A stretch of 64,000 nt of DNA from Planctomycetaceae bacterium (lineage in GTDB: Bacteria > Planctomycetota > Phycisphaerae > Tepidisphaerales > Tepidisphaeraceae): the NCBI GenBank assembly GCA_027487775.1, contig JAIYCY010000021.1, forward strand, positions 124,001 through 188,000, written 5' to 3'. Made by a program: the position numbers and the translations under genes. How positions within the stretch are numbered: position 1 is the first letter of the stretch; each line of letters opens with the position of its first letter. The notes under the pieces are model-generated. The model saw only the letters and a list, made by a program, of their open reading frames with translations, had not been told where the DNA came from and made no database searches. This document shows positions 1 through 64,000 of the stretch, in pieces.

Positions 1-3000
1 TCGGGATCGCGTGTGATCAGCAGATCCGAGGGCGCGGTGCCGTGGATGTTCAGACCGGTCTTGTTGAACGGTCGGTTGAAGACCACATCGAATCCGCTGT
101 CTGTCCAGCCAAAGCTGGAGACTCGGAAGCTGAGCGGGCTCACGTTGACGAGGATCGACTTGTCCGCGAAGCCGTTGTCGTCATCCATGATGCGGACGAA
201 GATGCGATACGTGCCCGCCGACGGGAAGCTCGCGCCTGGCAGTGAGACACCTGTCGACGTCGTTCCGGTGAGCCAGGTAAGCCCGCCAAACACGACGTCG
301 CCCGCATCAAAGATTCCGTTTCCGCCGACCGTGCTTTCCACGCCGAATGCGAATCGCAATGTCGCCAGGTCAGCGGCAGACGGATCGAAGAGACCGACCG
401 CGTCGACCGGGCGATTGGTCAGTGCGGGCAGGGTTCCCGGGATCGGAAGTGAGATGAATCCGTCGGGATTCAGGTTATTGACGGTCACTTCCGTCGCCGG
501 GCCGACGTTGCTGTAGATGCCCTTGTTCGACGTGGTGACGTTTACTTCGATGGCGTAAACATCGGACGAAGTTCCCAGGGTCGCATCATCTGCATAGGCG
601 TGCGTGAGGGTGACCGTGGTCAGCGGATTGCCATCGCGGAGGAGGTTCAGTTGTGCGAGGCTGAGCGTGGTGAAGTTGCCGTCGCCCCATGTCACGCTGA
701 GGCTCAGGATCGCAGACAGATCGCCGACGCCGGGATCGATCAGATCTGAAAGCGTGATGGTTGCGAGCGTGCTTTCGTTGATCGACTGTGCGGCGGGGCT
801 GATGGGGAGCGTCGGGGCGACGTCGTTGACTGTGAGGGTCTGGCTCGTCGAGTTGACCCCGCCGTCGTCGTCGGTGACCTGCAACGTGACCACCCAAACC
901 GCGCCCGGACCTGAGTTGTCGGGCACAAAGCTGAAGGTCGCGCTTGTGTTGCCCACCACGGCGTAGGGCAGGCTGTTCTTCGTCACCGTCCAGAGATAAT
1001 CGAAGGTGTCGGTGCCCGGATCGACCACTGTTGAACCGAAGTTGAACGAAGAGCCTTCGTCGCCGGCAAGGATGCCCGTGATGGTCGGCGAGGGCGCGAC
1101 GTTATTGACGGTCACCGACTGCGACAGTTCGTTGCTTTGAGCGCCGTCATCATCGCGAACGCGGACTTTGATGTGGCGCGGATCGCTTGCGGTGCTGGTG
1201 GGGTTGTCATCGGTATAGGTGTGGGTATAGCTGAACGATCCGCCGCTGATGACCACGCCGGTGATCTCAAAAGCGCCATCGCCGTCGAGGTCGAGGTCGA
1301 GCGTGTGCGAGTCAGCCGACCCGATGTCAGTGTAGGTTCCGGTGATCGTGATGGACGATCCTTCGTTCAGCGTCGTCGGCGAGACATTGATGCCGGTCAG
1401 GACCGGGGCGACGTTGCCGACGGTGGGGACGGTATAGATTGCGGACGCGACGCCGGTGTCATCATCGGTCACGGTGTAATTGATGGTGTAGACGCCGTTA
1501 TCAAGCGGCGTGAACGTCACCAGTGCGCCGGTTCCGGTGATCGGGGCGAGCAGGCCCGGCCCACTGACCGACCAGGAGTAGCCGAGCACGTCGGCGGGAT
1601 TGTCGCTGGCCGACAGCGTGAAGCTGATCGGGTTGCCTTCGTTGTAGACATTGCCCACGTCCGGCGTGACTGCGAGCGAGGTCGGAGCGACGTTGTTGAC
1701 CGTTACGTCGGTCGACTTCGAATCCGATCCGAGGTCATCGTCACGCACCGTTAGCGTGACGCTTGAGACGTCGAATGCGGTGGCGTTGCCCGAGGTGATG
1801 CCGTCGTCAGAGTAGATGTGCGTGAGTGTGATCTGGCGTGTGAGGTGGTTCCATGCGTAGCTGGTGTTGCCGACTGTTCCGCTGGCTGAAGCCGAGCTGA
1901 GGAGGCCCGGGATGGTCGTGACGCCGGGGCTGTTCGGATCGGCCCAGTCGATTTCGAATGCAAAGACTTCGGTCGTGCCGGGATCGACGACGTTGGCGAC
2001 GAGCGTGGCGAGGTTGTTTTCATTGATGGAAGCGGTGATCGACGTGATGGTGAGTGTTGGAGCGACGTTGTTGACCACGAGCGAATCAGAGCCGCTCAAG
2101 GTGCCCGCGACCGGCAGTGAGGAATCGGTCAGTGTCCAGGAGACCGTGTAGTTGTCACTGGCGGTTCCGGTGGGGTTGTCGTCGACATAGGTGTGTGTGA
2201 GGCTTGCGCTGAAGATACCGGATGCGAGGTTGACGGTTTGAATCGTTCCGTCGCCCCAGTCGATGACGAGCGTGTGTGCCTGCGGGTCGTTGGTGAAGCT
2301 GATGTCAAAGGTTGCGAGGCCGCTTTCGTTGATGGAGGTTTCGACGACGTTGGCGTTGACGAGCGTGAGTCCGGCGTAGTCGACAAAGCGACGTGCCGAG
2401 TCGTCGGCGTCGTGGAAGATGACGTTCTCGATGCCCGTGGGTGTGGGCGTTGCCCAGAGGTTGCCGAAGGCCGGGACATCGAGCGGCGAGCCTTGTGGCC
2501 CGGCGAGGCTGTCGTTCGATGTGACGACGATCGCACCGCTCGATGACGTCGCGGGCGAGGTGTAACCCGTGAAGTTGTTGTTACCCGCGTCCAGCGTCGT
2601 GCCGAGGTCGACGGTTCCGCCCGCCACCAGCACGCCGATGGCGTTTCCGTTGAGATTGTTGCCGCGAACGACTGTGGAGGTGTTGGCATTCGTGCGGATG
2701 CCGATGCCGGCGACGTCGATGGTGTTGTTGCTGATCGTCGCCCCGCCGGTGTTCGGCGACACGTTGCCCGCGACATCGATCGCGACGCCTGCGCTGCTGG
2801 TGAAGGTGTTGTTGCTGATGATGTTGCCCGCGCGCTGGATGAACAGCTCGGTCGTCGCGGCGCCCATGGTCGAGCTGTTGAACGTATTGTTGCTGATGGT
2901 GTTGTTGGCCCCGCGTGCGCGGAGGCTCGTGCCGAATCGGGTGGTCGTGCCGCTGAAGGTGTTGCTGGTGAGGGTCGAGCCGATCGCGTCGATGGTCACA

Positions 3001-6000
3001 AGACCGTTACCTTGTTCGGTCGGGCTGATCGGGTTGCCGGCGTTGTCGGTCACGCTCATTCCGCCGGCGGTGCCGGTGATCTGGTTGTTGGTGAACTGGA
3101 TGTTGGCGGTGCTGGTGGTCCCCGCGCCGGATCCGATGACGACGAGTTGTCGCGGGACGTTGGGGAGCGTGAACTGTGCACCAAAGCCGACGCCGGCGGG
3201 GTTGGCTCCGAGGAAGGTCTGACCTGAGAAGATGTTGTTGTCGATGATGAAGTTGGTGATTGGCAGGTTGAACTCGGTGAGCAGCCCGACGTCGCCGTTG
3301 GCGCGGATGTCGTTGTGTCGGATCTGCGCCCCGCTGTGCCCGCCTTGGAAGTAGACGGCTGCGGCTTCGAGGCCCGGGGTGTTGTTGTCGATGCCGATGA
3401 CGGTGAATCCGTTGCCCGTCGCCGAGCCGAGGTTGAAGGAAGTTGTGTTGTTGGTGACGAGCAGCGTGCCTAACGCGCCGACACCACTGATGCCCTGGAT
3501 GGTGGTTGCAGAACGGCCGCTTTCGGACAGAAGCGAGAGATTCTTGTTGACGACGACATTTTCGACGTATGTGCCTGCTTGAACGTGGACGGTTTCGCCT
3601 GCGGTGGCGGCGTCGACTGCGTTTTGGATTGATTCATTCGTCACGCCGCTTCCGGGTGTTGTGACGAACAGTTGGCCGTTGACGACTCGGATCAGACCGG
3701 CGCTGGTGTTACCGACATCGAGTCGGTGGTTCATCTTGTCTTCGATGCCGAATGCGTCAGCGACGCTGGCGGGGTTTAGGCCTTCGTAGTTGGCTGCGTC
3801 ATAACCGAGTGATGCGAGGTCGATGTTCTGCGTCGAGCGGAGGTCGATAAACAGATCATCCCCGGCGAATTGGTTGCCCGCGCCGAGCGTCACCGTGCCG
3901 GCGGTGCTGTTGATGCGGACGTCGGTCTTGTTATCGCCGGCCGCGTTGAAATTGTTGCCGGTGAGCGTTGCCTGAGCGGCACCGCTGACTCGGACGCCGA
4001 TATCGCTGGCGGTGATTGAGTTGCTGGTCACGCCGACGATGCTGGATTGTTCGATCGTCAGGCTGACGTCGTTGGACGAGATGGTGTTGTTGCTGATGGT
4101 CGTTCCCGAGGGAGCGTTCCAGAGCAGCATGCCCGTCGAGACTGTGCCCGCGCCGGTGTATCGATGGCTTGAGACATCGTTATTGCTGATGGATCCGCCG
4201 GCACCATCGAGCAGGACGATGCCGTTTTGGGCGATGAGCGGGGTTGCGCCGGCGCCTGTGATTTGGTTGTTGTTGATGTCGACGGTGATGTTCGCGCCGC
4301 GAACATCGATGCCGTTTTTCTGATAATCGAGGATGGAGCTGTTGGAGACTTCGATGGATCGGGGCAGGCCGGAGTTGTTTCCGACGAAGATCGCCCGGCC
4401 GCGTTGGATGCCGTTGAGCGTGCTGTCGCGGACGCCGGTGACGGTGACGTTGTCGATGGTGGCATTGGAATTGTGAACACCGATGCCGAGGAAGTCATTT
4501 CCGCTGACCACAGCTCCACCGCGTCCGTCGCCGTCGACGGTGAGATCCTGGAGGGTGACGGTCGAATTGGATCGGATGCCGACGACGGGTTGACGCACCT
4601 GTCCGTAGGTGAAGCTGTTGCCCAGTCCGAGTGTCGCGGGCGCTTTGACGATGACGCCTGTGCGTGATTGGCCGTCGATTGTGAGATCTTTGGTGATGTC
4701 GAGTTGTTCGACATAGGTACCGTCCTGGACGTTGACGGTATCTCCGGCGCTGGCGGCGTTGATGGCGCGTTGGATCGTTTCGTCGCTCACGCCGATTTCG
4801 GCGCCGGGCGTGGTCACGTAGACATGGCCGGTGTTGATACGAATCAGGCCCGCCGACGCGAGGTCGGGTGCGTGGCGTAGTCGGTTTTCGATTTCAAACG
4901 CGTCGGCGAGCGAGGCCTTATCGAGGCCTTCGAAGTTGCTGATGTTGTAGCTTGTCAGGTCGATCGACTGTGCGGATTCATTGTTGATGAAGTACTGATC
5001 TCCGCCGAACAGGTTGCCCGCGCCGAACGTGATCATGCCGGAATCGGAGGCGATGAAGAGGTCGGTCTGGTTGTCGGTGCCGGAGTTGAAGTTGTTGTTG
5101 ACCAGGTCGGCCTTGGCTTGGATTCCGCCGATCTTGATAGCGGTACCGGAGGCGGAGATGGTGTTTCCGGTGAGTTTGACGGCGTTGGTTCCGGAGTAGT
5201 TCTGCGGTGTGTTGGCGTAGGATTCGAGCCATTCGATGCCGGTTTCGAATGCGTTGATGGTGTTGTTCTTGTATTCGACGGTTGTTGAAGCGCCGGAGTG
5301 TGATGTGACGAGGATGGCAGTGGAATCGGCGCGGGCGTCGCCGTTGAACGTGTTGTTTTCGACGGTGATGTTGGAAGCGTGGGCGTGGCCATTTTCCCAG
5401 AGTCCGAGGATTCCTTCGCTGCCGGGGTTGAGGACGTTGAAGGTGTTGTTGCTGATGTTGAGGCCGTTGTAGTTGTTTCCGCCGTGTGTATTGGATTGGA
5501 TGCCGACGCTTTGTGCATCGGGGTCAGTGCCTGAGCCGACGAAGTCGATCGTGTTGTTGACGATGCTGATGTTTTGGCCCAGTCCGTAGTGGATGCCGAT
5601 GTTTTGGAAGTCGCTCGGCTCGGTATCGTTGTCAGCGGGCACGACGATGTGCATGTTCTGGATGGTCAGTCCGCTGAAGTTTGAACCGCTGCCGGCATAG
5701 AGACCGATGGCGTTATCGATGCCTTGGATCTTGAAGTTTTCGATGGTGAGATTGGCATTCGATCCGCCGAGGTAGGCGAGGAATCCGGCTTCGAGCGCGG
5801 TGGTGGTCAGATCGCCTGCGCCTTGGATGGAGATTGCATCGGCGAGTGCCGCGGTGATGGTCAGGCCGGTGAGACCTGATCGGATGAGTGCGGACCAGTC
5901 GTCGTCGGTGTTTGCGGAGGCGTCGTTGCCCAATTCCCAGCTTGCCAGCGCGTTGGGTTCGTTCCAGTTGAAGGTGGCATCGGGGCCGTTTTTACCGAGT

Positions 6001-9000
6001 TGGATGGTCCAGCTGTTTTGGGCGATGTCGAGGGCATTGGCGATGACGGTGTAATCGTTGGTGGAGGCGGAGGGTGAAGAGACGGGCACGACAAAGAGGG
6101 TGTTGGCCACCCACGTGAGCAGGCCGACTGCGGCGTTGTCGATCTTGTGGAACGCTTTGGCTTCGAGTGCGAAGCTGTCAGCTGCGGTCCAGGAGAGGGC
6201 ATCGGGTCGTTCTGGCCCTGAGCCGACATCGAACTGGTTGCCGGTGATGTTGAGATCGATATCAAAAGGCAGGTTGGTTGCGCCGGCGTTGTAGGTGCTC
6301 TTGGTGGTTGCGAGTCGGATGAACTCTGCCAGGCCGCTGTTGAACGTATTGGCCATTGCGCCTGCGCCGCCGACGTTGATCGGGCCCCACGTTGAGCCGG
6401 CGACGCCGTTTTCGAACAGCAGTGAGGTGCCGTTGCCCGCGCCGAAGGTGTTGCCCTGGATTGTCACCGAGTTGCTGCCGGGCGACACGATGCCTGAGGT
6501 CGGATAGCTGGAGGCGATGTTGATGTAGGAGAAGTTCGATGCACCGCTGGCGGCGCTGAAGGTGTTGTTGGCGATCGTGATGTCTTGGCTGCGTCCGCTG
6601 ATGATGGCAGGACGGTTGCTGCGGACGTTGGTGAAGGTGTTGTTTTGGACGATTACGCCGCCCGCATCATCGACTTGGACGTCGCGGATGATGAGCGATG
6701 CGGTGGGGAATGGGCCGGCATCGGGTTGATCGAAGGTATTGCTGGAGAGCGTGACGGTAGCTCCGGCTTGTCGACCGACGAGCGTCATGCCGGCGGACGG
6801 GATGGTGTTGCCGGTGATGGTGGAGGTGCCGAGGTTGACGAGTTGAGCATCGGCGCCGGTGCCAGTGAGGAGGTTATTGGTGATGTTAGCGGAGACGCCC
6901 CAGAGCGAGAGTGGGCGTAGGAAGAAGGGATCGGTGAGAGTTGGAGCGGTGGGATGGTTTCCGTGGACGATTTCGGAATCCTTCACAGTGACAGCGGGTG
7001 CGCCTGTGCCGCTGAGGTTGTAGACAAAGACGCCAGCGGAGCTGGGCGGAGATGAGCCGACGAGTGCGGGCGGTTGGTATTGGGTGCCGGGTGAGCCGCC
7101 TTGGGCACGGATGAGCAGGTTGTCGATGTTGAGTCCTGCGAAGTTTTCGAAGGCTTGGATGCCGACTTGGGTTTTGGTGCGGTCGACTTCGAGTTGGAGG
7201 TCTTTGAAGGTGACGTTGGGCGCTGCGACATTGAACAGCGCGCGGCCGGGGCTTGCAGAGGCGGATGCGGACGCGGAGGAGATGATCGGGTTGCTGACAC
7301 CTTGAAGGGTCAGTGTCTTGGTGATGTTGACGAGTTGCCCCGGATAGCCTGCGACGGGATTGGCCGAGACAGTGGTCGGGGCATGTGGGTTGGTTCCGCC
7401 CTGGATGAAAAGGGTATCTCCGCTGGATGCTGCATCGACGGCGTTTTGGATGGATTCGTCGGTGAGTCCTGTGCCGGGGTTGGTGATGAAGAGTTGCCCG
7501 GTTTGGACGCGGATCAGTCCTGCGGACGAGAGGTCAAGTGCATGGCGAAGGCGGTCTTCGATCGTGAACGCGTCGGAGAGGACGGAAGCATTGAGGCCTT
7601 CGAAATTGGCCGGGGTGTAGCTGGTCAGATCGAACGCGTTGGTGCTGGCGTTATCGATAAAGTAGTTGGATCCGCCGAATGAGTTGCCTGCACCGATGGT
7701 GGTCGTGCCCGCCGACCCAAGAAGTTGAATGTCGGTACCGTTGTCGGTGCCGGCGTTGAAGTTATTGCCGCTCATGCTTGCGGAGCCGGCGACCCGAATT
7801 CCGATGTCGAGGTTCTGGAGCGAGACGCCGTTGACCGTTGCGTGTGATCCGACTGTGATGTCTACACCGACTCCCGATGCGCCCGAGATCGAGCCATTGG
7901 AGATCACGGCCGATCCGTTGGATTGGATGAGGTAACCGGTGTTGGCGTTGCTGATCAGGTTATTGGAGAGGATGACGGGGGCGTTTGCGATGAAGTTGGA
8001 TCCGGCGAGCCATTGGAAGGCGATGTTCGCACCGACAGCGCTGTTGTTGAGATACTGGACGCTGGTGGAGTTGCTGGAGTGGGATGTCACGCGGAAGGCG
8101 CGCATCAGGTTGGTTGTCGCATTCGGTCCGGTGAGATTGTTGAACGCGTTGTTGCTGACGGTGATATCACTCGTGTGTCCGTGGGCGTTTTCGAAGATTC
8201 CCAGGACGACAGAGGGTTGGGCATTCAGTGTTCCGGTGACGTTGATGGTGTTGTTATCGATGAGAAGGCCGTCATAGACGGCTCCACCGGAAGTGTTGGA
8301 CTGCAAGCCGACTGAGGAGGAGAAGTTTGATCCGTTACTTGCGCCGGAACCGACGATCTGGATTGTGTTGTCGGAAATGGTTTGGTTGGAACCGAATGAA
8401 TAATGGATGGCGATATTCTGCCCGACGTCAGCGGGTGCGGCGACGGCGTTGAGATCTGCGGGCACGCGGATGAAGTTGTTGGTGATGCTGGTGTTGTTGA
8501 AGGCATCGCCGCCTGCACTGCTGTTGAACATTGCGATGGCGAGGTCGAAGTCGAGCAGTGTTAGGTTGGAGATGGTCCAGTTTTGGTTGTCACTGGAGCT
8601 GTTTGAGCCGCCATCGAATCGTAGAAAAGCCTCGAAATTTGTGGTGGCAAGGTCGCCGGGTCCTTGCACGGTTGCGGTACCGAGTCCACCGGGAGCGGTG
8701 AGGGTGATGTTGGAGAGGCCGCCTGGAACTTTGATTCTGAAGTTGTCGGATGTGGTGGTGGGGTTGTAGTCGCTTCCGGTTGCCCAACTGGAGGCGGCGT
8801 GGGATTCGACCCAATCGAAGGAGCCGACAAGGTTGATGGTGTAACCGTTGCTGGCTGCGTAGATGGCGTTATTGATTCGTGTGTAGTCGTTGTTGTTGGG
8901 TGTTGGTGTAGCGGTATCGGTGACGAAGATCGTGTCGTCGACCCATTCGACGAGGCCGACGCCTGCGTCGTCGATTTTGTGGATGATTTTATCTTCGAGG

Positions 9001-11843
9001 GGAGCGCCCGCGCTATTGCCGAGCAGGCCGTCGAATGTTGCGAGTCCGGCGCTCACGATCGTCCCGAAATGGGCCGCGTTGCGGAGGGTGAGATACTGTG
9101 AGGTCTGGTCCTCAAACACCGTATCGCCAAGCGTGTTGCCCACCAGCGAGGCGAGAGCGCCGTTGACATCGATGCCCACCGGGCCGTCGTTGATGGTCAG
9201 ATCGTTCACGGCGAGCGAGACGCTGTTTGAGCCGGTTTGTCCATCGACGCGAACGCCCGCGACCGATGCATTGCTGATGGTGAGGCCCGAGACTGCGGCG
9301 GTGGTTGCGGAGGCCGAGCCGAATGACGGGTCGCTGTTGGTGACCCAGAGGCCGATGCCCGCGTTGGTGACGGTTCCGCCTGACACGCTGACCGTGCTCG
9401 TGGTGGGGAGGTTCCAGAGCTGGATGCCGTAGGTTCCGCCGACGATGGAGTTGTTGGAGAGTGTGGTGGAAACGGAGGATTGGATGGAGAAGACTTGCAA
9501 CCCGCCGCTGCCCACCACGGCACCGGGGCCGGCGGTGATCGTGTTGTTGCTGATCGTGAACGGGGAAGCGTCCTGATACTGCAGGTTGTGGAAGATACCG
9601 CGGACGTTGTAGGTGACCGAGTTTCCACTGATGACCGCGGGCGCGCCGGGATTTGCGAGCCAGTGATTGTTTGTTTGAATGCCCGCTCGTGCGCGGGAGA
9701 TCACGTTGTCGGTGACGCTGGCGTAGGCGTTTTGTTGAATCAGAACACCGCGACCGAAGAAGCTCGGTCCGTCGGCGGCCATATTGTCGATGAGATTCTC
9801 GCTGACGATGTTGTTGCCGTTGGGCGTTGTCGAGTCGAAGCTCGTCAATTGCACGCCATTTCCGGAGAAGTTTCGAATGATGTTTTGACCAACGGTAAGT
9901 CCGCCGAATCGTCCGCGTACGCCGGTGTTGGCATTCACGTCAACGCCGTTGATGGCAACCCCGCCGCTGACGGAGGAGTTATCGCCATCGAGTGTCAGAC
10001 CTCGGATGCTCACGCCTGCGACCGTGACATCCATCAGCACGCCGGTGGTGACATTGTTGGAAGGCGGAACGACGACTGCTTCGGCCATGCGTGCGACGCT
10101 GTTGCCCGAAAGAGACGCATTCGGTCCGGCGATCGAGATGGGTTTGTTGACGGTGACGAACTCTGAGTATTGACCTGAGAGGACATTCGTCGTTCCAGCG
10201 GTGCCGACGGCAGCGATGGCATCGTTGATGCTGCTGAACGCATCCACGCCGAAGACGAGGGTCGGGACGCTTGTGTTCCATTCGGCTGTGCCGGTATCGG
10301 CAACGATATCGCCGTTGCTGAGTCCTGATGCGCCTAGATCGGTGAGGATGTCCCAGTTGTCATCGACCCATGTTGTGGATGGGACGGTCATGTTGAACGT
10401 CACGGTTGTCGCAGCGGGAGTCAGGCCGCCGACATCGCCGCCGAAGCTGTCTGTGGCGGTGAATGTGAAGGTGTCGGTCGTGCCGCTGGTGTTGTTGTAA
10501 GCGATCAAGCCGTTGTCGATGTCTGCTTGTGTGAACGTTCCGCCGACGGTGAGTGGGACGCTGGCTTTGGTCAGGGTGCCGCCGGATGGGAGTTGCGTGA
10601 CGGTAAAGACGAATCCGCTGGTGAGACTGTCATCGTCGTCGGTGATTTGCAGGAGCGTGGCGTTGAGCACGCGTGTACCGCCCGCCGACACGTTGATCGG
10701 GCTTGCGTTGGTGCCGACGATCGGATCGACGTTAGCGTCGAAGAGGGTCAGACCGAAGTCGTCGGACGATGTCGAGGTCGCGACGGCCAACCGCCTTGTG
10801 GAAGATGTCGAGAGCTGGATCAGCCCGGCAGTCGCGGTCGTGCCGGCGGGTATGCCCACGGCGCCCGCCCCATCAAGCAGGTCTGACGAATCGAAGCTCA
10901 GGTCCGTGTTGAATCGGACGAGTTTCTGCGTCATGCCATCGTTGACGCTGATGGCGATGCGTCCGTCGTGCGGCTGAACCGTGATACCTGTCGCATCGCC
11001 TGAAGTTGGGGCGCTGACGGTATGCGAAGACAGGGATCCGGCGACCTTCACAATCTGCGCGGACGATCCGTCGTTGGCGGCCACCACGAAGTCGGGCCCG
11101 CTCAACTGAATGCCCGCTGCCGACGCTGTGATGGAGGTGGAGTAGGTTGCGAGGTCTGATCCGTTCGTGGCGTTGAAGGCGCGGAGCGTCAAGACGCCGG
11201 CCGTCGAACCTGCGAGGACGATCCGATCGCTGCCGGCATCGAAGACGACCCCGCCGACCGTATCAATGGCGGCGGACGGGATGACCTGTCGGCCAGCGGT
11301 TCCGAAGCTCGGGATGAGCGACAGCGACGTAGCGTCATACATCGCAAGTGCGAAGTTGTCCGAGGACTCACCGACCGCCAGCAATCGATTGCCCGGCAGA
11401 AGGAGCATCGCTCGGATTCGATCGGTGCCGCCGGAGAAATCGGTGGTGACCACGGATCCGACGGTGGCCAGCGTTGCGGCATCGAATCGCTGAATGGCGA
11501 AGTTCAGGTTGCTCGTTCCGACAAGTCCGCCGACGTAAACCGTTGCGTTGCTCGCCACGACAGCGCTCGCCTGCGCGCCGGATCCGATCACGGCGGATTG
11601 GTGTGAAACCGGCACACCCGATGCGTTGAACTTGGCGACACCGAAGCGGTTCGACGCCTGTCCTGCCACGAAGATGTCGTTGGCCGGGTTTGAGGCAATG
11701 CCTCGGGCTTCGTCAATGCCGAGGATGTCGCGTGTCCCAGAACCCTCCAGATTCCCTGCTGTCAGCAGTCGACGGGCCTCAAGATTTTCCAGCACTGTCG
11801 CGACCGCACGATTCATCGAACGCTTGGCAGATTGACGACTCAT
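1..11843 (-). CDS. Giant multi-beta-helix / PKD-like surface protein, N-terminal ~3,947 residues (runs off the left edge)
   Basis: One uninterrupted reading frame runs from the start at 11843 to the left edge with no stop, so the protein is longer than about 3,947 residues. I chose ATG 11843 over ATG 11849 because GGGAGA lies about 9 bases upstream. Near residue 20 is ENLEARRLL, a LEPR-XLL-like motif typical of planctomycete secreted proteins. Next comes a propeller-like delta-60-type region (about residues 30-400) and a cadherin/CSPG-like segment (PSGGTLTKA, FTFTATDSFGG). From about residue 530 to 3,150 there are successive right-handed parallel beta-helix domains rich in NNxI/GNxF rungs, separated by two kinds of repeated linker. 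The last part holds about seven Ig/PKD-like modules joined by VNNVAPT-type linkers and ending DDD-rich. It is probably a secreted adhesin or matrix protein; the substrate is unknown. The true C-terminus (dockerin or PEP-CTERM?) is outside the window. Confidence 0.85.
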   Translation of the reverse strand, partial: MSRQSAKRSMNRAVATVLENLEARRLLTAGNLEGSGTRDILGIDEARGIASNPANDIFVAGQASNRFGVAKFNASGVPVSHQSAVIGSGAQASAVVASNATVYVGGLVGTSNLNFAIQRFDAATLATVGSVVTTDFSGGTDRIRAMLLLPGNRLLAVGESSDNFALAMYDATSLSLIPSFGTAGRQVIPSAAIDTVGGVVFDAGSDRIVLAGSTAGVLTLRAFNATNGSDLATYSTSITASAAGIQLSGPDFVVAANDGSSAQIVKVAGSLSSHTVSAPTSGDATGITVQPHDGRIAISVNDGMTQKLVRFNTDLSFDSSDLLDGAGAVGIPAGTTATAGLIQLSTSSTRRLAVATSTSSDDFGLTLFDANVDPIVGTNASPINVSAGGTRVLNATLLQITDDDDSLTSGFVFTVTQLPSGGTLTKASVPLTVGGTFTQADIDNGLIAYNNTSGTTDTFTFTATDSFGGDVGGLTPAATTVTFNMTVPSTTWVDDNWDILTDLGASGLSNGDIVADTGTAEWNTSVPTLVFGVDAFSSINDAIAAVGTAGTTNVLSGQYSEFVTVNKPISIAGPNASLSGNSVARMAEAVVVPPSNNVTTGVLMDVTVAGVSIRGLTLDGDNSSVSGGVAINGVDVNANTGVRGRFGGLTVGQNIIRNFSGNGVQLTSFDSTTPNGNNIVSENLIDNMAADGPSFFGRGVLIQQNAYASVTDNVISRARAGIQTNNHWLANPGAPAVISGNSVTYNVRGIFHNLQYQDASPFTISNNTITAGPGAVVGSGGLQVFSIQSSVSTTLSNNSIVGGTYGIQLWNLPTTSTVSVSGGTVTNAGIGLWVTNSDPSFGSASATTAAVSGLTISNASVAGVRVDGQTGSNSVSLAVNDLTINDGPVGIDVNGALASLVGNTLGDTVFEDQTSQYLTLRNAAHFGTIVSAGLATFDGLLGNSAGAPLEDKIIHKIDDAGVGLVEWVDDTIFVTDTATPTPNNNDYTRINNAIYAASNGYTINLVGSFDWVESHAASSWATGSDYNPTTTSDNFRIKVPGGLSNITLTAPGGLGTATVQGPGDLATTNFEAFLRFDGGSNSSSDNQNWTISNLTLLDFDLAIAMFNSSAGGDAFNNTSITNNFIRVPADLNAVAAPADVGQNIAIHYSFGSNQTISDNTIQIVGSGASNGSNFSSSVGLQSNTSGGAVYDGLLIDNNTINVTGTLNAQPSVVLGIFENAHGHTSDITVSNNAFNNLTGPNATTNLMRAFRVTSHSSNSTSVQYLNNSAVGANIAFQWLAGSNFIANAPVILSNNLISNANTGYLIQSNGSAVISNGSISGASGVGVDITVGSHATVNGVSLQNLDIGIRVAGSASMSGNNFNAGTDNGTDIQLLGSAGTTTIGAGNSFGGSNYFIDNASTNAFDLTSYTPANFEGLNASVLSDAFTIEDRLRHALDLSSAGLIRVQTGQLFITNPGTGLTDESIQNAVDAASSGDTLFIQGGTNPHAPTTVSANPVAGYPGQLVNITKTLTLQGVSNPIISSASASASASPGRALFNVAAPNVTFKDLQLEVDRTKTQVGIQAFENFAGLNIDNLLIRAQGGSPGTQYQPPALVGSSPPSSAGVFVYNLSGTGAPAVTVKDSEIVHGNHPTAPTLTDPFFLRPLSLWGVSANITNNLLTGTGADAQLVNLGTSTITGNTIPSAGMTLVGRQAGATVTLSSNTFDQPDAGPFPTASLIIRDVQVDDAGGVIVQNNTFTNVRSNRPAIISGRSQDITIANNTFSAASGASNFSYINIASSYPTSGIVSPGSNSVTIQGNTFGAGNGTSLLFENGVAGSTWGPINVGGAGAMANTFNSGLAEFIRLATTKSTYNAGATNLPFDIDLNITGNQFDVGSGPERPDALSWTAADSFALEAKAFHKIDNAAVGLLTWVANTLFVVPVSSPSASTNDYTVIANALDIAQNSWTIQLGKNGPDATFNWNEPNALASWELGNDASANTDDDWSALIRSGLTGLTITAALADAISIQGAGDLTTTALEAGFLAYLGGSNANLTIENFKIQGIDNAIGLYAGSGSNFSGLTIQNMHIVVPADNDTEPSDFQNIGIHYGLGQNISIVNNTIDFVGSGTDPDAQSVGIQSNTHGGNNYNGLNISNNTFNVLNPGSEGILGLWENGHAHASNITVENNTFNGDARADSTAILVTSHSGASTTVEYKNNTINAFETGIEWLESYANTPQNYSGTNAVKLTGNTISASGTAIKIGGIQAKADLVNNNFNSGTDNQTDLFIASDSGMITFGAGNLFGGDQYFINNESAQSIDLTSYNISNFEGLDKASLADAFEIENRLRHAPDLASAGLIRINTGHVYVTTPGAEIGVSDETIQRAINAASAGDTVNVQDGTYVEQLDITKDLTIDGQSRTGVIVKAPATLGLGNSFTYGQVRQPVVGIRSNSTVTLQDLTVDGDGRGGAVVSGNDFLGIGVHNSNATIDNVTVTGVRDSTLNGIQRGRAIFVGNNSGLPRSIEVSNSSILDYQKNGIDVRGANITVDINNNQITGAGATPLIAQNGIVLLDGAGGSISNNDVSSHRYTGAGTVSTGMLLWNAPSGTTISNNTISSNDVSLTIEQSSIVGVTSNSITASDIGVRVSGAAQATLTGNNFNAAGDNKTDVRINSTAGTVTLGAGNQFAGDDLFIDLRSTQNIDLASLGYDAANYEGLNPASVADAFGIEDKMNHRLDVGNTSAGLIRVVNGQLFVTTPGSGVTNESIQNAVDAATAGETVHVQAGTYVENVVVNKNLSLLSESGRSATTIQGISGVGALGTLLVTNNTTSFNLGSATGNGFTVIGIDNNTPGLEAAAVYFQGGHSGAQIRHNDIRANGDVGLLTEFNLPITNFIIDNNIFSGQTFLGANPAGVGFGAQFTLPNVPRQLVVIGSGAGTTSTANIQFTNNQITGTAGGMSVTDNAGNPISPTEQGNGLVTIDAIGSTLTSNTFSGTTTRFGTSLRARGANNTISNNTFNSSTMGAATTELFIQRAGNIISNNTFTSSAGVAIDVAGNVSPNTGGATISNNTIDVAGIGIRTNANTSTVVRGNNLNGNAIGVLVAGGTVDLGTTLDAGNNNFTGYTSPATSSSGAIVVTSNDSLAGPQGSPLDVPAFGNLWATPTPTGIENVIFHDADDSARRFVDYAGLTLVNANVVETSINESGLATFDISFTNDPQAHTLVIDWGDGTIQTVNLASGIFSASLTHTYVDDNPTGTASDNYTVSWTLTDSSLPVAGTLSGSDSLVVNNVAPTLTITSITASINENNLATLVANVVDPGTTEVFAFEIDWADPNSPGVTTIPGLLSSASASGTVGNTSYAWNHLTRQITLTHIYSDDGITSGNATAFDVSSVTLTVRDDDLGSDSKSTDVTVNNVAPTSLAVTPDVGNVYNEGNPISFTLSASDNPADVLGYSWSVSGPGLLAPITGTGALVTFTPLDNGVYTINYTVTDDDTGVASAIYTVPTVGNVAPVLTGINVSPTTLNEGSSITITGTYTDIGSADSHTLDLDLDGDGAFEITGVVISGGSFSYTHTYTDDNPTSTASDPRHIKVRVRDDDGAQSNELSQSVTVNNVAPSPTITGILAGDEGSSFNFGSTVVDPGTDTFDYLWTVTKNSLPYAVVGNTSATFSFVPDNSGPGAVWVVTLQVTDDDGGVNSTSQTLTVNDVAPTLPISPAAQSINESTLATITLSDLIDPGVGDLSAILSLSVTWGDGNFTTLSLAQLNLLRDGNPLTTVTLTHAYADDATLGTSSDVYAIEVNVTTSNKGIYSNVGPATEVTVNNLNPDGFISLPIPGTLPALTNRPVDAVGLFDPSAADLATLRFAFGVESTVGGNGIFDAGDVVFGGLTWLTGTTSTGVSLPGASFPSAGTYRIFVRIMDDDNGFADKSILVNVSPLSFRVSSFGWTDSGFDVVFNRPFNKTGLNIHGTAPSDLLITRDP
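3540..3887 (-). repeat. B-type inter-helix module, copy 3 (giant protein)
   Basis: Encodes GAGNQFAGDDLFIDLRSTQ, YEGLNPASVADAFGIEDK, TSAGLIRVVNGQLFVTTPG and TNESIQNAVDAATAGETVHV. It is the third copy of the B-type linker and sits before the last beta-helix. Confidence 0.7.
4690..5025 (-). repeat. B-type inter-helix module, copy 2 (giant protein)
   Basis: Encodes GAGNLFGGDQYFINNES, LTSYNISNFEGLD, ENRLRHAPDLASAGLIRI and SDETIQRAINAASAGDTVNV. It is clearly the same module as at 7405-7695. Confidence 0.7.
5835..6200 (-). repeat. A-type inter-helix module, copy 2 (giant protein)
   Basis: Encodes FHKIDNAAVGLLTWVANTLF, NDYTVIANALDIAQNSWTI, FNWNEPNALASWELGND and a GLTGLTI rung. It is parallel to the copy at about 8640-9000. 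Confidence 0.65.
7405..7695 (-). repeat. B-type inter-helix module, copy 1 (giant protein)
   Basis: Encodes GAGNSFGG, FIDNAS, LTSYTPANFEGLN, RLRHALDLSSAGLIRV and TDESIQNAVDAASSGDTL in this order. The same order recurs near 4690-5025 and 3540-3887. The module closes one beta-helix and opens the next. Confidence 0.7.
8640..9000 (-). repeat. A-type inter-helix module, copy 1 (giant protein)
   Basis: The translated segment contains HKIDDAGVGLVEWVDDTIFV, then NDYTRINNAIYAASN and a DWVESHAASSW stretch leading into the next beta-helix. It matches the copy at about 5835-6200 in order and spacing of motifs, and differs from the three B-type linkers. Boundaries are approximate. Confidence 0.65.
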
Positions 11844-12467
11844 TTTCATTTCTCCCTGGGCCTATCCATGTCCTGCGAACGGTTGCAGCTTGGATGGATT
11901 CGGCATCTTGTTGTTGTTCCAACGCTTCCTGATCTCGCACTTCTTGATTTCGACGCGAAACCAGATCTGTTTTCCGCAGACTCGCGATCCGAGAGTCCCG
12001 CTTTACTTCAGATCCTTCAGAGTTTTTGGTTGTTTCAGTTCACTTGGATCCAGCCGCCCGTTTCGGGGCACAAAGATGCATTGGCTTGGAAAGGTTCATT
12101 CGGATGACTGACGTGTTTTGAGCGGACCTCACGTCAATCGGCAGTGCTTTCCCAGCGCTCACACACACGAAGCGGCGAATTGCAGGCGCATCGTGATCAG
12201 ACCGCATCGGCAGGGCCTGGGGCCCTTGGCATAGCCGTCGCGATCCGTCAGGTGTTGGGCTCTATCAAATCCGTGAACCCCTCAAGTTCCCCTGATGTGT
12301 CTTGTCTTCCACTGACCGCCGAGAGCGTAACGACTTGCAAATCTATATTCAATCTCAATTTTGTGTTAATTCGTGGGTGGGTTGCGGAGGCCCGGTTTGC
12401 TCGGATTGCGCTGGAGTGTCCGCCCGAATTTCTCCCCTCGGTTGCGATTGGGGGGGGCCGGCGGTGG
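11844..12467. other. Intergenic region, 5' of the giant gene
   Basis: No open frame here has codon use or similarity that I recognise. The giant gene's promoter must lie here on the minus strand, but I see no clear -35/-10 pair. An AT-rich patch at about 12330-12375 contains AATCTATATTCAATCTCAA, which resembles a stretch at 13108-13126 on the other side of the next gene. Confidence 0.5.
12341..12361. repeat. Imperfect direct repeat, copy 1 (AATCTATATT...)
   Basis: AATCTATATTCAATCTCAA here resembles AATCTATATTGCATCTTAA at about 13108-13126. Both lie just outside the small hypothetical gene 12468-12959 and each holds a TATATT. They may be promoter elements or chance similarity. Confidence 0.3.
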
Positions 12468-12959
12468 TCAAGCCTGTTGCTTGGACGCGGCGAGGGTGGT
12501 CAGGGCCTGACTGGCTTTCCATTCGAGGCAAGCGACGTCGGCTTGGCCGGCGAGAATGGGTTGGCCGTCGTGGGTCAAGATGCCGACTCCGGCCTCGGGG
12601 TTCCAGTCGCAGTCGAACTCAAAGCCGACAGCCGCCAGTCCGTCACGTTCTGCGATGGCGACATGGAGATGCACCAGTCGCAGCTTCGATGCGTGTGAGG
12701 CGTCCAGTGAGGAAAACTGAAGCGCAGCCGACGTCACGCGGTCAAAAATCACGGCAAAATCCTGGGTTACCTGTGCGATCGCTGCCATCTGTGACGCAGT
12801 CGGGCCGTTTGCACAAGACTCGCTCAGCAGAATCAGGACGCTCCGCTTTTCGCCGGAGTGCAAGACCTCATACAAACGGGTCTCCCACATGCCGTAACGA
12901 TTTCGCGTCACGCCCGCACACGCGAGCTTCATCAACGATTTTGCCTTTGATTTCCCCAT
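12468..12959 (-). CDS. Hypothetical protein, possible DUF6985-like
   Basis: A 163-residue soluble protein with no signal peptide or membrane segment. Its ATG is preceded by AAGGGGA at good spacing. The C-terminal half carries FEFDCDWNPEAGVGILTHDG followed by GQADVA. This recalls the 'C-x-W-(D/N)-PEHG-x-G' segment of the DUF6985 family, whose members are often small soluble proteins of unknown or immunity-like role; I make that assignment from memory and weakly. The N-terminal part contains the segment TRNRYGMWETRLYEVLHS. It is transcribed away from the OmpR-type regulator at 13259 and sits 620 bases upstream of the giant gene, in the same direction. No function is assigned. Confidence 0.6.
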   Translation of the reverse strand: MGKSKAKSLMKLACAGVTRNRYGMWETRLYEVLHSGEKRSVLILLSESCANGPTASQMAAIAQVTQDFAVIFDRVTSAALQFSSLDASHASKLRLVHLHVAIAERDGLAAVGFEFDCDWNPEAGVGILTHDGQPILAGQADVACLEWKASQALTTLAASKQQA

Positions 12960-13106
12960 TGGTCCCCTTGGATGCGACGCCCAAATTATCGGGGCATCGA
13001 TTGCCGTGTCAACGAAAAAACAGGCTTCCGCCCGCTGTCGCGGTTCATCACATTCGATCCCGCATCAGACCATGCCGCAGGTTTTGCCCAGAATTCCATT
13101 TTGAGC

Positions 13107-13127
13107 GAATCTATATTGCATCTTAAC
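13107..13127. repeat. Imperfect direct repeat, copy 2 (AATCTATATT...)
   Basis: Partner of the stretch at 12341-12361. It lies between the divergent hypothetical gene (12959, -) and the OmpR-type regulator (13259, +). On the plus strand its TATATT could serve as a -10 element, but no convincing -35 is seen. Confidence 0.3.
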
Positions 13128-13258
13128 GCGGCGGGGTCAAGACTTTTCCACGGGTGAATGTGATATCTTCTCAGACTTGTGCGTATGGGCTAAGCTTGGG
13201 CTTGAGTGGATGTGGGGGAAGAGGTGCATCGGTCGGGCAAACGTGAAGCGAAGAAGAC

Positions 13259-14086
13259 ATGCAACCGGCTGCGAGACAAGATTCGATGCAGAGCACCTTG
13301 GCACGGTTCGCCCGGGTCGTGGTGCTTTGCACGGGCGGGCAAACACTGCACGCCAGTTGTGCGTGGATCGCCCCCCTCATTGATGAGGGCTATACGGTCA
13401 GCATCGTCCCGCTCGCCCAGGGCGCGCAGTTTCGTGGATCTGATGTGATCGTCGCTGTCGGGTTCGAACCCAAGGCGGTACTTGAGATTCTGTCCGAGAG
13501 CACGAATCATGGGTCCCGCCCGGCGATCATCGCGATAGGTTCGTATAGCCATCAGGCGGCCGTCCGGCTACTCGAGGCCGGTCTCGATGAGTGCTTCGAC
13601 ATACAACATCCCGCCCGGTTGCTCGCGTTGCGCATATCTCGTCGCGTTCGCGATCTGCCGAAGAATCGCCAAACAGACGCGGATTCCGGGGAAGTTCACG
13701 CACCGGCGGGCAAGTCACGGGCAAGGCCCGGCCGAAGCACGCCAATCAGATCTTCTCCGGCCGACTCGGTCGACGACCCCATCGTCATCGACCTGCATCG
13801 GCAAGAAGTCCGCGTGAGCGGCATTGACATCCGAGCCACCGCCATCGAGCTCTCGATCCTCCGTGCACTCGCGCAGGCTGACCAAGCCATCGTGTCACGC
13901 CAGGGCCTCTACGAAGCCGTCCACGGACCACGCAAGACATCTGAAGAGTTGCACCGAACACTCGACAGCCACATCTGCGCCCTGCGACGAAAACTCGGGG
14001 CCGCCTCAACTTCTCTTGTTACGGTCAGATCGATGGGATACAGACTTTATCACGCCACCCTGATCGAACATCCGCGATCCGCTTAG
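13259..14086 (+). CDS. OmpR-type regulator with degenerate receiver domain
   Basis: 275 residues. The first ~130 have the alternating hydrophobic pattern of a receiver domain, but the position that should hold the phospho-acceptor Asp reads Val in SDVIVAVGF. The usual K-P loop near the end (normally GADDYLTKPF) reads GLDECFDIQHP, so the conserved Lys is also gone. Residues ~135-170 are a Pro/Ser/Arg-rich linker. Residues ~175-270 form an OmpR/PhoB winged helix: IELSILRALAQADQAIVSR, then LDSHICALRRKLG and VTVRSMGYRL, the canonical recognition helix and wing. It is therefore likely a DNA-binding regulator controlled by something other than phosphorylation. There is no sensor kinase beside it. 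The start is the first ATG, after AAGAAG; ATG 13286 is an alternative. Confidence 0.85.
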   Translation: MQPAARQDSMQSTLARFARVVVLCTGGQTLHASCAWIAPLIDEGYTVSIVPLAQGAQFRGSDVIVAVGFEPKAVLEILSESTNHGSRPAIIAIGSYSHQAAVRLLEAGLDECFDIQHPARLLALRISRRVRDLPKNRQTDADSGEVHAPAGKSRARPGRSTPIRSSPADSVDDPIVIDLHRQEVRVSGIDIRATAIELSILRALAQADQAIVSRQGLYEAVHGPRKTSEELHRTLDSHICALRRKLGAASTSLVTVRSMGYRLYHATLIEHPRSA

Positions 14087-15138
14087 GCGCTGCCTGTTGC
14101 CCTTTCGATGCTTCAACCGCATCGACAGAGTCAGCCTTCGCGAAAGCTTGCACTCATGTTCCCGAAACAAATGCTGTCGAAGACGAGAATTGCATTCCGA
14201 TGTCGACGCCGGCAGTTTCGAGAACCGGCCTGATGCCCGTTGTCCCGCACCCCAGAATCAACAAACTTGATTTTATCTTGTTTTTGTATTGATGGCCGCT
14301 TGACGAGTTGTTACACTGCCCCCCTCAGAAGGAGAGACGGGGCCGGTTGCCCGCGAGTGAAAGTGGTATGGGTCAGAATGTATAGACACGCCCTTTCAGT
14401 CAGCAAGGCGGACTTTACCGCCGGAGCGGTCGTTCGAGACCGATGCAAATGCGACAGACCCATCGGATCGTGGCAGGCAACCAATCAAACACGCTAGAAC
14501 CCAAACGGTGTCATGTTCGGTTCCGCGCGACGTTCGGGTCGCAGGGCCACAGCCGATCGAGGACGGATCCTGGGCCGGTCCAAGACAGATGGTCGTTTGC
14601 GTGAAGCGGCTTGCATGAGATGAATCAGGGGTGCGAAATCGTTTTGGTGCATGAAGCATGCACCATCGATACATCGCTGATCGTAAACCGGGGACTCCCC
14701 ATTTCACGCTCGGTCGAATGAGCCATCTCACCTTCAAGTACGCGTATCGCTCGACACATCAATGATCGCTTCGGCCATCGAATTGCCTTGGCAAATTGCC
14801 TGGCTCGATGGACGGTTCTCGACGAACACCGGAAGCGGACTGCAACGGATGGCTCTTCGGGTCCGCGCGACATCGGTCGACATGCATCGATGGATAGATG
14901 TCGGTCGTCAAATGGGTATCGACCGCCCGGCATGTGGATCGATCACTCGGCGTGACAGCGTGTTTCGACTCTGAGCCGCTCAAGACCCCAAGCCACCTTA
15001 TCAAGCCTTATGTGAATGCGGGCTTGTTTCCACTACGCGTCGGTCGAGATCTGTGTGTCCCGACCTTTTGTTTCAAACACATCGGCTGTGTCGGCTCGTT
15101 ACCGATCCAGCTTCGTCTGAATTTTTGGGAGAACTGCA
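14087..15138. other. 1.05 kb intergenic region without recognised gene
   Basis: Short open frames exist on both strands, but none has a plausible ribosome site plus compositional support. An AT-rich patch (about 14262-14292) and an imperfect inverted repeat of CGACAT/ATGTCG near 14877-14903 are visible. The only firm signal is GGGAGAA just before the ATG at 15139. It could hide a small RNA, but I see no direct evidence. Confidence 0.5.
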
Positions 15139-15792
15139 ATGCGTCAATCGATCAAACTCGCGGCACTCGCCGCCATCACTCTGTCGGCAGCCGCTTCATC
15201 CGTCACGCGTGGCGCGCCGGTCTTCACTTTCGACCTGCCCGACATCACCGTTTTGAGCGGCCCGGCGCCGGTGAGCTTCGCGTTCCCGATCACGCTGAAC
15301 GTGGCAAGCCTCACGCCTGGCGATGACCTGCCGGTCACGGCCGTCTCGTACAATCTGCCGCTTGATTTCGGACCGTCCGCGGGCCTCTCCGGACTCCTTT
15401 CGACCAACGGGCTGTCGGTTGCGGATCTGCTGGGCAACTCAACACCGGTTCAGAACCCCTCCATCGGCGCGAACCTGCCCGCCAATCGACTTCAAATCTC
15501 AAGTTCTTCTCCCTTCGGGACCAGCCTGCCCGCCGTAGGCACCTATCCGCTCGGCAGCCTCCAACTCACACTCGCCGCTAACGCGCCCGTCGGCGTTTAC
15601 ACGGTCACGCATTTCATCCCGCCCATTCCGCAAGCACCCCTGACGCTCGGCATCAATGAGCTCGGCGAGATCACGACGAACGACGGGCTTCAATTCATCT
15701 CGGGCACGATCACGGTCGTCGTTCCCGAACCCACCACCGCCATCGCTGTCTCAGGCATCGCAGGCCTGATGCTTTTGCGACGACGCAGATGA
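15139..15792 (+). CDS. Small secreted PEP-CTERM protein
   Basis: 217 residues. There is an N-terminal signal peptide (MRQSIKLAALAAITLSAAA) with a probable cleavage near residue 26 (TRGAPV). The body is a beta-rich, Cys-free extracellular domain (~26-190) resembling the cohesin-like or 'filament' sandwich often found in small PEP-CTERM proteins; I cannot name the fold with confidence. The C-terminus is a textbook PEP-CTERM signal: VVPEPTTAI, a hydrophobic helix, then LLRRRR. In families studied elsewhere this tail is processed by an exosortase; none is in this window. GGGAGAA precedes the ATG. The stop codon is immediately followed by a truncated GH95 remnant on the other strand. Confidence 0.9.
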   Translation: MRQSIKLAALAAITLSAAASSVTRGAPVFTFDLPDITVLSGPAPVSFAFPITLNVASLTPGDDLPVTAVSYNLPLDFGPSAGLSGLLSTNGLSVADLLGNSTPVQNPSIGANLPANRLQISSSSPFGTSLPAVGTYPLGSLQLTLAANAPVGVYTVTHFIPPIPQAPLTLGINELGEITTNDGLQFISGTITVVVPEPTTAIAVSGIAGLMLLRRRR

Positions 15793-16102
15793 ATTCATCC
15801 ACACTGAATCCCTCGTTCGACTCGACAAAACTCAACTCCCGGTCGTACCAGGCGGCATCGGGATGCGTGTGCGGAAGGGTCATGAGCAGGTCGCCGAGCG
15901 GCGCATAGTTGCCCATCCCACCGGTGGTGTATTCACCCGAGCAGAGCATGTGTTCGTTGAACTGAGCGCGCTCGTCGAGAAGTCCGCCGAGCACCATCCC
16001 GCCCATGGGACCGTTGCTCACGGGCAATACACCATTGCTCACGGGCAATACCTTGTGCCATTCATAGGGAGGTTTGGAATACCAGATGTTCAGAGGCGCA
16101 CG
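15793..16102 (-). pseudogene. N-terminal remnant of a GH95 alpha-L-fucosidase-type gene
   Basis: Read on the minus strand, about 103 residues follow the start of classical GH95 proteins: LNIWYSKPPYEWHKVLPVSN, then MGGMVLGGLLDERAQFNEHM, LCSGEYTTGG, NYAPLGDLLM and WYDRELSFVES. The similarity stops at about 15791, which is exactly the stop codon of the PEP-CTERM gene on the plus strand. The remaining ~650 residues, including the catalytic (alpha/alpha)6 barrel, are absent. A 21-base tandem duplication (16014-16051) repeats VLPVSNG. No start codon with a ribosome site is obvious. It differs in subtype from the intact GH95-like gene at 43829-46039. I read it as the scar of a deletion or recombination. 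Confidence 0.7.
16014..16051 (-). repeat. 21-base tandem duplication inside the GH95 remnant
   Basis: TTGCTCACGGGCAATAC occurs at 16014-16030 and again at 16035-16051, a period of 21 bases. In the reading frame this duplicates seven residues (VLPVSNG) at the normally invariant 'LP-x-GNG' motif of GH95. Confidence 0.85.
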
Positions 16103-16205
16103 AGGCAGGCGATGCTGCTCGGCTGCATGATGCACCGGCTCGATGGTCGACGGGGAAGGTTGATGGTTCTTCGGACCTCCGGAGTGTTCTGGCGGAGTGT
16201 TCTGG

Positions 16206-18476
16206 TCATCGAGGGGAATCGCTCGATGCGGGCTCGCCCATGATGATGCCGCGCCCGTTGGTGCCGATGTAGACGCGTCCGAAGATGCGCGGATCGCCCA
16301 CGGTGGCAAAGCAGAGGTTGCCCCAGCGGTTGCCTCCGTCGTTGAGTCGGACCCAGGTGCGTCCTGCGTCGGTGGAGCGGTAGACGCCGTACCAGCCGTT
16401 GATCACGCCCGTCATGAAGATCGTGGGGTAGTCGCTTCCGGGTGCGGCTTTGCCGAAGCCGACGCTTTCGGCGGTGGTGACACCTGCGACCTTCTCGATC
16501 GTGTTGAAGGCGTCGTTGGTGCGCCAGAGGCCCCACCGGTCGGCAGGCACCCACGAATGGCCTGCTTGTCCGAAGACGGCGCGCGGGTTGCGCAGGTGGT
16601 CGACGCCTGGGAGTAGCGCCGCGGGCGTGAACGTCGCGCCGCCGTCGACACTTCGATAGAACTCGATTGTTTTCGATCCAGCGGGCAGGGTCTCGTTGGT
16701 CGTGTTGCGTTGCGCATCGCGCGGCGCACGCGGGACGTTGATGCTCAGCGCGTAGACGATGTGAGGATCGACCCGGTCGGACCAGACATGCCGCGTCTCG
16801 GGCGGCAAACCTTGAGCGAGCTGCCATGTCGAGCCGCGATCGATCGTGACAAACACGGGTTGATCGGCAGGCTTCACCAGCAGCGCCGAGCCGTCGGCGG
16901 TCAGCGCGACGTCCGACGCATGAATGACCCGGCCGTTGGTGGGGGGGAGCGGGATGGGCGCCCAAGAGACGCCGTTGTCGGTCGACAGCGCGAGATATTC
17001 GTTGCCGCGATTCCCTCGCACGACCAGCTCGGGCCGCAACTCAGCGAAGTCGAGTGCGTTCACCTGCCCGACACGCGGGTTCTTGTAGTCGCCCGAGGGC
17101 GGCGAGACCGAGAGATCTTCGTGACGGAATCCGCCGATGTCACGCATCGCGCTGAGCAGATGCGCGCCCTCGGGCGGACTGATGAGGTCGAGCACGGCGA
17201 CTTCTTCGATACCATCGGCGCCGATGACAAAGCGTGCCGGTTCACCGCGATCGACGGCGCTGAGGTTGTCGGTCCGCATGATGCCGTTGCCCGTCGTGAA
17301 CATCAGGCGATCAGAGCGGTGCGGGTCGATCTCGACGTCGCCCATCCAGTGCGCGCGGTTGGTGAACGGCGCGAGGGATTTGTCGATCTCTGCAGTGTGG
17401 TAGACGCTTCGCCAGGTCGCGCCGCCATCGGTGGTGCGCCAGAGATCGTCCTTGGCGGCCCACCTGCAGATGGAGCTGACGACAACGATCTGCGGGTCGT
17501 GAGGGTCGAGCGCGAGTCCCGCGTAGCCGAAGCCCTGCTCGCCGTTGACGCGTGGGCGCACGGGCGTGATGTCGGTCCAGACGCCGTCGGGCGACCGCTT
17601 CCACACGGCCCCGTCACCGATCCCGTTCGGGCCGTCCTTGTTGGAGTATGTGATGTAGAGTGTTCCGTCGGCGGCGAGCTTCATGTGGTGCGGCACGAGC
17701 GCGGGCGGCTGGCCTTCGAGAGGCGTCCATGTAGCGCCGTGATCATCGCTTCGGTAGATGCTGGGCAGGGTCGTCTGAGTGGTGGTTGCGACGTAGAGGG
17801 TGGGCGTCGGTCGACCGGGTTGGCTGCTTGTCGCGTCGAACAGGACGATGCCGAGATTCGCGGGCTTGTCGTCGACGTTCACCTCGAAGGAATCGACCTT
17901 CTGCCATATGGTTCCGCGATCGTTGCTGCGCCAAAGGCCGGCATAGCGGCTCGCGAAGAAGAGCGTGTCGGCATTGTTGGGGTCGACTGCGAGGCGTTCG
18001 CCGATGGATCGACCGCCCCAGTTGGCGGCGCACTTAAAGGGCAGCGGGAAGCGCTCCCACGTCGCCCCGCGGTCATTTGAGCGAAGAAACTCCCCGTTGC
18101 CCGCCCAGGCGGCCGCCTCGCTGCCGATCGCGAGGTAGACGCGGTCGGGGTTCTGCGCGTCGAGCGCGAGAGTCTCGATCCCCAGTTGCTGATAGTCGGT
18201 CAGGAAGTCGGTGAGCGGGACCCATTTCTGCGACGGTTCGTCAAAGCGATACGCGCCACCCATGTCGGTCCGGGCATACACGACATCACGCGCCGTCGGG
18301 TGGTAGATGATGCCCGTAACGAATCCGCCGCCGATGATTCGAACGTTCGACCATTCGTAAGCGGCCTGCGTCGCCACCGTCGCGTGAGTCGAACTGCAAG
18401 CAAGACCGAAGCAAGCGAGCGTTGCGATACCAAACCGGACGATCATCCCAGATCGGCGAGTTGACGAAGTCCTCAT
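16206..18476 (-). CDS. GH74 endo-xyloglucanase-like enzyme (copy A)
   Basis: 756 residues from ATG 18476, preceded by GGAGGA at ideal spacing; the frame stays open further upstream but has no better start. There is a signal peptide-like N-terminus, possibly cleaved near ATVATQA. The mature part is two seven-bladed propellers built of Asp-box-like blades (SNDRGATWERF, TDGGATWRSV, STDNGVSW, STDAGRTW). Diagnostic GH74 segments are YARTDMGGAYRFD near the start and MGDVEIDPHRSDRLM in the middle; the Asp residues in these two regions are the catalytic pair in characterised GH74 enzymes (recalled). GH74 cleaves beta-1,4-glucan backbones of xyloglucan. Unlike copy B it has no dockerin tail. Its promoter carries the TACTACGTAGTA operator. 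Confidence 0.9.
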   Translation of the reverse strand: MRTSSTRRSGMIVRFGIATLACFGLACSSTHATVATQAAYEWSNVRIIGGGFVTGIIYHPTARDVVYARTDMGGAYRFDEPSQKWVPLTDFLTDYQQLGIETLALDAQNPDRVYLAIGSEAAAWAGNGEFLRSNDRGATWERFPLPFKCAANWGGRSIGERLAVDPNNADTLFFASRYAGLWRSNDRGTIWQKVDSFEVNVDDKPANLGIVLFDATSSQPGRPTPTLYVATTTQTTLPSIYRSDDHGATWTPLEGQPPALVPHHMKLAADGTLYITYSNKDGPNGIGDGAVWKRSPDGVWTDITPVRPRVNGEQGFGYAGLALDPHDPQIVVVSSICRWAAKDDLWRTTDGGATWRSVYHTAEIDKSLAPFTNRAHWMGDVEIDPHRSDRLMFTTGNGIMRTDNLSAVDRGEPARFVIGADGIEEVAVLDLISPPEGAHLLSAMRDIGGFRHEDLSVSPPSGDYKNPRVGQVNALDFAELRPELVVRGNRGNEYLALSTDNGVSWAPIPLPPTNGRVIHASDVALTADGSALLVKPADQPVFVTIDRGSTWQLAQGLPPETRHVWSDRVDPHIVYALSINVPRAPRDAQRNTTNETLPAGSKTIEFYRSVDGGATFTPAALLPGVDHLRNPRAVFGQAGHSWVPADRWGLWRTNDAFNTIEKVAGVTTAESVGFGKAAPGSDYPTIFMTGVINGWYGVYRSTDAGRTWVRLNDGGNRWGNLCFATVGDPRIFGRVYIGTNGRGIIMGEPASSDSPR

Positions 18477-18570
18477 GGCGACAAGTCCTCCGAGATCGCG
18501 GCCTTCATGCATAACGCATGTGGGTCCGTCCCACACACCCATGTCCAGACGACGCACGAAATATGCTGAT

Positions 18571-18607
18571 TACTACGTAGTATACGCGAGCCCGTCCGGC
18601 TGGCCAA
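18571..18607 (-). promoter_or_regulatory. Promoter with overlapping palindromic operator, upstream of GH74-A
   Basis: Read on the minus strand: TTGGCC (18602-18607), 17-base spacer, TATACT (18579-18584), with the perfect palindrome TACTACGTAGTA (18571-18582) overlapping the -10 box. It lies ~95 bases upstream of the GH74-A ATG. The same palindrome and the same offset to the -10 box occur at 40018-40031. Confidence 0.7.
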
Positions 18608-18925
18608 CTGGAATTCAACTTTCTCTGCAACGTGCATGAACCGCTGCTCTCACCATCAGTCGGCCGGGCGAGCTTCCACCCAAAGCCCACGTAAAGATCG
18701 GTCGTCGATGCGCGTCTTTGGCGCGGAACCCCGACGGCCGATGACAATCATCAACGACCGGCAGCGTGCGATCTCGGCAAGATCGAGTGACCTCATGTGG
18801 TGCCAGCCCAGCGCTCTCAGCCCGGATGCCTGTCAACAAAGCATCTTCAACTGAGGTCAAGAATGGATAGGCGAGCGTCGATGGTGGAGATTCACCACCG
18901 ACGGGTCAGGTTCTAACGTAGGTGC
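18608..18925. other. Divergent intergenic region between GH74-A and the epimerase operon
   Basis: Contains no supported gene. It separates the GH74 promoter (minus strand) from the epimerase operon (plus strand). I see no clear promoter for the latter. Confidence 0.5.
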
Positions 18926-19963
18926 ATGCGAAACAACCATGACTCAGGGCCCAGGGACAGGAGAATCGTCGTCGCCGGAGCGGGCGGATTCATTGGCGGC
19001 GCGCTGGTCAGACATCTTGCGGATCGGGGACACACCCGCATCGTTGCGGTGGATCGCAAGCCACTGCCCGAGTGGTATCAACGCGTGGTGGGGGTAACGA
19101 GCCTGAGCCTCGATCTGTCGGACGCCGACAACTGCCGTCGCGTGGTTGAGAACGCCCACACGGTCTACAACCTCGCCGCCGACATGGGCGGGATGGGATT
19201 CATCGAACGCTTCCGGATCCAATGCCTTCGAAGCATCCTCATCAACACGCATCTGATCGAAGAGAGCTGGAGAGCGGGTGTTGAGACCTATTTCTTCGCG
19301 TCGAGCGCGTGTGCGTACAACACCGATTTGCAGAAGGTGCCCACCGCGACGGCGCTCAAGGAGAGTGATGCCTATCCCGCGATGGCCGAGCGTGGCTACG
19401 GCTGGGAAAAACTCATGAGCGAAATGTTTTGCCAGGAATACACCGCCGAGCGTGGCATGAAGACCTACATCGCGCGATTTCATAACGTCTACGGTCCGTG
19501 GGGAACATGGGACGGCGGTCGCGAGAAGGCCCCCGCCGCCATCTGCCGAAAGGTCGTCGAAGCCAAAGCCAGCGGTCAACACGACATCACCATCTGGGGC
19601 GACGGCGAACAAACCCGAAGCTTCATGTACATCGACGACTGCATCGATGGAATTCTCCGCATCTGCGCCTCAGATCAACTCATCGCAACTCCCGTCAATC
19701 TCGGTTCCAGCGAACTCCTCAGCATCAATCAACTCGTCACCCACGCCGAACAAATCGGCGGAATCCGACTGACGCGCCACTACGACCTCAACGCACCGCG
19801 CGGCGTCGCGGGTCGCAACAGCGACAATACTTTCATCCGCAGCGTCCTCGGCTGGGAACCCTCGATCCCCTTCTGCGTCGGACTTGCCAAAACCTATGCG
19901 TGGATCGACTCTCAGTTCAACGCACGCAAGGCCGGTGCTGCCACCGTACGCGATCATCATTGA
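18926..19963 (+). CDS. GDP-mannose 3,5-epimerase-like NAD-dependent epimerase
   Basis: 345 residues, extended SDR fold. The NAD-binding GAGGFIG is at residues 18-24. Diagnostic GDP-mannose 3,5-epimerase segments follow: NLAADMGGMGFIE, SSACAYN with the catalytic Cys (C129), YGWEK (Y158, K162), RFHNVYGPWGTW, GGREKAPAA with the second acid/base Lys (K201), WGDGEQTRSF and GVAGRNSDN. The plant enzyme makes GDP-L-galactose (and GDP-L-gulose) from GDP-D-mannose; all four catalytic positions are conserved, so I infer the same chemistry. It is first in a three-gene operon: its TGA overlaps the ATG of the next gene (TGATG). It is cytosolic. It is unlikely to be a UDP-glucose 4-epimerase because the active-site Cys and the RSF/RNSDN motifs fit GME. 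Confidence 0.85.
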   Translation: MRNNHDSGPRDRRIVVAGAGGFIGGALVRHLADRGHTRIVAVDRKPLPEWYQRVVGVTSLSLDLSDADNCRRVVENAHTVYNLAADMGGMGFIERFRIQCLRSILINTHLIEESWRAGVETYFFASSACAYNTDLQKVPTATALKESDAYPAMAERGYGWEKLMSEMFCQEYTAERGMKTYIARFHNVYGPWGTWDGGREKAPAAICRKVVEAKASGQHDITIWGDGEQTRSFMYIDDCIDGILRICASDQLIATPVNLGSSELLSINQLVTHAEQIGGIRLTRHYDLNAPRGVAGRNSDNTFIRSVLGWEPSIPFCVGLAKTYAWIDSQFNARKAGAATVRDHH

Positions 19964-20766
19964 TGGAAACCCATCCCATGCCCGGACCCGATCTCAGTCC
20001 CATCATCAGCGCGATCCCCTTCCGCGCTGCCCTCGCGGGCGGATGGATCGACCAACCCTTCGTCTCAAAACTCAACCCGGATCCCTTCGGCTCGATGGTC
20101 ACCGTCTCGCTCCAGCCGACAGTCCACTTCATGGAACGCGCGGGCATGGCCACAGGTACGCGAAACGTCGCAAGACGTCTTTGGGGCCATCGACTCCCCG
20201 ATGCCCCGAGCGATCGACTCGTCAGAGAACTGTACGCAGAGGAAAATCGCGACCAAATCCATCCCTCGGGAAGTCAGGATATGGTCGGACTGATCCACCC
20301 CGGCATCAACCGACTCGACTTCGACTATCACATCGACGGCGGGGTCTTCCCGGCACACATCCAGTCCAACACCGATCCGGTTGTTGCCCAGTGGTTCGAG
20401 CGGGTCTTTCATGTCATCGCCGTCGCCCCGCGTCCGGCGGGGTACAATCCGCTCGACGATCAGCGGCTCACGCCGCAACTTGTCCAACAACTCGGTCAGA
20501 CGGGCAGGCGTTGTTTCGAATCGATCGTCGGACGAGATCTTCGCGAACTCGGACGCTCGATGAACGACTGCATGCGCATCTGGGCAGAGATGATGCCGAC
20601 CATCGTACATCATCCGACCATTACGACCGACCTGCTCGGCTTGCTCAGTGCGTACCAAAGACGATACGCCGGCGCGATGTACAGCGGATGCGGCGGGGGA
20701 TACCTGTACGTCGTGTCGGAAGAGCCCGTTCCCGGAGCATTCAAAGTGAAAGTGAGACTTGCATGA
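19963..20766 (+). CDS. Atypical GHMP kinase-like protein
   Basis: 267 residues, starting at the ATG that overlaps the epimerase stop (19963); GHMP-type features are visible but unusual. N-terminal AALAGGWIDQPFV resembles the 'GGW(T)D-P' motif of sugar GHMP kinases. The segment MATGTRNVARRLWG occupies the place of the Gly/Ser-rich phosphate loop but lacks the standard GLGSS pattern. PSGSQDMVGLIHPGINRLDF resembles the 'G-x-QD' motif of HddA-type heptose kinases. The C-terminal YSGCGGGYLYVV fits the GHMP glycine-rich motif 3. It probably binds a sugar or sugar phosphate; whether it is an active kinase is uncertain. Its TGA overlaps the ATG of the nucleotidyltransferase (ATGA), so the two are translationally coupled. 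Confidence 0.65.
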   Translation: METHPMPGPDLSPIISAIPFRAALAGGWIDQPFVSKLNPDPFGSMVTVSLQPTVHFMERAGMATGTRNVARRLWGHRLPDAPSDRLVRELYAEENRDQIHPSGSQDMVGLIHPGINRLDFDYHIDGGVFPAHIQSNTDPVVAQWFERVFHVIAVAPRPAGYNPLDDQRLTPQLVQQLGQTGRRCFESIVGRDLRELGRSMNDCMRIWAEMMPTIVHHPTITTDLLGLLSAYQRRYAGAMYSGCGGGYLYVVSEEPVPGAFKVKVRLA

Positions 20767-21578
20767 AGCACGTGATCATGGCGGGCTCTTTTGATGATCT
20801 GCAGTCGCGCGATATCCGCAGATTCCAACAGGCCGCCACACTCGGAAAACTCGAGGCACGCCCCTTCCCCGATCACGTCATCCAACGCATCACCGGCAAG
20901 CCGCCCAAATTCCCGCTCGAAGAACGCATCTACGTCCTTGAGTCCATCCGCTACATCGATCGCGTCATTCGGCTGGCTGATGAAATCAACCCCGATGAAC
21001 CCGATAGCATCTATCCGGATAACGCCCAACTCATCATCACTTCAGACGCAAGCCCGGCACTCCAACGTTTTGCCATCGATCGCAATCTTGCCATTCAAGC
21101 GATCGAAGACCCATCTCTCGATGTCTATCCGACCGCCTCGGCTTGCCCCGACAATCCCAAGTCATCGCGGCGCAAAATCATCGCCACCGGATGCTTCGAC
21201 TGGCTCCACTCCGGCCATATACGATTCTTCGAAGAAGTCTCAGAACTCGGCGATCTCTACATCGCTGTCGGGAGCGATGTGAACATCCGCCTGCTCAAGG
21301 GCGCCGGCAAGCCGCTCTTTGGTCAGAACCAACGCTGCTTCACTGTCAACTCCATTCGCTTCGTCAAGCAGGCGATGATCTGCTCCGGTACCGGATGGCT
21401 TGATTCTGAACCGGAGATCGAACGCCTCAAGCCAGACGCCTATGCCGTCAACGAAGACGGCGACGTCCCGGAGAAGCGAGACTACTGCGCGAAGCACGGA
21501 CTCGACTACATCGTCTTGAAACGTCTTCCCAAAACCGGTCTTCAGAAACGATCGAGCACCGCGCTTCGTGGCTGGTAG
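20763..21578 (+). CDS. Tandem nucleotidyltransferase-like protein (first domain degenerate)
   Basis: 271 residues. The C-terminal half (from about residue 138) is a cytidylyltransferase-type domain: ATGCFDWLHSGHIRFFEEV gives the HxGH motif (H149, H152), AVGSD follows, and RSSTALR near the end matches the second nucleotide-binding motif. The N-terminal half starts with the parallel sequence MAGSFDDLQSRDIRRF, in which HxGH reads QSRD, so it looks like a duplicated domain that lost catalysis. The family transfers CMP or AMP to a phosphorylated substrate. With the epimerase and the GHMP-like protein this suggests activation of a sugar-1-phosphate for a surface glycan, but the product is not known. 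It ends 15 bases from the convergent AraC gene. Confidence 0.75.
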   Translation: MKHVIMAGSFDDLQSRDIRRFQQAATLGKLEARPFPDHVIQRITGKPPKFPLEERIYVLESIRYIDRVIRLADEINPDEPDSIYPDNAQLIITSDASPALQRFAIDRNLAIQAIEDPSLDVYPTASACPDNPKSSRRKIIATGCFDWLHSGHIRFFEEVSELGDLYIAVGSDVNIRLLKGAGKPLFGQNQRCFTVNSIRFVKQAMICSGTGWLDSEPEIERLKPDAYAVNEDGDVPEKRDYCAKHGLDYIVLKRLPKTGLQKRSSTALRGW

Positions 21579-21593
21579 CCCGCAAGATCGCCG

Positions 21594-22469
21594 TCACGTC
21601 GATCGCCCCACACGACTCGGCGGCACGCCAAACACGCTCTTGAACTGTCTCGAAAAGTGGAATGGATTCTGGTACCCCAACTCGTCGGATACTTCCCCCA
21701 CCGACCGTCCTTCACGAAGCATCGCTGCTGCGCATGACGCCCGGTGGCGCACGAGGAGACGGTAGGGCGTTGTGCTGTCGAACTGTTTGAAGAGTCTGCA
21801 CATGTACGATGCGGTGACTCCGCAGCGATGACTCAACTCGCCCAGACTCCGCACGAGGCTCGCCGATTTCTCAAGCTCACGACGACAGCGCAAGTAGTTC
21901 TCAAATGCTTCGGATGATCCCGCCATGGCACCGCCTGTGGCTCGATCAGCCAGTCGCCAGACGATTGCTTCGGTCAAAGCGCGACAGGTCTCGTGTGCAT
22001 AGGCACCCCCGTCAAGGCCCGCGCGAATCAACTCATCGAACAAGGCCACGACGCGATCCGGCAACCCGCTGCGCCCGACAGCACCCGCTGTGACGGTTGA
22101 CTCACGCAAAAGCCGGCGCGCGCCCACGCCCTCAAGATCGACAAAATACTTCACCATCGGCAAGTGCTCATCGGCCGTGATTCGATGGGGCGTGCGGCGG
22201 TCGTAGACGAAAAAACTGCCCGCACCCAGCTCATAACGCACGCCCGCGAGCCACAATTCCCCATGCCCGGCCGCAACGAACTCGATTCCGATGTACGGAA
22301 ACGACTGCCTGTCGATCAGATAACCTCGGCCCGTACGCTCGCGCCCTGCTGAGATCACGCGAAGCTTTGACCCACGGACCGCTTGCAGCGCGAATCGACG
22401 TGCTTCGAAGACCTGAGAAGAAAAGAAAGTGGGCAGTGCTTCTGATCTCATGTGCGCAAGATTAGACAT
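21594..22469 (-). CDS. AraC-family transcriptional regulator
   Basis: About 291 residues if the ATG at 22469 is used; the frame is open to 22730 and no candidate start has a strong ribosome site, so the N-terminus is uncertain (22451 and 22493 are alternatives). The N-terminal ~130 residues form a cupin-like ligand domain (FPYIGIEFVAAGHGELWL, GAGSFFVYDRRTPHRI). The C-terminal ~100 residues carry two helix-turn-helix units: LGELSHRCGVTASYMCRLFK and VGEVSDELGYQNPFHFSRQF, followed by GVPPS. It is divergent from the GH86-like gene at 22864, which makes that gene its likely target. AraC regulators with this layout usually sense a sugar. Confidence 0.85.
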   Translation of the reverse strand: MSNLAHMRSEALPTFFSSQVFEARRFALQAVRGSKLRVISAGRERTGRGYLIDRQSFPYIGIEFVAAGHGELWLAGVRYELGAGSFFVYDRRTPHRITADEHLPMVKYFVDLEGVGARRLLRESTVTAGAVGRSGLPDRVVALFDELIRAGLDGGAYAHETCRALTEAIVWRLADRATGGAMAGSSEAFENYLRCRRELEKSASLVRSLGELSHRCGVTASYMCRLFKQFDSTTPYRLLVRHRASCAAAMLREGRSVGEVSDELGYQNPFHFSRQFKSVFGVPPSRVGRST

Positions 22470-22773
22470 GCGGCGGCGATCCGGGCAAAGCATCTCACCT
22501 TCAACACTGCCCCGGACTGGAGTGCTGTTCCTCCAGCGGAATCCGGGCGGCCGATATGCCGCGCATTCTGTCCGAAAGTTCGACAACGTCAGGATGCAGC
22601 AGATTCGTCGGAGAGACACGATGGGTATGATTTTGCCCTCAAAACACACAGGATCCGCAATCCCTGATGCTGGCCCGGCTCCCGGTCGGACGTTGATCAC
22701 AAATCGATAGCGTGGTTTTGAGTCACCCATTGACCTTCCGTCATCACGGGCCCGCTGAAGTGCGACGCAAACG

Positions 22774-22779
22774 TATAAT
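22774..22779 (+). promoter_or_regulatory. Candidate -10 box upstream of the GH86-like gene
   Basis: A perfect TATAAT lies 85 bases before the ATG at 22864, with no recognisable -35 at 15-19 bases. A weak -35 would fit a promoter activated by the divergent AraC protein; that is an inference. Confidence 0.3.
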
Positions 22780-22863
22780 TTCTGCTCCAGTCCAAGGCTT
22801 GTTCAGTGTGCGCTGCAGACCGATCGTGCGTAAGGAATATCCACTGAAGGACGGAGGACCTGA

Positions 22864-24921
22864 ATGCGATACCTAAAGCAAATGAGCACATCGATCGGAG
22901 CTGCCATGATGATGGGATTGTTGACGCTGGCGACGTGTGAGGCTTCCGCCGCGCCGGAAGTGGTGCTGCGCGTCGACGCCGATGCTCAACTGACGCTGCG
23001 TGTCGATTCGCTCGTCGCGGAGGATCTCGACCGCGCCAGATACTTTCGCCTCTACCACTATCCCGGGATGTTCGAGCAACCACTCGTGGACGAGATGAAG
23101 TGGCTGCGCGTCGTCCCGGGCCGCGGCACCGGGCCCAGCTTTCCCAGGAGTGATCCGCGCTCGCCGGAGTGGGCGACGGCCCAGGCGGCGGCGATCGAGC
23201 GTTACGCGGCCGTGTTTCGTCGAGGTGCCGAGCAGCACCCGGGGGCCTCGTTCGCGCTGGCCGGCCATCTATATCCGCGCACGATCGACATGATCGGCAA
23301 AGACGATTCGCCCGACCGGGTGGATCCATCGATGAAGGTGGACGGCCTTGTCGTCCTGCCGCAGGACTACGATCGCGTTTCGTTGATCCTTTCGGACTGG
23401 TTTACCGGGCTGAAGCGCGCCGGCGCGCCCGTGCCACGGTACTTCACGCCGACGAACGAACCCGACGCCTCCTGGCGGGACGGTCAGCGCTCGCCGCAGT
23501 CGTTCGCCGACTTCTCGCGCGTGCTGGCGCTGCGCCTGAAGCAGGACCACCCCGACGTTCGCTTCGCGGGCCCGTGCACAGCGTGGTCGCATCCCGGACC
23601 GAGGTGGGATCGCTGGCGATCGCCCGGCTGGGTCGAACGTCGCTTCATCGACGTGGTCGGCGACGTCACCGACGACTACGACTTCCACCTCTACACCAAA
23701 GAACTCTGGGCACACATTCCACCCGATCCGGCCAAGATCGCTCCGGGTCGCCTGCAGCCCGACGCACGCCTCTTTGAAAGCATGGCGCGAGGCCACAACG
23801 AAGTGTGGGACTTCGGCAAGGCCGACATGATGCTGGACCTCGTCCGCGTGCTCCACCGCGAACGCTGGGATGAACCCGCGCCGCCCGTGATTATCACGGA
23901 GTTCGGACGCCAAGGGATCACCCCACAACTCGGGCCTTGGAGTAATCCCGAGTACTTCAGCTATCTCTACGCCACAACCCTGACGCGGCTCTGGATGACA
24001 TTCATGGATCGCCCGGAGATCACGCTGACTGTCCCGTTCCTGCTGCCGGTAAGCGACGTCGGCTACGGCGATCGTCGCGGACACGCCATGTACAACCGAC
24101 CTGGGGCACCCGACGACCCCACGCCCAAAATCACGCCCATGCGCGACTTCGTCGCCTTCTTCCGAGATCTGGAGGGATCCCGTGTACCTGCAGATTGGAA
24201 AGGTGTCGAACCTTCCCGGCAACATGGCATGTTCGCCATCGCTTCAAGAACCAACGATACGCTCTTTGTCCTCCTTCATAACGCACCTGCCCAGCCCATC
24301 TCCTTCACCCTTGACCTCGGCATGCAGCTTCCGCAAGGCGCTACCCTTCAACGCATGCGTTGGGACGGGCAGACGCCAGCACGCTTCACCGATCCCAACC
24401 CCGCAGATGGCACGTGGCGGCGTGACGTGGCCCCGGAGGAACGGGTCGCCCACACGACCATCACCCTGGCGGGCGAGGAGACAGCGATCCTGCGCGTTCC
24501 GCTTCTGGAGGCCGCGAAACGCAGGGTGACCATCGAGCGAATCTACGCGCGTGAACACCTTGTATCGCTCGACCAACCCCTGAGCTTCAACATTCAACTT
24601 GACGCCGCCCAACTCCAGAACGCCACCGGAGCAACGGCGGTCGTCGGATTCGCAAGCCCCTTGGGCGGCGAAGCGGGACAAACGCTGAAATTCGTCCTGA
24701 ATGGTGAGCCACTGCCTGACACCGCAGACCTCGGCATCACACATGGATGGCGTGCCGCCTCGCTCCCCTATCGCGTGCCGATCCCGGCTCGGATGCTCAA
24801 AGTCGGAGCAAACCACCTCAGCATCATGGCTGGTGACAACGGTGTGCCGACGGATGCGCTGATCACCACCGTCCGCCTCGATGTCCGACGAATCGAAGAT
24901 AAGGCCCGAGAAGGCCACTGA
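22864..24921 (+). CDS. Secreted glycosidase, GH86-like (beta-agarase/porphyranase type), clan GH-A
   Basis: 685 residues. Signal peptide MRYLKQMSTSIGAAMMMGLL ending near ASAAPE; GGAGGA precedes the ATG. Residues ~55-440 look like a (beta/alpha)8 barrel of clan GH-A: YFRLYHYPG, VVPGRGTG, FTPTNEPD with the probable acid/base Glu, DFHLYTK, and VIITEFGRQG with the probable nucleophile Glu. Two beta-sandwich regions follow (~440-545 and ~550-680). This barrel plus two sandwiches and the overall length match GH86 enzymes, which hydrolyse agarose or porphyran; I base this on recalled features, so the family call is tentative (GH50 or an unclassified GH-A family are alternatives). Activity on a galactan would fit the GDP-L-galactose-forming epimerase nearby only loosely. 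Confidence 0.6.
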   Translation: MRYLKQMSTSIGAAMMMGLLTLATCEASAAPEVVLRVDADAQLTLRVDSLVAEDLDRARYFRLYHYPGMFEQPLVDEMKWLRVVPGRGTGPSFPRSDPRSPEWATAQAAAIERYAAVFRRGAEQHPGASFALAGHLYPRTIDMIGKDDSPDRVDPSMKVDGLVVLPQDYDRVSLILSDWFTGLKRAGAPVPRYFTPTNEPDASWRDGQRSPQSFADFSRVLALRLKQDHPDVRFAGPCTAWSHPGPRWDRWRSPGWVERRFIDVVGDVTDDYDFHLYTKELWAHIPPDPAKIAPGRLQPDARLFESMARGHNEVWDFGKADMMLDLVRVLHRERWDEPAPPVIITEFGRQGITPQLGPWSNPEYFSYLYATTLTRLWMTFMDRPEITLTVPFLLPVSDVGYGDRRGHAMYNRPGAPDDPTPKITPMRDFVAFFRDLEGSRVPADWKGVEPSRQHGMFAIASRTNDTLFVLLHNAPAQPISFTLDLGMQLPQGATLQRMRWDGQTPARFTDPNPADGTWRRDVAPEERVAHTTITLAGEETAILRVPLLEAAKRRVTIERIYAREHLVSLDQPLSFNIQLDAAQLQNATGATAVVGFASPLGGEAGQTLKFVLNGEPLPDTADLGITHGWRAASLPYRVPIPARMLKVGANHLSIMAGDNGVPTDALITTVRLDVRRIEDKAREGH

Positions 24922-25092
24922 TCTCGAATATCAGTTCTCGAAATGCACCACGACGACCTGAAACCGTAATTGTCGTCTCCGACATCACATGCAAAGGCAA
25001 GTTGGCGCGGAACACGTATCGACTTGGTGTGGCAGCCGATCAGAGCAATCGAGTCGGTGCCAGCCGCCTCCTCACAAGCCGAGACGCCGGGC

Positions 25093-27006
25093 CTACGCCC
25101 GTCCCGCGTTCCTCGGTTGCCGGGCACTCAAGGGCTGCGCGCCACGCACCGGAGGTGGCAAGAGGTCAACCGAGGAGACTCTCTTCAGAGCATCAGACCA
25201 CAGCGGTCTTGGTGTTGCCTGTGGCAGGTGCACCGGCATCGAATCCACGGCTTCGAATGCAAAGACTCGTGCTTCCGGGCCATCCCCCCAACACGACTCA
25301 ATCACCAGACGAATCGCGTCTCCCGTTCGCCCGATCGGCACATGGCAGAGTCGGTGCACGTTCTCCTCGACTCGAGATGCAACCTGCCATCGACCGGCAG
25401 TACGCACCTCAACCCGGAATGTACGGGCCAGCGTCGCGGGCATGCTTTGCCTCGCGTACTTTTGTGGATACGTAAAGGGCATACGCTTTTCGTTGGCAAG
25501 ATTTGAGTCGAGCACCAGCCGCACGCCAGCCACTTCACGCGGACCGGCCAGATGCAGATCAAGCGTCGTTCCGACCGAAGCGATCCAGGCGTTGGATGAC
25601 TCACCGATCGAACGATCGTGCCCGAGAAGAATCTGTGACGCTTGCGGACAACTGGAGCCACGAGATAACTCATTGATCGCACGTGTCCTCCCGGGAAGCC
25701 AGACGTCGTCGCGTTGCAACCGGGCCTGAAGGTCGGGGATGTGCGCGGGATAAATCTGGGCAGGCGAGACGCCCCGCTCGATCGACACCGCAGCGGCAGT
25801 TCCGGCGGCCTGCCCGAGGAGTGCACAGGTGGCCATCACACGCGTGCTGCTCAACGCTGCATGCGTCACGCTGATGTTCCGACCGGCCATCATCAAATTC
25901 ACCACGTTGGCACTGAACAGACACCGATAGGGAATCACGTATGGGCTCGGGGCTGGATGAAACACCGTGGGCTCATCTGGATACAACAAGCCGGCTGGGT
26001 GATGGTCATCCATCGACCACCCTCCATACGCAATGGCATCATCAAACAGGAAGTAATTTGCCCCGCCGGCGCGGACTTCGTTCTGCGACAGCGTGTGTCC
26101 GCCTATGTATCTACGATTCTCTCGCTTGCCCGGAAGCACACCAATCCATTCCAACGCCCAGCACGCCGCGTCTGCACGATGGGGGCTCCGATTCTTGATG
26201 AAATCCCACACTCCCCACGCGACACGCATCAACTCATCACGAATCACCTCGGCGTCGTGAATGGTGTCCTGAAGCCCGCCGAGTTCGAGCCACCAAAAAT
26301 TATGAGCCTGAACACCGTGATTCAAACGGTGACGAAACTGATCGTGCGAATCAAACTGATACGCAAACGGAGGCGGCGTGAATGGAACCTCCTCGTCAAC
26401 CTTGCGAAGTTGAATCAATAGCGTGTTGCCCATCGTTTTGCGATCCGCCTGCTCGGGCTGAATGTCTTCGTCGAACTCGGCCCGCGCCTCGCGCCCCCAA
26501 CGCGTTAGCGCGCCTGATATCGGCGCGAGCACACTGTCACCCGAGCAATCAATGAACACCTTCGCCTCAACCATGTGACGCGTCTGACTTGTCAACGTCC
26601 AAGCTTGAACACGCGTCAATCGCTTCAGATTCGAATCACCCGCGACGGGCTCGACATCACCATCAACGACCGACGTATTCAGCAGCAACGTCAGATTCGG
26701 CTGCTGTTGTGCAAACTGCCAGAGCGCCGCATCCCAGATCGAATAGTTGCCCGCCGGATTCATACGGGCGTTGTTCAGCTGTAGCTCTTCCAAGAGGCCC
26801 GTTTCCTTATTGTTCTTCCCGTGCGCGCCGCAAATCCACATGCGGACTTCGCTGCTCGCGTTCCCACCCAGCACCGGGCGGTCCTGAATGAGAAGCGTTC
26901 GACGACCCTGACGCGCCGATGCCACTGCTGCACACAGACCCGCCATCCCACCACCGACTACACAGACATCCACTCGGTGATCTACGCATGGAAACTTCTC
27001 GCTCAT
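25093..27006 (-). CDS. FAD-dependent oxidoreductase with C-terminal discoidin-like region
   Basis: 637 residues. The dinucleotide-binding VVGGGMAGLCAA is at residues 17-28, followed by DRPVLGGNASSEVRM, which is typical of the FAD_oxidored family found in planctomycete and Bacteroidota glycan loci. IDCSGDSVLAP and MMAGRNISVTH are further FAD-domain motifs. Residues ~470-600 look like a discoidin/F5-8C sandwich (STRVMATCALLGQAAG ends the FAD part; LHLAGPREVAGVRLVLDSN begins the next). There is no signal peptide, so it is cytoplasmic or exported by another route. It is the last gene of a four-gene minus-strand run and sits 73 bases after the GH16 gene. The role of this family in glycan loci is not established; sugar oxidation is a guess. 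Confidence 0.8.
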   Translation of the reverse strand: MSEKFPCVDHRVDVCVVGGGMAGLCAAVASARQGRRTLLIQDRPVLGGNASSEVRMWICGAHGKNNKETGLLEELQLNNARMNPAGNYSIWDAALWQFAQQQPNLTLLLNTSVVDGDVEPVAGDSNLKRLTRVQAWTLTSQTRHMVEAKVFIDCSGDSVLAPISGALTRWGREARAEFDEDIQPEQADRKTMGNTLLIQLRKVDEEVPFTPPPFAYQFDSHDQFRHRLNHGVQAHNFWWLELGGLQDTIHDAEVIRDELMRVAWGVWDFIKNRSPHRADAACWALEWIGVLPGKRENRRYIGGHTLSQNEVRAGGANYFLFDDAIAYGGWSMDDHHPAGLLYPDEPTVFHPAPSPYVIPYRCLFSANVVNLMMAGRNISVTHAALSSTRVMATCALLGQAAGTAAAVSIERGVSPAQIYPAHIPDLQARLQRDDVWLPGRTRAINELSRGSSCPQASQILLGHDRSIGESSNAWIASVGTTLDLHLAGPREVAGVRLVLDSNLANEKRMPFTYPQKYARQSMPATLARTFRVEVRTAGRWQVASRVEENVHRLCHVPIGRTGDAIRLVIESCWGDGPEARVFAFEAVDSMPVHLPQATPRPLWSDALKRVSSVDLLPPPVRGAQPLSARQPRNAGRA

Positions 27007-27079
27007 AAGTCAAACGCCTCATTCAAGGTGTAAAGCTCTCCTTTAACACTCCATCTACCCATCATGGACAAGCACCTCC

Positions 27080-28387
27080 TCACCGGCGGCGCTGAAACAC
27101 CCGGACGTAGTCCACTTCCATGAATGTTCCGTCGATCGCGTCCGTGACCCGCCCATGCCAGGCGATGATCGCAAGACTCAACCAAATCGGGGCCGGACTA
27201 TGACAGAACTTGTTGGGCTCTCTGCGAATCTCCCGGCCGTTTAGATAGAAAACGATCTTCTCCTCGTCCCACTCCAACCCAAAGACGTTGAAGTCGCGCG
27301 CAAAATTCACGGACATATCGCTGATACCAAAGCTGGTCATCTCGATCCATTCACGACCATCGTGATACTCGAGCCGATAGTCATCAACCGTGCCGGTCCA
27401 TTGATCACCGCTGCGCCACCCGTTGAGAAACTGCACGCTGCCCACTACCCGTGGCTCTGGGAACTCAATCTCGATCCACTTCTGGCCCTGGCTTTGCGAT
27501 ATCCAACTTGTTGAAGGATTGTTGTCGCTCAGATTCCTGACCTCTGCGGACATGCCGGGCTCAAGCCTTCCTCCAAAAATCCCTGACACTTGAATTCGAT
27601 TGGCCTGATCACGGGCCAGATCGGTCGGCCCGTCTTCGGGCACGGGCGAGAAGATGTCGGGATACCTTCCGTCAGCTTGCGGAGCAAAAATGCGAAACTC
27701 CCGGACGTGGAAGTGCCTCTGATGGTTGCTCGTTAATCGAATCTTGTGTGCAGTTACGGGTGTTTCGAGCTTGAGAATCCGATCGGGCTGAGTCCCGAAC
27801 GTGATCGATCTTGAGGCACTTTGGCTGCGCTTCTTTCCGTTGACTTCGATCAGGTCTGACCAGTTGTGAATGTTGGTGTTGACCGTCGCGGGATAGTGAC
27901 CTTCGTTGATGTCGATTTCAAACATCGCGCCCTTCGGAGGACGCCCGTTGATGTGAGTTGCAAGCTGCTCGGGAGTCAGCGATTCACGACGCGTCATGAT
28001 CCAAAACGAATTGTTCGTCGCGGGCGCGGCGGCGTAACGATAGCGACACTCAAAGTAGCCATACTGAAACGTCTCACGAGTCCAGATGTTGCCACTCGTC
28101 CACTCTTGCCCGCCACGCGATTCCTTGCGATTGATCAGTCGCAGCGTTCCGTCCGAAACGCGAGCATTCTCTCGCCAGCGGCTTGAAAGGATATGAGTGC
28201 TCGGACCATTCTGTGAAACCCATCGCTTCTCCAGATCGGCGTCCGCACCATCGAACTCATCGTTCCACACCAGGGACCATTCGTCCGCACCTTGTTCAAG
28301 GATCGGGAGGAACGCATCAGGCTGCTGTTGACCGGCTGCACCAGCGTGTAACGTCGCGACGGCCAGCAATGATATCGCAGTCTTCAT
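27080..28387 (-). CDS. GH16 glycosidase with discoidin-like domain inserted in the catalytic domain (copy A)
   Basis: 435 residues with a signal peptide (~20 residues) and GGGAGAA before the ATG. The GH16 jelly roll begins at WSLVWNDEFDG. The catalytic motif E-x-D-x-x-E is EIDINE (E157, D159, E162). After TNIHNWSDLIEVNG (~residue 184) the fold is interrupted by ~180 residues that read as an F5/8-type C (discoidin/CBM32-like) module: HFHVREFRIFAP, DNNPSTSWISQSQGQKWIE, FPEPRVVGSVQFLNGW, VDDYRLEYHDG. The GH16 strands then resume at FNVFGLEWDEEKIVFYLNG and finish with DYVRVF. The same nested arrangement occurs at 49264-50631. GH16 covers endo-beta-1,3/1,4-glucanases, agarases, porphyranases and carrageenases; the exact substrate cannot be read. 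Confidence 0.85.
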   Translation of the reverse strand: MKTAISLLAVATLHAGAAGQQQPDAFLPILEQGADEWSLVWNDEFDGADADLEKRWVSQNGPSTHILSSRWRENARVSDGTLRLINRKESRGGQEWTSGNIWTRETFQYGYFECRYRYAAAPATNNSFWIMTRRESLTPEQLATHINGRPPKGAMFEIDINEGHYPATVNTNIHNWSDLIEVNGKKRSQSASRSITFGTQPDRILKLETPVTAHKIRLTSNHQRHFHVREFRIFAPQADGRYPDIFSPVPEDGPTDLARDQANRIQVSGIFGGRLEPGMSAEVRNLSDNNPSTSWISQSQGQKWIEIEFPEPRVVGSVQFLNGWRSGDQWTGTVDDYRLEYHDGREWIEMTSFGISDMSVNFARDFNVFGLEWDEEKIVFYLNGREIRREPNKFCHSPAPIWLSLAIIAWHGRVTDAIDGTFMEVDYVRVFQRRR

Positions 28388-28453
28388 GTTGTGTATTCTC
28401 CCTTGTATCCCGTCTACTTCATTTGGATGTCAACTACAGAACACTTCGTTGAC

Positions 28454-31267
28454 TCATTTCGCCCGGCACAAAGTCGCCCTTGAACGTCGTGTTGCAATGA
28501 GAGCCAGAGTCCCAATCGTGCTCGCCAAGACCGGCTCGGGAACCAACGTGATCGATGTCTGTAGATGCATCCACGCAAGTAGATCATTAGTACCGGGATC
28601 GATCGCCTGTGGATAAGACTGTGATACACCGACTGAAGCTATGGACGCGTTGTAGAATCGAGCAAGCAGCAGCAGATCGACGAAATCGACGATGCCATCG
28701 TGACTGAAGTCGCCCCCGCTCCAAGTCGCACCGGACGGGAGATTATAGTTTCTGGCAAGAGCCAGAAGGTCTTGAAAGTCCACGCGGCCATCCAGATTGG
28801 CGTCGCCTGCCAACGTGTATCGCACGATGATCGATGACGAATCGAGCGCCACCCCACCAAAATGACTAAGGCCGAGACTCGATTGCTCTGCGAAGCCAAG
28901 TCTCATGGCGTCGGTGGTCATCGAACTGTGAATTCGACCGTCGCGAATCATCTGTTGAATCGTCTGGAGCGGCGACGAAGAACTGTAGTCGAGGATCATC
29001 GCGTTGTTGACCAGATCAAGTCGCCCGCCGGGCAGGATCGACAGCGACCGGACCAAGAGCGTTCGCGAGCCGTTGGCCGCGAGTTGAACTGTTCCGGAGC
29101 TGCCGATATGCATCGCCGCCGAATTGAGCTGTGACGCTCCGAACACGAGTGCACCCGAGTTGACGCTGGTCGTGCCGCTATAGGTGTTGGCTCCGCTGAG
29201 CGTCAATGTTCCCAGACCCGTCTTTGTAAATCCTCCGGCACCCGCCAAGGGACCCGTGATCGAGAATGAATGCCCATTGGTGTTGATCGTGCCGTTGGCG
29301 AGTCCAAATGAGCCGCCCTTGCTCGTCACGACCGGCGCGGTGATCGAAAGAGTACCGCCCTCGAAACGCAAGATGTCGCCAGTACCTCCGCCCAGCGCGT
29401 TGATGCTGTTGATGCTGACCGTGCCTTGTCGAAAGATCACCGATCCCTTAAACGGCGTATTGTTGCCCGTCATGATGACCGTGCCGGCTCCAGCTTTGAT
29501 GATCTGACCCACACCGTTCGAATTGACGCCTCGAACCTGACCACTCAGGAAGAGTGTGCCCCCTCCGTCAAGCGTGAGAACGTGCTGCTGTACATCAATC
29601 GGACCGCTGAGCGTCAGCGATCCACCCAGGCTCGCAGTGCCGGAAGCGATCGTCGCGTGATCCGCAAGCGTGATCGGTCCGGGAAACGTCGCGGCCGAGC
29701 CGATCAAGTCGATCGCGCCGAGACGGGCGGGAATTCCAAACGATGCGTTCCCACGACCTCGCAAAGTCACCGGCTCGGGCTGCGTATAGATCACATCACC
29801 AAAGACGAGCGACGGCGAGCCGAAGTCGGAGGTCTGAGTCATGTTGATGCCCGCGACCGACGATCCGAGTGCGCCGTCTGCATGGACTTCGATCGCGCCG
29901 TTCCGGTGCTCGATCACACCTGTAAAAGCGTTGGCGACATGAAACGAGAGAGTCCCCTGACCGCCCTTGGTGATCGATCCAATCCCAGATGAAATCGCTC
30001 CGCGAAATCTGACCGGTCCGACCGTCAATACATTGAGCGGCGTATTCGGGTTCGCAGCACTCAATGCGCCGTCGAGAAACAACGTCACGCCGTTGGTCCC
30101 GCCCAGAGCGCTGATGCCTGAGTAGTTGCTGAACTGAAGCCGGCGCTGCGCCACGATGTCCGCCGAGATGCGAAGACTTTGAGGCGTATCGACATTCACA
30201 TTGATCCCACCCACCGCGGCGTTGTCAGACATCGTCGCGCTGGTTGCGCCCAGCAGCAGCCGACCCGGACCCGCAATCGTGATCGCGCCAGTCGTTCCGC
30301 CCTGCACCGTGACTTCCTGTACCGGTTGATCCGTTTCGAGTGAGATCGTCCCAGTTGCCGATGCCGTGTTCAATATCGCAGCACGACCGCTTCCCGGCAC
30401 TCCGTCCGGCCCCCAGTTGCTCACCTGATTCCAGGACTTGTTGCTCCCGCCACCGATCCAACCTGGCTTCTGATACACACGCACATAGTCGACCAGCTTC
30501 ACGTCACCATTGGCAATCGCATTGCTTGAGGTCAATCCCACCGTCCAGAGCGCTGTACCAAGAATGGGTGATTGCGGCACGAGTCCTTCAAGGCTGTTCA
30601 CCTGCGGTGCGGTGAATGTATGCATGAGATTGCCATTCAGATACGTGCGTATGACGTTGTCGGTGCCCCAGTCCCATGCATAAATGTTCATCGACCCCGA
30701 AAGATCCGGCGTGCTGATGGGTTGTTCGGTGGTGAAACGCCTGCTCGAATTGTGGTCGATGATGCTGGCGGTATAGAGCCCGGTCGTACGCGTCGAGGCA
30801 GTCGCCCACGTGCCCCACGCCTCAGGAGCGTCGATCTCAAAGCTGTCAACTCCATCCAAACTCACCCCGGAAATCGAACTCGACCAGAAATTGGAATTGG
30901 TGTACCGCCAGCGCGCGATCTGCATCCGTGCTTCCCAATAGCCAAACCGTTGTGCGTGCCGGCCTGTTACGATGGAACAGGTCCACTCCGGAATACTGTC
31001 GGCATTGATGTCCTGATAAATCGTCGTCTGACGAAGCATCCCGCCATCCACCGCGTTGTTACCCGCGTGATTCCGATAGAGCCAGGTGCTACCCGAAGGA
31101 TAGTTGATGATCGAACTGTTCCATCTCATTGCATCCAGCGATGAGCCGTTGAACTCATCGCTGAACGACGGTGTCGCCAGATAGCCCGCAGGCACCTGAG
31201 CGTTCACCGGTGCGGCAAAGGTCGCAGCCGCGATCACGATAGCGAGCCCGTGTCCTCGTCGATTCAT
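28454..31267 (-). CDS. GH16 domain fused to autotransporter-type beta-repeats, dockerin-like repeats and PEP-CTERM
   Basis: 937 residues. Signal peptide to ~residue 23 (APVNAQ). Residues ~30-285 are a GH16 domain: FSDEFNGSSLD, FGYWEARMQ, FWSSSISG, catalytic FEIDAPE (E144, D146, E149) and VDYVRVYQ at its end. Residues ~290-790 are autotransporter-associated beta-strand repeats (GAGGFTKTGLGTLTLSGAN, GGQGTLSFHVANAFTG). Residues ~817-875 hold a pair of dockerin-like calcium-loop repeats ([39 protein letters not shown]). VPEP near residue 910, a hydrophobic stretch and RRSR form a PEP-CTERM tail. The enzyme is thus built onto a beta-solenoid stalk with two potential anchoring tails. It is the second gene of the four-gene run; the ribosome site is weak. 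Confidence 0.85.
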   Translation of the reverse strand: MNRRGHGLAIVIAAATFAAPVNAQVPAGYLATPSFSDEFNGSSLDAMRWNSSIINYPSGSTWLYRNHAGNNAVDGGMLRQTTIYQDINADSIPEWTCSIVTGRHAQRFGYWEARMQIARWRYTNSNFWSSSISGVSLDGVDSFEIDAPEAWGTWATASTRTTGLYTASIIDHNSSRRFTTEQPISTPDLSGSMNIYAWDWGTDNVIRTYLNGNLMHTFTAPQVNSLEGLVPQSPILGTALWTVGLTSSNAIANGDVKLVDYVRVYQKPGWIGGGSNKSWNQVSNWGPDGVPGSGRAAILNTASATGTISLETDQPVQEVTVQGGTTGAITIAGPGRLLLGATSATMSDNAAVGGINVNVDTPQSLRISADIVAQRRLQFSNYSGISALGGTNGVTLFLDGALSAANPNTPLNVLTVGPVRFRGAISSGIGSITKGGQGTLSFHVANAFTGVIEHRNGAIEVHADGALGSSVAGINMTQTSDFGSPSLVFGDVIYTQPEPVTLRGRGNASFGIPARLGAIDLIGSAATFPGPITLADHATIASGTASLGGSLTLSGPIDVQQHVLTLDGGGTLFLSGQVRGVNSNGVGQIIKAGAGTVIMTGNNTPFKGSVIFRQGTVSINSINALGGGTGDILRFEGGTLSITAPVVTSKGGSFGLANGTINTNGHSFSITGPLAGAGGFTKTGLGTLTLSGANTYSGTTSVNSGALVFGASQLNSAAMHIGSSGTVQLAANGSRTLLVRSLSILPGGRLDLVNNAMILDYSSSSPLQTIQQMIRDGRIHSSMTTDAMRLGFAEQSSLGLSHFGGVALDSSSIIVRYTLAGDANLDGRVDFQDLLALARNYNLPSGATWSGGDFSHDGIVDFVDLLLLARFYNASIASVGVSQSYPQAIDPGTNDLLAWMHLQTSITLVPEPVLASTIGTLALIATRRSRATLCRAK

Positions 31268-31324
31268 GCCGTCATCCCGAAGTGAAACAAATGTTTAGGC
31301 TTGACGATTCAACCCGACGATCTC

Positions 31325-34300
31325 TCAGTTGGACACATCCATGCGACGTCGGCGCATCACGATGACCCCGCCCGCCAAGAGCGTTAGGCAAGCGGTCGGC
31401 TCAGGCGCCAACGCCAACGCCCAATCGCCTTCGAACGTGCTCCCAAGGGACGCGTTGTAGCTCCTGGCAAGCCTCAATAGATCACTGAAGTTGACCAGAC
31501 CGTCGTAGTTGGAGTCACCAGTCGCCCAAGTTTGGGTCGAAGCGCTGTTGTAGCTACGCGCCAAGGCGAGCAGATCAACGAAGTTCACCGTGCGATCAAG
31601 GTTGGAATCTCCGTAAAGCGTGTATGCCACCGTCAAACTTGAGGTGACCTCATCATGGATCCAGCCGAGCCCGCGACTCGCATCCGCTGTCCCCGACTGA
31701 AACTGCCCGATCGAGAAATTGCTCGCAAAGCCAGCCGTCAGTGCCGCCTGAACCAATGACACAGGCGAAGGGCGATCCGTGTAATCAAGAACAAGCCGAC
31801 CACCCCGAATGTCTGTCACACGCGTTGGATCCAACGCCACACTCAAAGCCGCTCCCTCCAATCTCAAGGCTCCAGCTTCGATCGTCGTACCACCACTGAA
31901 ACTGCCCGATCCGCTCAGGGTTTGAACCCCCGAACCGACCTTGCGAATCGCCAACGTGCCACCCCCGGCGGAGTGATCGATGAGCTCGCCCGCGTATGAA
32001 GCCGTCGCGTTGTTGCTCCCTAACGTCAACGTTGCCGATGTCGCGGATGCATTGTTCAAGACACGGCCAGCAACATCGCCCGCCGAGCCGGAAAGACCGT
32101 TGATCGTGATGCTCGAACCATTGAGATCGAGAGTTCCGCCGGTCGTCGCGCCACCATTGACATGCACGTCGCCGCGGCCTGATCCACTCGGAACGGCCGA
32201 CCCGCTCCCAATGACAACCGTCCCTCCGTTGATCACCGTATCGCCCGCGTAATCATTGACACCCGCGAGGCGGTACCGTGACCCGGCAATGCCCTCAAAC
32301 GAGACGTCGCCCGAGCCAGTGATGCTACTATCCAAATGAATCGTCTGGGGCAGATTCTGGATCGTGCTGAAGTTCAAATAGCCAGGCGCACGTCGACCCA
32401 CTGCCAGCGTCGAGCCCGCTCCCAGCACGATGCTGCTCTCCGCCAACTCCAAAGTCGTCGGCGTGTTCGTCGTGCTTGTCGGACTCTCGGCGGTCGAAAC
32501 ACGCAAAACGGACCCGGACTCCACTCCAATCGGACCCGTGAAACGATTCGTGTACTGCTTCTGCTCCTGACTAAAACTCGTCAGAGATGAATCACCCGAA
32601 AAGGTCAGCGGCTCCGCAACGGACACCGTCGACCCATTGATCTGACCAAAGTTCTGAATCAGAAGAATCGCGCTCTGCACTTCCGTCCCACGCATTGTCG
32701 AACCGAGTGAATCGCCCCAGCGAATGTCAAGCGTTCCGGCCGTGACAGTGACCTTCCCGGTGAAGTCGTTGTTCGGATTCGTGTTGTTGGCACGGCCTAA
32801 CGCGAGCACACCGTTGCCGCTCTTGGTCCAGTCCCCGGTTCCAGAGACCTTTCCCCCAATACGCCAGGTGATCCCCGAAGTCGTTTCAACCGCAATGCTA
32901 CTGCCCGACGTGTTGATCGAAACGCCTTGCGCATCGTTGGTCACCGTCGCAGAACCCGCGTAAGTGAGACGCCCTCCAGAGAGTGTCACTGAATTGGCGG
33001 CCGGATTGATCGCAGCAAGCGTCGAAAATCGCAGCTCACCGCCGTTCACCTGAATGCCGCCCGTCGCAGTACCGCTTGTCGCACCCAAAACCAACCGCCC
33101 CGCATTCACGATCAGTCCGCCACTGTTCGCGATGGGACCGCTTAGCGTCACACCACCAGATCCGTTCTTCGTCAATGTTCCAGAGCCGCCGATACTTCCG
33201 CCCGCAATCGTGTAGTTCTGGGTCGAGTTGTTGAATGTCGTGCTGCTTGGTGAGACCGTTCCCCCGACGATCGTCAGATTGGTGTTGCTCGCCGTGTCGT
33301 CGAACGTAACCGCGTCCTCGGCATAGAACCGCTCCGCCGCCGCACCATTGATCCAGTTGGCGGTCGTCGCAGTGTCCCACGACCCGCTGAGATTACCCTT
33401 CCATGTCAGGCTGAGCGGTGTCGCGACTCCGGGAGTAACCACCAGACTCGTTCCGGCATTCAGATACTCAAGCGTGTCGCCCCGGCCGGCTGTGAAGGAG
33501 GAAAGCGGAATCGATCCGAATCCGCCACTGATACTCAAGGCAGTGTAGGGCACACCCACCGTGGTCGAACTCGTCGGAACAAGAACGACCGAACCCAGCA
33601 TCGACATGCTTGAAGCCGAAACCGCAGATGAGGTCGACGGATCCACCATGAGCGTCGCAGTGCCCGTGCCAATCGTCAACGCACCACCGATCGAACCCTC
33701 ACCGCTCAACGTCCCGCCGCCGTTCACCGTGACCCCAGCGCTGCTTGCACCTGTGAGATTCAACGTGCCGCCTTCGTTGATCGTGACTGCCGACGCGATC
33801 GTGCCTGGGACATTCACCGCCCCGCCGTTGATGATCGTTGCGCCCGTGTATGTCTTGTCCCCATTCAGATTCAACGTGCCGGCGGACTGCTTCACAAGCC
33901 CAACCCCGCCCTCAATCCGAAGCGATGCCGAAGCGGTCCCGCCATTGACCGCCAAGGTCCCCGTCCCGCTGATTCTCGAGACACCGTTCGCGCCCGAACC
34001 CGTGCCGCCTAACGTTGTGATGCTCACGTTCCCGCCTATCACAACATTCACCGTGTTGCTCAACGTCATCGCGCCATAGCTCTGCGTGTCCGACATCGAT
34101 TCTCCGAGTACCAGCCGTGCAGACGCCAGCGGATTGGTCCCCGATCCCGCAGCTGCGATTGTCAAATTGGTCGTGGTGGTCTGATTCCCTCCAATCACTA
34201 AATCACCGCCCCATGCCGTACCCACCGTTTGCTGCATGATTGCGATGTTGCTCAAGGCACCGTCCAAACGCGTCACCGAGCCGGCAACACCCTCAAAACG

Positions 34301-34852
34301 AATACCCAAATCGCCCGCCGTCGTCGATGCCGTCTTTCCGATCGAACCATTGATGTCCAGCGTCCGCGTCGGGCTGTTGTTGCGAATGCTCAAAAGACGA
34401 TTGGCTGTGTTGGTTCCATCAATCAGCATCGGCGCGTTGATCGACATCACTCCGCCCGCCGCACTGCTCATCGTGAGGTTGTAGCTGGTGCTTCCATTGA
34501 CGCTGCGAATGACAAACGCGCCCCCGCCAGGTTCAATGGTGAATGCAGCCGTCCGATTCAACGTAACACTCGCGAATGACACGTCCGTGTTGATGGTCGC
34601 CAGAGATCCCCCGGTCCCAAACACTATGGCCGATGTTCCACCGGTCAGATTGGGCAACTGTCCAGGCGCCGCCCCGTCCCAGTTGTCGGGCAAATCGATG
34701 TTGGTATTCGCGCCACCGCCGCCGTCCCAAGTCGTACCCGCGTTGGCAATGCGTACCCCGAACGCACAGCTTAATGTCGTCGCAAACGCAACTGCTCGGA
34801 TCACCGCTCGAGCAGATTCGACACGAGTACGAGAGCAAGACTGTTGCCGCAT
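31325..34852 (-). CDS. Autotransporter-associated beta-repeat protein with dockerin-like repeats and PEP-CTERM
   Basis: 1,175 residues with a strong GGAGGAACC before the ATG. There is an N-terminal signal peptide of ~38 residues (ending IANAGTTWDGGG). The body consists of beta-solenoid repeats with the PATR signature (GTGTLAVNGGTAS, KQSAGTLNLNGDKTYTG, GTLTKNGSGGVTLSG, KVGSGVQTLSGSGSFSGGTT). Near residues 1080-1140 are two dockerin-like repeats (GDSNLDRTVNFVDLLALARS, GDSNYDGLVNFSDLLRLARS). The C-terminus is APEPTACLTLL plus a helix and MRRRR, a PEP-CTERM signal. It is first in the minus-strand run and divergent from the XylR-type regulator. It has no catalytic domain that I can see; a structural or scaffold surface role is inferred. 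Confidence 0.85.
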   Translation of the reverse strand: MRQQSCSRTRVESARAVIRAVAFATTLSCAFGVRIANAGTTWDGGGGANTNIDLPDNWDGAAPGQLPNLTGGTSAIVFGTGGSLATINTDVSFASVTLNRTAAFTIEPGGGAFVIRSVNGSTSYNLTMSSAAGGVMSINAPMLIDGTNTANRLLSIRNNSPTRTLDINGSIGKTASTTAGDLGIRFEGVAGSVTRLDGALSNIAIMQQTVGTAWGGDLVIGGNQTTTTNLTIAAAGSGTNPLASARLVLGESMSDTQSYGAMTLSNTVNVVIGGNVSITTLGGTGSGANGVSRISGTGTLAVNGGTASASLRIEGGVGLVKQSAGTLNLNGDKTYTGATIINGGAVNVPGTIASAVTINEGGTLNLTGASSAGVTVNGGGTLSGEGSIGGALTIGTGTATLMVDPSTSSAVSASSMSMLGSVVLVPTSSTTVGVPYTALSISGGFGSIPLSSFTAGRGDTLEYLNAGTSLVVTPGVATPLSLTWKGNLSGSWDTATTANWINGAAAERFYAEDAVTFDDTASNTNLTIVGGTVSPSSTTFNNSTQNYTIAGGSIGGSGTLTKNGSGGVTLSGPIANSGGLIVNAGRLVLGATSGTATGGIQVNGGELRFSTLAAINPAANSVTLSGGRLTYAGSATVTNDAQGVSINTSGSSIAVETTSGITWRIGGKVSGTGDWTKSGNGVLALGRANNTNPNNDFTGKVTVTAGTLDIRWGDSLGSTMRGTEVQSAILLIQNFGQINGSTVSVAEPLTFSGDSSLTSFSQEQKQYTNRFTGPIGVESGSVLRVSTAESPTSTTNTPTTLELAESSIVLGAGSTLAVGRRAPGYLNFSTIQNLPQTIHLDSSITGSGDVSFEGIAGSRYRLAGVNDYAGDTVINGGTVVIGSGSAVPSGSGRGDVHVNGGATTGGTLDLNGSSITINGLSGSAGDVAGRVLNNASATSATLTLGSNNATASYAGELIDHSAGGGTLAIRKVGSGVQTLSGSGSFSGGTTIEAGALRLEGAALSVALDPTRVTDIRGGRLVLDYTDRPSPVSLVQAALTAGFASNFSIGQFQSGTADASRGLGWIHDEVTSSLTVAYTLYGDSNLDRTVNFVDLLALARSYNSASTQTWATGDSNYDGLVNFSDLLRLARSYNASLGSTFEGDWALALAPEPTACLTLLAGGVIVMRRRRMDVSN

Positions 34853-34977
34853 GGTTCCTCCGGAGTGCTTGAATCATCCTCCAACACAGCCGCCGCTACG
34901 GGAGCGATCAGGCGACCAACTATGACGCCTCAATACCTCCAGTCGTAGACGATTTTGCGTTCATCCATTAATCATTT

Positions 34978-35006
34978 GCGTCGACCTCTCACTTTCGAGT
35001 CGACGC
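34978..35006. promoter_or_regulatory. Perfect inverted repeat GCGTCGAC-N13-GTCGACGC in a divergent promoter region
   Basis: Eight-base arms (34978-34985 and 34999-35006) separated by 13 bases lie between the beta-repeat gene (start 34852, -) and the XylR-type regulator (start 35062, +), 55 bases before the latter. It may be an operator for autoregulation or a structured leader of either transcript. Confidence 0.5.
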
Positions 35007-35061
35007 CAGACCGACCCGTAGGTCATGATAGAGCCAGCACCGGATCCAAGGTGCTGCTCAT

Positions 35062-36237
35062 ATGGCAGGTGAACGAACATCCCGCTGCAAACTGCCCCGT
35101 GTCGCAGTCATGATCGAAACCTCAACGTCATGGGGACGTCGACTGATTGAAGGCATAACAGACTACTCACGCGTCTTCGGCCCGTGGACCCTGTACCTCG
35201 AGCCCCGGGGAATCGATGAAGCCGAGACGTTTCCGTCCGGTTGGACCGGCGACGGAATCATCGCCCGGGTACGCACCCCCCAATACGCCCGACGACTCGA
35301 AAGAACCCGGCTGCCCATCGTGAATGTCTCTGGCATCGTCGATCCAAACATACGCTTCCCCAGAGTCCAAACATCCGAACGCGAAATCGCACAACTCGCA
35401 CTCGATCACCTCCGCGCACGAGGATTCGAACATTTCGCCTATTGCGGCGTTGCCGTTAGAAGATACGTCGCGCAACGCGCTCATGTCTTCGAAGAAGTCG
35501 TACGCAACGCCGGATTTGATTGCCATATCTACCTCGGCGATTCCAACTCGAATCGCAGGGGAAATGTCTCCACGGAACTCAATGCACGCGCAGCATGGCT
35601 GAAGTCACTACCCCTGCCCGTCGCAGTCTCCACGTTCTCCGCCATCCACGGTAGACGAGTCGCAGAAGCCGCCGCACTGGCGGGCCTGAACGTTCCCGAC
35701 GATGTCGCCATCATCACGGTCGATACCGACGATCTCATCGGTGAACTCATCCACCCGCCACTGTCCGCCGTACAACTCGCCACCGAACGCAGCGGTTTCG
35801 AGGCCGCCAGAATGCTCCATGCACTCATGCAAAGAAAAAAAGTCGACCCGGTCGTCAATGTCCCACCACTCGGTATCGCAGAACGACAGTCCACCGATGT
35901 TCTGGCCATTCAGGACACCGAAATCAGCAATGCCCTCAGATTCATCCGCCAAAACGCCAATCGACCCATCAATGTCGAGCAGGTTCTTGAACAAGTCTCC
36001 GTCTCAAGACGCGTACTTGAACGTCGATTCCGCGCACTCTTACAAAGAACACCCGCACAAGAAATACGTCGCACCCACCTCGAGCGCGCCAAGCTACTGC
36101 TCGCCCAGACCAACATGTCCGTCCCCGAAGTCGCGCGCGCGAGCGGATTCACCTACGTCGAACACATGATCCCGCTCTTCCGAAAACACATGGGCGTCAC
36201 TCCCCTCGCCTTCAGACGACTGGTCCAAACACAATAA
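35062..36237 (+). CDS. XylR-type regulator (LacI-like sensor domain + AraC DNA-binding domain)
   Basis: 391 residues; AAGGTG precedes the ATG. It starts directly with the periplasmic-binding-protein-like sensor (VAVMIETSTSWGRRLIEGI, the hallmark opening of XylR proteins) and has no N-terminal LacI helix-turn-helix. The sensor runs to about residue 280 (GLNVPDDVAIITVDTDD, LSAVQLATERSGFEAA). Residues ~288-388 are an AraC domain: INVEQVLEQVSVSRRVLERR, VPEVARASGFTYVEHMIPLF and GVTPLAFRR. Characterised homologues bind a pentose or other sugar and activate transcription. It lies between the beta-repeat/GH16 run and the GH43-like gene and probably controls both. XylR-type proteins usually bind direct or near-direct half-sites, so it is not the obvious owner of the TACTACGTAGTA palindrome. 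Confidence 0.9.
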   Translation: MAGERTSRCKLPRVAVMIETSTSWGRRLIEGITDYSRVFGPWTLYLEPRGIDEAETFPSGWTGDGIIARVRTPQYARRLERTRLPIVNVSGIVDPNIRFPRVQTSEREIAQLALDHLRARGFEHFAYCGVAVRRYVAQRAHVFEEVVRNAGFDCHIYLGDSNSNRRGNVSTELNARAAWLKSLPLPVAVSTFSAIHGRRVAEAAALAGLNVPDDVAIITVDTDDLIGELIHPPLSAVQLATERSGFEAARMLHALMQRKKVDPVVNVPPLGIAERQSTDVLAIQDTEISNALRFIRQNANRPINVEQVLEQVSVSRRVLERRFRALLQRTPAQEIRRTHLERAKLLLAQTNMSVPEVARASGFTYVEHMIPLFRKHMGVTPLAFRRLVQTQ

Positions 36238-36286
36238 GTCGAACCGATACCACCATCGTCCATCGTTACCCTCTAACCCCATCACC

Positions 36287-37345
36287 ATGGCACCGCTTCA
36301 ACAATCATCGCGCCCCTCATCCTGCAACTCCGCACCAGACAGTCTGACCGGAAGTCTCCTACGCCGTCATCTAAGACCGGCCCTGCGTCGATCCGTCTTC
36401 CGCGAGGATGACTGGCTCGTGTGGTGCGGCACGCTTGTGCGAACTTCAGACGGAATCTCACATCTGCTGTACTCGCGATGGCCAGTCTCCACCGGCCATC
36501 ACGGATGGGTCACCCATTCACAAATCGCCTACGCCACAAGCGACGACATCCTCGGACCCTATGCGTTCAAAGGCGTCGCTCTCGCCGGTGCGGGCGGAGA
36601 TGCTTGGGATGCCGATGTCACCCACAACCCTACCGTCATCAAACACGAAGGACGCTTCTATCTCTACTACATGGGCAATCGAGGTAACGGCGAGTACTGG
36701 AATAATCGCAACCAGCAACGTATCGGCGTCGCCGTCGCAGATCATCCCGCCGGCCCATGGCAACGCTTCGATCGCCCGGTGATCGATGTCACGCCTGGAT
36801 CATTCGACGGAAAACTCGTCAGCAATCCGACCGTCACACGTGGACCCGACGGACGCTTCTGCATGGTTTATAAGGCCGTCTCCGATGCAGGATCGCCACC
36901 CAAATTCGGTGCCGTCGTCTGTGGCGTTGCCTTCGCAGATCACCCCCTCGGCCCATTCATCAGACAAACCCAGCCGATCATGGTCAATCCAGAAAACGAC
37001 TGGTCCGTCGAAGACCCTTTCGTCTGGTCACAGGACGGACAGTACTACTGCCTTGTCAAAGACTTCCAGGGATACTTCGCCCGCAGCGATCAAAACGTCC
37101 TGGTGCTCTTCCGATCCGCAAACGGAATCCACTGGCAACCCGCCGCCGATCCCCTCTTCCTCGACCGCAGTATCACGTGGAACGATGGCACAACCCAACG
37201 CGTCGATGCGCTCGAACGACCCCAACTTCTCATCGAAAACGGAAGACCCGTCATACTCTCCGTCGCCGCCGCAATTGATCCGGCCCGCGAGCAAAGCTTC
37301 AATATCCAGTTCAAATTCGATTGGTCATCTATGATCCAAAACTGA
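36287..37345 (+). CDS. GH43-like five-bladed beta-propeller glycosidase (paralogue 1)
   Basis: 352 residues, no signal peptide, so probably cytoplasmic. The first ~45 residues are poor in recognisable structure and the ATG lacks a good ribosome site, so the start may be internal. Blades with W-x-x-P-type motifs follow: GWVTHSQIAYATSDDILGPY, WDADVTHNPTVIKHEGRFYL, RIGVAVADHPAGPWQRFDRP, NPTVTRGPDGRFCMVYKAV, VEDPFVWSQDGQYYCLVKD. The D/N-P blade starts (HNPTV, EDPFV) are where GH43/GH32-type enzymes carry catalytic acids. It is closely related to the product of 40698-41690. The substrate cannot be read; arabinose, xylose or anhydro-galactose linkages are all possible in this superfamily. It lies 49 bases downstream of the XylR-type regulator, in the same direction. 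Confidence 0.75.
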   Translation: MAPLQQSSRPSSCNSAPDSLTGSLLRRHLRPALRRSVFREDDWLVWCGTLVRTSDGISHLLYSRWPVSTGHHGWVTHSQIAYATSDDILGPYAFKGVALAGAGGDAWDADVTHNPTVIKHEGRFYLYYMGNRGNGEYWNNRNQQRIGVAVADHPAGPWQRFDRPVIDVTPGSFDGKLVSNPTVTRGPDGRFCMVYKAVSDAGSPPKFGAVVCGVAFADHPLGPFIRQTQPIMVNPENDWSVEDPFVWSQDGQYYCLVKDFQGYFARSDQNVLVLFRSANGIHWQPAADPLFLDRSITWNDGTTQRVDALERPQLLIENGRPVILSVAAAIDPAREQSFNIQFKFDWSSMIQN

Positions 37346-37366
37346 GCCACAACTCCATTCAAAACG

Positions 37367-39883
37367 CTACGCATTCGCACGAACCGTATGAATCGTCAGA
37401 CCCGTCAGGTCACGCTTCGCAGCACCCTTCAGTAAACTCACCACATAACCAACCACAATGCATGCCAGCGTCGCACTCGGAGCAAGCAAACTCCAATGCA
37501 TTGACGTAAATCGCTCGGCAAACAACGTCCACACCACACTCGCAACAGCCCCGCAAACCGCACCCACACCGTTCGTGCGCGTCGTGAATATCCCGAGCGC
37601 ATAAACGCCCACAAAACCCCCACCCAATAACGCCGCGATCCGATTCCACGTCTCGATCATCGATCGCACCTCAAACGTCGCCATCCACAACGCGATCATC
37701 ATGCCAATCGCACCCGCCACATAAGACGCCGACTTCATCAATCGCAAACGCCGACGATCATCCGTTGACTTCCTGAATCGACGATAGAAGTCCTCGCTCA
37801 AGAGCACCGAAACACTGTTCATGCTGCTACTCAACGTCGACATCGCCGCCGCGAATATCGCCGCCACCAAAATCCCCGCCACGCCCGTCGGCAATACATC
37901 GACAATAAATCGCGGAACCAACTGATCATTGCTCATCGTCGGATCAAGCTTCGAAGGATGAGCTCGATAAAAAAAGAATAACGATAGCCCCACTAACGTC
38001 ACCAGCACCGCAACCGTAACACCAAGACATGCAAACGTGTACTGCAGTCGCTTCACGTCACGAATCGGCGTCGCATAAACACGCTGCACGATCGGCTGAT
38101 CTCCGGCAAATCCCGCCACATTCAGTACCGCCGCCAGCAACGCAATCCAGATCGCCATCACCGTCCAGTCCCACGTCCACAATACAGGCAGAAACTTCCC
38201 GTACTGTGCACCCACGCTCATCACCTCAGACATCCCGCCCGGAACACCCGAAAATGCGTAAATGATCATGATGAGCGGCCCTAGAAACATCACCAGACCC
38301 TGCACAACATCCGTCCAAATCACCGCCTCAAATCCCCCCGCCGACGTGTAGATCGTCGTGAGCACCCCCATCAACAAAATGCTCACATACACGTCCAACC
38401 CCGTCGTCGCACTTAACGCGATCGAAGGAAGAAGCAGCACAATGCTCATGCGACCAAGCGTCTGCAGACCAATGCACTGCGCACTGGCCAGCAACCGCAA
38501 AGACGTGCTGAATCGACGCTCCAAGTATTCGTACGTACTCGTAATCTCCAGCTTGCGCAACAACGGCACAATGAAGTGCGCCTGAATCACCGCCTGCGGA
38601 AGCATGAAGAACACCGGCAACAGAAACACCAGATTCGCCGTAAACCCCAACACAGGAATCGCCATCAGACTGATCGAACTCACGCCCGTGGCATACATGC
38701 TCATCGCGCCCGCCCACCAAGGCACCTTCCGATTGCCAAGCGAAAACTCGTCGCTCGTCGTCTGACGCTTCGCAAAGTATAAACCGATCCCTGCAATCCC
38801 CGCGAAATACAAACCAATCGCCACATAATCGAGCCATGCCAGCGAACCACTCGGCTTCGGCAAGCCAATCGATTCAACCGATCCACCAACGTGCACCATG
38901 CCATCCCGCGTACTCACCAGTGAACCACTTACCGACCTGGCTGCACCCAGCGATTGCAAGGCTTCGATCGGCGTCCACGTGTCGGTCACAACGTGATACG
39001 CCAGCGCAATCCCCTCCGCCGACGATTCCGGTACCCACCCTTCACCCACATCAGCCCGTGCATCCCCTCCCATCAAGAGCGTATGACTCTGACCAGTCTG
39101 AATCGCACTCGAATCACTCAACGCAACCGGCAGCGACACACCACGTGTCCATCCGCGAACCGTCGTACCATCGACCGGCGATGGACGATACGTCCACACT
39201 TCGTCCAACGCTCGATACACAATGGCCCCCCCTGCATCGACTTCACGCCTACGCCCGCCCATCACATGCAACATATTGAAACTCGACGTCGCCACTGCCC
39301 CGATACGACCAGTTCCAGGCAACGGCGCAAGCTCCTGCCAATTCCCCCGCGGCGACTTCAGCGAGATCGCAAACAACCGATTGCTCATCTCCCCCTCTTC
39401 AAGCAAACCGCCGACAACATAAAGCGTCGAACCCACCACCGACGCACTCGCATGACTGATCAAAACCGGAAAGTCCGCCAATCGCTCCGATTCAAGCGCT
39501 CCGCCCGACCAACTCAGTCGCTGAACAACCCTCGAACGCCGACCCCAGCCATCAACCCCACCCACTAAAATGAACTCCTCACCAAACTCCGCCTTTGCTG
39601 CAAAGTTCAACGCCTCCACCTTCGTCAACTCCACCCGCAACCACCTCCCAGACGAAGCTCCGCCCGAACGATCCGCCTCATACGATGTCGCCAGCCCGCC
39701 CTCATCCAATCCGATCGCAAAGAGCCGACCCGCACACTCAACCATCGCATGCCCAGCCCCAGGCGAGCCTTCGGTCGATCCCGTCGATTGAGCAATGGCA
39801 ATCTGTCCCCGCGGCACCACCAGCCATGCAAAGACCATAAGCCAAAGCAACGCAGAACTTCGTCGAATTCGCTGTCGAAACAT
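37367..39883 (-). CDS. Kelch beta-propeller fused to a sodium:solute symporter
   Basis: 838 residues from ATG 39883 (GAGGTG upstream); the frame also allows GTG 39892. A signal sequence (SSALLWLMVFAWLVV) leads into a kelch-type propeller of ~310 residues (ILVGGVDGWGRRS, LYVVGGLLEEGEMSNRLF, LHVMGGRRREVDAGG, HTLLMGGDARADVGEGW), as in NanM-like proteins. From about residue 350 a full sodium:solute symporter begins (WLDYVAIGLYFAGIAGIGL, TSDEFSLGNRKVPWWAGAMS, TSTYEYLERRF) with ~13 membrane helices. The propeller would lie outside the cytoplasm and may capture or modify the sugar before uptake. It is convergent with the GH43-like gene (21 bases apart) and its promoter region shares the palindromic operator at 40020-40031. 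I infer it imports products of the secreted hydrolases. Confidence 0.9.
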   Translation of the reverse strand: MFRQRIRRSSALLWLMVFAWLVVPRGQIAIAQSTGSTEGSPGAGHAMVECAGRLFAIGLDEGGLATSYEADRSGGASSGRWLRVELTKVEALNFAAKAEFGEEFILVGGVDGWGRRSRVVQRLSWSGGALESERLADFPVLISHASASVVGSTLYVVGGLLEEGEMSNRLFAISLKSPRGNWQELAPLPGTGRIGAVATSSFNMLHVMGGRRREVDAGGAIVYRALDEVWTYRPSPVDGTTVRGWTRGVSLPVALSDSSAIQTGQSHTLLMGGDARADVGEGWVPESSAEGIALAYHVVTDTWTPIEALQSLGAARSVSGSLVSTRDGMVHVGGSVESIGLPKPSGSLAWLDYVAIGLYFAGIAGIGLYFAKRQTTSDEFSLGNRKVPWWAGAMSMYATGVSSISLMAIPVLGFTANLVFLLPVFFMLPQAVIQAHFIVPLLRKLEITSTYEYLERRFSTSLRLLASAQCIGLQTLGRMSIVLLLPSIALSATTGLDVYVSILLMGVLTTIYTSAGGFEAVIWTDVVQGLVMFLGPLIMIIYAFSGVPGGMSEVMSVGAQYGKFLPVLWTWDWTVMAIWIALLAAVLNVAGFAGDQPIVQRVYATPIRDVKRLQYTFACLGVTVAVLVTLVGLSLFFFYRAHPSKLDPTMSNDQLVPRFIVDVLPTGVAGILVAAIFAAAMSTLSSSMNSVSVLLSEDFYRRFRKSTDDRRRLRLMKSASYVAGAIGMMIALWMATFEVRSMIETWNRIAALLGGGFVGVYALGIFTTRTNGVGAVCGAVASVVWTLFAERFTSMHWSLLAPSATLACIVVGYVVSLLKGAAKRDLTGLTIHTVRANA

Positions 39884-39995
39884 CGGCAACACCTCATCGG
39901 AGAACGCGCGACACTCATCGAAAGGCCCGTCTCACTGGTCGCGGTATTGTGATCCGAACATCCGCGCCCTCCACAAAGAGCCAGCGCGGCGCATG

Positions 39996-40044
39996 TTCAT
40001 TTCCGCAATTTTTTCAATATACTACGTAGTAATTTATCCTCCAA
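39996..40044. promoter_or_regulatory. Divergent promoters sharing the palindrome TACTACGTAGTA
   Basis: The palindrome is at 40020-40031. Plus strand: TATACT at 40018-40023 overlapping it, with a weak TTCATT (39996-40001) 16 bases upstream, reading toward the SDR remnant and GH43-like gene. Minus strand: TATATT (40016-40021) with TTGGAG (40039-40044), 17-base spacer, reading toward the kelch/symporter gene. The TATACTACGTAGTA arrangement is identical to that at 18571-18584. Confidence 0.65.
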
Positions 40045-40117
40045 GTTTCCGCTCCTTCATGGCCCCGCTCCAGCATGTCCCTTCGGCAAACCCAACGAAC
40101 CCCAATTGGAAGTCACC

Positions 40118-40687
40118 ATGAAACTCGCCGGTCAAGGAGTTCTGATCACCGCCGCAGCAACAGGCATCGGCGAAGCTTGTGCAAGACAACCCGCAGCCGA
40201 CGGCGCTCGCGTCGGTGCACTCGACATCCTCATCAATCATGCAGGCCTCACACTCCCCGCCAGTATCGTCCAAGACACTTCCGACTCTGAATTCGATCGA
40301 CTCATCGCCGTCAACCTGCGTGGAACATTCAACGGCTGTCGATTCGCCTATCCACACCTCGGTACCTCACGCGGAAACGTCCTGAACATCAGCATTATGG
40401 CTGGAATCACCGGCCAGGAACGCCATGCCGTCTACGCCGCAACCAAGGGCGCCATCAACGCACTCACCGAATCCTGCGCCGTCGATTGGGGCAAATCAGA
40501 CGTCCGATGCGACGCACTCTGCCCCGCAGGCGTCTGGACCGACGCGCTCCGCGCCTGGGCCAACGTCCAAGCCGATCCGCGGGCCATCGACGACTACCTC
40601 AATCGCATTTTTGCTCGCAGAAGGTGCGATGGCTCGCGGAACTGTGCCGATACGAATAGCCAGAAGTTGAACACAGACTCAAACTGA
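40118..40687 (+). pseudogene. Decayed short-chain dehydrogenase/reductase
   Basis: 189 codons from ATG 40118. Recognisable SDR motifs remain: LITAAATGIGEACARQ (nucleotide site), DILINHAGLTLPAS (NNAG variant), NISIMAGITG (Ser) and YAATKGAINAL (Tyr-x3-Lys). However, the ~45 residues normally lying between the second strand (GARVGALD) and the NNAG strand are missing, so ALD runs directly into ILINHAG. After about residue 165 the normal C-terminus (FLASDEA-x-x-x-TG, GG) is replaced by a basic tail; a better match (IAFLLAEGA) appears in another frame. The sequence is therefore deleted and frameshifted. It is the first frame downstream of the palindromic promoter; the GH43-like gene follows 10 bases later and may be the only functional product of this transcript. 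Confidence 0.65.
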
Positions 40688-40697
40688 GGTTCGCCAA

Positions 40698-41690
40698 ATG
40701 ATCGAATCGTCGCAACTTCAACCCGTTCCGCCGTGCGGTATCCTTCGCGATCCGGACTGGCACATCTGGGGCGGTGGCGTCGTGCGGTCCGCCGATGGCG
40801 AGTATCACATGCTCGTCGCGCGGTGGCCGCGAGCGCGTGGATTCAACGCCTGGGTCACACACTCGTCCATCGCGCGGGCAAGTTCTCCATCACCGGGCGG
40901 TCCTTACACACTGCGCGACGATGTGATCGGCCCGCGCCCTGGGGACTGGTGGGATGCCGACAACTGTCACAACCCCTTTCCACTCGCGATCGACGGAAAG
41001 TTCTACTGCTACTACACGGGAAACCACGGCGACGGCGACTGGTGGACCCACCGCAATCATCAACGGATCGGCGTCGCTGTTGCCGATCATCCCGCAGGTC
41101 CATGGCAACGCCGTTCACAACCACTCCTCGATGTAACGAGAGGCTCATGGGATCATCTCATCGCCAATTGCCCCGTCGTCACACGCGGCGCTGACGGCAG
41201 GTTCTACATGGTCTACAAAGGCGTGTCCGAGGGCCCACTTCCATTCGGTGGACAAGTTCGAATGGGTCTGGCAATCGCGGACGATCCGGAAGGGCCTTTC
41301 GTCAAGCAACCCGGGAACTTCTTCGATGCCCCGGGGGCCAAGTTCCCTTCCGACGACAACTACATCTGGCACGCAGGCAATCGCTTCTACGCAATCGTCA
41401 AAGACTACGGCGGACACTTCCAGCAACGCGCCCGCGAGGCGCTCGTCCTCTTCCAAAGTCCCGACTGCCGCCGCTGGGAGCTGGTCGGCGAGGATCCGAC
41501 GCTCTGCACCTTCAACTACCGCCGCGCCGACGGTACTCACGTTGGTCCCCTGCACCGACTCGACCAGCCGCAATTGATCTTCGATCATCAGCACAGGCCC
41601 GTCACACTCTTGCTGGCCGTCAAAGAGCAGCCCGACGATGTGGACGCCGATCTGGCCTACAACATTCAAGTGCCCATACGGTCAGAATGA
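40698..41690 (+). CDS. GH43-like five-bladed beta-propeller glycosidase (paralogue 2)
   Basis: 330 residues, no signal peptide; GAGG stands 8 bases before the ATG. It parallels 36287-37345 blade by blade: FNAWVTHSSIARASSP, WWDADNCHNPFPLAIDGKFY, RIGVAVADHPAGPWQRRSQP, CPVVTRGADGRFYMVYKGVS, DDNYIWHAGNRFYAIVKDYG, LDQPQLIFDHQHRPVTLLLA. Several stretches are nearly identical between the two (for example RIGVAVADHPAGPWQR), so they are paralogues. It is probably a cytoplasmic exo-acting enzyme on imported oligosaccharides. It is transcribed behind the decayed SDR from the operator-bearing promoter at ~40.02 kb and is therefore a likely member of that regulon. The exact linkage specificity is unknown. 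Confidence 0.8.
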   Translation: MIESSQLQPVPPCGILRDPDWHIWGGGVVRSADGEYHMLVARWPRARGFNAWVTHSSIARASSPSPGGPYTLRDDVIGPRPGDWWDADNCHNPFPLAIDGKFYCYYTGNHGDGDWWTHRNHQRIGVAVADHPAGPWQRRSQPLLDVTRGSWDHLIANCPVVTRGADGRFYMVYKGVSEGPLPFGGQVRMGLAIADDPEGPFVKQPGNFFDAPGAKFPSDDNYIWHAGNRFYAIVKDYGGHFQQRAREALVLFQSPDCRRWELVGEDPTLCTFNYRRADGTHVGPLHRLDQPQLIFDHQHRPVTLLLAVKEQPDDVDADLAYNIQVPIRSE

Positions 41691-41842
41691 TTTTCGCAGT
41701 CCTCGCCACACAACCACTGGATGCACGCAATCGACCGACTCGAAGCGGGGGCGAAACACATGGTTCATGAAAGCGCAGCCGATGCTTGATCGGTTCGACT
41801 TCGAGTTGATGACGCGTCGTTTCGATGTCGATACGCGCTCGA

Positions 41843-42330
41843 TCACGGATCGAGAAGTGTCGGCCGATCATCTGCACTGTCCGGCCAGTCCACGCGCAAC
41901 GCGGAGAGGTACCAAGTGTCGCGCCCTGCGGCTGCGGATTCAGCAGCGTTGTTGCCCTGATAGAATAACCAGCCCTGTCCACTCTCGTCCGTAAAGTAAA
42001 ACGGATGACCGGACTCTCGATCGTTCCACGCGCCGGGCGAGCCGACCGGGACAATCGGTTGGCCACCATTCATTCGACGAAATCGAACCCCATCCTCACT
42101 CACCGCCAATTCAGCAAATTGCTGCTGCTCGCCACACCCAACCGCCAGCGACCCGTCGGAACCTCAGGCGGAACCGAATAGTAGAGCCAGTAACGACCAG
42201 CCAACCGCACCACCGCAGGGTCCTTCGCGCACGGACGACCCGGCGCAAGATCGGAAAAATGCATCCGCGGTCGCTCATACGCGAATGACCGGGCCGACAC
42301 GCTGGAGCTCGAATCCGTTGGTCTGATCAT
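41843..42330 (-). pseudogene. Broken GH43-like propeller gene (internal deletion and frame break)
   Basis: Two adjacent frames together give the two ends of one enzyme family. The upstream frame (42330 to ~42100) reads MHFSDLAPGRPCAKDPAVVR, YWLYYSVPP and GVASSSNLLNW before a TGA. The downstream frame (~42109 to 41843) reads AVSEDGVRFRRMN, SGHPFYFTDESGQGWLFYQG and DTWYLSALRVDW. In intact relatives (recalled) these segments are separated by ~150 residues of blades 2-4, which are missing here; the junction sits at about 42100. It belongs to a different GH43-like subgroup from the two intact propellers. It follows GH29-A on the same strand by 21 bases, so it is the eroded last gene of the long operon. 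Confidence 0.7.
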
Positions 42331-42351
42331 CTTCAGACTCCCAAGCCGACC

Positions 42352-43806
42352 TCATTCCAAATCCAGCCGCAACACATACACCTGAGCCGAACACGCAGCC
42401 GGCATCTTCACACGCAATCCGTCGGTCTCCTGCGACCACGCAAGCGGCTCGCCGTGGCCCAATAGCACCACACGCCCGATCTTCCGAGTCAGAAGACGCA
42501 AATCCGTCGCCAGAGAGCGCACCAATACCGTTTGATTGACAGTTCCATCGGACTTACCAAAGCCGATCACATACAAAGTGTCACGCCCGCGCGTCGTGAA
42601 TCGAAAATCACGATCCGTAAAGTCGCCACGCAGCGTATCGGTGAACCCGCCTTCAGGAACCTGTGTCGGTCCTTCACCAAACACCTTCCAAGGCCGCGTC
42701 CCGTAGATCGCCTCGCCGTTGACTTCAAGCCACGCGCCGATATCGAGCAGAATGCGTTGATCTTCGGCGGGGATCGTGCCATCAGCCTTCGGACCGATGT
42801 TCAGCAGCAAAGCACCGTTCTTACTCACGACATCCACCAGATCGCCAATGATCGAGGTGGACGTCTTGTAGACGTTACCCTCCGTGTAACACCACGAATT
42901 CTTCGTCACGCTCGTATCGTTCTGCCAGTAAAGCGGACGAATGTCGGCAAGTTGCCCGCGCTCCAAGTCGAGGACGGCACTCCGCGGCGTATACGCGTCG
43001 TTCTTGTAATTGATCGCAACCCCGCCGTTGCCCCACTCCTGCCCCCGGTTGTAATAATACGCCGCAAACTCACGCAAATACGACTTCATGCCGGGCTGCT
43101 CGATCCACCAGTCAAACCAAAACAACTGCGGCTGATACTTGTCCACCAATTCACAACAACGCACCAGCCAGTCCTCCATAAACTCCTTCGAAGGCGGACA
43201 ATGCTCCGGCGCAGCAGGCCCGTAGAGATCCGCGTGCTGACCTGCCTTCACGTCGCTTTCAAATGCCTGCCCGCCATTGAAGAACCACCAATGCTCAATC
43301 CGATGACTCGATGCTCCAAAAATCAAACCGTGCTGACGAACCGCTTGCGATAACTCCCCGACGATATCCCGCTTCGGCCCCATCTTCGCAGCGCACCAGT
43401 CGCTCAACTCGGTGTCATACATCGCAAAGCCGTCATGATGCTCCGCCACCGGAACCACAAACCGCGCGCCCGATTGCTTGAACAGTTTCGCCCACGCCTC
43501 CGCGTCAAACTGCTCGGCCCGGAACATCGGGATGAAGTCCTTGTAGCCGAACTGCGATTGTAGCCCATAGGTCTTGACGTGGTGCTCGTACGCCCTGTGC
43601 CCCTTGATGTACATGTTGCGCGGGTACCACTCGCTATCGAAGGCAGGCACGGCGTAGACGCCCCAGTGGATGAAGATGCCGAACTTCGCATCTTCGTACC
43701 ATCGCGGAATGCCCACTTGCTCCAGCGATTCCCATTGGGGTGTAAACGACCCGCGTAGGATCGTTTTGCGGATGGTGGAGAGTCGGGAAGGCTGGTCGAT
43801 CGTCAT
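42352..43806 (-). CDS. GH29 alpha-L-fucosidase-type enzyme, cytoplasmic (copy A)
   Basis: 484 residues from ATG 43806, preceded by GGAGGA; upstream in-frame sequence overlaps the previous gene and is rejected. No signal peptide. Typical GH29 barrel segments: AKFGIFIHWGVYAVPAFDSE, RFVVPVAEHHDGFAMYDTE, FGASSHRIEHWWF, QLFWFDWWIEQP with the nucleophile Asp after FWF, SKNGALLLNIGPKADGTIP, and a C-terminal sandwich (TDTLRGDFTDRDFRFTTRG). GH29 releases alpha-L-fucose, or alpha-L-galactose in some members. It starts 22 bases after the GH95-like gene. Being cytoplasmic it probably acts on imported fucosylated oligosaccharides, complementing the secreted copy at 47505. Confidence 0.9.
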   Translation of the reverse strand: MTIDQPSRLSTIRKTILRGSFTPQWESLEQVGIPRWYEDAKFGIFIHWGVYAVPAFDSEWYPRNMYIKGHRAYEHHVKTYGLQSQFGYKDFIPMFRAEQFDAEAWAKLFKQSGARFVVPVAEHHDGFAMYDTELSDWCAAKMGPKRDIVGELSQAVRQHGLIFGASSHRIEHWWFFNGGQAFESDVKAGQHADLYGPAAPEHCPPSKEFMEDWLVRCCELVDKYQPQLFWFDWWIEQPGMKSYLREFAAYYYNRGQEWGNGGVAINYKNDAYTPRSAVLDLERGQLADIRPLYWQNDTSVTKNSWCYTEGNVYKTSTSIIGDLVDVVSKNGALLLNIGPKADGTIPAEDQRILLDIGAWLEVNGEAIYGTRPWKVFGEGPTQVPEGGFTDTLRGDFTDRDFRFTTRGRDTLYVIGFGKSDGTVNQTVLVRSLATDLRLLTRKIGRVVLLGHGEPLAWSQETDGLRVKMPAACSAQVYVLRLDLE

Positions 43807-43828
43807 AAAATCCTCCAAGATTGGGCGG

Positions 43829-46039
43829 TCAGATGATTTGCGTAACCATCCCGCCGACCACCGATAGGTTCCGCACTTCATTCGGCCCCGGATCGTGGTA
43901 GCGGAATACGCCGTCGCGCTCCGCACGCACAAGCAATCTTGTGAGTTTGCCCGCAGCGCGCGTTGCCGACACACGGAAGCCGCCCGGCAATGTGATGTCG
44001 TCGAATGAAACGGCGTCCCACCCGCTTGGGCACCCGGCAAAGAGAACGGTCACGCCCCGACGGTCGTGGGCAAGCAGGTCGAACACCGCCGCGCACGCGC
44101 CTTGACCGCCGTCGAGCTGCATCGCATTCCAGCTGCCGTCACTTCCGCCTGAGCTGCTCAGGATGCTCAGCCCCCGATGCAGCGCGTTGTGAAAGCCCGC
44201 ATGACCCTTGTTCACGAAATAGCACGCGAAGTGTTCCAGCATCATCACCGCCGCCACCGCATTGCCGTTGCGGGCGTGAATCTGGCTTGCCCAGCCGAAC
44301 GACCAACCCGCCCACCAGCCCGGGCCTTTCAACACCCATGCACGCAACGTACTGTCGACCACCTTGCGCCAAACTTCGCTTTGTGGATCGATCGATTCGA
44401 ACGGATAGATCCCAAACAGATGCGAGTGGTGCCGATGCGACTCTTCCAGCGGCGTGTTCTTCCAGAGCAAGATCGTGTCGCCCGCCGGGTGATTCCAGCC
44501 TCCCGCGCCCCGCGATTCGACGCAGGCGCGAGGAAGGTGATTTCGAATCTCCGTCCACTCGGATCGGTACGGAAGATTCAGCGCCGCGCAAGTGACCTCG
44601 AGTGCGTCGAGTAGAGCATGACACGCTGCAAGCTGCGCACTGGCGTTCTCTCCCCACGCATCGAAGCTCGACCCGCGGTATTCTGGCGAAACGGTCACCG
44701 GCAGGACATAGGACCCGTCGTCGCGTCGTTCGCTCATCGCGCGATAGACGTTCAACGCGCCCTCGAGCCAGGGTTGAACACGATCGCGAAGGAACGCGTC
44801 GTCTTCGAAGCCGTAACGCCACGCGTCAAACATCATCTTCGCGACCCACGCGGTGCAGGCATGATCCACCGTGCCGGTCCAGAAGCCGCCCATGTTGGTC
44901 CCCCGATCGTCGACTGCGTGAGGCAACATAAGCCCGTCACCTATGCCGCAGAATAGCCTCGCATTCTCGCGAAGCTGCGGCTCCCAGGCTAGAAGCATGT
45001 CCCAGAGCGGCCTCAAATGTGATCCAGCACCCGCGGGGTAAGCAGGGGCGTGGCAAAGCTGTACGTTGATGTTGAAGTGGAAGTCGCTCGCCCATGCGGG
45101 CAGGCCGTCGTCTTCGATCCACGGCCCCTGCAGACCGCACGCGACACCGTTGAGCGGGTTGGTGCTCGCGGCAAGCTTGTAGAGTCCGAATCGCGCGAGG
45201 TGGTTGACGATCGTGTTGGGCGTTGAGATGCGCGGTGCGGTTGCCCAAAACTGCGCCCACCACGCGCGACTTCGATTCGACATCGCTTCACCGCCGTCGC
45301 GCGAAGCACGCAGCGCCAATACGCTTGCCCCGTCGAACGCCGAATGCGCATCATCACCACGCTCGCTGGCGATGAAGAGCGTTCCGCCCGACCAGTACGC
45401 CGCGACGCCCATCGCAGGATCGGCGGGCAGCGCTTGTCCGAAGCCGCGGACGGTCTCGACCTCGAACGACTCAGGTTCTGGAAGGTCGCGCTTGTACCAG
45501 TCACCCTGGAAGGCCTCTGCCGGCTTGCAAAGTTGGTAGGACGGGATGATCGCCATCGGGAACGATGCCTTGCCCGCGCGGAGGATCAACACGGGCTCGG
45601 CGGTGGAGAGCTCGATGTGGATCGCGTCGCCCGATTGCAATCGCACCGTCGCGACGCCGCGGTTCATATCGAGCGAGGCGAAGTCGACGACATCGGGCAG
45701 CGTGACTTCGACACGCCCGACGGGCAGAATCGACGGCCGCATCGGACGCGCCGAACCGCCGCCGTTTTCGAAGATCGCGCGGAGGCCTGCCTCGTCCTTG
45801 GATTCCAGCAGCGAGCGAATCCGGGCGAACGACATCTCGCTCGTCCAACGCATGCCCCCACGATGATCCCAGAAATCCGGCCGACCCAACGTGAGCCGGA
45901 GCGTGCGGTCCTTGCCCCAGATCAACACGCCCATCCGCCCGTTGCCAAGCGGGATTCCTTCGTGACAGGATAACAGCGGCCAACCCCAAGTCAGTTCATC
46001 GGCTTTCATGTAGCAGCCCTGTTGCAGAAAGTGGATCAT
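43829..46039 (-). CDS. GH95-like (alpha/alpha)6 glycosidase
   Basis: 736 residues. The start ATG 46039 has only a weak ribosome site; ATG 46009 is an alternative. No signal peptide. N-terminal beta-sandwich: LSCHEGIPLGNGRMGVLIWG is the 'LP-x-GNG-x-x-G' motif seen in GH95, followed by LRLTLGRPDFWDHRGG. The barrel follows with FWTGTVDHACTAWVAKMMFD, VTVSPEYRGSSFDAWGENAS, HRHHSHLFGIYPFESID and GWSFGWASQIHARNGNA, matching the layout of GH95 catalytic barrels, and a C-terminal small sandwich (GPNEVRNLSV). The family includes alpha-L-fucosidases and alpha-L-galactosidases. The sequence is divergent from classical GH95, so a related unclassified family is possible. It is flanked by a propeller protein (15 bases upstream) and GH29-A (22 bases downstream) in one operon. 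Confidence 0.75.
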   Translation of the reverse strand: MIHFLQQGCYMKADELTWGWPLLSCHEGIPLGNGRMGVLIWGKDRTLRLTLGRPDFWDHRGGMRWTSEMSFARIRSLLESKDEAGLRAIFENGGGSARPMRPSILPVGRVEVTLPDVVDFASLDMNRGVATVRLQSGDAIHIELSTAEPVLILRAGKASFPMAIIPSYQLCKPAEAFQGDWYKRDLPEPESFEVETVRGFGQALPADPAMGVAAYWSGGTLFIASERGDDAHSAFDGASVLALRASRDGGEAMSNRSRAWWAQFWATAPRISTPNTIVNHLARFGLYKLAASTNPLNGVACGLQGPWIEDDGLPAWASDFHFNINVQLCHAPAYPAGAGSHLRPLWDMLLAWEPQLRENARLFCGIGDGLMLPHAVDDRGTNMGGFWTGTVDHACTAWVAKMMFDAWRYGFEDDAFLRDRVQPWLEGALNVYRAMSERRDDGSYVLPVTVSPEYRGSSFDAWGENASAQLAACHALLDALEVTCAALNLPYRSEWTEIRNHLPRACVESRGAGGWNHPAGDTILLWKNTPLEESHRHHSHLFGIYPFESIDPQSEVWRKVVDSTLRAWVLKGPGWWAGWSFGWASQIHARNGNAVAAVMMLEHFACYFVNKGHAGFHNALHRGLSILSSSGGSDGSWNAMQLDGGQGACAAVFDLLAHDRRGVTVLFAGCPSGWDAVSFDDITLPGGFRVSATRAAGKLTRLLVRAERDGVFRYHDPGPNEVRNLSVVGGMVTQII

Positions 46040-46054
46040 CGAGCATCACCGGTC

Positions 46055-47461
46055 TCATGAGTAGTGAAATTGAGCAGTCACCCGCGCGCGGTCGGCTCGG
46101 GGAACCAGTCGCACCCAATGCGCACAAAGGCCCGCCGGGAAGACATGGAACGTGTAGCCGGTCTGGGCGTCGGTGCTGATCGTCGCATATCGATGAAACT
46201 TGTCGTCACCCTGGAAATCGAGCTCGATGTCGAACGACGTGCTCGCGCCCGGCTCATGCGAAATCTGAAGCGACTTGCTCGCAAACCCCGTCATCAGGTA
46301 AGGATCGCTCGGCACGCCTGCCTTCACCGGCTCTTCCCACCAAGGCCCGCCCCACCCCGCACGTGGGCCGAACTGCCAGAGGTCGTCGAGCTTGCCCATC
46401 CAAACACCGCTCTGCGGCTCCGCGGTCGTCAGATTGCCCCCGCCGTCGGCACTCGCATTGTCCGAGCCCAATACCAACAGGCCTCGCCACGAACAGAAGT
46501 CAGGCACCACCGTCAGATGCGACGCGATCGGTCGGATCCCCCATACGCGATTCCCATACGCGTGCGGCGAAACTTCGTAAAACATCCCATGGCAATCGAG
46601 GAGCAATCGCTCGTGTTCAACACTGCGTATACGCGGCCATTCCGTCTGCCACTTGTGATCAAAACAGTGCGACGCCTTCGGCAATCGATACCGGGTCCAC
46701 CTGTTGTTCGCCCCCGTGTGCACCGACAAAATCGCAGACGCCTGATCCCAGCCGATCGCAAATGTCGTCTGGCCAAACGTCAACAATCCGCCCAAACCCA
46801 CGAAAGGCTTACGCTCCAGAATCCGCCATTCACCCTGACCGTCCCACTCCGCCAATCGTCCCTGCGCTCGCTCGCGGCGAAAGTCGGCATCCATGTACTC
46901 GTTTGAACAAACAATCAATCGACCCGAATGCGTAAAACAATCCTTAAAGTGAACCAGCGACTCACCTTCAGTCCCAAGATGCTTCTGAAGATCAGCAATC
47001 TGCCGAACGGCAAGCGTCCCGACATCCAACTCGAATAGCTCCCCTTCCATACCGAGCATGTAAACCAAACGCTCAGGCTCGCGGAGATGCGGACTGGTCC
47101 CGCAAAGCCGTATATCAACCAACTCGGGTACAGTCCGAACATTGTGCTCGGCGTCGATGACGTGCGGACCAATGATCAATTGATTGGTGCGATGATGCAC
47201 CATCCGATTGGCGTATGTGCCGTCCACGCCCAGCGGATGACGCGTCATCGACAGATCCGATTCGATCACGCGAAGTCCGGTCCCCGTTCCCGTCTGACGA
47301 CGATGCGATGAATAGTTGAGCACATACAGCTTGCCCGCCCACGGCATGAGCGCACCCACGCCGATCTCCGAACGCGGAGGACCCAGATCGGCGATCTGCG
47401 CCAGGTGCGGGAACACCCCAGATATTGCAATCATTTGACCCGATTCAATAGACTTCTGCAT
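46055..47461 (-). CDS. Unknown beta-propeller-like protein
   Basis: 468 residues, no signal peptide or membrane helix. Repeated short strand pairs suggest a propeller: MPWAGKLYVLNYSSHRR, NRMVHHRTNQLIIGPHVIDA, VYMLGMEGELFELDVGTL, LIVCSNEYMD, GLGGLLTFGQTTFAIGWDQA, GLLVLGSDNASADGGG. The last ~70 residues look like a small beta-sandwich. I do not recognise a named family. It lies within the operon between secreted GH29-B (43 bases upstream) and the GH95-like gene (15 bases downstream), so a role in handling the same oligosaccharides is likely. No catalytic signature is visible. The ribosome site (AGGAAG) is close to the ATG. Confidence 0.7.
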   Translation of the reverse strand: MQKSIESGQMIAISGVFPHLAQIADLGPPRSEIGVGALMPWAGKLYVLNYSSHRRQTGTGTGLRVIESDLSMTRHPLGVDGTYANRMVHHRTNQLIIGPHVIDAEHNVRTVPELVDIRLCGTSPHLREPERLVYMLGMEGELFELDVGTLAVRQIADLQKHLGTEGESLVHFKDCFTHSGRLIVCSNEYMDADFRRERAQGRLAEWDGQGEWRILERKPFVGLGGLLTFGQTTFAIGWDQASAILSVHTGANNRWTRYRLPKASHCFDHKWQTEWPRIRSVEHERLLLDCHGMFYEVSPHAYGNRVWGIRPIASHLTVVPDFCSWRGLLVLGSDNASADGGGNLTTAEPQSGVWMGKLDDLWQFGPRAGWGGPWWEEPVKAGVPSDPYLMTGFASKSLQISHEPGASTSFDIELDFQGDDKFHRYATISTDAQTGYTFHVFPAGLCAHWVRLVPRADRARVTAQFHYS

Positions 47462-47504
47462 GATCTTCCTTCGTTGTGATCGTCGATGCGATACAAGTCA
47501 CGCA

Positions 47505-49247
47505 TCATTCAGGCTCGAGCACAAGCAACTCGGCCACACCCGGTGCGCCCGCTTTGCACTCCAGCGAGATTCGTAATCTGTTCGTCAACAAGGGTTCGAA
47601 CCACTTCCGAACGCCATGCCCATCTGTCTTGCCGGATGCGACACGTTTCCACTCTCCTTCGCTCAGCACATCGACGTCATATTGCTGGTTCAAACGAGGC
47701 CACACATCCGGCTCGTCAAACGCGATACCGTTCACACGAGACGGCTTTGATAACGTCAGTTCGAGCCAGGCCGCCTGTGTGGATTTTGGCGCTCGCCAGC
47801 GCTTGGCCGAAGTCCCGTCGATTGCAAAGCTCGCGATCGCATCCACATCCTCTTCGCTGGCAATCACCGACGCGCCGGTCGTTAGAAGCGGGCGTACGAC
47901 GGGATCGGATTCCAAATCCAGCTCCACAACAGTGCTCACTGCATCCGGCGCTTCACGTGGAACCTCGATCACCAATACACCGTCACGCTGAACGACAGGT
48001 AGCGGTTTCGAACGATCCACGAGGAGACGCGCTGTCGCAGTTTCATTCAGTAGGGGAACTCGCAGTTGACCGTCAGCGGGCCACTGAAACACATGAAGAT
48101 AAAGCCTTTTTCCCTTACGCGTCGCACATCCCCAAGACAGCGGAGCGTTGAACGGACCGGCTCGCGTGCCATAGATCGAATCGCCATTGACACGCAGCCA
48201 CGCACCGATTTCGCGAAGAATCTCAACACTCGCAGCCGGAAACTCACCCTCGGCTGTCGGGCCAACGTTCAACAGAAAGTTTCCGCCCTTTGAACAGATA
48301 TCCGCCAGCTTACGGATCAACTCCGGGCTTCGCTTCCAACTCGTATCGACCGCGTTGTAGCCCCAGTGATTGTTCATCGTCATGCAGGTTTCCCAGTCAC
48401 CGGGATATCCGGTCGTGGGAACAAACTGCTCAGGCGAGCCAGCATCGCCACTGAAACCCCCGCCCAATCGATTGTTCGTGATGATGCCAGGCCGCAGCCC
48501 GAGCAATGCATCAAACGGCTGGGCACGCGCCCGATTCATCAGCGATGGGGTATCCCACCAAAGGACGTCGATCGGATACCGTGTCAACAACTCACGAACC
48601 TGAGGTACCGCGATCTTCGAAAGATACTCATCGAATGAGCCTTTGTGCTCATCATCCCATCCGTCCTGATCATTGAAGCCCGCCTTCGCACCCCCACGAT
48701 GAATCCAGTCCTGTGCATGGCTGTAATAAAATCCGATATGCAGCCCGCGCGCACGTGACGCTTCAACCAGCGGCCCGAGCAAGTCACGCTTGTAAGGCGT
48801 CGCATCGGCAATGTCCCAGTCGGTCACATCCGACGGATAAAGCGCAAAGCCCTCATGATGCTTCGCAGTGATCACCACATATCGCATCCCCGCATCGCTG
48901 GCGATGTCGATCCACTGAGATGGGTCGTACTTCGTAGGATTAAATCCCTCTGCAAAACGACGGTACTCCGATACCGGAATCTTCGCCGAATGCATGATCC
49001 ACTCACCGTAGTACGGATTGTCCCCGTACTTGCCCGCAGGGACCGCATAGACGCCCCAGTGGATGAATAGCCCGAACTTCGCCTCACGCCACCATGCCAA
49101 TCGTGCGTCGATCTGCTCAGGCGTCTCAGGGGCTTGTACGACTGGCAAGACCGGGTCAAGCGAGACTCCCTGAGCGTCCTGACCTTCCACTCCGGTCGAC
49201 AGGCTCGCCCCCAAAAGGGCCGACGCCACAGATGCTGTCTTCTTCAT
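47505..49247 (-). CDS. GH29 alpha-L-fucosidase, secreted, with C-terminal discoidin/CBM32-like module (copy B)
   Basis: 580 residues from ATG 49247 (AGAGGG upstream). N-terminal signal peptide MKKTASVASALLGASLSTGV. The GH29 barrel shows AKFGLFIHWGVYAVPAGKYG, MRYVVITAKHHEGFALYPSD, IGFYYSHAQDWIHRGG, PIDVLWWDTPSLM with the nucleophile Asp, and SKGGNFLLNVGPTAEGEFP. From about residue 440 a discoidin-like sandwich follows (DAIASFAIDGTSAKRWRAPK, LSKPSRVNGIAFDEP, QQYDVDVLSEGEWKRVA), presumably for glycan binding. It acts outside the cytoplasm, removing fucose from polymer or oligomers, and is co-transcribed with GH16-B (17 bases upstream). Confidence 0.93.
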   Translation of the reverse strand: MKKTASVASALLGASLSTGVEGQDAQGVSLDPVLPVVQAPETPEQIDARLAWWREAKFGLFIHWGVYAVPAGKYGDNPYYGEWIMHSAKIPVSEYRRFAEGFNPTKYDPSQWIDIASDAGMRYVVITAKHHEGFALYPSDVTDWDIADATPYKRDLLGPLVEASRARGLHIGFYYSHAQDWIHRGGAKAGFNDQDGWDDEHKGSFDEYLSKIAVPQVRELLTRYPIDVLWWDTPSLMNRARAQPFDALLGLRPGIITNNRLGGGFSGDAGSPEQFVPTTGYPGDWETCMTMNNHWGYNAVDTSWKRSPELIRKLADICSKGGNFLLNVGPTAEGEFPAASVEILREIGAWLRVNGDSIYGTRAGPFNAPLSWGCATRKGKRLYLHVFQWPADGQLRVPLLNETATARLLVDRSKPLPVVQRDGVLVIEVPREAPDAVSTVVELDLESDPVVRPLLTTGASVIASEEDVDAIASFAIDGTSAKRWRAPKSTQAAWLELTLSKPSRVNGIAFDEPDVWPRLNQQYDVDVLSEGEWKRVASGKTDGHGVRKWFEPLLTNRLRISLECKAGAPGVAELLVLEPE

Positions 49248-49263
49248 CGAGTAATCCCTCTGT

Positions 49264-50631
49264 TCATTCAGGTTTGGGTTCAAAGATTCGAACGTAGTCC
49301 ACTTCCATGAAGGTACCGTCAATCGCGTCGGTCACCTTCCCGTGCCATGTGATGATCGCAAGACTCAACCACACCGGCGCTGGGCTATGACAAAATTCAT
49401 TCTTCGCCCGACGGATCTCCTTCCCGTTGAGGTAGAAAATCAAATCCGTCTCGTTCCACTCAAGACCAAACACGTTGAAGTCACGCGAAAAATCCTGATC
49501 CAATTCTTTAAGATCAAAAGACGACATCTCCACCCAGTCGGTGCCGTCATGATACTGAACCTTGTAATTCTCGACCCCGCCTCCCCAATTCTGACCCACG
49601 TTCCAGCCGTTGAGAAATTGCACACAACCGATCGTGCGCGGCTCGGCAAACTCAAACTCAATGTACTTTTCTCCCTCGGCTTGGCTGATCCAACTCGTCG
49701 CCGGATTGTTGTCGTTCAGATGCAGAATGTCGTTCTTCACATCCGATGGCAGCGGACCTGAGAAGTAGCCGGAGACGCTCACACGCGTCGAGGGATCGCG
49801 CAAAAAATCCACCGGTCCGTCGCTCGGTACAGGCTCGAAAATGTCTGGATAATTGCCTTCGGGTTTCACGCCAAATGCGCGGAACTCGCGGATGTGGAAA
49901 TGTCGGGGATGTTGGCTGACGAAACGGATCTTTCGCGTTGTGATGGGCGTTTCGAGTTGGATCACGCGATCAGGCTGCATGCCGAAGCGATAGCTACGCG
50001 CATCGCTGCGACTACGCATCTTTCCGTTGACCTCGATCAGATCCGACCAGTTGTGGATGTTGGTATTGACCGTCGCTGGGTAATGACCTTCGTTGATGTC
50101 GATCTCAAAATACGCGCCACGCGCAGGACGCGCCGTCGCGAAATCAGTTCCCTCTTTGATCTGTGACGGATCCTTACGCGTCATAATCCAGAACGAATTG
50201 TTCGTCGCAGGTGCTGCAGCATATCGATAACGACACTCGAAATAGCCGTACTGAAAATGCTCGCGCGTCCAGATGTTGCCGCTCGTCCAGTTTTGTCCGC
50301 CACGGTCCTCTTTCCGATTCGTAAGCCTGAGCATTCCGTCGGCAACACTCACGTTCTCACGCCAGCGACTGCATAGAATATGCCCACTCGGGCCGTTCTG
50401 ACTCTCCCAACGGGCGTCCAGATCGGCTTCAGTGCCGTCGAACTCATCACGCCAAACCAGTTGCCATTGATCTGAACGATCACCAAGAACGGGTACGGGC
50501 ACTTCAGTCGACGAAGCATTCGCAGAAGCCACCGTGCCCACAGCCCCACAAGCCAATACCCGCAGCAATCGAGACAATCCGCGACGGGTTTTTGCGGCCC
50601 TTGAAGAATGATCTGTACCGTGCTTTCGCAT
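49264..50631 (-). CDS. GH16 glycosidase with discoidin-like domain inserted in the catalytic domain (copy B)
   Basis: 455 residues from ATG 50631, preceded by GGAGGAGG. A Tat-like or long signal region (RRGLSRLLRVLACGAVGTVA) is cleaved near ASANASS. The GH16 fold starts at WQLVWRDEFDG, with catalytic EIDINE (E176, D178, E181). After TNIHNWSDLIEVNG comes an inserted discoidin-like module (HFHIREFRAFGV, LNDNNPATSWISQAEGEKYI, FAEPRTIGCVQFLNGW, VENYKVQYHDG). The GH16 strands then resume at FNVFGLEWNETDLIFYLNG. It is a close paralogue of 27080-28387; the IHNWSDLIEVNGK and CHSPAP stretches are identical. It lies between GH74-B (44 bases) and GH29-B (16 bases). Confidence 0.87.
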   Translation of the reverse strand: MRKHGTDHSSRAAKTRRGLSRLLRVLACGAVGTVASANASSTEVPVPVLGDRSDQWQLVWRDEFDGTEADLDARWESQNGPSGHILCSRWRENVSVADGMLRLTNRKEDRGGQNWTSGNIWTREHFQYGYFECRYRYAAAPATNNSFWIMTRKDPSQIKEGTDFATARPARGAYFEIDINEGHYPATVNTNIHNWSDLIEVNGKMRSRSDARSYRFGMQPDRVIQLETPITTRKIRFVSQHPRHFHIREFRAFGVKPEGNYPDIFEPVPSDGPVDFLRDPSTRVSVSGYFSGPLPSDVKNDILHLNDNNPATSWISQAEGEKYIEFEFAEPRTIGCVQFLNGWNVGQNWGGGVENYKVQYHDGTDWVEMSSFDLKELDQDFSRDFNVFGLEWNETDLIFYLNGKEIRRAKNEFCHSPAPVWLSLAIITWHGKVTDAIDGTFMEVDYVRIFEPKPE

Positions 50632-50675
50632 GATTCCTCCTCCGTGTGTAACCAACTCTGAATCATCCGCCAAAC

Positions 50676-53510
50676 CTATTCGACCGCGGCATCGACGCCA
50701 CGACGAGACTCCGGCCTCAACACGTCCGCGGGACGCTCCCGCCCAGCCCTCGCACTACCGTGCAACGCACCGTCGGCACTGGGACGCCCAGACAACGATG
50801 CTGGCGACAACAGATTCGTGCCATAAGCCCGTGCGAGGATCAAAAGATCACTGAAATCGACCCGACCGTCCCGCGTAAAATCTCCCTCATGCCACGTCAC
50901 GCCCGAAACGCGACCGTAATTCCGCGCCACCGCCAGCAAGTCGCCAAAATCAATCGCTCGATCGCGATTGGCATCGCCAGCTAGAACGAAAAACGGGCCC
51001 GTCGTATCGCTCGCCATCCTGTTCCCGGCGGCATCGGAAACTTCCGACGCGACCAGCCGGGCGTTATAGACCGCATCAGGCATCCCATCGGGCAACGAAA
51101 ACCGCGCTGTCTTTGTCACAGCGTCAAAAGTCACATCCGTCGGCTGAAACGTCTGCGTCGTTCCGGTTCGCGTCAAAACCAAATCAGAAACGTCGAGCGT
51201 GCCCGAGACGTCTTCGCTGAACGAAACGTCAATCGTGTTCGATACCACGTCATACGAAATGCCAGCGCCCACCACCGTTGGAGGCGTGCGATCCGCAAAA
51301 TCCACCCATTGCACCCCGCGACCGTCCGTACCAATGTATGCCCGCCCGAACACACGCGGGTCGCCTTGCACGACTTTGGGAATGCCGAATTGTTTGGACG
51401 CGTCGCTGATTTCCACCCATGTCGCACCCTGATCGTCTGATCGGAAGAAGCCCGTGCGACTCGAAACCATTCCGCCCACAAAGATCGTCGGATAAGTGCG
51501 ACCGGGAGGCGCAGCGCCCACGCCAACCTCCAACGCTGTCGTCAGTGCCGAGGTCGCCAGTCGCCCCCACGTCGCTCCACCATCGGTCGAGCGCCAGAGG
51601 CCCGTGTTCGAGAACCCCGTCGACAGCAACAAATGACCCGGCTGACTGAAGACCGATCGCAGTGTCGATCCTGATCCTGGCGCGGTGGTCGCAAGCCTCA
51701 CAAAGTTTGCTCCACCGTCGGTGCTCCGCCAGACGGAAGTTCCTTGATAGGCATAGAACGTATTGGTCAGCGTCAGATCCGCGGCGAGTCGAGCGTTGTC
51801 GGTTGGTGCGGCGCCGGTGAAGGTAGAAGCGGTCCACGCGCTCCACGTTGAGCCCGTACGCGTCGCATATCGCAAACTCGCCCCGCCCGGATCCCACACC
51901 GCTCGCGAGCCGTCGGGACTGATTTCAATCTCGCCTCCACTCACGCCACTCGCCTGTGCTGCAAAGCGCGTCCACGTGATCCCGTTGTCGATTGAAAACT
52001 GCGCCGAGCTCGAACTCCCTGATCGAACCAGGTAACGCGGATCGTTCCATGCGATCGCGATGTCGCTCCCCGTGCCCATCCGAATGTTTTGCGACTGCCC
52101 GTGCGAGCCCGTCGCAGGCGAGACGCCAAGATCCAAGTGCCGGAAACCGTCGCGATCACCAACGGAGGTGAAGAGCTTTGCCTCACCACTCGGCGGGGCG
52201 ACGATTTCGCTGACCAGCGCCTGCTCGATCCCATCATTGAAAAACCGGAACGCCGCCGGGCTATTCGAATCCAACGCGCCAAGATTACTCGTGCGATAGA
52301 GCCCATTGCCCGTCGTAAACATCAACTCGTTGGAATCAAACGGATCAAACTGCACATCACTGATCCAATGCGGCCCCACCGAATTGGCAAATGGCGCAGA
52401 TGAATTATCCAGCTGCGCACGAATGTTGACAGCCTTCCACGTCAATCCTGCATCGGTGCTGCGATACAGATCGTCCCTCGCGCCCCAACGGTCGAGCGTG
52501 CTCACCACCAGTCGATTCTGGTCCGCCGGATCAATCGCAACACCCGACCATCCGCCCGGCGAAAGAACTGGCAGCGGTAAGGTGCCCCACGTAGGCGTCG
52601 CGCTCGCGGGATTGCTCACTTTGTACACGGACCCCGTCGTCGCGTCGTTCGGACCGACATGGTTGGAGTACGTCAAATACAGCGTGTCTCCCGTCGGCGT
52701 GATCGCAGCGCGAAGCGGAAAGAGCGTCGCCGAGGTCGGCTGTCCGGGCAAGGCTGACCACGTCGTCCCGGCATCGCCGCTTCGAAAGACCTTCGTGCCG
52801 GCACTCGTCGCCACTCCGATGTAAATCCGCTGCGAAGCAGTCCCTGGGGTTCCACTCGCCTTGTCGAAGAGAATCCAAGAGATGCCCACCTGACTCGCGG
52901 TTCCGCTCGAATCGCCAGATGTCGGAAACGCGCTGAGCTTGGTCCAGTTGGCAGCGCGATTCGTGCTCTGCCAAAGCCCGTCCAGACGCGATCCGAATAG
53001 AAGCTTGGTCGTAAGGTTCGGATCGATCGCCATTCGTGCGCCGACCGTTCTGCCGTTACCGTTGCCGTTGGCGCGTAGCGCATACCGACTGTTCGTGCTG
53101 TCCCAGGGCGAGTTCCATCGCGACCACGTACTCCCCTTGTCACTCGATCGCAAAATCGCTGCTGGTGAATTGTATGTTCCGGCAACCTGATAGACGCGGT
53201 TCGGGTCGTCAGGATCAACCGCCATCCCATCCACTCCCAACTGCTGCACCGACCAATCGTTGTACTTCGACCAATCATTCAACGGCGTCCAACGCGCCAG
53301 CGATTCGTCCCATCGATACGTCCCGCCCATGTCGGTCTGTGCGTAGACCAGATTCTCCTCTGCCTCACTGTAGTAAATGCCCGTGATGAACCCCGTCCCA
53401 CGCATCGCTACCTGATCCCACACAACCGGACCAGGCGTAAACGCCAGCATCGCACGCGACTCCAACCGCATGATCTCTGCTACGACACGTCGCTTGATCT
53501 GCTTTCTCAT
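50676..53510 (-). CDS. GH74 endo-xyloglucanase-like enzyme with LEPR-like N-terminus and dockerin-like repeats (copy B)
   Basis: 944 residues from ATG 53510 (GGAGGAGAGACC upstream); the ATG overlaps the GH31 stop (ATGA). In place of a classical signal peptide the N-terminus has MRLESRAMLAF at ~14-24, a LEPR-XLL-like motif. The double propeller carries YAQTDMGGTYRWDES and WISDVQFDPFDSN, the two GH74 regions with catalytic Asp, and Asp-box blades (SSDKGSTWSRW, STDAGLTWKAV, STDGGATWGRL). An Ig-like 'bacterial SwmB/Big_5' sandwich follows (~750-850: GAGISYDVVSNTIDVSFSED). The C-terminal part has two dockerin-like repeats (GDANRDRAIDFGDLLAVARN, GDFTRDGRVDFSDLLILARA) and an Arg-rich tail without PEP motif. 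Paralogue of GH74-A, but with added anchoring domains. Confidence 0.9.
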   Translation of the reverse strand: MRKQIKRRVVAEIMRLESRAMLAFTPGPVVWDQVAMRGTGFITGIYYSEAEENLVYAQTDMGGTYRWDESLARWTPLNDWSKYNDWSVQQLGVDGMAVDPDDPNRVYQVAGTYNSPAAILRSSDKGSTWSRWNSPWDSTNSRYALRANGNGNGRTVGARMAIDPNLTTKLLFGSRLDGLWQSTNRAANWTKLSAFPTSGDSSGTASQVGISWILFDKASGTPGTASQRIYIGVATSAGTKVFRSGDAGTTWSALPGQPTSATLFPLRAAITPTGDTLYLTYSNHVGPNDATTGSVYKVSNPASATPTWGTLPLPVLSPGGWSGVAIDPADQNRLVVSTLDRWGARDDLYRSTDAGLTWKAVNIRAQLDNSSAPFANSVGPHWISDVQFDPFDSNELMFTTGNGLYRTSNLGALDSNSPAAFRFFNDGIEQALVSEIVAPPSGEAKLFTSVGDRDGFRHLDLGVSPATGSHGQSQNIRMGTGSDIAIAWNDPRYLVRSGSSSSAQFSIDNGITWTRFAAQASGVSGGEIEISPDGSRAVWDPGGASLRYATRTGSTWSAWTASTFTGAAPTDNARLAADLTLTNTFYAYQGTSVWRSTDGGANFVRLATTAPGSGSTLRSVFSQPGHLLLSTGFSNTGLWRSTDGGATWGRLATSALTTALEVGVGAAPPGRTYPTIFVGGMVSSRTGFFRSDDQGATWVEISDASKQFGIPKVVQGDPRVFGRAYIGTDGRGVQWVDFADRTPPTVVGAGISYDVVSNTIDVSFSEDVSGTLDVSDLVLTRTGTTQTFQPTDVTFDAVTKTARFSLPDGMPDAVYNARLVASEVSDAAGNRMASDTTGPFFVLAGDANRDRAIDFGDLLAVARNYGRVSGVTWHEGDFTRDGRVDFSDLLILARAYGTNLLSPASLSGRPSADGALHGSARAGRERPADVLRPESRRGVDAAVE

Positions 53511-55855
53511 GGTCTCTCCTCCAACAAAGATCTGGCCGTCAGCAACAACGGACGACTCGAGTCCACCCACTCGATTGTCGAACCCAGGGCGTCCGGAGAA
53601 CCGATCCGACCATTCTCCTTCACACTCACATCCGTCACGCCCAAAACGACTACGCGCATCGGGCCACGAATATCGCCTGATCGGCTGACTTCGATCGATC
53701 GGCCTTCCGTGAGAACGACGACGACTCCGCTGGATCCATCCGTGCCGACGAAACGCTGCCGGATCTCTCCGGGTGCCACAGACACGTACAAGGTCAACCC
53801 ATCCGACTTGCCACGCCACGCCGGCTCGTCGCCTGTGTCGGTCAGCGGGACGATCGTGCCAGACCTCTGAAAGAGCGGCAGGCTGTCGAATCCGTACGTC
53901 TCGCTGCACCACTGCCCGCCGGGCACCACCGCGCCGGTCAGCAGGTGCGTCCAACTTCCCGCAGGCAGGTAGTACTCCGCACGACCCTCGTGAGTAAGAA
54001 TCGGAGCGACCAGCAAAGCGTGACCGAGCATGTATTGTCGATCCAGATACCGAGCGGTCGGATCGTTTGGGAACTCGACGAACATCGACCGCATCACCGG
54101 CCAGCCCCGATCGCGCGCGTCGTGCGCAGCTGCATACAAATATGGAAACAGTCGATTCTTCAATCGCGCAAAACGCCTGGCCACATCGACCGACTCTTCG
54201 TCATAGAGCCACGGCACTCGATAGCTCTCATTCCCATGCAATCGACTGTGCGTCGACAGTAGCCCGAACTGAAGCCATCGCTTAAAGACGGTGGGATCGG
54301 CCTTCCCCGAGAACCCGCCGATGTCGTGACTCCAATACGCCGGCCCGCTCATGCAGAAGCTCAGTCCGCCGCGCAGATTCTCCGCCATCGACGCGAAGGT
54401 CGCTTCGCAATCCCCGCCCCAGTGCACCGGAAACTGCTGACAGCAAGCCGTTGCTGATCTCGCAAAAACCAGCGCCTCGTTCACACCCCGCCGGCGTGCA
54501 ATCACATCAAACACTGCCTTGTTGTACAGATGCGGATACAGATTGTGCATCGACTTCGGATCAGACCCGTCGTGCCAAACCACATCTTCATCCGGAATAC
54601 GCTCGCCGAAATCGGTCTTGAAGCTGTCGACGCCCATGTCGATCAACACCGCGAGCTTCTCCTGAAACCACGCGACCGCCTCGGGGTTGGTGAAATCCAC
54701 GATCGCCATCGAAGGCTGCCACTGGTCACGCTGAAATACTCGGCCGTCGCTGCGACGAAGAAAGAAGCCGCCACGCACGCCTTCATCAAACAGCCTGCTC
54801 AATCCCGAGATGTATGAATTGATCCAGAGACAAACCTTTAGCCCGCGCGACTTCAAACGCTTGAGCATCCCCGCAGGATCTGCAAACGAATCCGAATCCC
54901 ACTCGAAGTCACACCAATGCCGCTCCTTCATCCAGAAACAGTCGAAGTGAAACACGCTCAGCGGAATGCCACGGCTCGCCATGCCTTCGACAAACTCGGT
55001 CACCGTTTTTTCGTCGTACTGTGTCGTGAACGATGTGCTGAGCCACAGGCCGTTCGACCACGCAGGCGGAACCGGAGGTCTCCCGCTCAAACGCGTGTAG
55101 CGGTCAAGAACGTCCTTCGGATCCGGGCCGAGAAAGAGGTAATAGTCGAGCGTTTCCCCCGGCACGGAAAACTGCACCTGATTGACGCGCTCGGTCCCCA
55201 CTTCAAACTCGACACGCGACGGAGAATTCACGAGCAATCCGTACCCGCGGCTCGAAAGATAAAACGGCACGCATTTGTACGACCACTCGCTATTCGTCCC
55301 GCCGTCTTCGTTCCAAGTGATGATCGACTGTCCGTTTTTGACCAACGGTCCGAATCGCTCGCCAAAGCCATAGATCGTCTCACCTGGGTCCAGCGAGAGC
55401 CGCTGCACGAGCCGCTTGCCGGTTCCGTCGACCTGCGCCAGCGAAAGCCCGCTCGCGTCGGTGATCATCTTCCCATTGCACTCAAACTGCATCCGCCACG
55501 TTCCCTTGCGGGAAAACCGCAGGGTGAGACCTCCACTGCGGAGAAACACGCCTTCGTCGGACTGCTCGACGGACACACCATCGGCCGAGAGCGAGTAATC
55601 CAGCGGGAACTGAGTCCCCGGACCATCATTCTCAATATGATGCCTTGCCCGCACGCGGATCACATTCTCCATCGGAGAACTGATCTGCAGCATCAGCGAA
55701 GTCCCCTCGAAGCCGCCGCCGCGTCCTCCGACACGATCGAGTGTCACTAAGTCGAGCCTGCCTCGTTGTTGGTCGCTTGAAACTCTGTAGAGCTGCCGAA
55801 CTGGAGTGATGCTCACGCCCGGCTCTGTCAACCATGCACCACGGAGAAACTTCAT
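53507..55855 (-). CDS. yicI-like: GH31 alpha-xylosidase (YicI-like)
   Basis: 782 residues, no signal peptide, cytoplasmic. Domain order matches YicI: N-terminal sandwich, (beta/alpha)8 barrel with inserts, two C-terminal sandwiches. Key motifs: SFKTDFGERIPDED with nucleophile D415, and PVHWGGDC with acid/base D482; E. coli YicI has its pair at 416 and 482. VFHFDCFWMK and LSTHSRLHGNESYRVPW are subsite residues typical of alpha-xylosidases rather than alpha-glucosidases. The enzyme removes the non-reducing alpha-xylose from xyloglucan oligosaccharides, fitting the two GH74 genes. It overlaps GH74-B by four bases and lies 47 bases after the prepilin-like gene. Confidence 0.93.
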   Translation of the reverse strand: MKFLRGAWLTEPGVSITPVRQLYRVSSDQQRGRLDLVTLDRVGGRGGGFEGTSLMLQISSPMENVIRVRARHHIENDGPGTQFPLDYSLSADGVSVEQSDEGVFLRSGGLTLRFSRKGTWRMQFECNGKMITDASGLSLAQVDGTGKRLVQRLSLDPGETIYGFGERFGPLVKNGQSIITWNEDGGTNSEWSYKCVPFYLSSRGYGLLVNSPSRVEFEVGTERVNQVQFSVPGETLDYYLFLGPDPKDVLDRYTRLSGRPPVPPAWSNGLWLSTSFTTQYDEKTVTEFVEGMASRGIPLSVFHFDCFWMKERHWCDFEWDSDSFADPAGMLKRLKSRGLKVCLWINSYISGLSRLFDEGVRGGFFLRRSDGRVFQRDQWQPSMAIVDFTNPEAVAWFQEKLAVLIDMGVDSFKTDFGERIPDEDVVWHDGSDPKSMHNLYPHLYNKAVFDVIARRRGVNEALVFARSATACCQQFPVHWGGDCEATFASMAENLRGGLSFCMSGPAYWSHDIGGFSGKADPTVFKRWLQFGLLSTHSRLHGNESYRVPWLYDEESVDVARRFARLKNRLFPYLYAAAHDARDRGWPVMRSMFVEFPNDPTARYLDRQYMLGHALLVAPILTHEGRAEYYLPAGSWTHLLTGAVVPGGQWCSETYGFDSLPLFQRSGTIVPLTDTGDEPAWRGKSDGLTLYVSVAPGEIRQRFVGTDGSSGVVVVLTEGRSIEVSRSGDIRGPMRVVVLGVTDVSVKENGRIGSPDALGSTIEWVDSSRPLLLTARSLLEERP

Positions 55856-55902
55856 CGGGGTTGGTTCCTGTTGATGTCCGGGCGCGAAACCCGACCGCCG
55901 CT

Positions 55903-56763
55903 CTATCGCTCGCCGACTGCTAGTTTAACGGCATAGACACGCGTGCTCATGATGCCGGCAGGATCACCCCAAAGGTTGTCACCCGGCTTGGGCAGGCGTG
56001 ATCCGGGAACACTCGCGGCATGACCATCCGCAAACACCATGTTGCACAGTCGCTCTTTCTCCAAACCGTTTTGCCTGCCATGACGAAGCTGGAACTGGGC
56101 GGGTACCATGTCGTGCATCGCAAGACCATCGAAAACCAGCGGAACCGTCGTGCTCCTGCGAATTTTGCTCAGCTTGTTCGGCTTCGGAACCGGATTGGCT
56201 CCGAAGCGCGTCGTGGGAACGAATGGAAACAGTTCACACCAGTACTTTGGATTGCTCGTCCACCAAATCTGACCCGCCGCACTGAACGTGCCGATGTTCA
56301 TCCCGTTGGCGGCATAACTGATGTTCACATCCTGCGAGCCGTTCGGATTGGTCCCCTGCATCCTGAAAAAGCCCGTGTTTGAAGTACGCGTTCGGGCATA
56401 ACTCCAAAACGCATCCACCCTCATGTCGTGTGCACTCGGACACATGAAGACATTGTTCGATAACGATGTCACACCGGTCGGCATCGTCTTGGTCTCGTTC
56501 AAAATCGTCGCCCAGTATCCTCCCCGCACCATCCCACCGCCAAGAAAGTCGAACGTATAGAGCGGCGGAATCGTGTCCTTGTTGCTGCTCGCGTAAACCC
56601 GAATCCCGATCCCGATCTGACGAAGGTTGCTCAGACACTTGACCGTCTGAGCAGACTCACGCGCGTTCATCAACGCCGGCAAGAGGATCGCCACCAGAAC
56701 CGCAATGATGCCGATTACAACGAGCAATTCGACAAGCGTGAACGCTTTGAGCTTCGGACGCAT
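55903..56763 (-). CDS. Prepilin-like secreted protein (type II/IV pseudopilin N-terminus, H-X9-DG C-terminus)
   Basis: 286 residues from ATG 56763, with GAGG upstream; the long open frame upstream overlaps the previous gene and is rejected. The N-terminus [20 protein letters not shown] is a prepilin cleavage/methylation motif, with Ala in place of the usual Gly before Phe. [20 protein letters not shown] follows, as in the planctomycete pseudopilin-like families. The C-terminal NMVFADGHA fits the H-X9-DG motif. Such proteins are abundant in Planctomycetota and Lentisphaerota and are proposed to form surface fibres or binding proteins; the function is unproven. It is placed inside the hydrolase operon between the beta-repeat protein and the alpha-xylosidase, suggesting a role in holding or capturing the glycan. 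Confidence 0.88.
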
Positions 56764-56951
56764 AACGACCTCGCTTCCTGCGAAGTTGAACTTCCTACTC
56801 CCGGTTCTCCATCCATGCGACAGACATCCCGGGGCAAGCGCTGCCAGGATGCGGGTTTGCACGGTACAAGACCCGACGTTGGTATCGCTTGCATCAATCA
56901 ATGCGGGGATCAAGCGATTAAGCCTGATCCGCGCGGAGGAGGAGTTACGTT

Positions 56952-59900
56952 TCAAACTCGATTTGAACGCGATCGCCGCAAAGCCAGAACCGAAATCCCA
57001 GAGACCAGCGCAAGCGTTGCGGGTTCGGGAACCATGGACAAAGCAAGCGCCCAGTCGGCAGCGAAGTCGGCATTCGGATTCAGAACGAACGCTCCGGCAG
57101 CACTGAGAGAAGTGCCGTAGTTGCGGGCTAGCGCCAAAAGGTCCGCGAAGCCCACAGTCCCGTTGTAGTCGAAATCCCCGCGGCTCCACTGGTCGGTCGA
57201 ACCGCTGTAGTTGCGAGCCAAAGCAAGGAGGTCAGGGAAGCCGACGCTGCCGTCGAGGTTGGTATCCCCGAGCAGGGTCGGACGAACCAAGACCGCACTT
57301 GCGTCAACCGTGCCAAATATGGAGGGAACGCTCGTAAGTTCAGACGCCTCCGCATAGCCAATCCCGAGCCCCGTCGGGCTGGCCGCAACGACCGAACTCG
57401 TAAGGCCTGGCCCGTCCCACGTTCCGCCATTACGGGCGTTGATGATCGCCGTCCGCACACCTGCAAGTGGACTCGTGCTCGAATAGTCGATCACCAAACC
57501 GTTATTGTTCAACTCGAGTTGACCACTGCCCGTGAAAATCACCTGCGAAACGCTGACCGCTTCCGGCAAGCCCGTCGTCAGAACCACAGAACCGTTCCCA
57601 ATCGAAAGCCCGCCCGTACCCAAGGCATCCGCGTGATCGACCACGACCTTGCCCGCTGATGCCGACACCAATCCGCTGAAGGCGCCAAGACTTCCCAACG
57701 GAGCTGCAGCGGACTTCAGATAAACCGGCGCGTCGCCAGCCTTGGTCAAGGTGGCCACCCCGGCGAGCCCGCCGTTAATCCTCAGACCGCGACCGGGATT
57801 GTCCACTGCGCCATTCTGCGTCGCCTGAAGCGTCGCATCGCTCGACACGCCCAACCCCGCGATCTGGTGGTCACCGAAGTTGATGTTGTTGACTTGAAGC
57901 GTCGCAAATGTTGTCGTCACCGCGCCGATGGTCTGAGTGTAACCAGGGCCGGCTATCACGAAGTTCTGATTGGCGATGTAGGCCGCGTTGTTGTTGTTGA
58001 AAACGACCGACGCACCGTTGGCGACTGTCACCGCCTGAACACCAGGCGCTGCAGTCGTCCCATTTTCGCCGAGGATGTGGTTGGCTGCACCAAGCTGCAG
58101 CGTGCCCGCGTTGACGTTGACGTTGCCCGAGAATGCACCGTGAGACACGCCCGCAATCGTCAATGGCGTCGAAGTTTTATTGATGTAGAGCGGTGCCAGA
58201 CCGTTCTTGGTCAGCGTGCCCGAGCCTGCGATCACACCGTTGAGCGTCAGACCGGATACCGCACCGGCGGCTGCGTTGCGATTCAAGGCGATCGTGGAAT
58301 TGCTCGCCACCACCAGCCCGCCGATCGCGTATCCGTTCCCGCCGAAGCCGTTGACGTCTTCGAGTTGGAGCGCGGCATACGAGGTCGTCGTCGTACCGAT
58401 CGTCTGCGTGTAACCGGTTCCGTTGATGACGAAGACCTGATTGTTCACATAGGCCGCGTTCTGCGGCTGCAACCGTGCGGTCGCACCGCTGTTGACGATC
58501 ACGCCCTGCGTTCCGGGAGCGGCATTCGTCCCGTTCGGACCCAAAATCCCACTGTTCCTGCCGAGCTGAAGCCAGCCGGCATTCACCGTAATGTCACCTG
58601 AGAATGCCGAGTACGACACGCCATCCACCGTGATCGGCGCAGACACCGCACTGAAGTAAAGCGGAGCCAAGCCGGACTTAACCAGATTGCCCGAGCCGAC
58701 GATTGAGCCGACGACGTTGAGGCCGTTGAAGGCGTTCGCGGCGCCGTTCCGAGAGAGATTCACCGTCGAATCCCCCGCGGCGAGCACGAGGCGACCGAGC
58801 TGGTGCCCACTGCCACTGCCGAATGAGTTGACGTTGATCAGTTCCATGTTCGCAAACGTTCGATATCCGCCCCCGCCGTTGAGGACGAAATTCTGAAACG
58901 ACTGGTACGCACCGTTCCCGTCATTGAAGATGATCGATCCACCCGCAGCAACGTTGACCGTCTGACCGCCGATCGCCGACGAACCGCCGTTCGTGCCCAG
59001 AATATGATTCTGGTTGTTCAACTGCAGACCCATTCCTGAGGGAACATCGACGTTGCCGGAGAACATCGGATAGGCCACGCCGTCCCAGGTCACACCCGCA
59101 GCGGGGCTGGTCTTGGTCATCACCAGGAGCGAGTTGCCTTCGAGCGAAAGTCGGCCACTTCCGACCACGGGCTGGTTGACATTGACTGAGCGTGCGGTCG
59201 GGTTGCCCACGCCGATGATCTGATGCGTGAGGCTCAGCGTGGAATCGGACGCGACAGCAAGGCCACCCACTGCGCCGTTGCCGAAGGAGAGCCCAGTGAT
59301 TCGCAGTGCGGCAGTCCCGACGGCTCCGTTCGCGGCACTCGCGGCGCCATTGAGGACGAAGTGTTGCGGCTGCGTGTAGGCGGCGTCGTTGTAGTTGATC
59401 CAGACTTGTGCGCCATTTGCGATCCTCACCGTCTGAGTGTTGCCCGCGTTGGTGCCAAAGATGTTCGAACGCTTACCAAGCTCGATCACGCCTTTGTTCA
59501 CATTGACATGACCCGTGTAAAACGGATTGAAGGTCCCGGGCAACGTCTGATCGCCGTTGAACTGAACGGTTCGATTCGCAGCGTTGTTGACAACGGTGAG
59601 CCGACCCGCGCCATCGAAGATGTTGTTGAGCAGCAGATTCCCACCCGTGTTGCTGAAGGTGAGCGTCGTGTCACTCTGAAACCGCATCGGAGCGGTGATG
59701 CGATAGGTCGTACCAGCACCCGTGCCATAACCCGGCGCAAAATTGATCGCCGCGCTTGCACCCTCAAACTGCAAACCATTGCCGATCGCGCTGTTCGGAC
59801 CCGTTCGGTCGTTGGCGATCACAATCGTCGCGGCTGTCCCCGAACCAATTGTCGTGCCGTTGAGATTCAAAACGTTCAGCACGAACGGATCTGAAAGATT

Positions 59901-60140
59901 GTTGAACGCGGTCACCGTGTCACCAGCACTCGGTCCGGAGATCGTGTCTGGAAAGAAATTCAGGATCGCCGAACTTCCGCCCACAGGGAGCACGGCCCCC
60001 TGCCAGTTCGCAGTGTCCGTCCAATCGAGCGTCCCAGCTGTCGATCCCGTCCAAGTCTGACCACCCGCCACGGCAGTCATCGAAAGGCCGCAGCACGCAC
60101 TCAGCAACAACGCCCGCCTAACACGCATATTCTTCTTCAT
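56952..60140 (-). CDS. Large beta-repeat protein with ~165-residue tandem units, dockerin-like repeats and PEP-CTERM
   Basis: 1,062 residues from ATG 60140 (GGAGGAAACG upstream). Signal peptide [20 protein letters not shown]. The N-terminal part has [20 protein letters not shown], common at the start of beta-repeat proteins. Then at least four tandem units of ~165 residues recur, each with 'FSGNV(N/D)V', 'LGxNxILGxNG', 'QxVxVxxGAxxxFN', 'QNFVLNG' and 'GSGxLTKxGLAPLY' elements. Two dockerin-like repeats follow ([40 protein letters not shown]), then [10 protein letters not shown] plus RRSR (PEP-CTERM). It is the first gene of the long minus-strand run and is driven by the operator-bearing promoter at 60261-60297. 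A structural surface role is inferred. Confidence 0.87.
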
Positions 60141-60260
60141 CGTTTCCTCCGCAGATCGAACAGGGGTGAATCTCCATGCACTTCGCGTTCGCGGACATTC
60201 GGTGAGAGCCCTCCATAGCCACCGAACCCGCCTCTGCGAGCGTGCGAAGCTCCTCTTGCT

Positions 60261-60316
60261 TCTACGTAGAGAATAGATCAAACGACCGTCTTGTCAATCT
60301 TTTCTTCGTAGTAATT
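60261..60316 (-). promoter_or_regulatory. Strong promoter with palindromic operator for the long GH operon
   Basis: Minus strand: TTGACA (60292-60297), 16-base spacer, TATTCT (60270-60275), immediately followed by the perfect palindrome TCTACGTAGA (60261-60270), which shares one base with the -10 box. A second half-like element TACTACGAAG lies just upstream of the -35 (about 60304-60313). It stands ~120 bases before the ATG at 60140. The geometry is close to the two TATACTACGTAGTA promoters at 18571 and 40020. Confidence 0.75.
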
Positions 60317-60325
60317 CACGACCGC

Positions 60326-62707
60326 TTACCGGACCATCAGCCCGATCCGGTCCAGATAGACCGTCCCACGAACAGGCTTCGAAGAACTGAGCACAAACCA
60401 AATGCAATAAGACGAACCCACCGCATCCATGTGCTTCGGGTTCGTCATCATCACCTGCTGAGTCTTCCAGGTCTCCAAATCCTTCAGCGGTACACTCCCC
60501 AAGACCATCCACCAATTCGCTGGACTCTGTAGCACAACCTGCACAGAGGCGTTGGGATCCTCCGATTCGATGTCCCGGGCATGCAGATCAAACGTCACGC
60601 CCCGGATGTTCGACCGATCAAGCTTCTCCTTGCCCGGAAATCCGTTGACGATCAGAAGCGCTCGCTGCTTCTTCGCTTCCGACGGCACCACACCCTCCTC
60701 CGGCAAATCGATCCGCGCCACCGCCTTGTTCGCGCGAACCGTCTCGTCTGCATGAAGCGAGAACTCCGAGGTGAACGTCTTCTTGTCCGTCAGGGGAACG
60801 TCACGAAAGTCCCAGAAAATCACCGGACGAGGCTCCGACGCCTTCACAGGGATCCTCCGCTCAATCGTCGAATCTCCACTTGTCGCGCGGATCGTCACCT
60901 CACCCGGAGCACCCGCGGTCAGCGTGAAACGTCCCAGCGACTCCGACAACCTCGCCTCAACACGATCAAAACGGACCCCCTCCCCCTCCAATCGCGCCCC
61001 CGGCAACGACACCGGAAACGGCTGATCCGTACCCGGAAGAACCGCCTGCACCCAACCGGTCACACGATCCCCCACATAAATCTCCTCAGGCATCACGATC
61101 CGCAACTCAGGCTTCAAGCCCTCCACAGACGCCAAGGGCTCGTTGACAACGCCAGACGTGACATGCTTCCCTCGCAACGGAATCCGAACATGACTCACCG
61201 AAAACGGCGCGAGCTTCACGTCAAATCGCGACCCAACATCAATCTCCCTCACCTGAGGACGATTGCTCCACTGCGGCAAACTCACCAGCGGATCCCAAAA
61301 ATAGTTCGCACTCGTCAGCGACACCATCTCACCCCGAGCCCCCACGTCAATCCCCGAAAGATTGAGCGACACCTTCGCTTCGCGATCTTCGTCGGGATTG
61401 ATCAGCATCACATACACCGCATCCTCATCACGCGATGTCAGCGAATAAACGGCCGAACCGGACACATCAGACGTCACGTCCGACTTCAGCAACCGATCTC
61501 CCGTGAAGTTGTTCCACAACCACATCGCGTAATAACCCGCCTTGCGCGTGAACTTGTCTCCGTCACTAAAGATCAACGCGTGGCCACTCGTCATTCCACG
61601 ACTGTGGGTAAAGACGTCCCACTGCGTCGCAAAGTCCACGCCGTTGCGAGCCATCTCCGCCAGCGCTAGCGAATGCCATAGCCCACTGAAAAGGTCGGAT
61701 GCATTGAGCCCGCCCGCGAGATTCCATTCGGTGTAGGAGATCTCGATCTCCTTTTCACGCTCAGGCTGAAACTCCCGGATCCACTCTCGACGCAAGGCAA
61801 CCTCACGCGCAATCGTCCGCGGAAGACTCGACAAGTTCTCCTGAGGCGTGTTGGCGGTACTCCCCGGGTAGGTGTGGATGGCTACGAAATCCACATTCGT
61901 GCCGCCGTGCTCGACCATTTCCTTCGCGAACGCACAACCACCGATTTTGATACTCGGATCAACCTCACGCATCGCTGAAGCAATGCTGTTGTAGCGTTGC
62001 ACATAATCCGCCGCGGTGATTCGCGAGCCGTCTGGCAGGAAATGGCCGGGCTCCCAACTCCCGTCCAACTCGTTGCCGATCTCCCAGATGCTGGCCTTGT
62101 ACTGCGGATTCGTTTGGTTCGCCCATTTCACCCACTCGGCCGCGTCGATCGGACGACCGGTTCCCGCATTCAGGCATGGCATCGACTCGGCACCGGGGAT
62201 GGTCGTGATCCAGTCATGAAGCGTCTTCACATCGACGTTGCCGTGATAGCCCGTGCTGGGCGTGCGGGCGTTGGTGGCACTGAAGCCGGGCTTATAGTCG
62301 GAATAGTCGACCGCCGGGTATCCGTCCGGGCCGACCCTGGTCGGATCGACCTTGCCGTTCTCGTCTCGAACTCCATTCCCATTCCAATAGACTGCGTTGC
62401 TCCACGACCCGCCAGGAATCCGAATGTAGCCGGGCCTCAAATCCTCGATCCACTGTCGAAGCATCGAATTGCGAAAGTGTTCGACATCGTTCCAAAGCGC
62501 AACATTCGTCCCACCGAGCCGTCGCGGTGAAAAACGACGCAACTCGGTCGAGGCATCGACGCTTACCGTGAATCCCAGCGGCGAGAAGTCCTGTCCGCCA
62601 GCGTTCGCCTGAGAAGACGATGCCGTTTGTGAGTACGCCATCGATGCCAAAACAAAAGTGCCAGTCGTAGCGGTGGCGAGTTGCAAGAACATCCGTGTTT
62701 TGCGCAT
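60326..62707 (-). CDS. Secreted GH51-like (clan GH-A) glycosidase with additional beta-domains
   Basis: 793 residues from ATG 62707 (GGGAG upstream). Signal peptide MRKTRMFLQLATATTGTFVL cleaved near AYSQT. The barrel (~50-430) carries YIRIPGGSWSNAVYW, WEIGNELDGSWEPGH with the probable acid/base Glu, FVAIHTYPG, and ISYTEWNLAGGLNASDL with the probable nucleophile Glu, followed by a sandwich that ends APFSVSHVRIPLRG. This is the pattern of alpha-L-arabinofuranosidases and related GH51 endoglucanases. Residues ~540-640 (ASVEGLKPELRIVMPEEIYV) and ~650-790 look like Ig-like and carbohydrate-binding sandwiches (RGVTFDLHARDIESEDPNAS). The family is tentative: GH39 or GH30-like barrels share these motifs. 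It precedes the palindromic promoter and may be read in a separate transcript. Confidence 0.7.
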   Translation of the reverse strand: MRKTRMFLQLATATTGTFVLASMAYSQTASSSQANAGGQDFSPLGFTVSVDASTELRRFSPRRLGGTNVALWNDVEHFRNSMLRQWIEDLRPGYIRIPGGSWSNAVYWNGNGVRDENGKVDPTRVGPDGYPAVDYSDYKPGFSATNARTPSTGYHGNVDVKTLHDWITTIPGAESMPCLNAGTGRPIDAAEWVKWANQTNPQYKASIWEIGNELDGSWEPGHFLPDGSRITAADYVQRYNSIASAMREVDPSIKIGGCAFAKEMVEHGGTNVDFVAIHTYPGSTANTPQENLSSLPRTIAREVALRREWIREFQPEREKEIEISYTEWNLAGGLNASDLFSGLWHSLALAEMARNGVDFATQWDVFTHSRGMTSGHALIFSDGDKFTRKAGYYAMWLWNNFTGDRLLKSDVTSDVSGSAVYSLTSRDEDAVYVMLINPDEDREAKVSLNLSGIDVGARGEMVSLTSANYFWDPLVSLPQWSNRPQVREIDVGSRFDVKLAPFSVSHVRIPLRGKHVTSGVVNEPLASVEGLKPELRIVMPEEIYVGDRVTGWVQAVLPGTDQPFPVSLPGARLEGEGVRFDRVEARLSESLGRFTLTAGAPGEVTIRATSGDSTIERRIPVKASEPRPVIFWDFRDVPLTDKKTFTSEFSLHADETVRANKAVARIDLPEEGVVPSEAKKQRALLIVNGFPGKEKLDRSNIRGVTFDLHARDIESEDPNASVQVVLQSPANWWMVLGSVPLKDLETWKTQQVMMTNPKHMDAVGSSYCIWFVLSSSKPVRGTVYLDRIGLMVR

Positions 62708-62791
62708 GGTGATGACTCCCGTTCGAATCGTGTAAAGCAAGGGGTAAATCCAGCAAGCCTAGAAACAAAATGAGACCAGAAACCAAACCCG

Positions 62792-62819
62792 GAGCCGGCC
62801 GACCGAGATCGGCCGGCTC
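62792..62819 (-). terminator. Strong GC-rich hairpin, probable terminator
   Basis: Perfect 11-base stem GAGCCGGCCGA / TCGGCCGGCTC with the loop CCGAGA. Read on the minus strand it is followed by GGGTTTGGTTTC. It sits between the end of the beta-repeat gene (62908) and the start of the GH51-like gene (62707), where it would separate the two transcripts. Confidence 0.65.
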
Positions 62820-62907
62820 GCGAGGAGTTGAACTGAGCCTGACATGCGGAGGAGGAGGAGACGCCAGGACTCAGATACCGACAGCCGGCATGCATTGACG
62901 CAGCTTC

Positions 62908-64000
62908 TTAGGTGCCCGATGGACTGCGACGACGCAGCAGCACGCCAAAGGCAGCGATCACGCTTGCAGCCAAACCCGGCTCGGGAATCGCCAGAATCCC
63001 CGTTCCCGTAAAGACCGCATCCTGAATCGTCGCGCCGGAACCGATCGCACCGAAAGAGCCGGCGGTATACGTGATCCCGTTCAACGAGACGCTGCTCAAC
63101 AGATCAGTGCCCACAAAGTTCAGGCTCACCGAACCCGGCGCCATTCCCGACGGAATCGTCAGCGTGCCAAGCGCGTCATCGAAGTAATCCTTCAACGTCC
63201 CCCCCGTCAGCACCAACCTCGAACCGGATGAGAGCGTCACGCTTCCCGTGCCGAGTGCGTCATCCGCGGCCACCTGAAGACGACCTGTCAAGACCGTGAT
63301 CATCCCCGAGTACGCAGGATAACCGCCCACCGCCGCCGATGGTGCGTTCAGGTAGGTCGTGCCCGTGTTCGTGCCGATCGTGGTGGCAGTGAGCGTCAGG
63401 TTGCCCGTGCCCGCGAGTGCGCCGTTGACCTGCAGGCCGCGCGTGTCGACTGCGGCACTGTTTCTGTTCACGCTCACGGTCGCATTCCCTGTCAACACCA
63501 ACGCGCCGATCATGGCATTGTTGAAGTTCAGACTCAGCGCCTGCAGCGCGGCATTCCCGCTGCCGGAGGTGCCCGCGCCGGCGATCAAGAAGTTCTGCGG
63601 AACGCGGAACGCCCCGTTGTTGTGATCGAAAATCACCGCCGCACCACTGCTCACCGTGACCGCCTGCGTTCCCGAGGTGTTCAGGCCCAGTGGCTCGTGC
63701 ACGTTGCCCAGGCGAAGAACGCCCGCCAACACCGACACGTCGCCGGTGTATCGGTTATAGGTGCTCCCGTTCCAGGTCACCGAAGCGGGCGATGTGTTAT
63801 TCAGGCGCAGTGTTCCGTTGCCTCGCTTGGTGAGGTTGCCCGTGCCGACAAGCACGCCGTTGCTTTGGCCGGTCGCGTTCAACAACTGAACCGTGCCGGC
63901 GTTGACCGTGATCGCAGAATCGCTCGCCATCGCAACCCCACCGATCGAACTGGTCTGGCTCACGTCGCCGCTGTAGAAAAATGCGCCCGACGATTCCGAG
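62908..64000 (-). CDS. Beta-repeat PEP-CTERM protein, C-terminal part (runs off the right edge)
   Basis: About 363 residues are visible; the frame is open through the right edge, so the N-terminus is missing. One unit of the same ~165-residue repeat seen in 56952-60140 is recognisable: YTGDVSVLAGVLRLGN, QAVTVSSGAAVIFDHNNGAF, PQNFLIAGAG and NGALAGTGNLTL. After a beta-rich stretch (LSSGSRLVLTGGTLKDYFDD) the protein ends IPEPGLAASVIAAFGVLLRR, a PEP-CTERM tail. No dockerin-like repeat is present, in contrast to its relatives in this window. It is likely another surface beta-solenoid upstream of the GH51-like gene, separated by a hairpin. Confidence 0.8.
   Translation of the reverse strand, partial: SESSGAFFYSGDVSQTSSIGGVAMASDSAITVNAGTVQLLNATGQSNGVLVGTGNLTKRGNGTLRLNNTSPASVTWNGSTYNRYTGDVSVLAGVLRLGNVHEPLGLNTSGTQAVTVSSGAAVIFDHNNGAFRVPQNFLIAGAGTSGSGNAALQALSLNFNNAMIGALVLTGNATVSVNRNSAAVDTRGLQVNGALAGTGNLTLTATTIGTNTGTTYLNAPSAAVGGYPAYSGMITVLTGRLQVAADDALGTGSVTLSSGSRLVLTGGTLKDYFDDALGTLTIPSGMAPGSVSLNFVGTDLLSSVSLNGITYTAGSFGAIGSGATIQDAVFTGTGILAIPEPGLAASVIAAFGVLLRRRSPSGT

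Follow-up and report, generated by a model that had tools for sequence, protein, structure and literature searches.

A candidate LacI-family operator shared by promoters of a planctomycete xyloglucan locus

Introduction

For 1173 of 1303 LacI-family regulators, the operator is an even palindrome centered on CG, and most operators are found 30-140 bp ahead of the start codon (PMC4052901). Residues 15 and 16 of the regulators correlate with site positions 5 and 4, respectively, and Arg20 correlates with G at position 6 (PMC2978694). The nearest described system to the one analysed here is that of Thermotoga maritima, in which GloR is the predicted LacI-family regulator of the xyloglucan cluster gloEFGKL-cel74-fucAI (PMC3750489). 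Planctomycetes carry very many glycan-degrading genes. Our literature search, with most subscription journals outside its scope, found no account of how planctomycete glycan loci are turned on, and a search for the 12-mer described below returned unrelated animal papers only.

Here, we analyse a palindrome that recurs in a planctomycete DNA stretch of 64,000 nucleotides (the window) and in the adjoining sequence of the same contig (C4; the window ends at C4:188000). Like GloR, the regulator predicted here is a local LacI-family protein encoded at a xyloglucan cluster with GH74 and fucosidase genes, a likeness of regulator type and cluster genes. Unlike GloR, it comes from a different phylum, its cluster has an SSF transporter instead of an ABC transporter, and its putative regulon spans ~57 kb with several promoters. 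AraR of Bacillus subtilis is similar in its TACGTA-core operator, its paired operators, and its sugar-responsive repression, which is presumed in our case, but AraR has a GntR-type helix-turn-helix, a DNA-binding fold other than that of the adjacent LacI protein (PMC4218819).

Results

Sites and their rarity

The palindrome TACTACGTAGTA occupies positions 18571-18582 (S1), where its center is 101 bp before the start codon of the GH74 xyloglucanase A gene (18476, minus strand). A second exact copy lies at 40020-40031 (S2), within a divergent intergenic region. At 60260-60271 (S3a), where the sequence is TTCTACGTAGAG, the 8-bp core CTACGTAG (at 60262) and a 10-bp palindrome remain. At 60302-60313 (S3b), with its center 42 bp from that of S3a, the sequence is TTCTTCGTAGTA, with two mismatches. 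Degenerate versions are found past the window end at C4:188926 (S5, ATTTACGTAGTA), C4:188880 (S6, TGCTACCTAGCA), and C4:199257 (S7, TGCTAGGTAGTA, imperfect). S1, S2, and S3a are even palindromes with a central CG, S3b and S5 are imperfect palindromes that keep the central CG, and S6 and S7 differ at the center and are without it. The half-site reads T6 A5 C4 T3 A2 C1, which is non-canonical for LacI. A further match, TACTTCGTAGGA at C4:172928 (48928 in the window), is inside a fucosidase gene and was taken as a chance occurrence.

The palindrome occurs beyond chance. The window contains four matches to TACTACGTAGTA at up to two mismatches, versus 0.12 expected. In the whole genome (4.1 Mb), there are two matches at up to one mismatch (18571 and 40020), both within the xyloglucan locus, versus 13 for the reversed control pattern. 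At up to two mismatches there are 20 places genome-wide, five of which fall inside the 57 kb from C4:142571 to C4:199268 (~1.4% of the genome), one of the five being inside a coding gene. The core CTACGTAG has six copies in 4.1 Mb, three of them in the 64-kb window; the copies on contigs C1 and C29, which are in open reading frames, and the one on C18 are not linked to the xyloglucan locus. Among 26 genomes of the order, a sparse set with no genome of the same genus, the exact motif is not conserved and has a single copy in G004. That the palindromes are a chance or mobile repeat without any regulatory role is hardly credible: just two copies are exact and the word is short, but it is rare genome-wide, placed at promoters, and confined to the locus.

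Placement on predicted promoters

Promoters were called as pairs of sigma-70 consensus -35 and -10 elements at a threshold of at least 8/12, and only 15 such pairs occur in 102 kb of contiguous sequence around the locus. The predicted GH74-A promoter (18579-18607, minus strand) consists of TTGGCC (18602-18607) and TATACT (18579-18584, plus-strand coordinates) separated by 17 bp, and S1 overlaps its -10 element; how strong a promoter with TTGGCC would be is a guess. At S2, the -10 element of a predicted plus-strand promoter (TATACT, 40018-40023) is overlapped in the same register as at S1, and the spacer of a predicted minus-strand promoter, TTGGAG-17-TATATT, is filled by the palindrome, which lets S2 cover the two divergent promoters. 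At S3, the predicted minus-strand promoter is TTGACA-16-TATTCT, with S3a directly after it and S3b just upstream of its -35 element. S5 and S6 flank a predicted promoter, TTGACG-16-TATATT, in the way that S3b and S3a flank that of S3. S7 accompanies the predicted promoter TTGCGA-17-TATGAT before a GH29 gene.

The operator center is 8-12 bp from the start of the -10 element at S1, S2, S3a, and S6, and 15 bp from it at the fifth promoter. By chance, a random position would lie 0-14 bp from a -10 start in 0.24% of cases and a non-coding position in 0.7%. The sites at -10 elements are ~74-143 bp before the start codons, and S3b is at 168 bp.

An earlier note on this DNA had described S1 as a palindrome overlapping TATACT with TTGGCC 17 bases upstream on the minus strand, a description that holds at 18571-18607. 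It had also reported two further sites with the same palindrome and geometry. The palindrome is indeed exact at 40020-40031, but only the core is present at 60260-60271, where the promoter geometry is the same and the site sits by a better promoter, TTGACA-16-TATTCT. The frequencies in coding sequence and before unrelated genes favor the proposal of an operator for the 12-mer, since 2/2 copies precede genes of the xyloglucan locus.

The positions of S3b and S5 upstream of -35 elements raise the question of whether a LacI protein binds the sites yet partly activates transcription. We give this very little chance of being right, because S3b and S5 each have a partner site at the -10 element, and promoters with a single site have it at the -10 element only.

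Genes behind the sites

The genes behind the sites form a predicted xyloglucan digestion locus. They encode two GH74 xyloglucanases, a YicI-like GH31 enzyme, GH95 and GH29 fucosidases, and an SSF transporter, and the locus also has a GH43 enzyme. GH74-A (16206-18476, minus strand) has a signal-peptide-like N-terminus, and its best match is the xyloglucan hydrolase 2cn2 (E 1e-158). Behind S2 are a fusion of a Kelch (NanM-like) domain to a sodium:solute symporter (37367-39883, minus strand), which is a probable sugar transporter, and a short-chain dehydrogenase gene (SDR; 40118-40687, plus strand). The minus-strand run behind S3 (42352-60140) encodes a large repeat protein, a DUF1559-like pseudopilin, GH31, GH74-B with a dockerin, F5/8-GH16, GH29, an unknown protein, GH95, and GH29. 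In this run, GH74-B matches GH74 xyloglucanase structures at E 5e-114, and the GH31 protein, a YicI-like alpha-xylosidase, has its YicI-family match at 3e-235. Past the window end are GH106, GH141-like, GH95, and double GH29 genes.

Several further features of these genes were observed. In the SDR, the adh_short profile is matched only in the second part, from position 74; in the protein, the Gly-rich motif runs straight into NAG, and ~40 residues of the N-terminal domain are seemingly absent. The gene is possibly decayed or internally deleted. Large PATR-repeat proteins are encoded at 28454-34852, with dockerin-like domains at their ends, and one is also GH16-like. In several planctomycete genomes, DUF1559/N-methyl pseudopilin-like genes recur as neighbors of LacI genes and of glycan loci (55903-57189 in the window; L019:18170-19207; G147 5625375-5626772; G004 C13:112434-113246; L057). 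Two tandem GH29 fucosidase domains are present in one gene at L019:8134-11250. TACGTA is absent from the promoters of GH74 relatives within the family; in the third GH74 gene of the same genome (contig C13), it overlaps the start codon and was judged unrelated.

The locus also contains the genes of a XylR-like regulator (35062-36237), which combines a LacI-like sensor with an AraC helix-turn-helix and adjoins the GH43 gene, and of an AraC-type protein (21594-22730). The XylR-type protein is a second regulator encoded in the same locus, and the palindrome is absent upstream of its gene. Their position inside the locus makes both proteins candidates for binding the palindrome. The prospect that either does so is slim: no site with up to three mismatches is found upstream of the XylR-like gene, the AraC-type gene, or the GH43 gene next to XylR, and AraC-type proteins usually recognize direct or asymmetric repeats, which also counts against them.

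A LacI-family gene beside the window

The earlier note had stated that no LacI or GntR protein is encoded here. A LacI-family gene is in fact present in the same gene cluster, at C4:189170-190192, and escaped notice because it begins 1.2 kb past the window end. The note's reading of the palindrome as a LacI-like operator with a central CG is supported. The PF00356 LacI helix-turn-helix is matched at C4:189188 with 44.3 bits versus a curated cut-off of 27. Residues 6-326 of the protein align to CcpA, sensor domain included (E 2e-22), and NCBIfam LacI models match it below their equivalog cut-offs. LacI relatives in an assembled-contig collection were distant Bacteroidota matches only. S5 and S6 lie between lacI and the divergent repeat-protein gene, S5 being ~0.24 kb before lacI. 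Autoregulation is found for 72% of LacI regulators. In the upstream region of this lacI, no operator lies on any obvious lacI promoter, and autoregulation is therefore unproven.

The present operator and protein appear to agree with the published LacI rules. As in LacI proteins of the TVSR group such as CcpA, the layout comprises a helix-turn-helix, a hinge, and a sensor, and the operator is an even palindrome with a central CG (PMC2978694). Unlike in that group, which is marked by Arg20 together with G at position 6, residue 20 is Leu, and the half-site has T/A at position 6 and T at position 3. The recognition helix, SQRTVSL, with Gln15, Arg16, and Leu20, is not of the canonical LacI type. 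Gln15 was not seen at any of the nine further LacI genes in this genome.

Covariation of recognition helix and operator core

What ties this LacI protein to this operator is the covariation between helix and core. Over its full sequence, G147 L067 is the closest homologue, at 41% identity. The helix SQMTVSYALRGSE of G147 L067 and G004 L056 is nearly identical to SQRTVSLCLAGSD of the protein at C4:189170, and TTTTACGTAACA is present in their own promoter regions, twice in G147 L067 and also in G004 L056, whose promoter region additionally carries TTTTACGTACAA. In the whole genomes of G147 and G004 (13.2 Mb), exact TTTTACGTAACA has three copies, only at those LacI genes.

We also compared unique LacI genes across the class. 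TACGTA lies within 500 bp upstream in 4/12 genes of the Gln15/non-Arg20 type versus 2/44 (p=0.016), in a count that left out the present locus. Other CG-centered hexamer palindromes gave nothing significant in the same set. In a phylum-wide LacI sample taken after the rule had been formed, TACGTA is found at 4/5 Gln15 genes and 0/3 others. With class and phylum combined, TACGTA is upstream of 8/19 Gln15 genes versus 2/45 others (p=0.0005); the Gln15 positives include two near-duplicate pairs, which lowers the effective number, and 11/19 Gln15 genes are without TACGTA within 500 bp.

Two genes of the phylum sample, with helices SQKTVSQ and SQRTVSQ, have AGTACGTACTA and GGTACGTACTA, which are close to the present site. 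In the Arg20-keeping planctomycete proteins L107 and L109, position 6 of GTTCACGTGAAC and GTTACCGGTAAC is G. Their own upstream regions contain clean operators: GTTCACGTGAAC twice for L107 (helix SHMTVSR) and GTTACCGGTAAC for L109 (helix TKMTVSR). For the present site, T at position 3, and with it the TACGTA core, would be due to Gln15. The G:C pair at position 4 would be due to Arg16 and the lack of G at position 6 to Leu in place of Arg at helix position 20, the pairings Leu20/T6, Arg16/G:C4, and Arg20/G6 being read from few cases.

The best rival is an AraR-type protein, with a GntR helix-turn-helix and a LacI-like sensor. The AraR box, At(T/A)tGTaCGTAcaa(A/T)T, has a TACGTA core with AT flanks and resembles ATTACTACGTAGTAAT (PMC4218819). 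AraR likewise uses paired in-phase operators, and two AraR-type proteins are encoded in the genome (C1:113998 and C11:84865). However, both genes are on other contigs, with TACGTA absent within ~1.5 kb on either side, and the locus itself has no GntR gene, the nearest match (C4:302444) being DeoR-like by sequence. Moreover, an AraR-type regulator would account neither for the LacI gene next to the sites nor for TACGTA covarying with LacI helices. We consider it improbable that the operator belongs to such a protein.

Discussion

Very likely, the palindrome serves as operator for a local repressor of the LacI family, the product of the gene at C4:189170-190192 within the same cluster. The earlier proposal of an operator shared by glycan genes and placed to block RNA polymerase is supported as a prediction.

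We infer the course of binding, repression, cooperation, and induction as follows. Without inducer, a LacI dimer would occupy sites resembling ATTACTACGTAGTAAT on or directly beside the -10 element and block transcription. Two of the promoters have a second site 42-46 bp away, on the upstream side of the -35 element, which may add cooperative binding. Release of the repressor would come from an inducer, probably a sugar derived from xyloglucan, and would switch on GH74-A, the symporter/SDR pair, and the S3 run with GH31, GH74-B, GH95, and GH29, as well as the repeat-protein gene that neighbors lacI and the GH29 gene further downstream.

This would be a regulon of a known type, with a local LacI repressor and a non-canonical operator, and the extension of the LacI recognition code that it suggests is testable. 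We propose, tentatively and with slightly less than even confidence, that planctomycete LacI proteins with Gln15 constitute a recognition class of their own for operators with a TACGTA core, in which helix position 16 chooses the next base pair, Arg or Lys going with G:C and Met or Val mostly with A:T. If true, the Gln15 class would extend the published LacI code past the Arg20 (TVSR) group. For the xyloglucan locus, naming one regulator, its candidate operator, and the genes concerned yields a regulon that can be tested directly. Beyond it, the helix-operator rule could serve operator prediction for many planctomycete LacI genes and, if the Gln15 class is real, regulon prediction across the large LacI expansions of planctomycetes.
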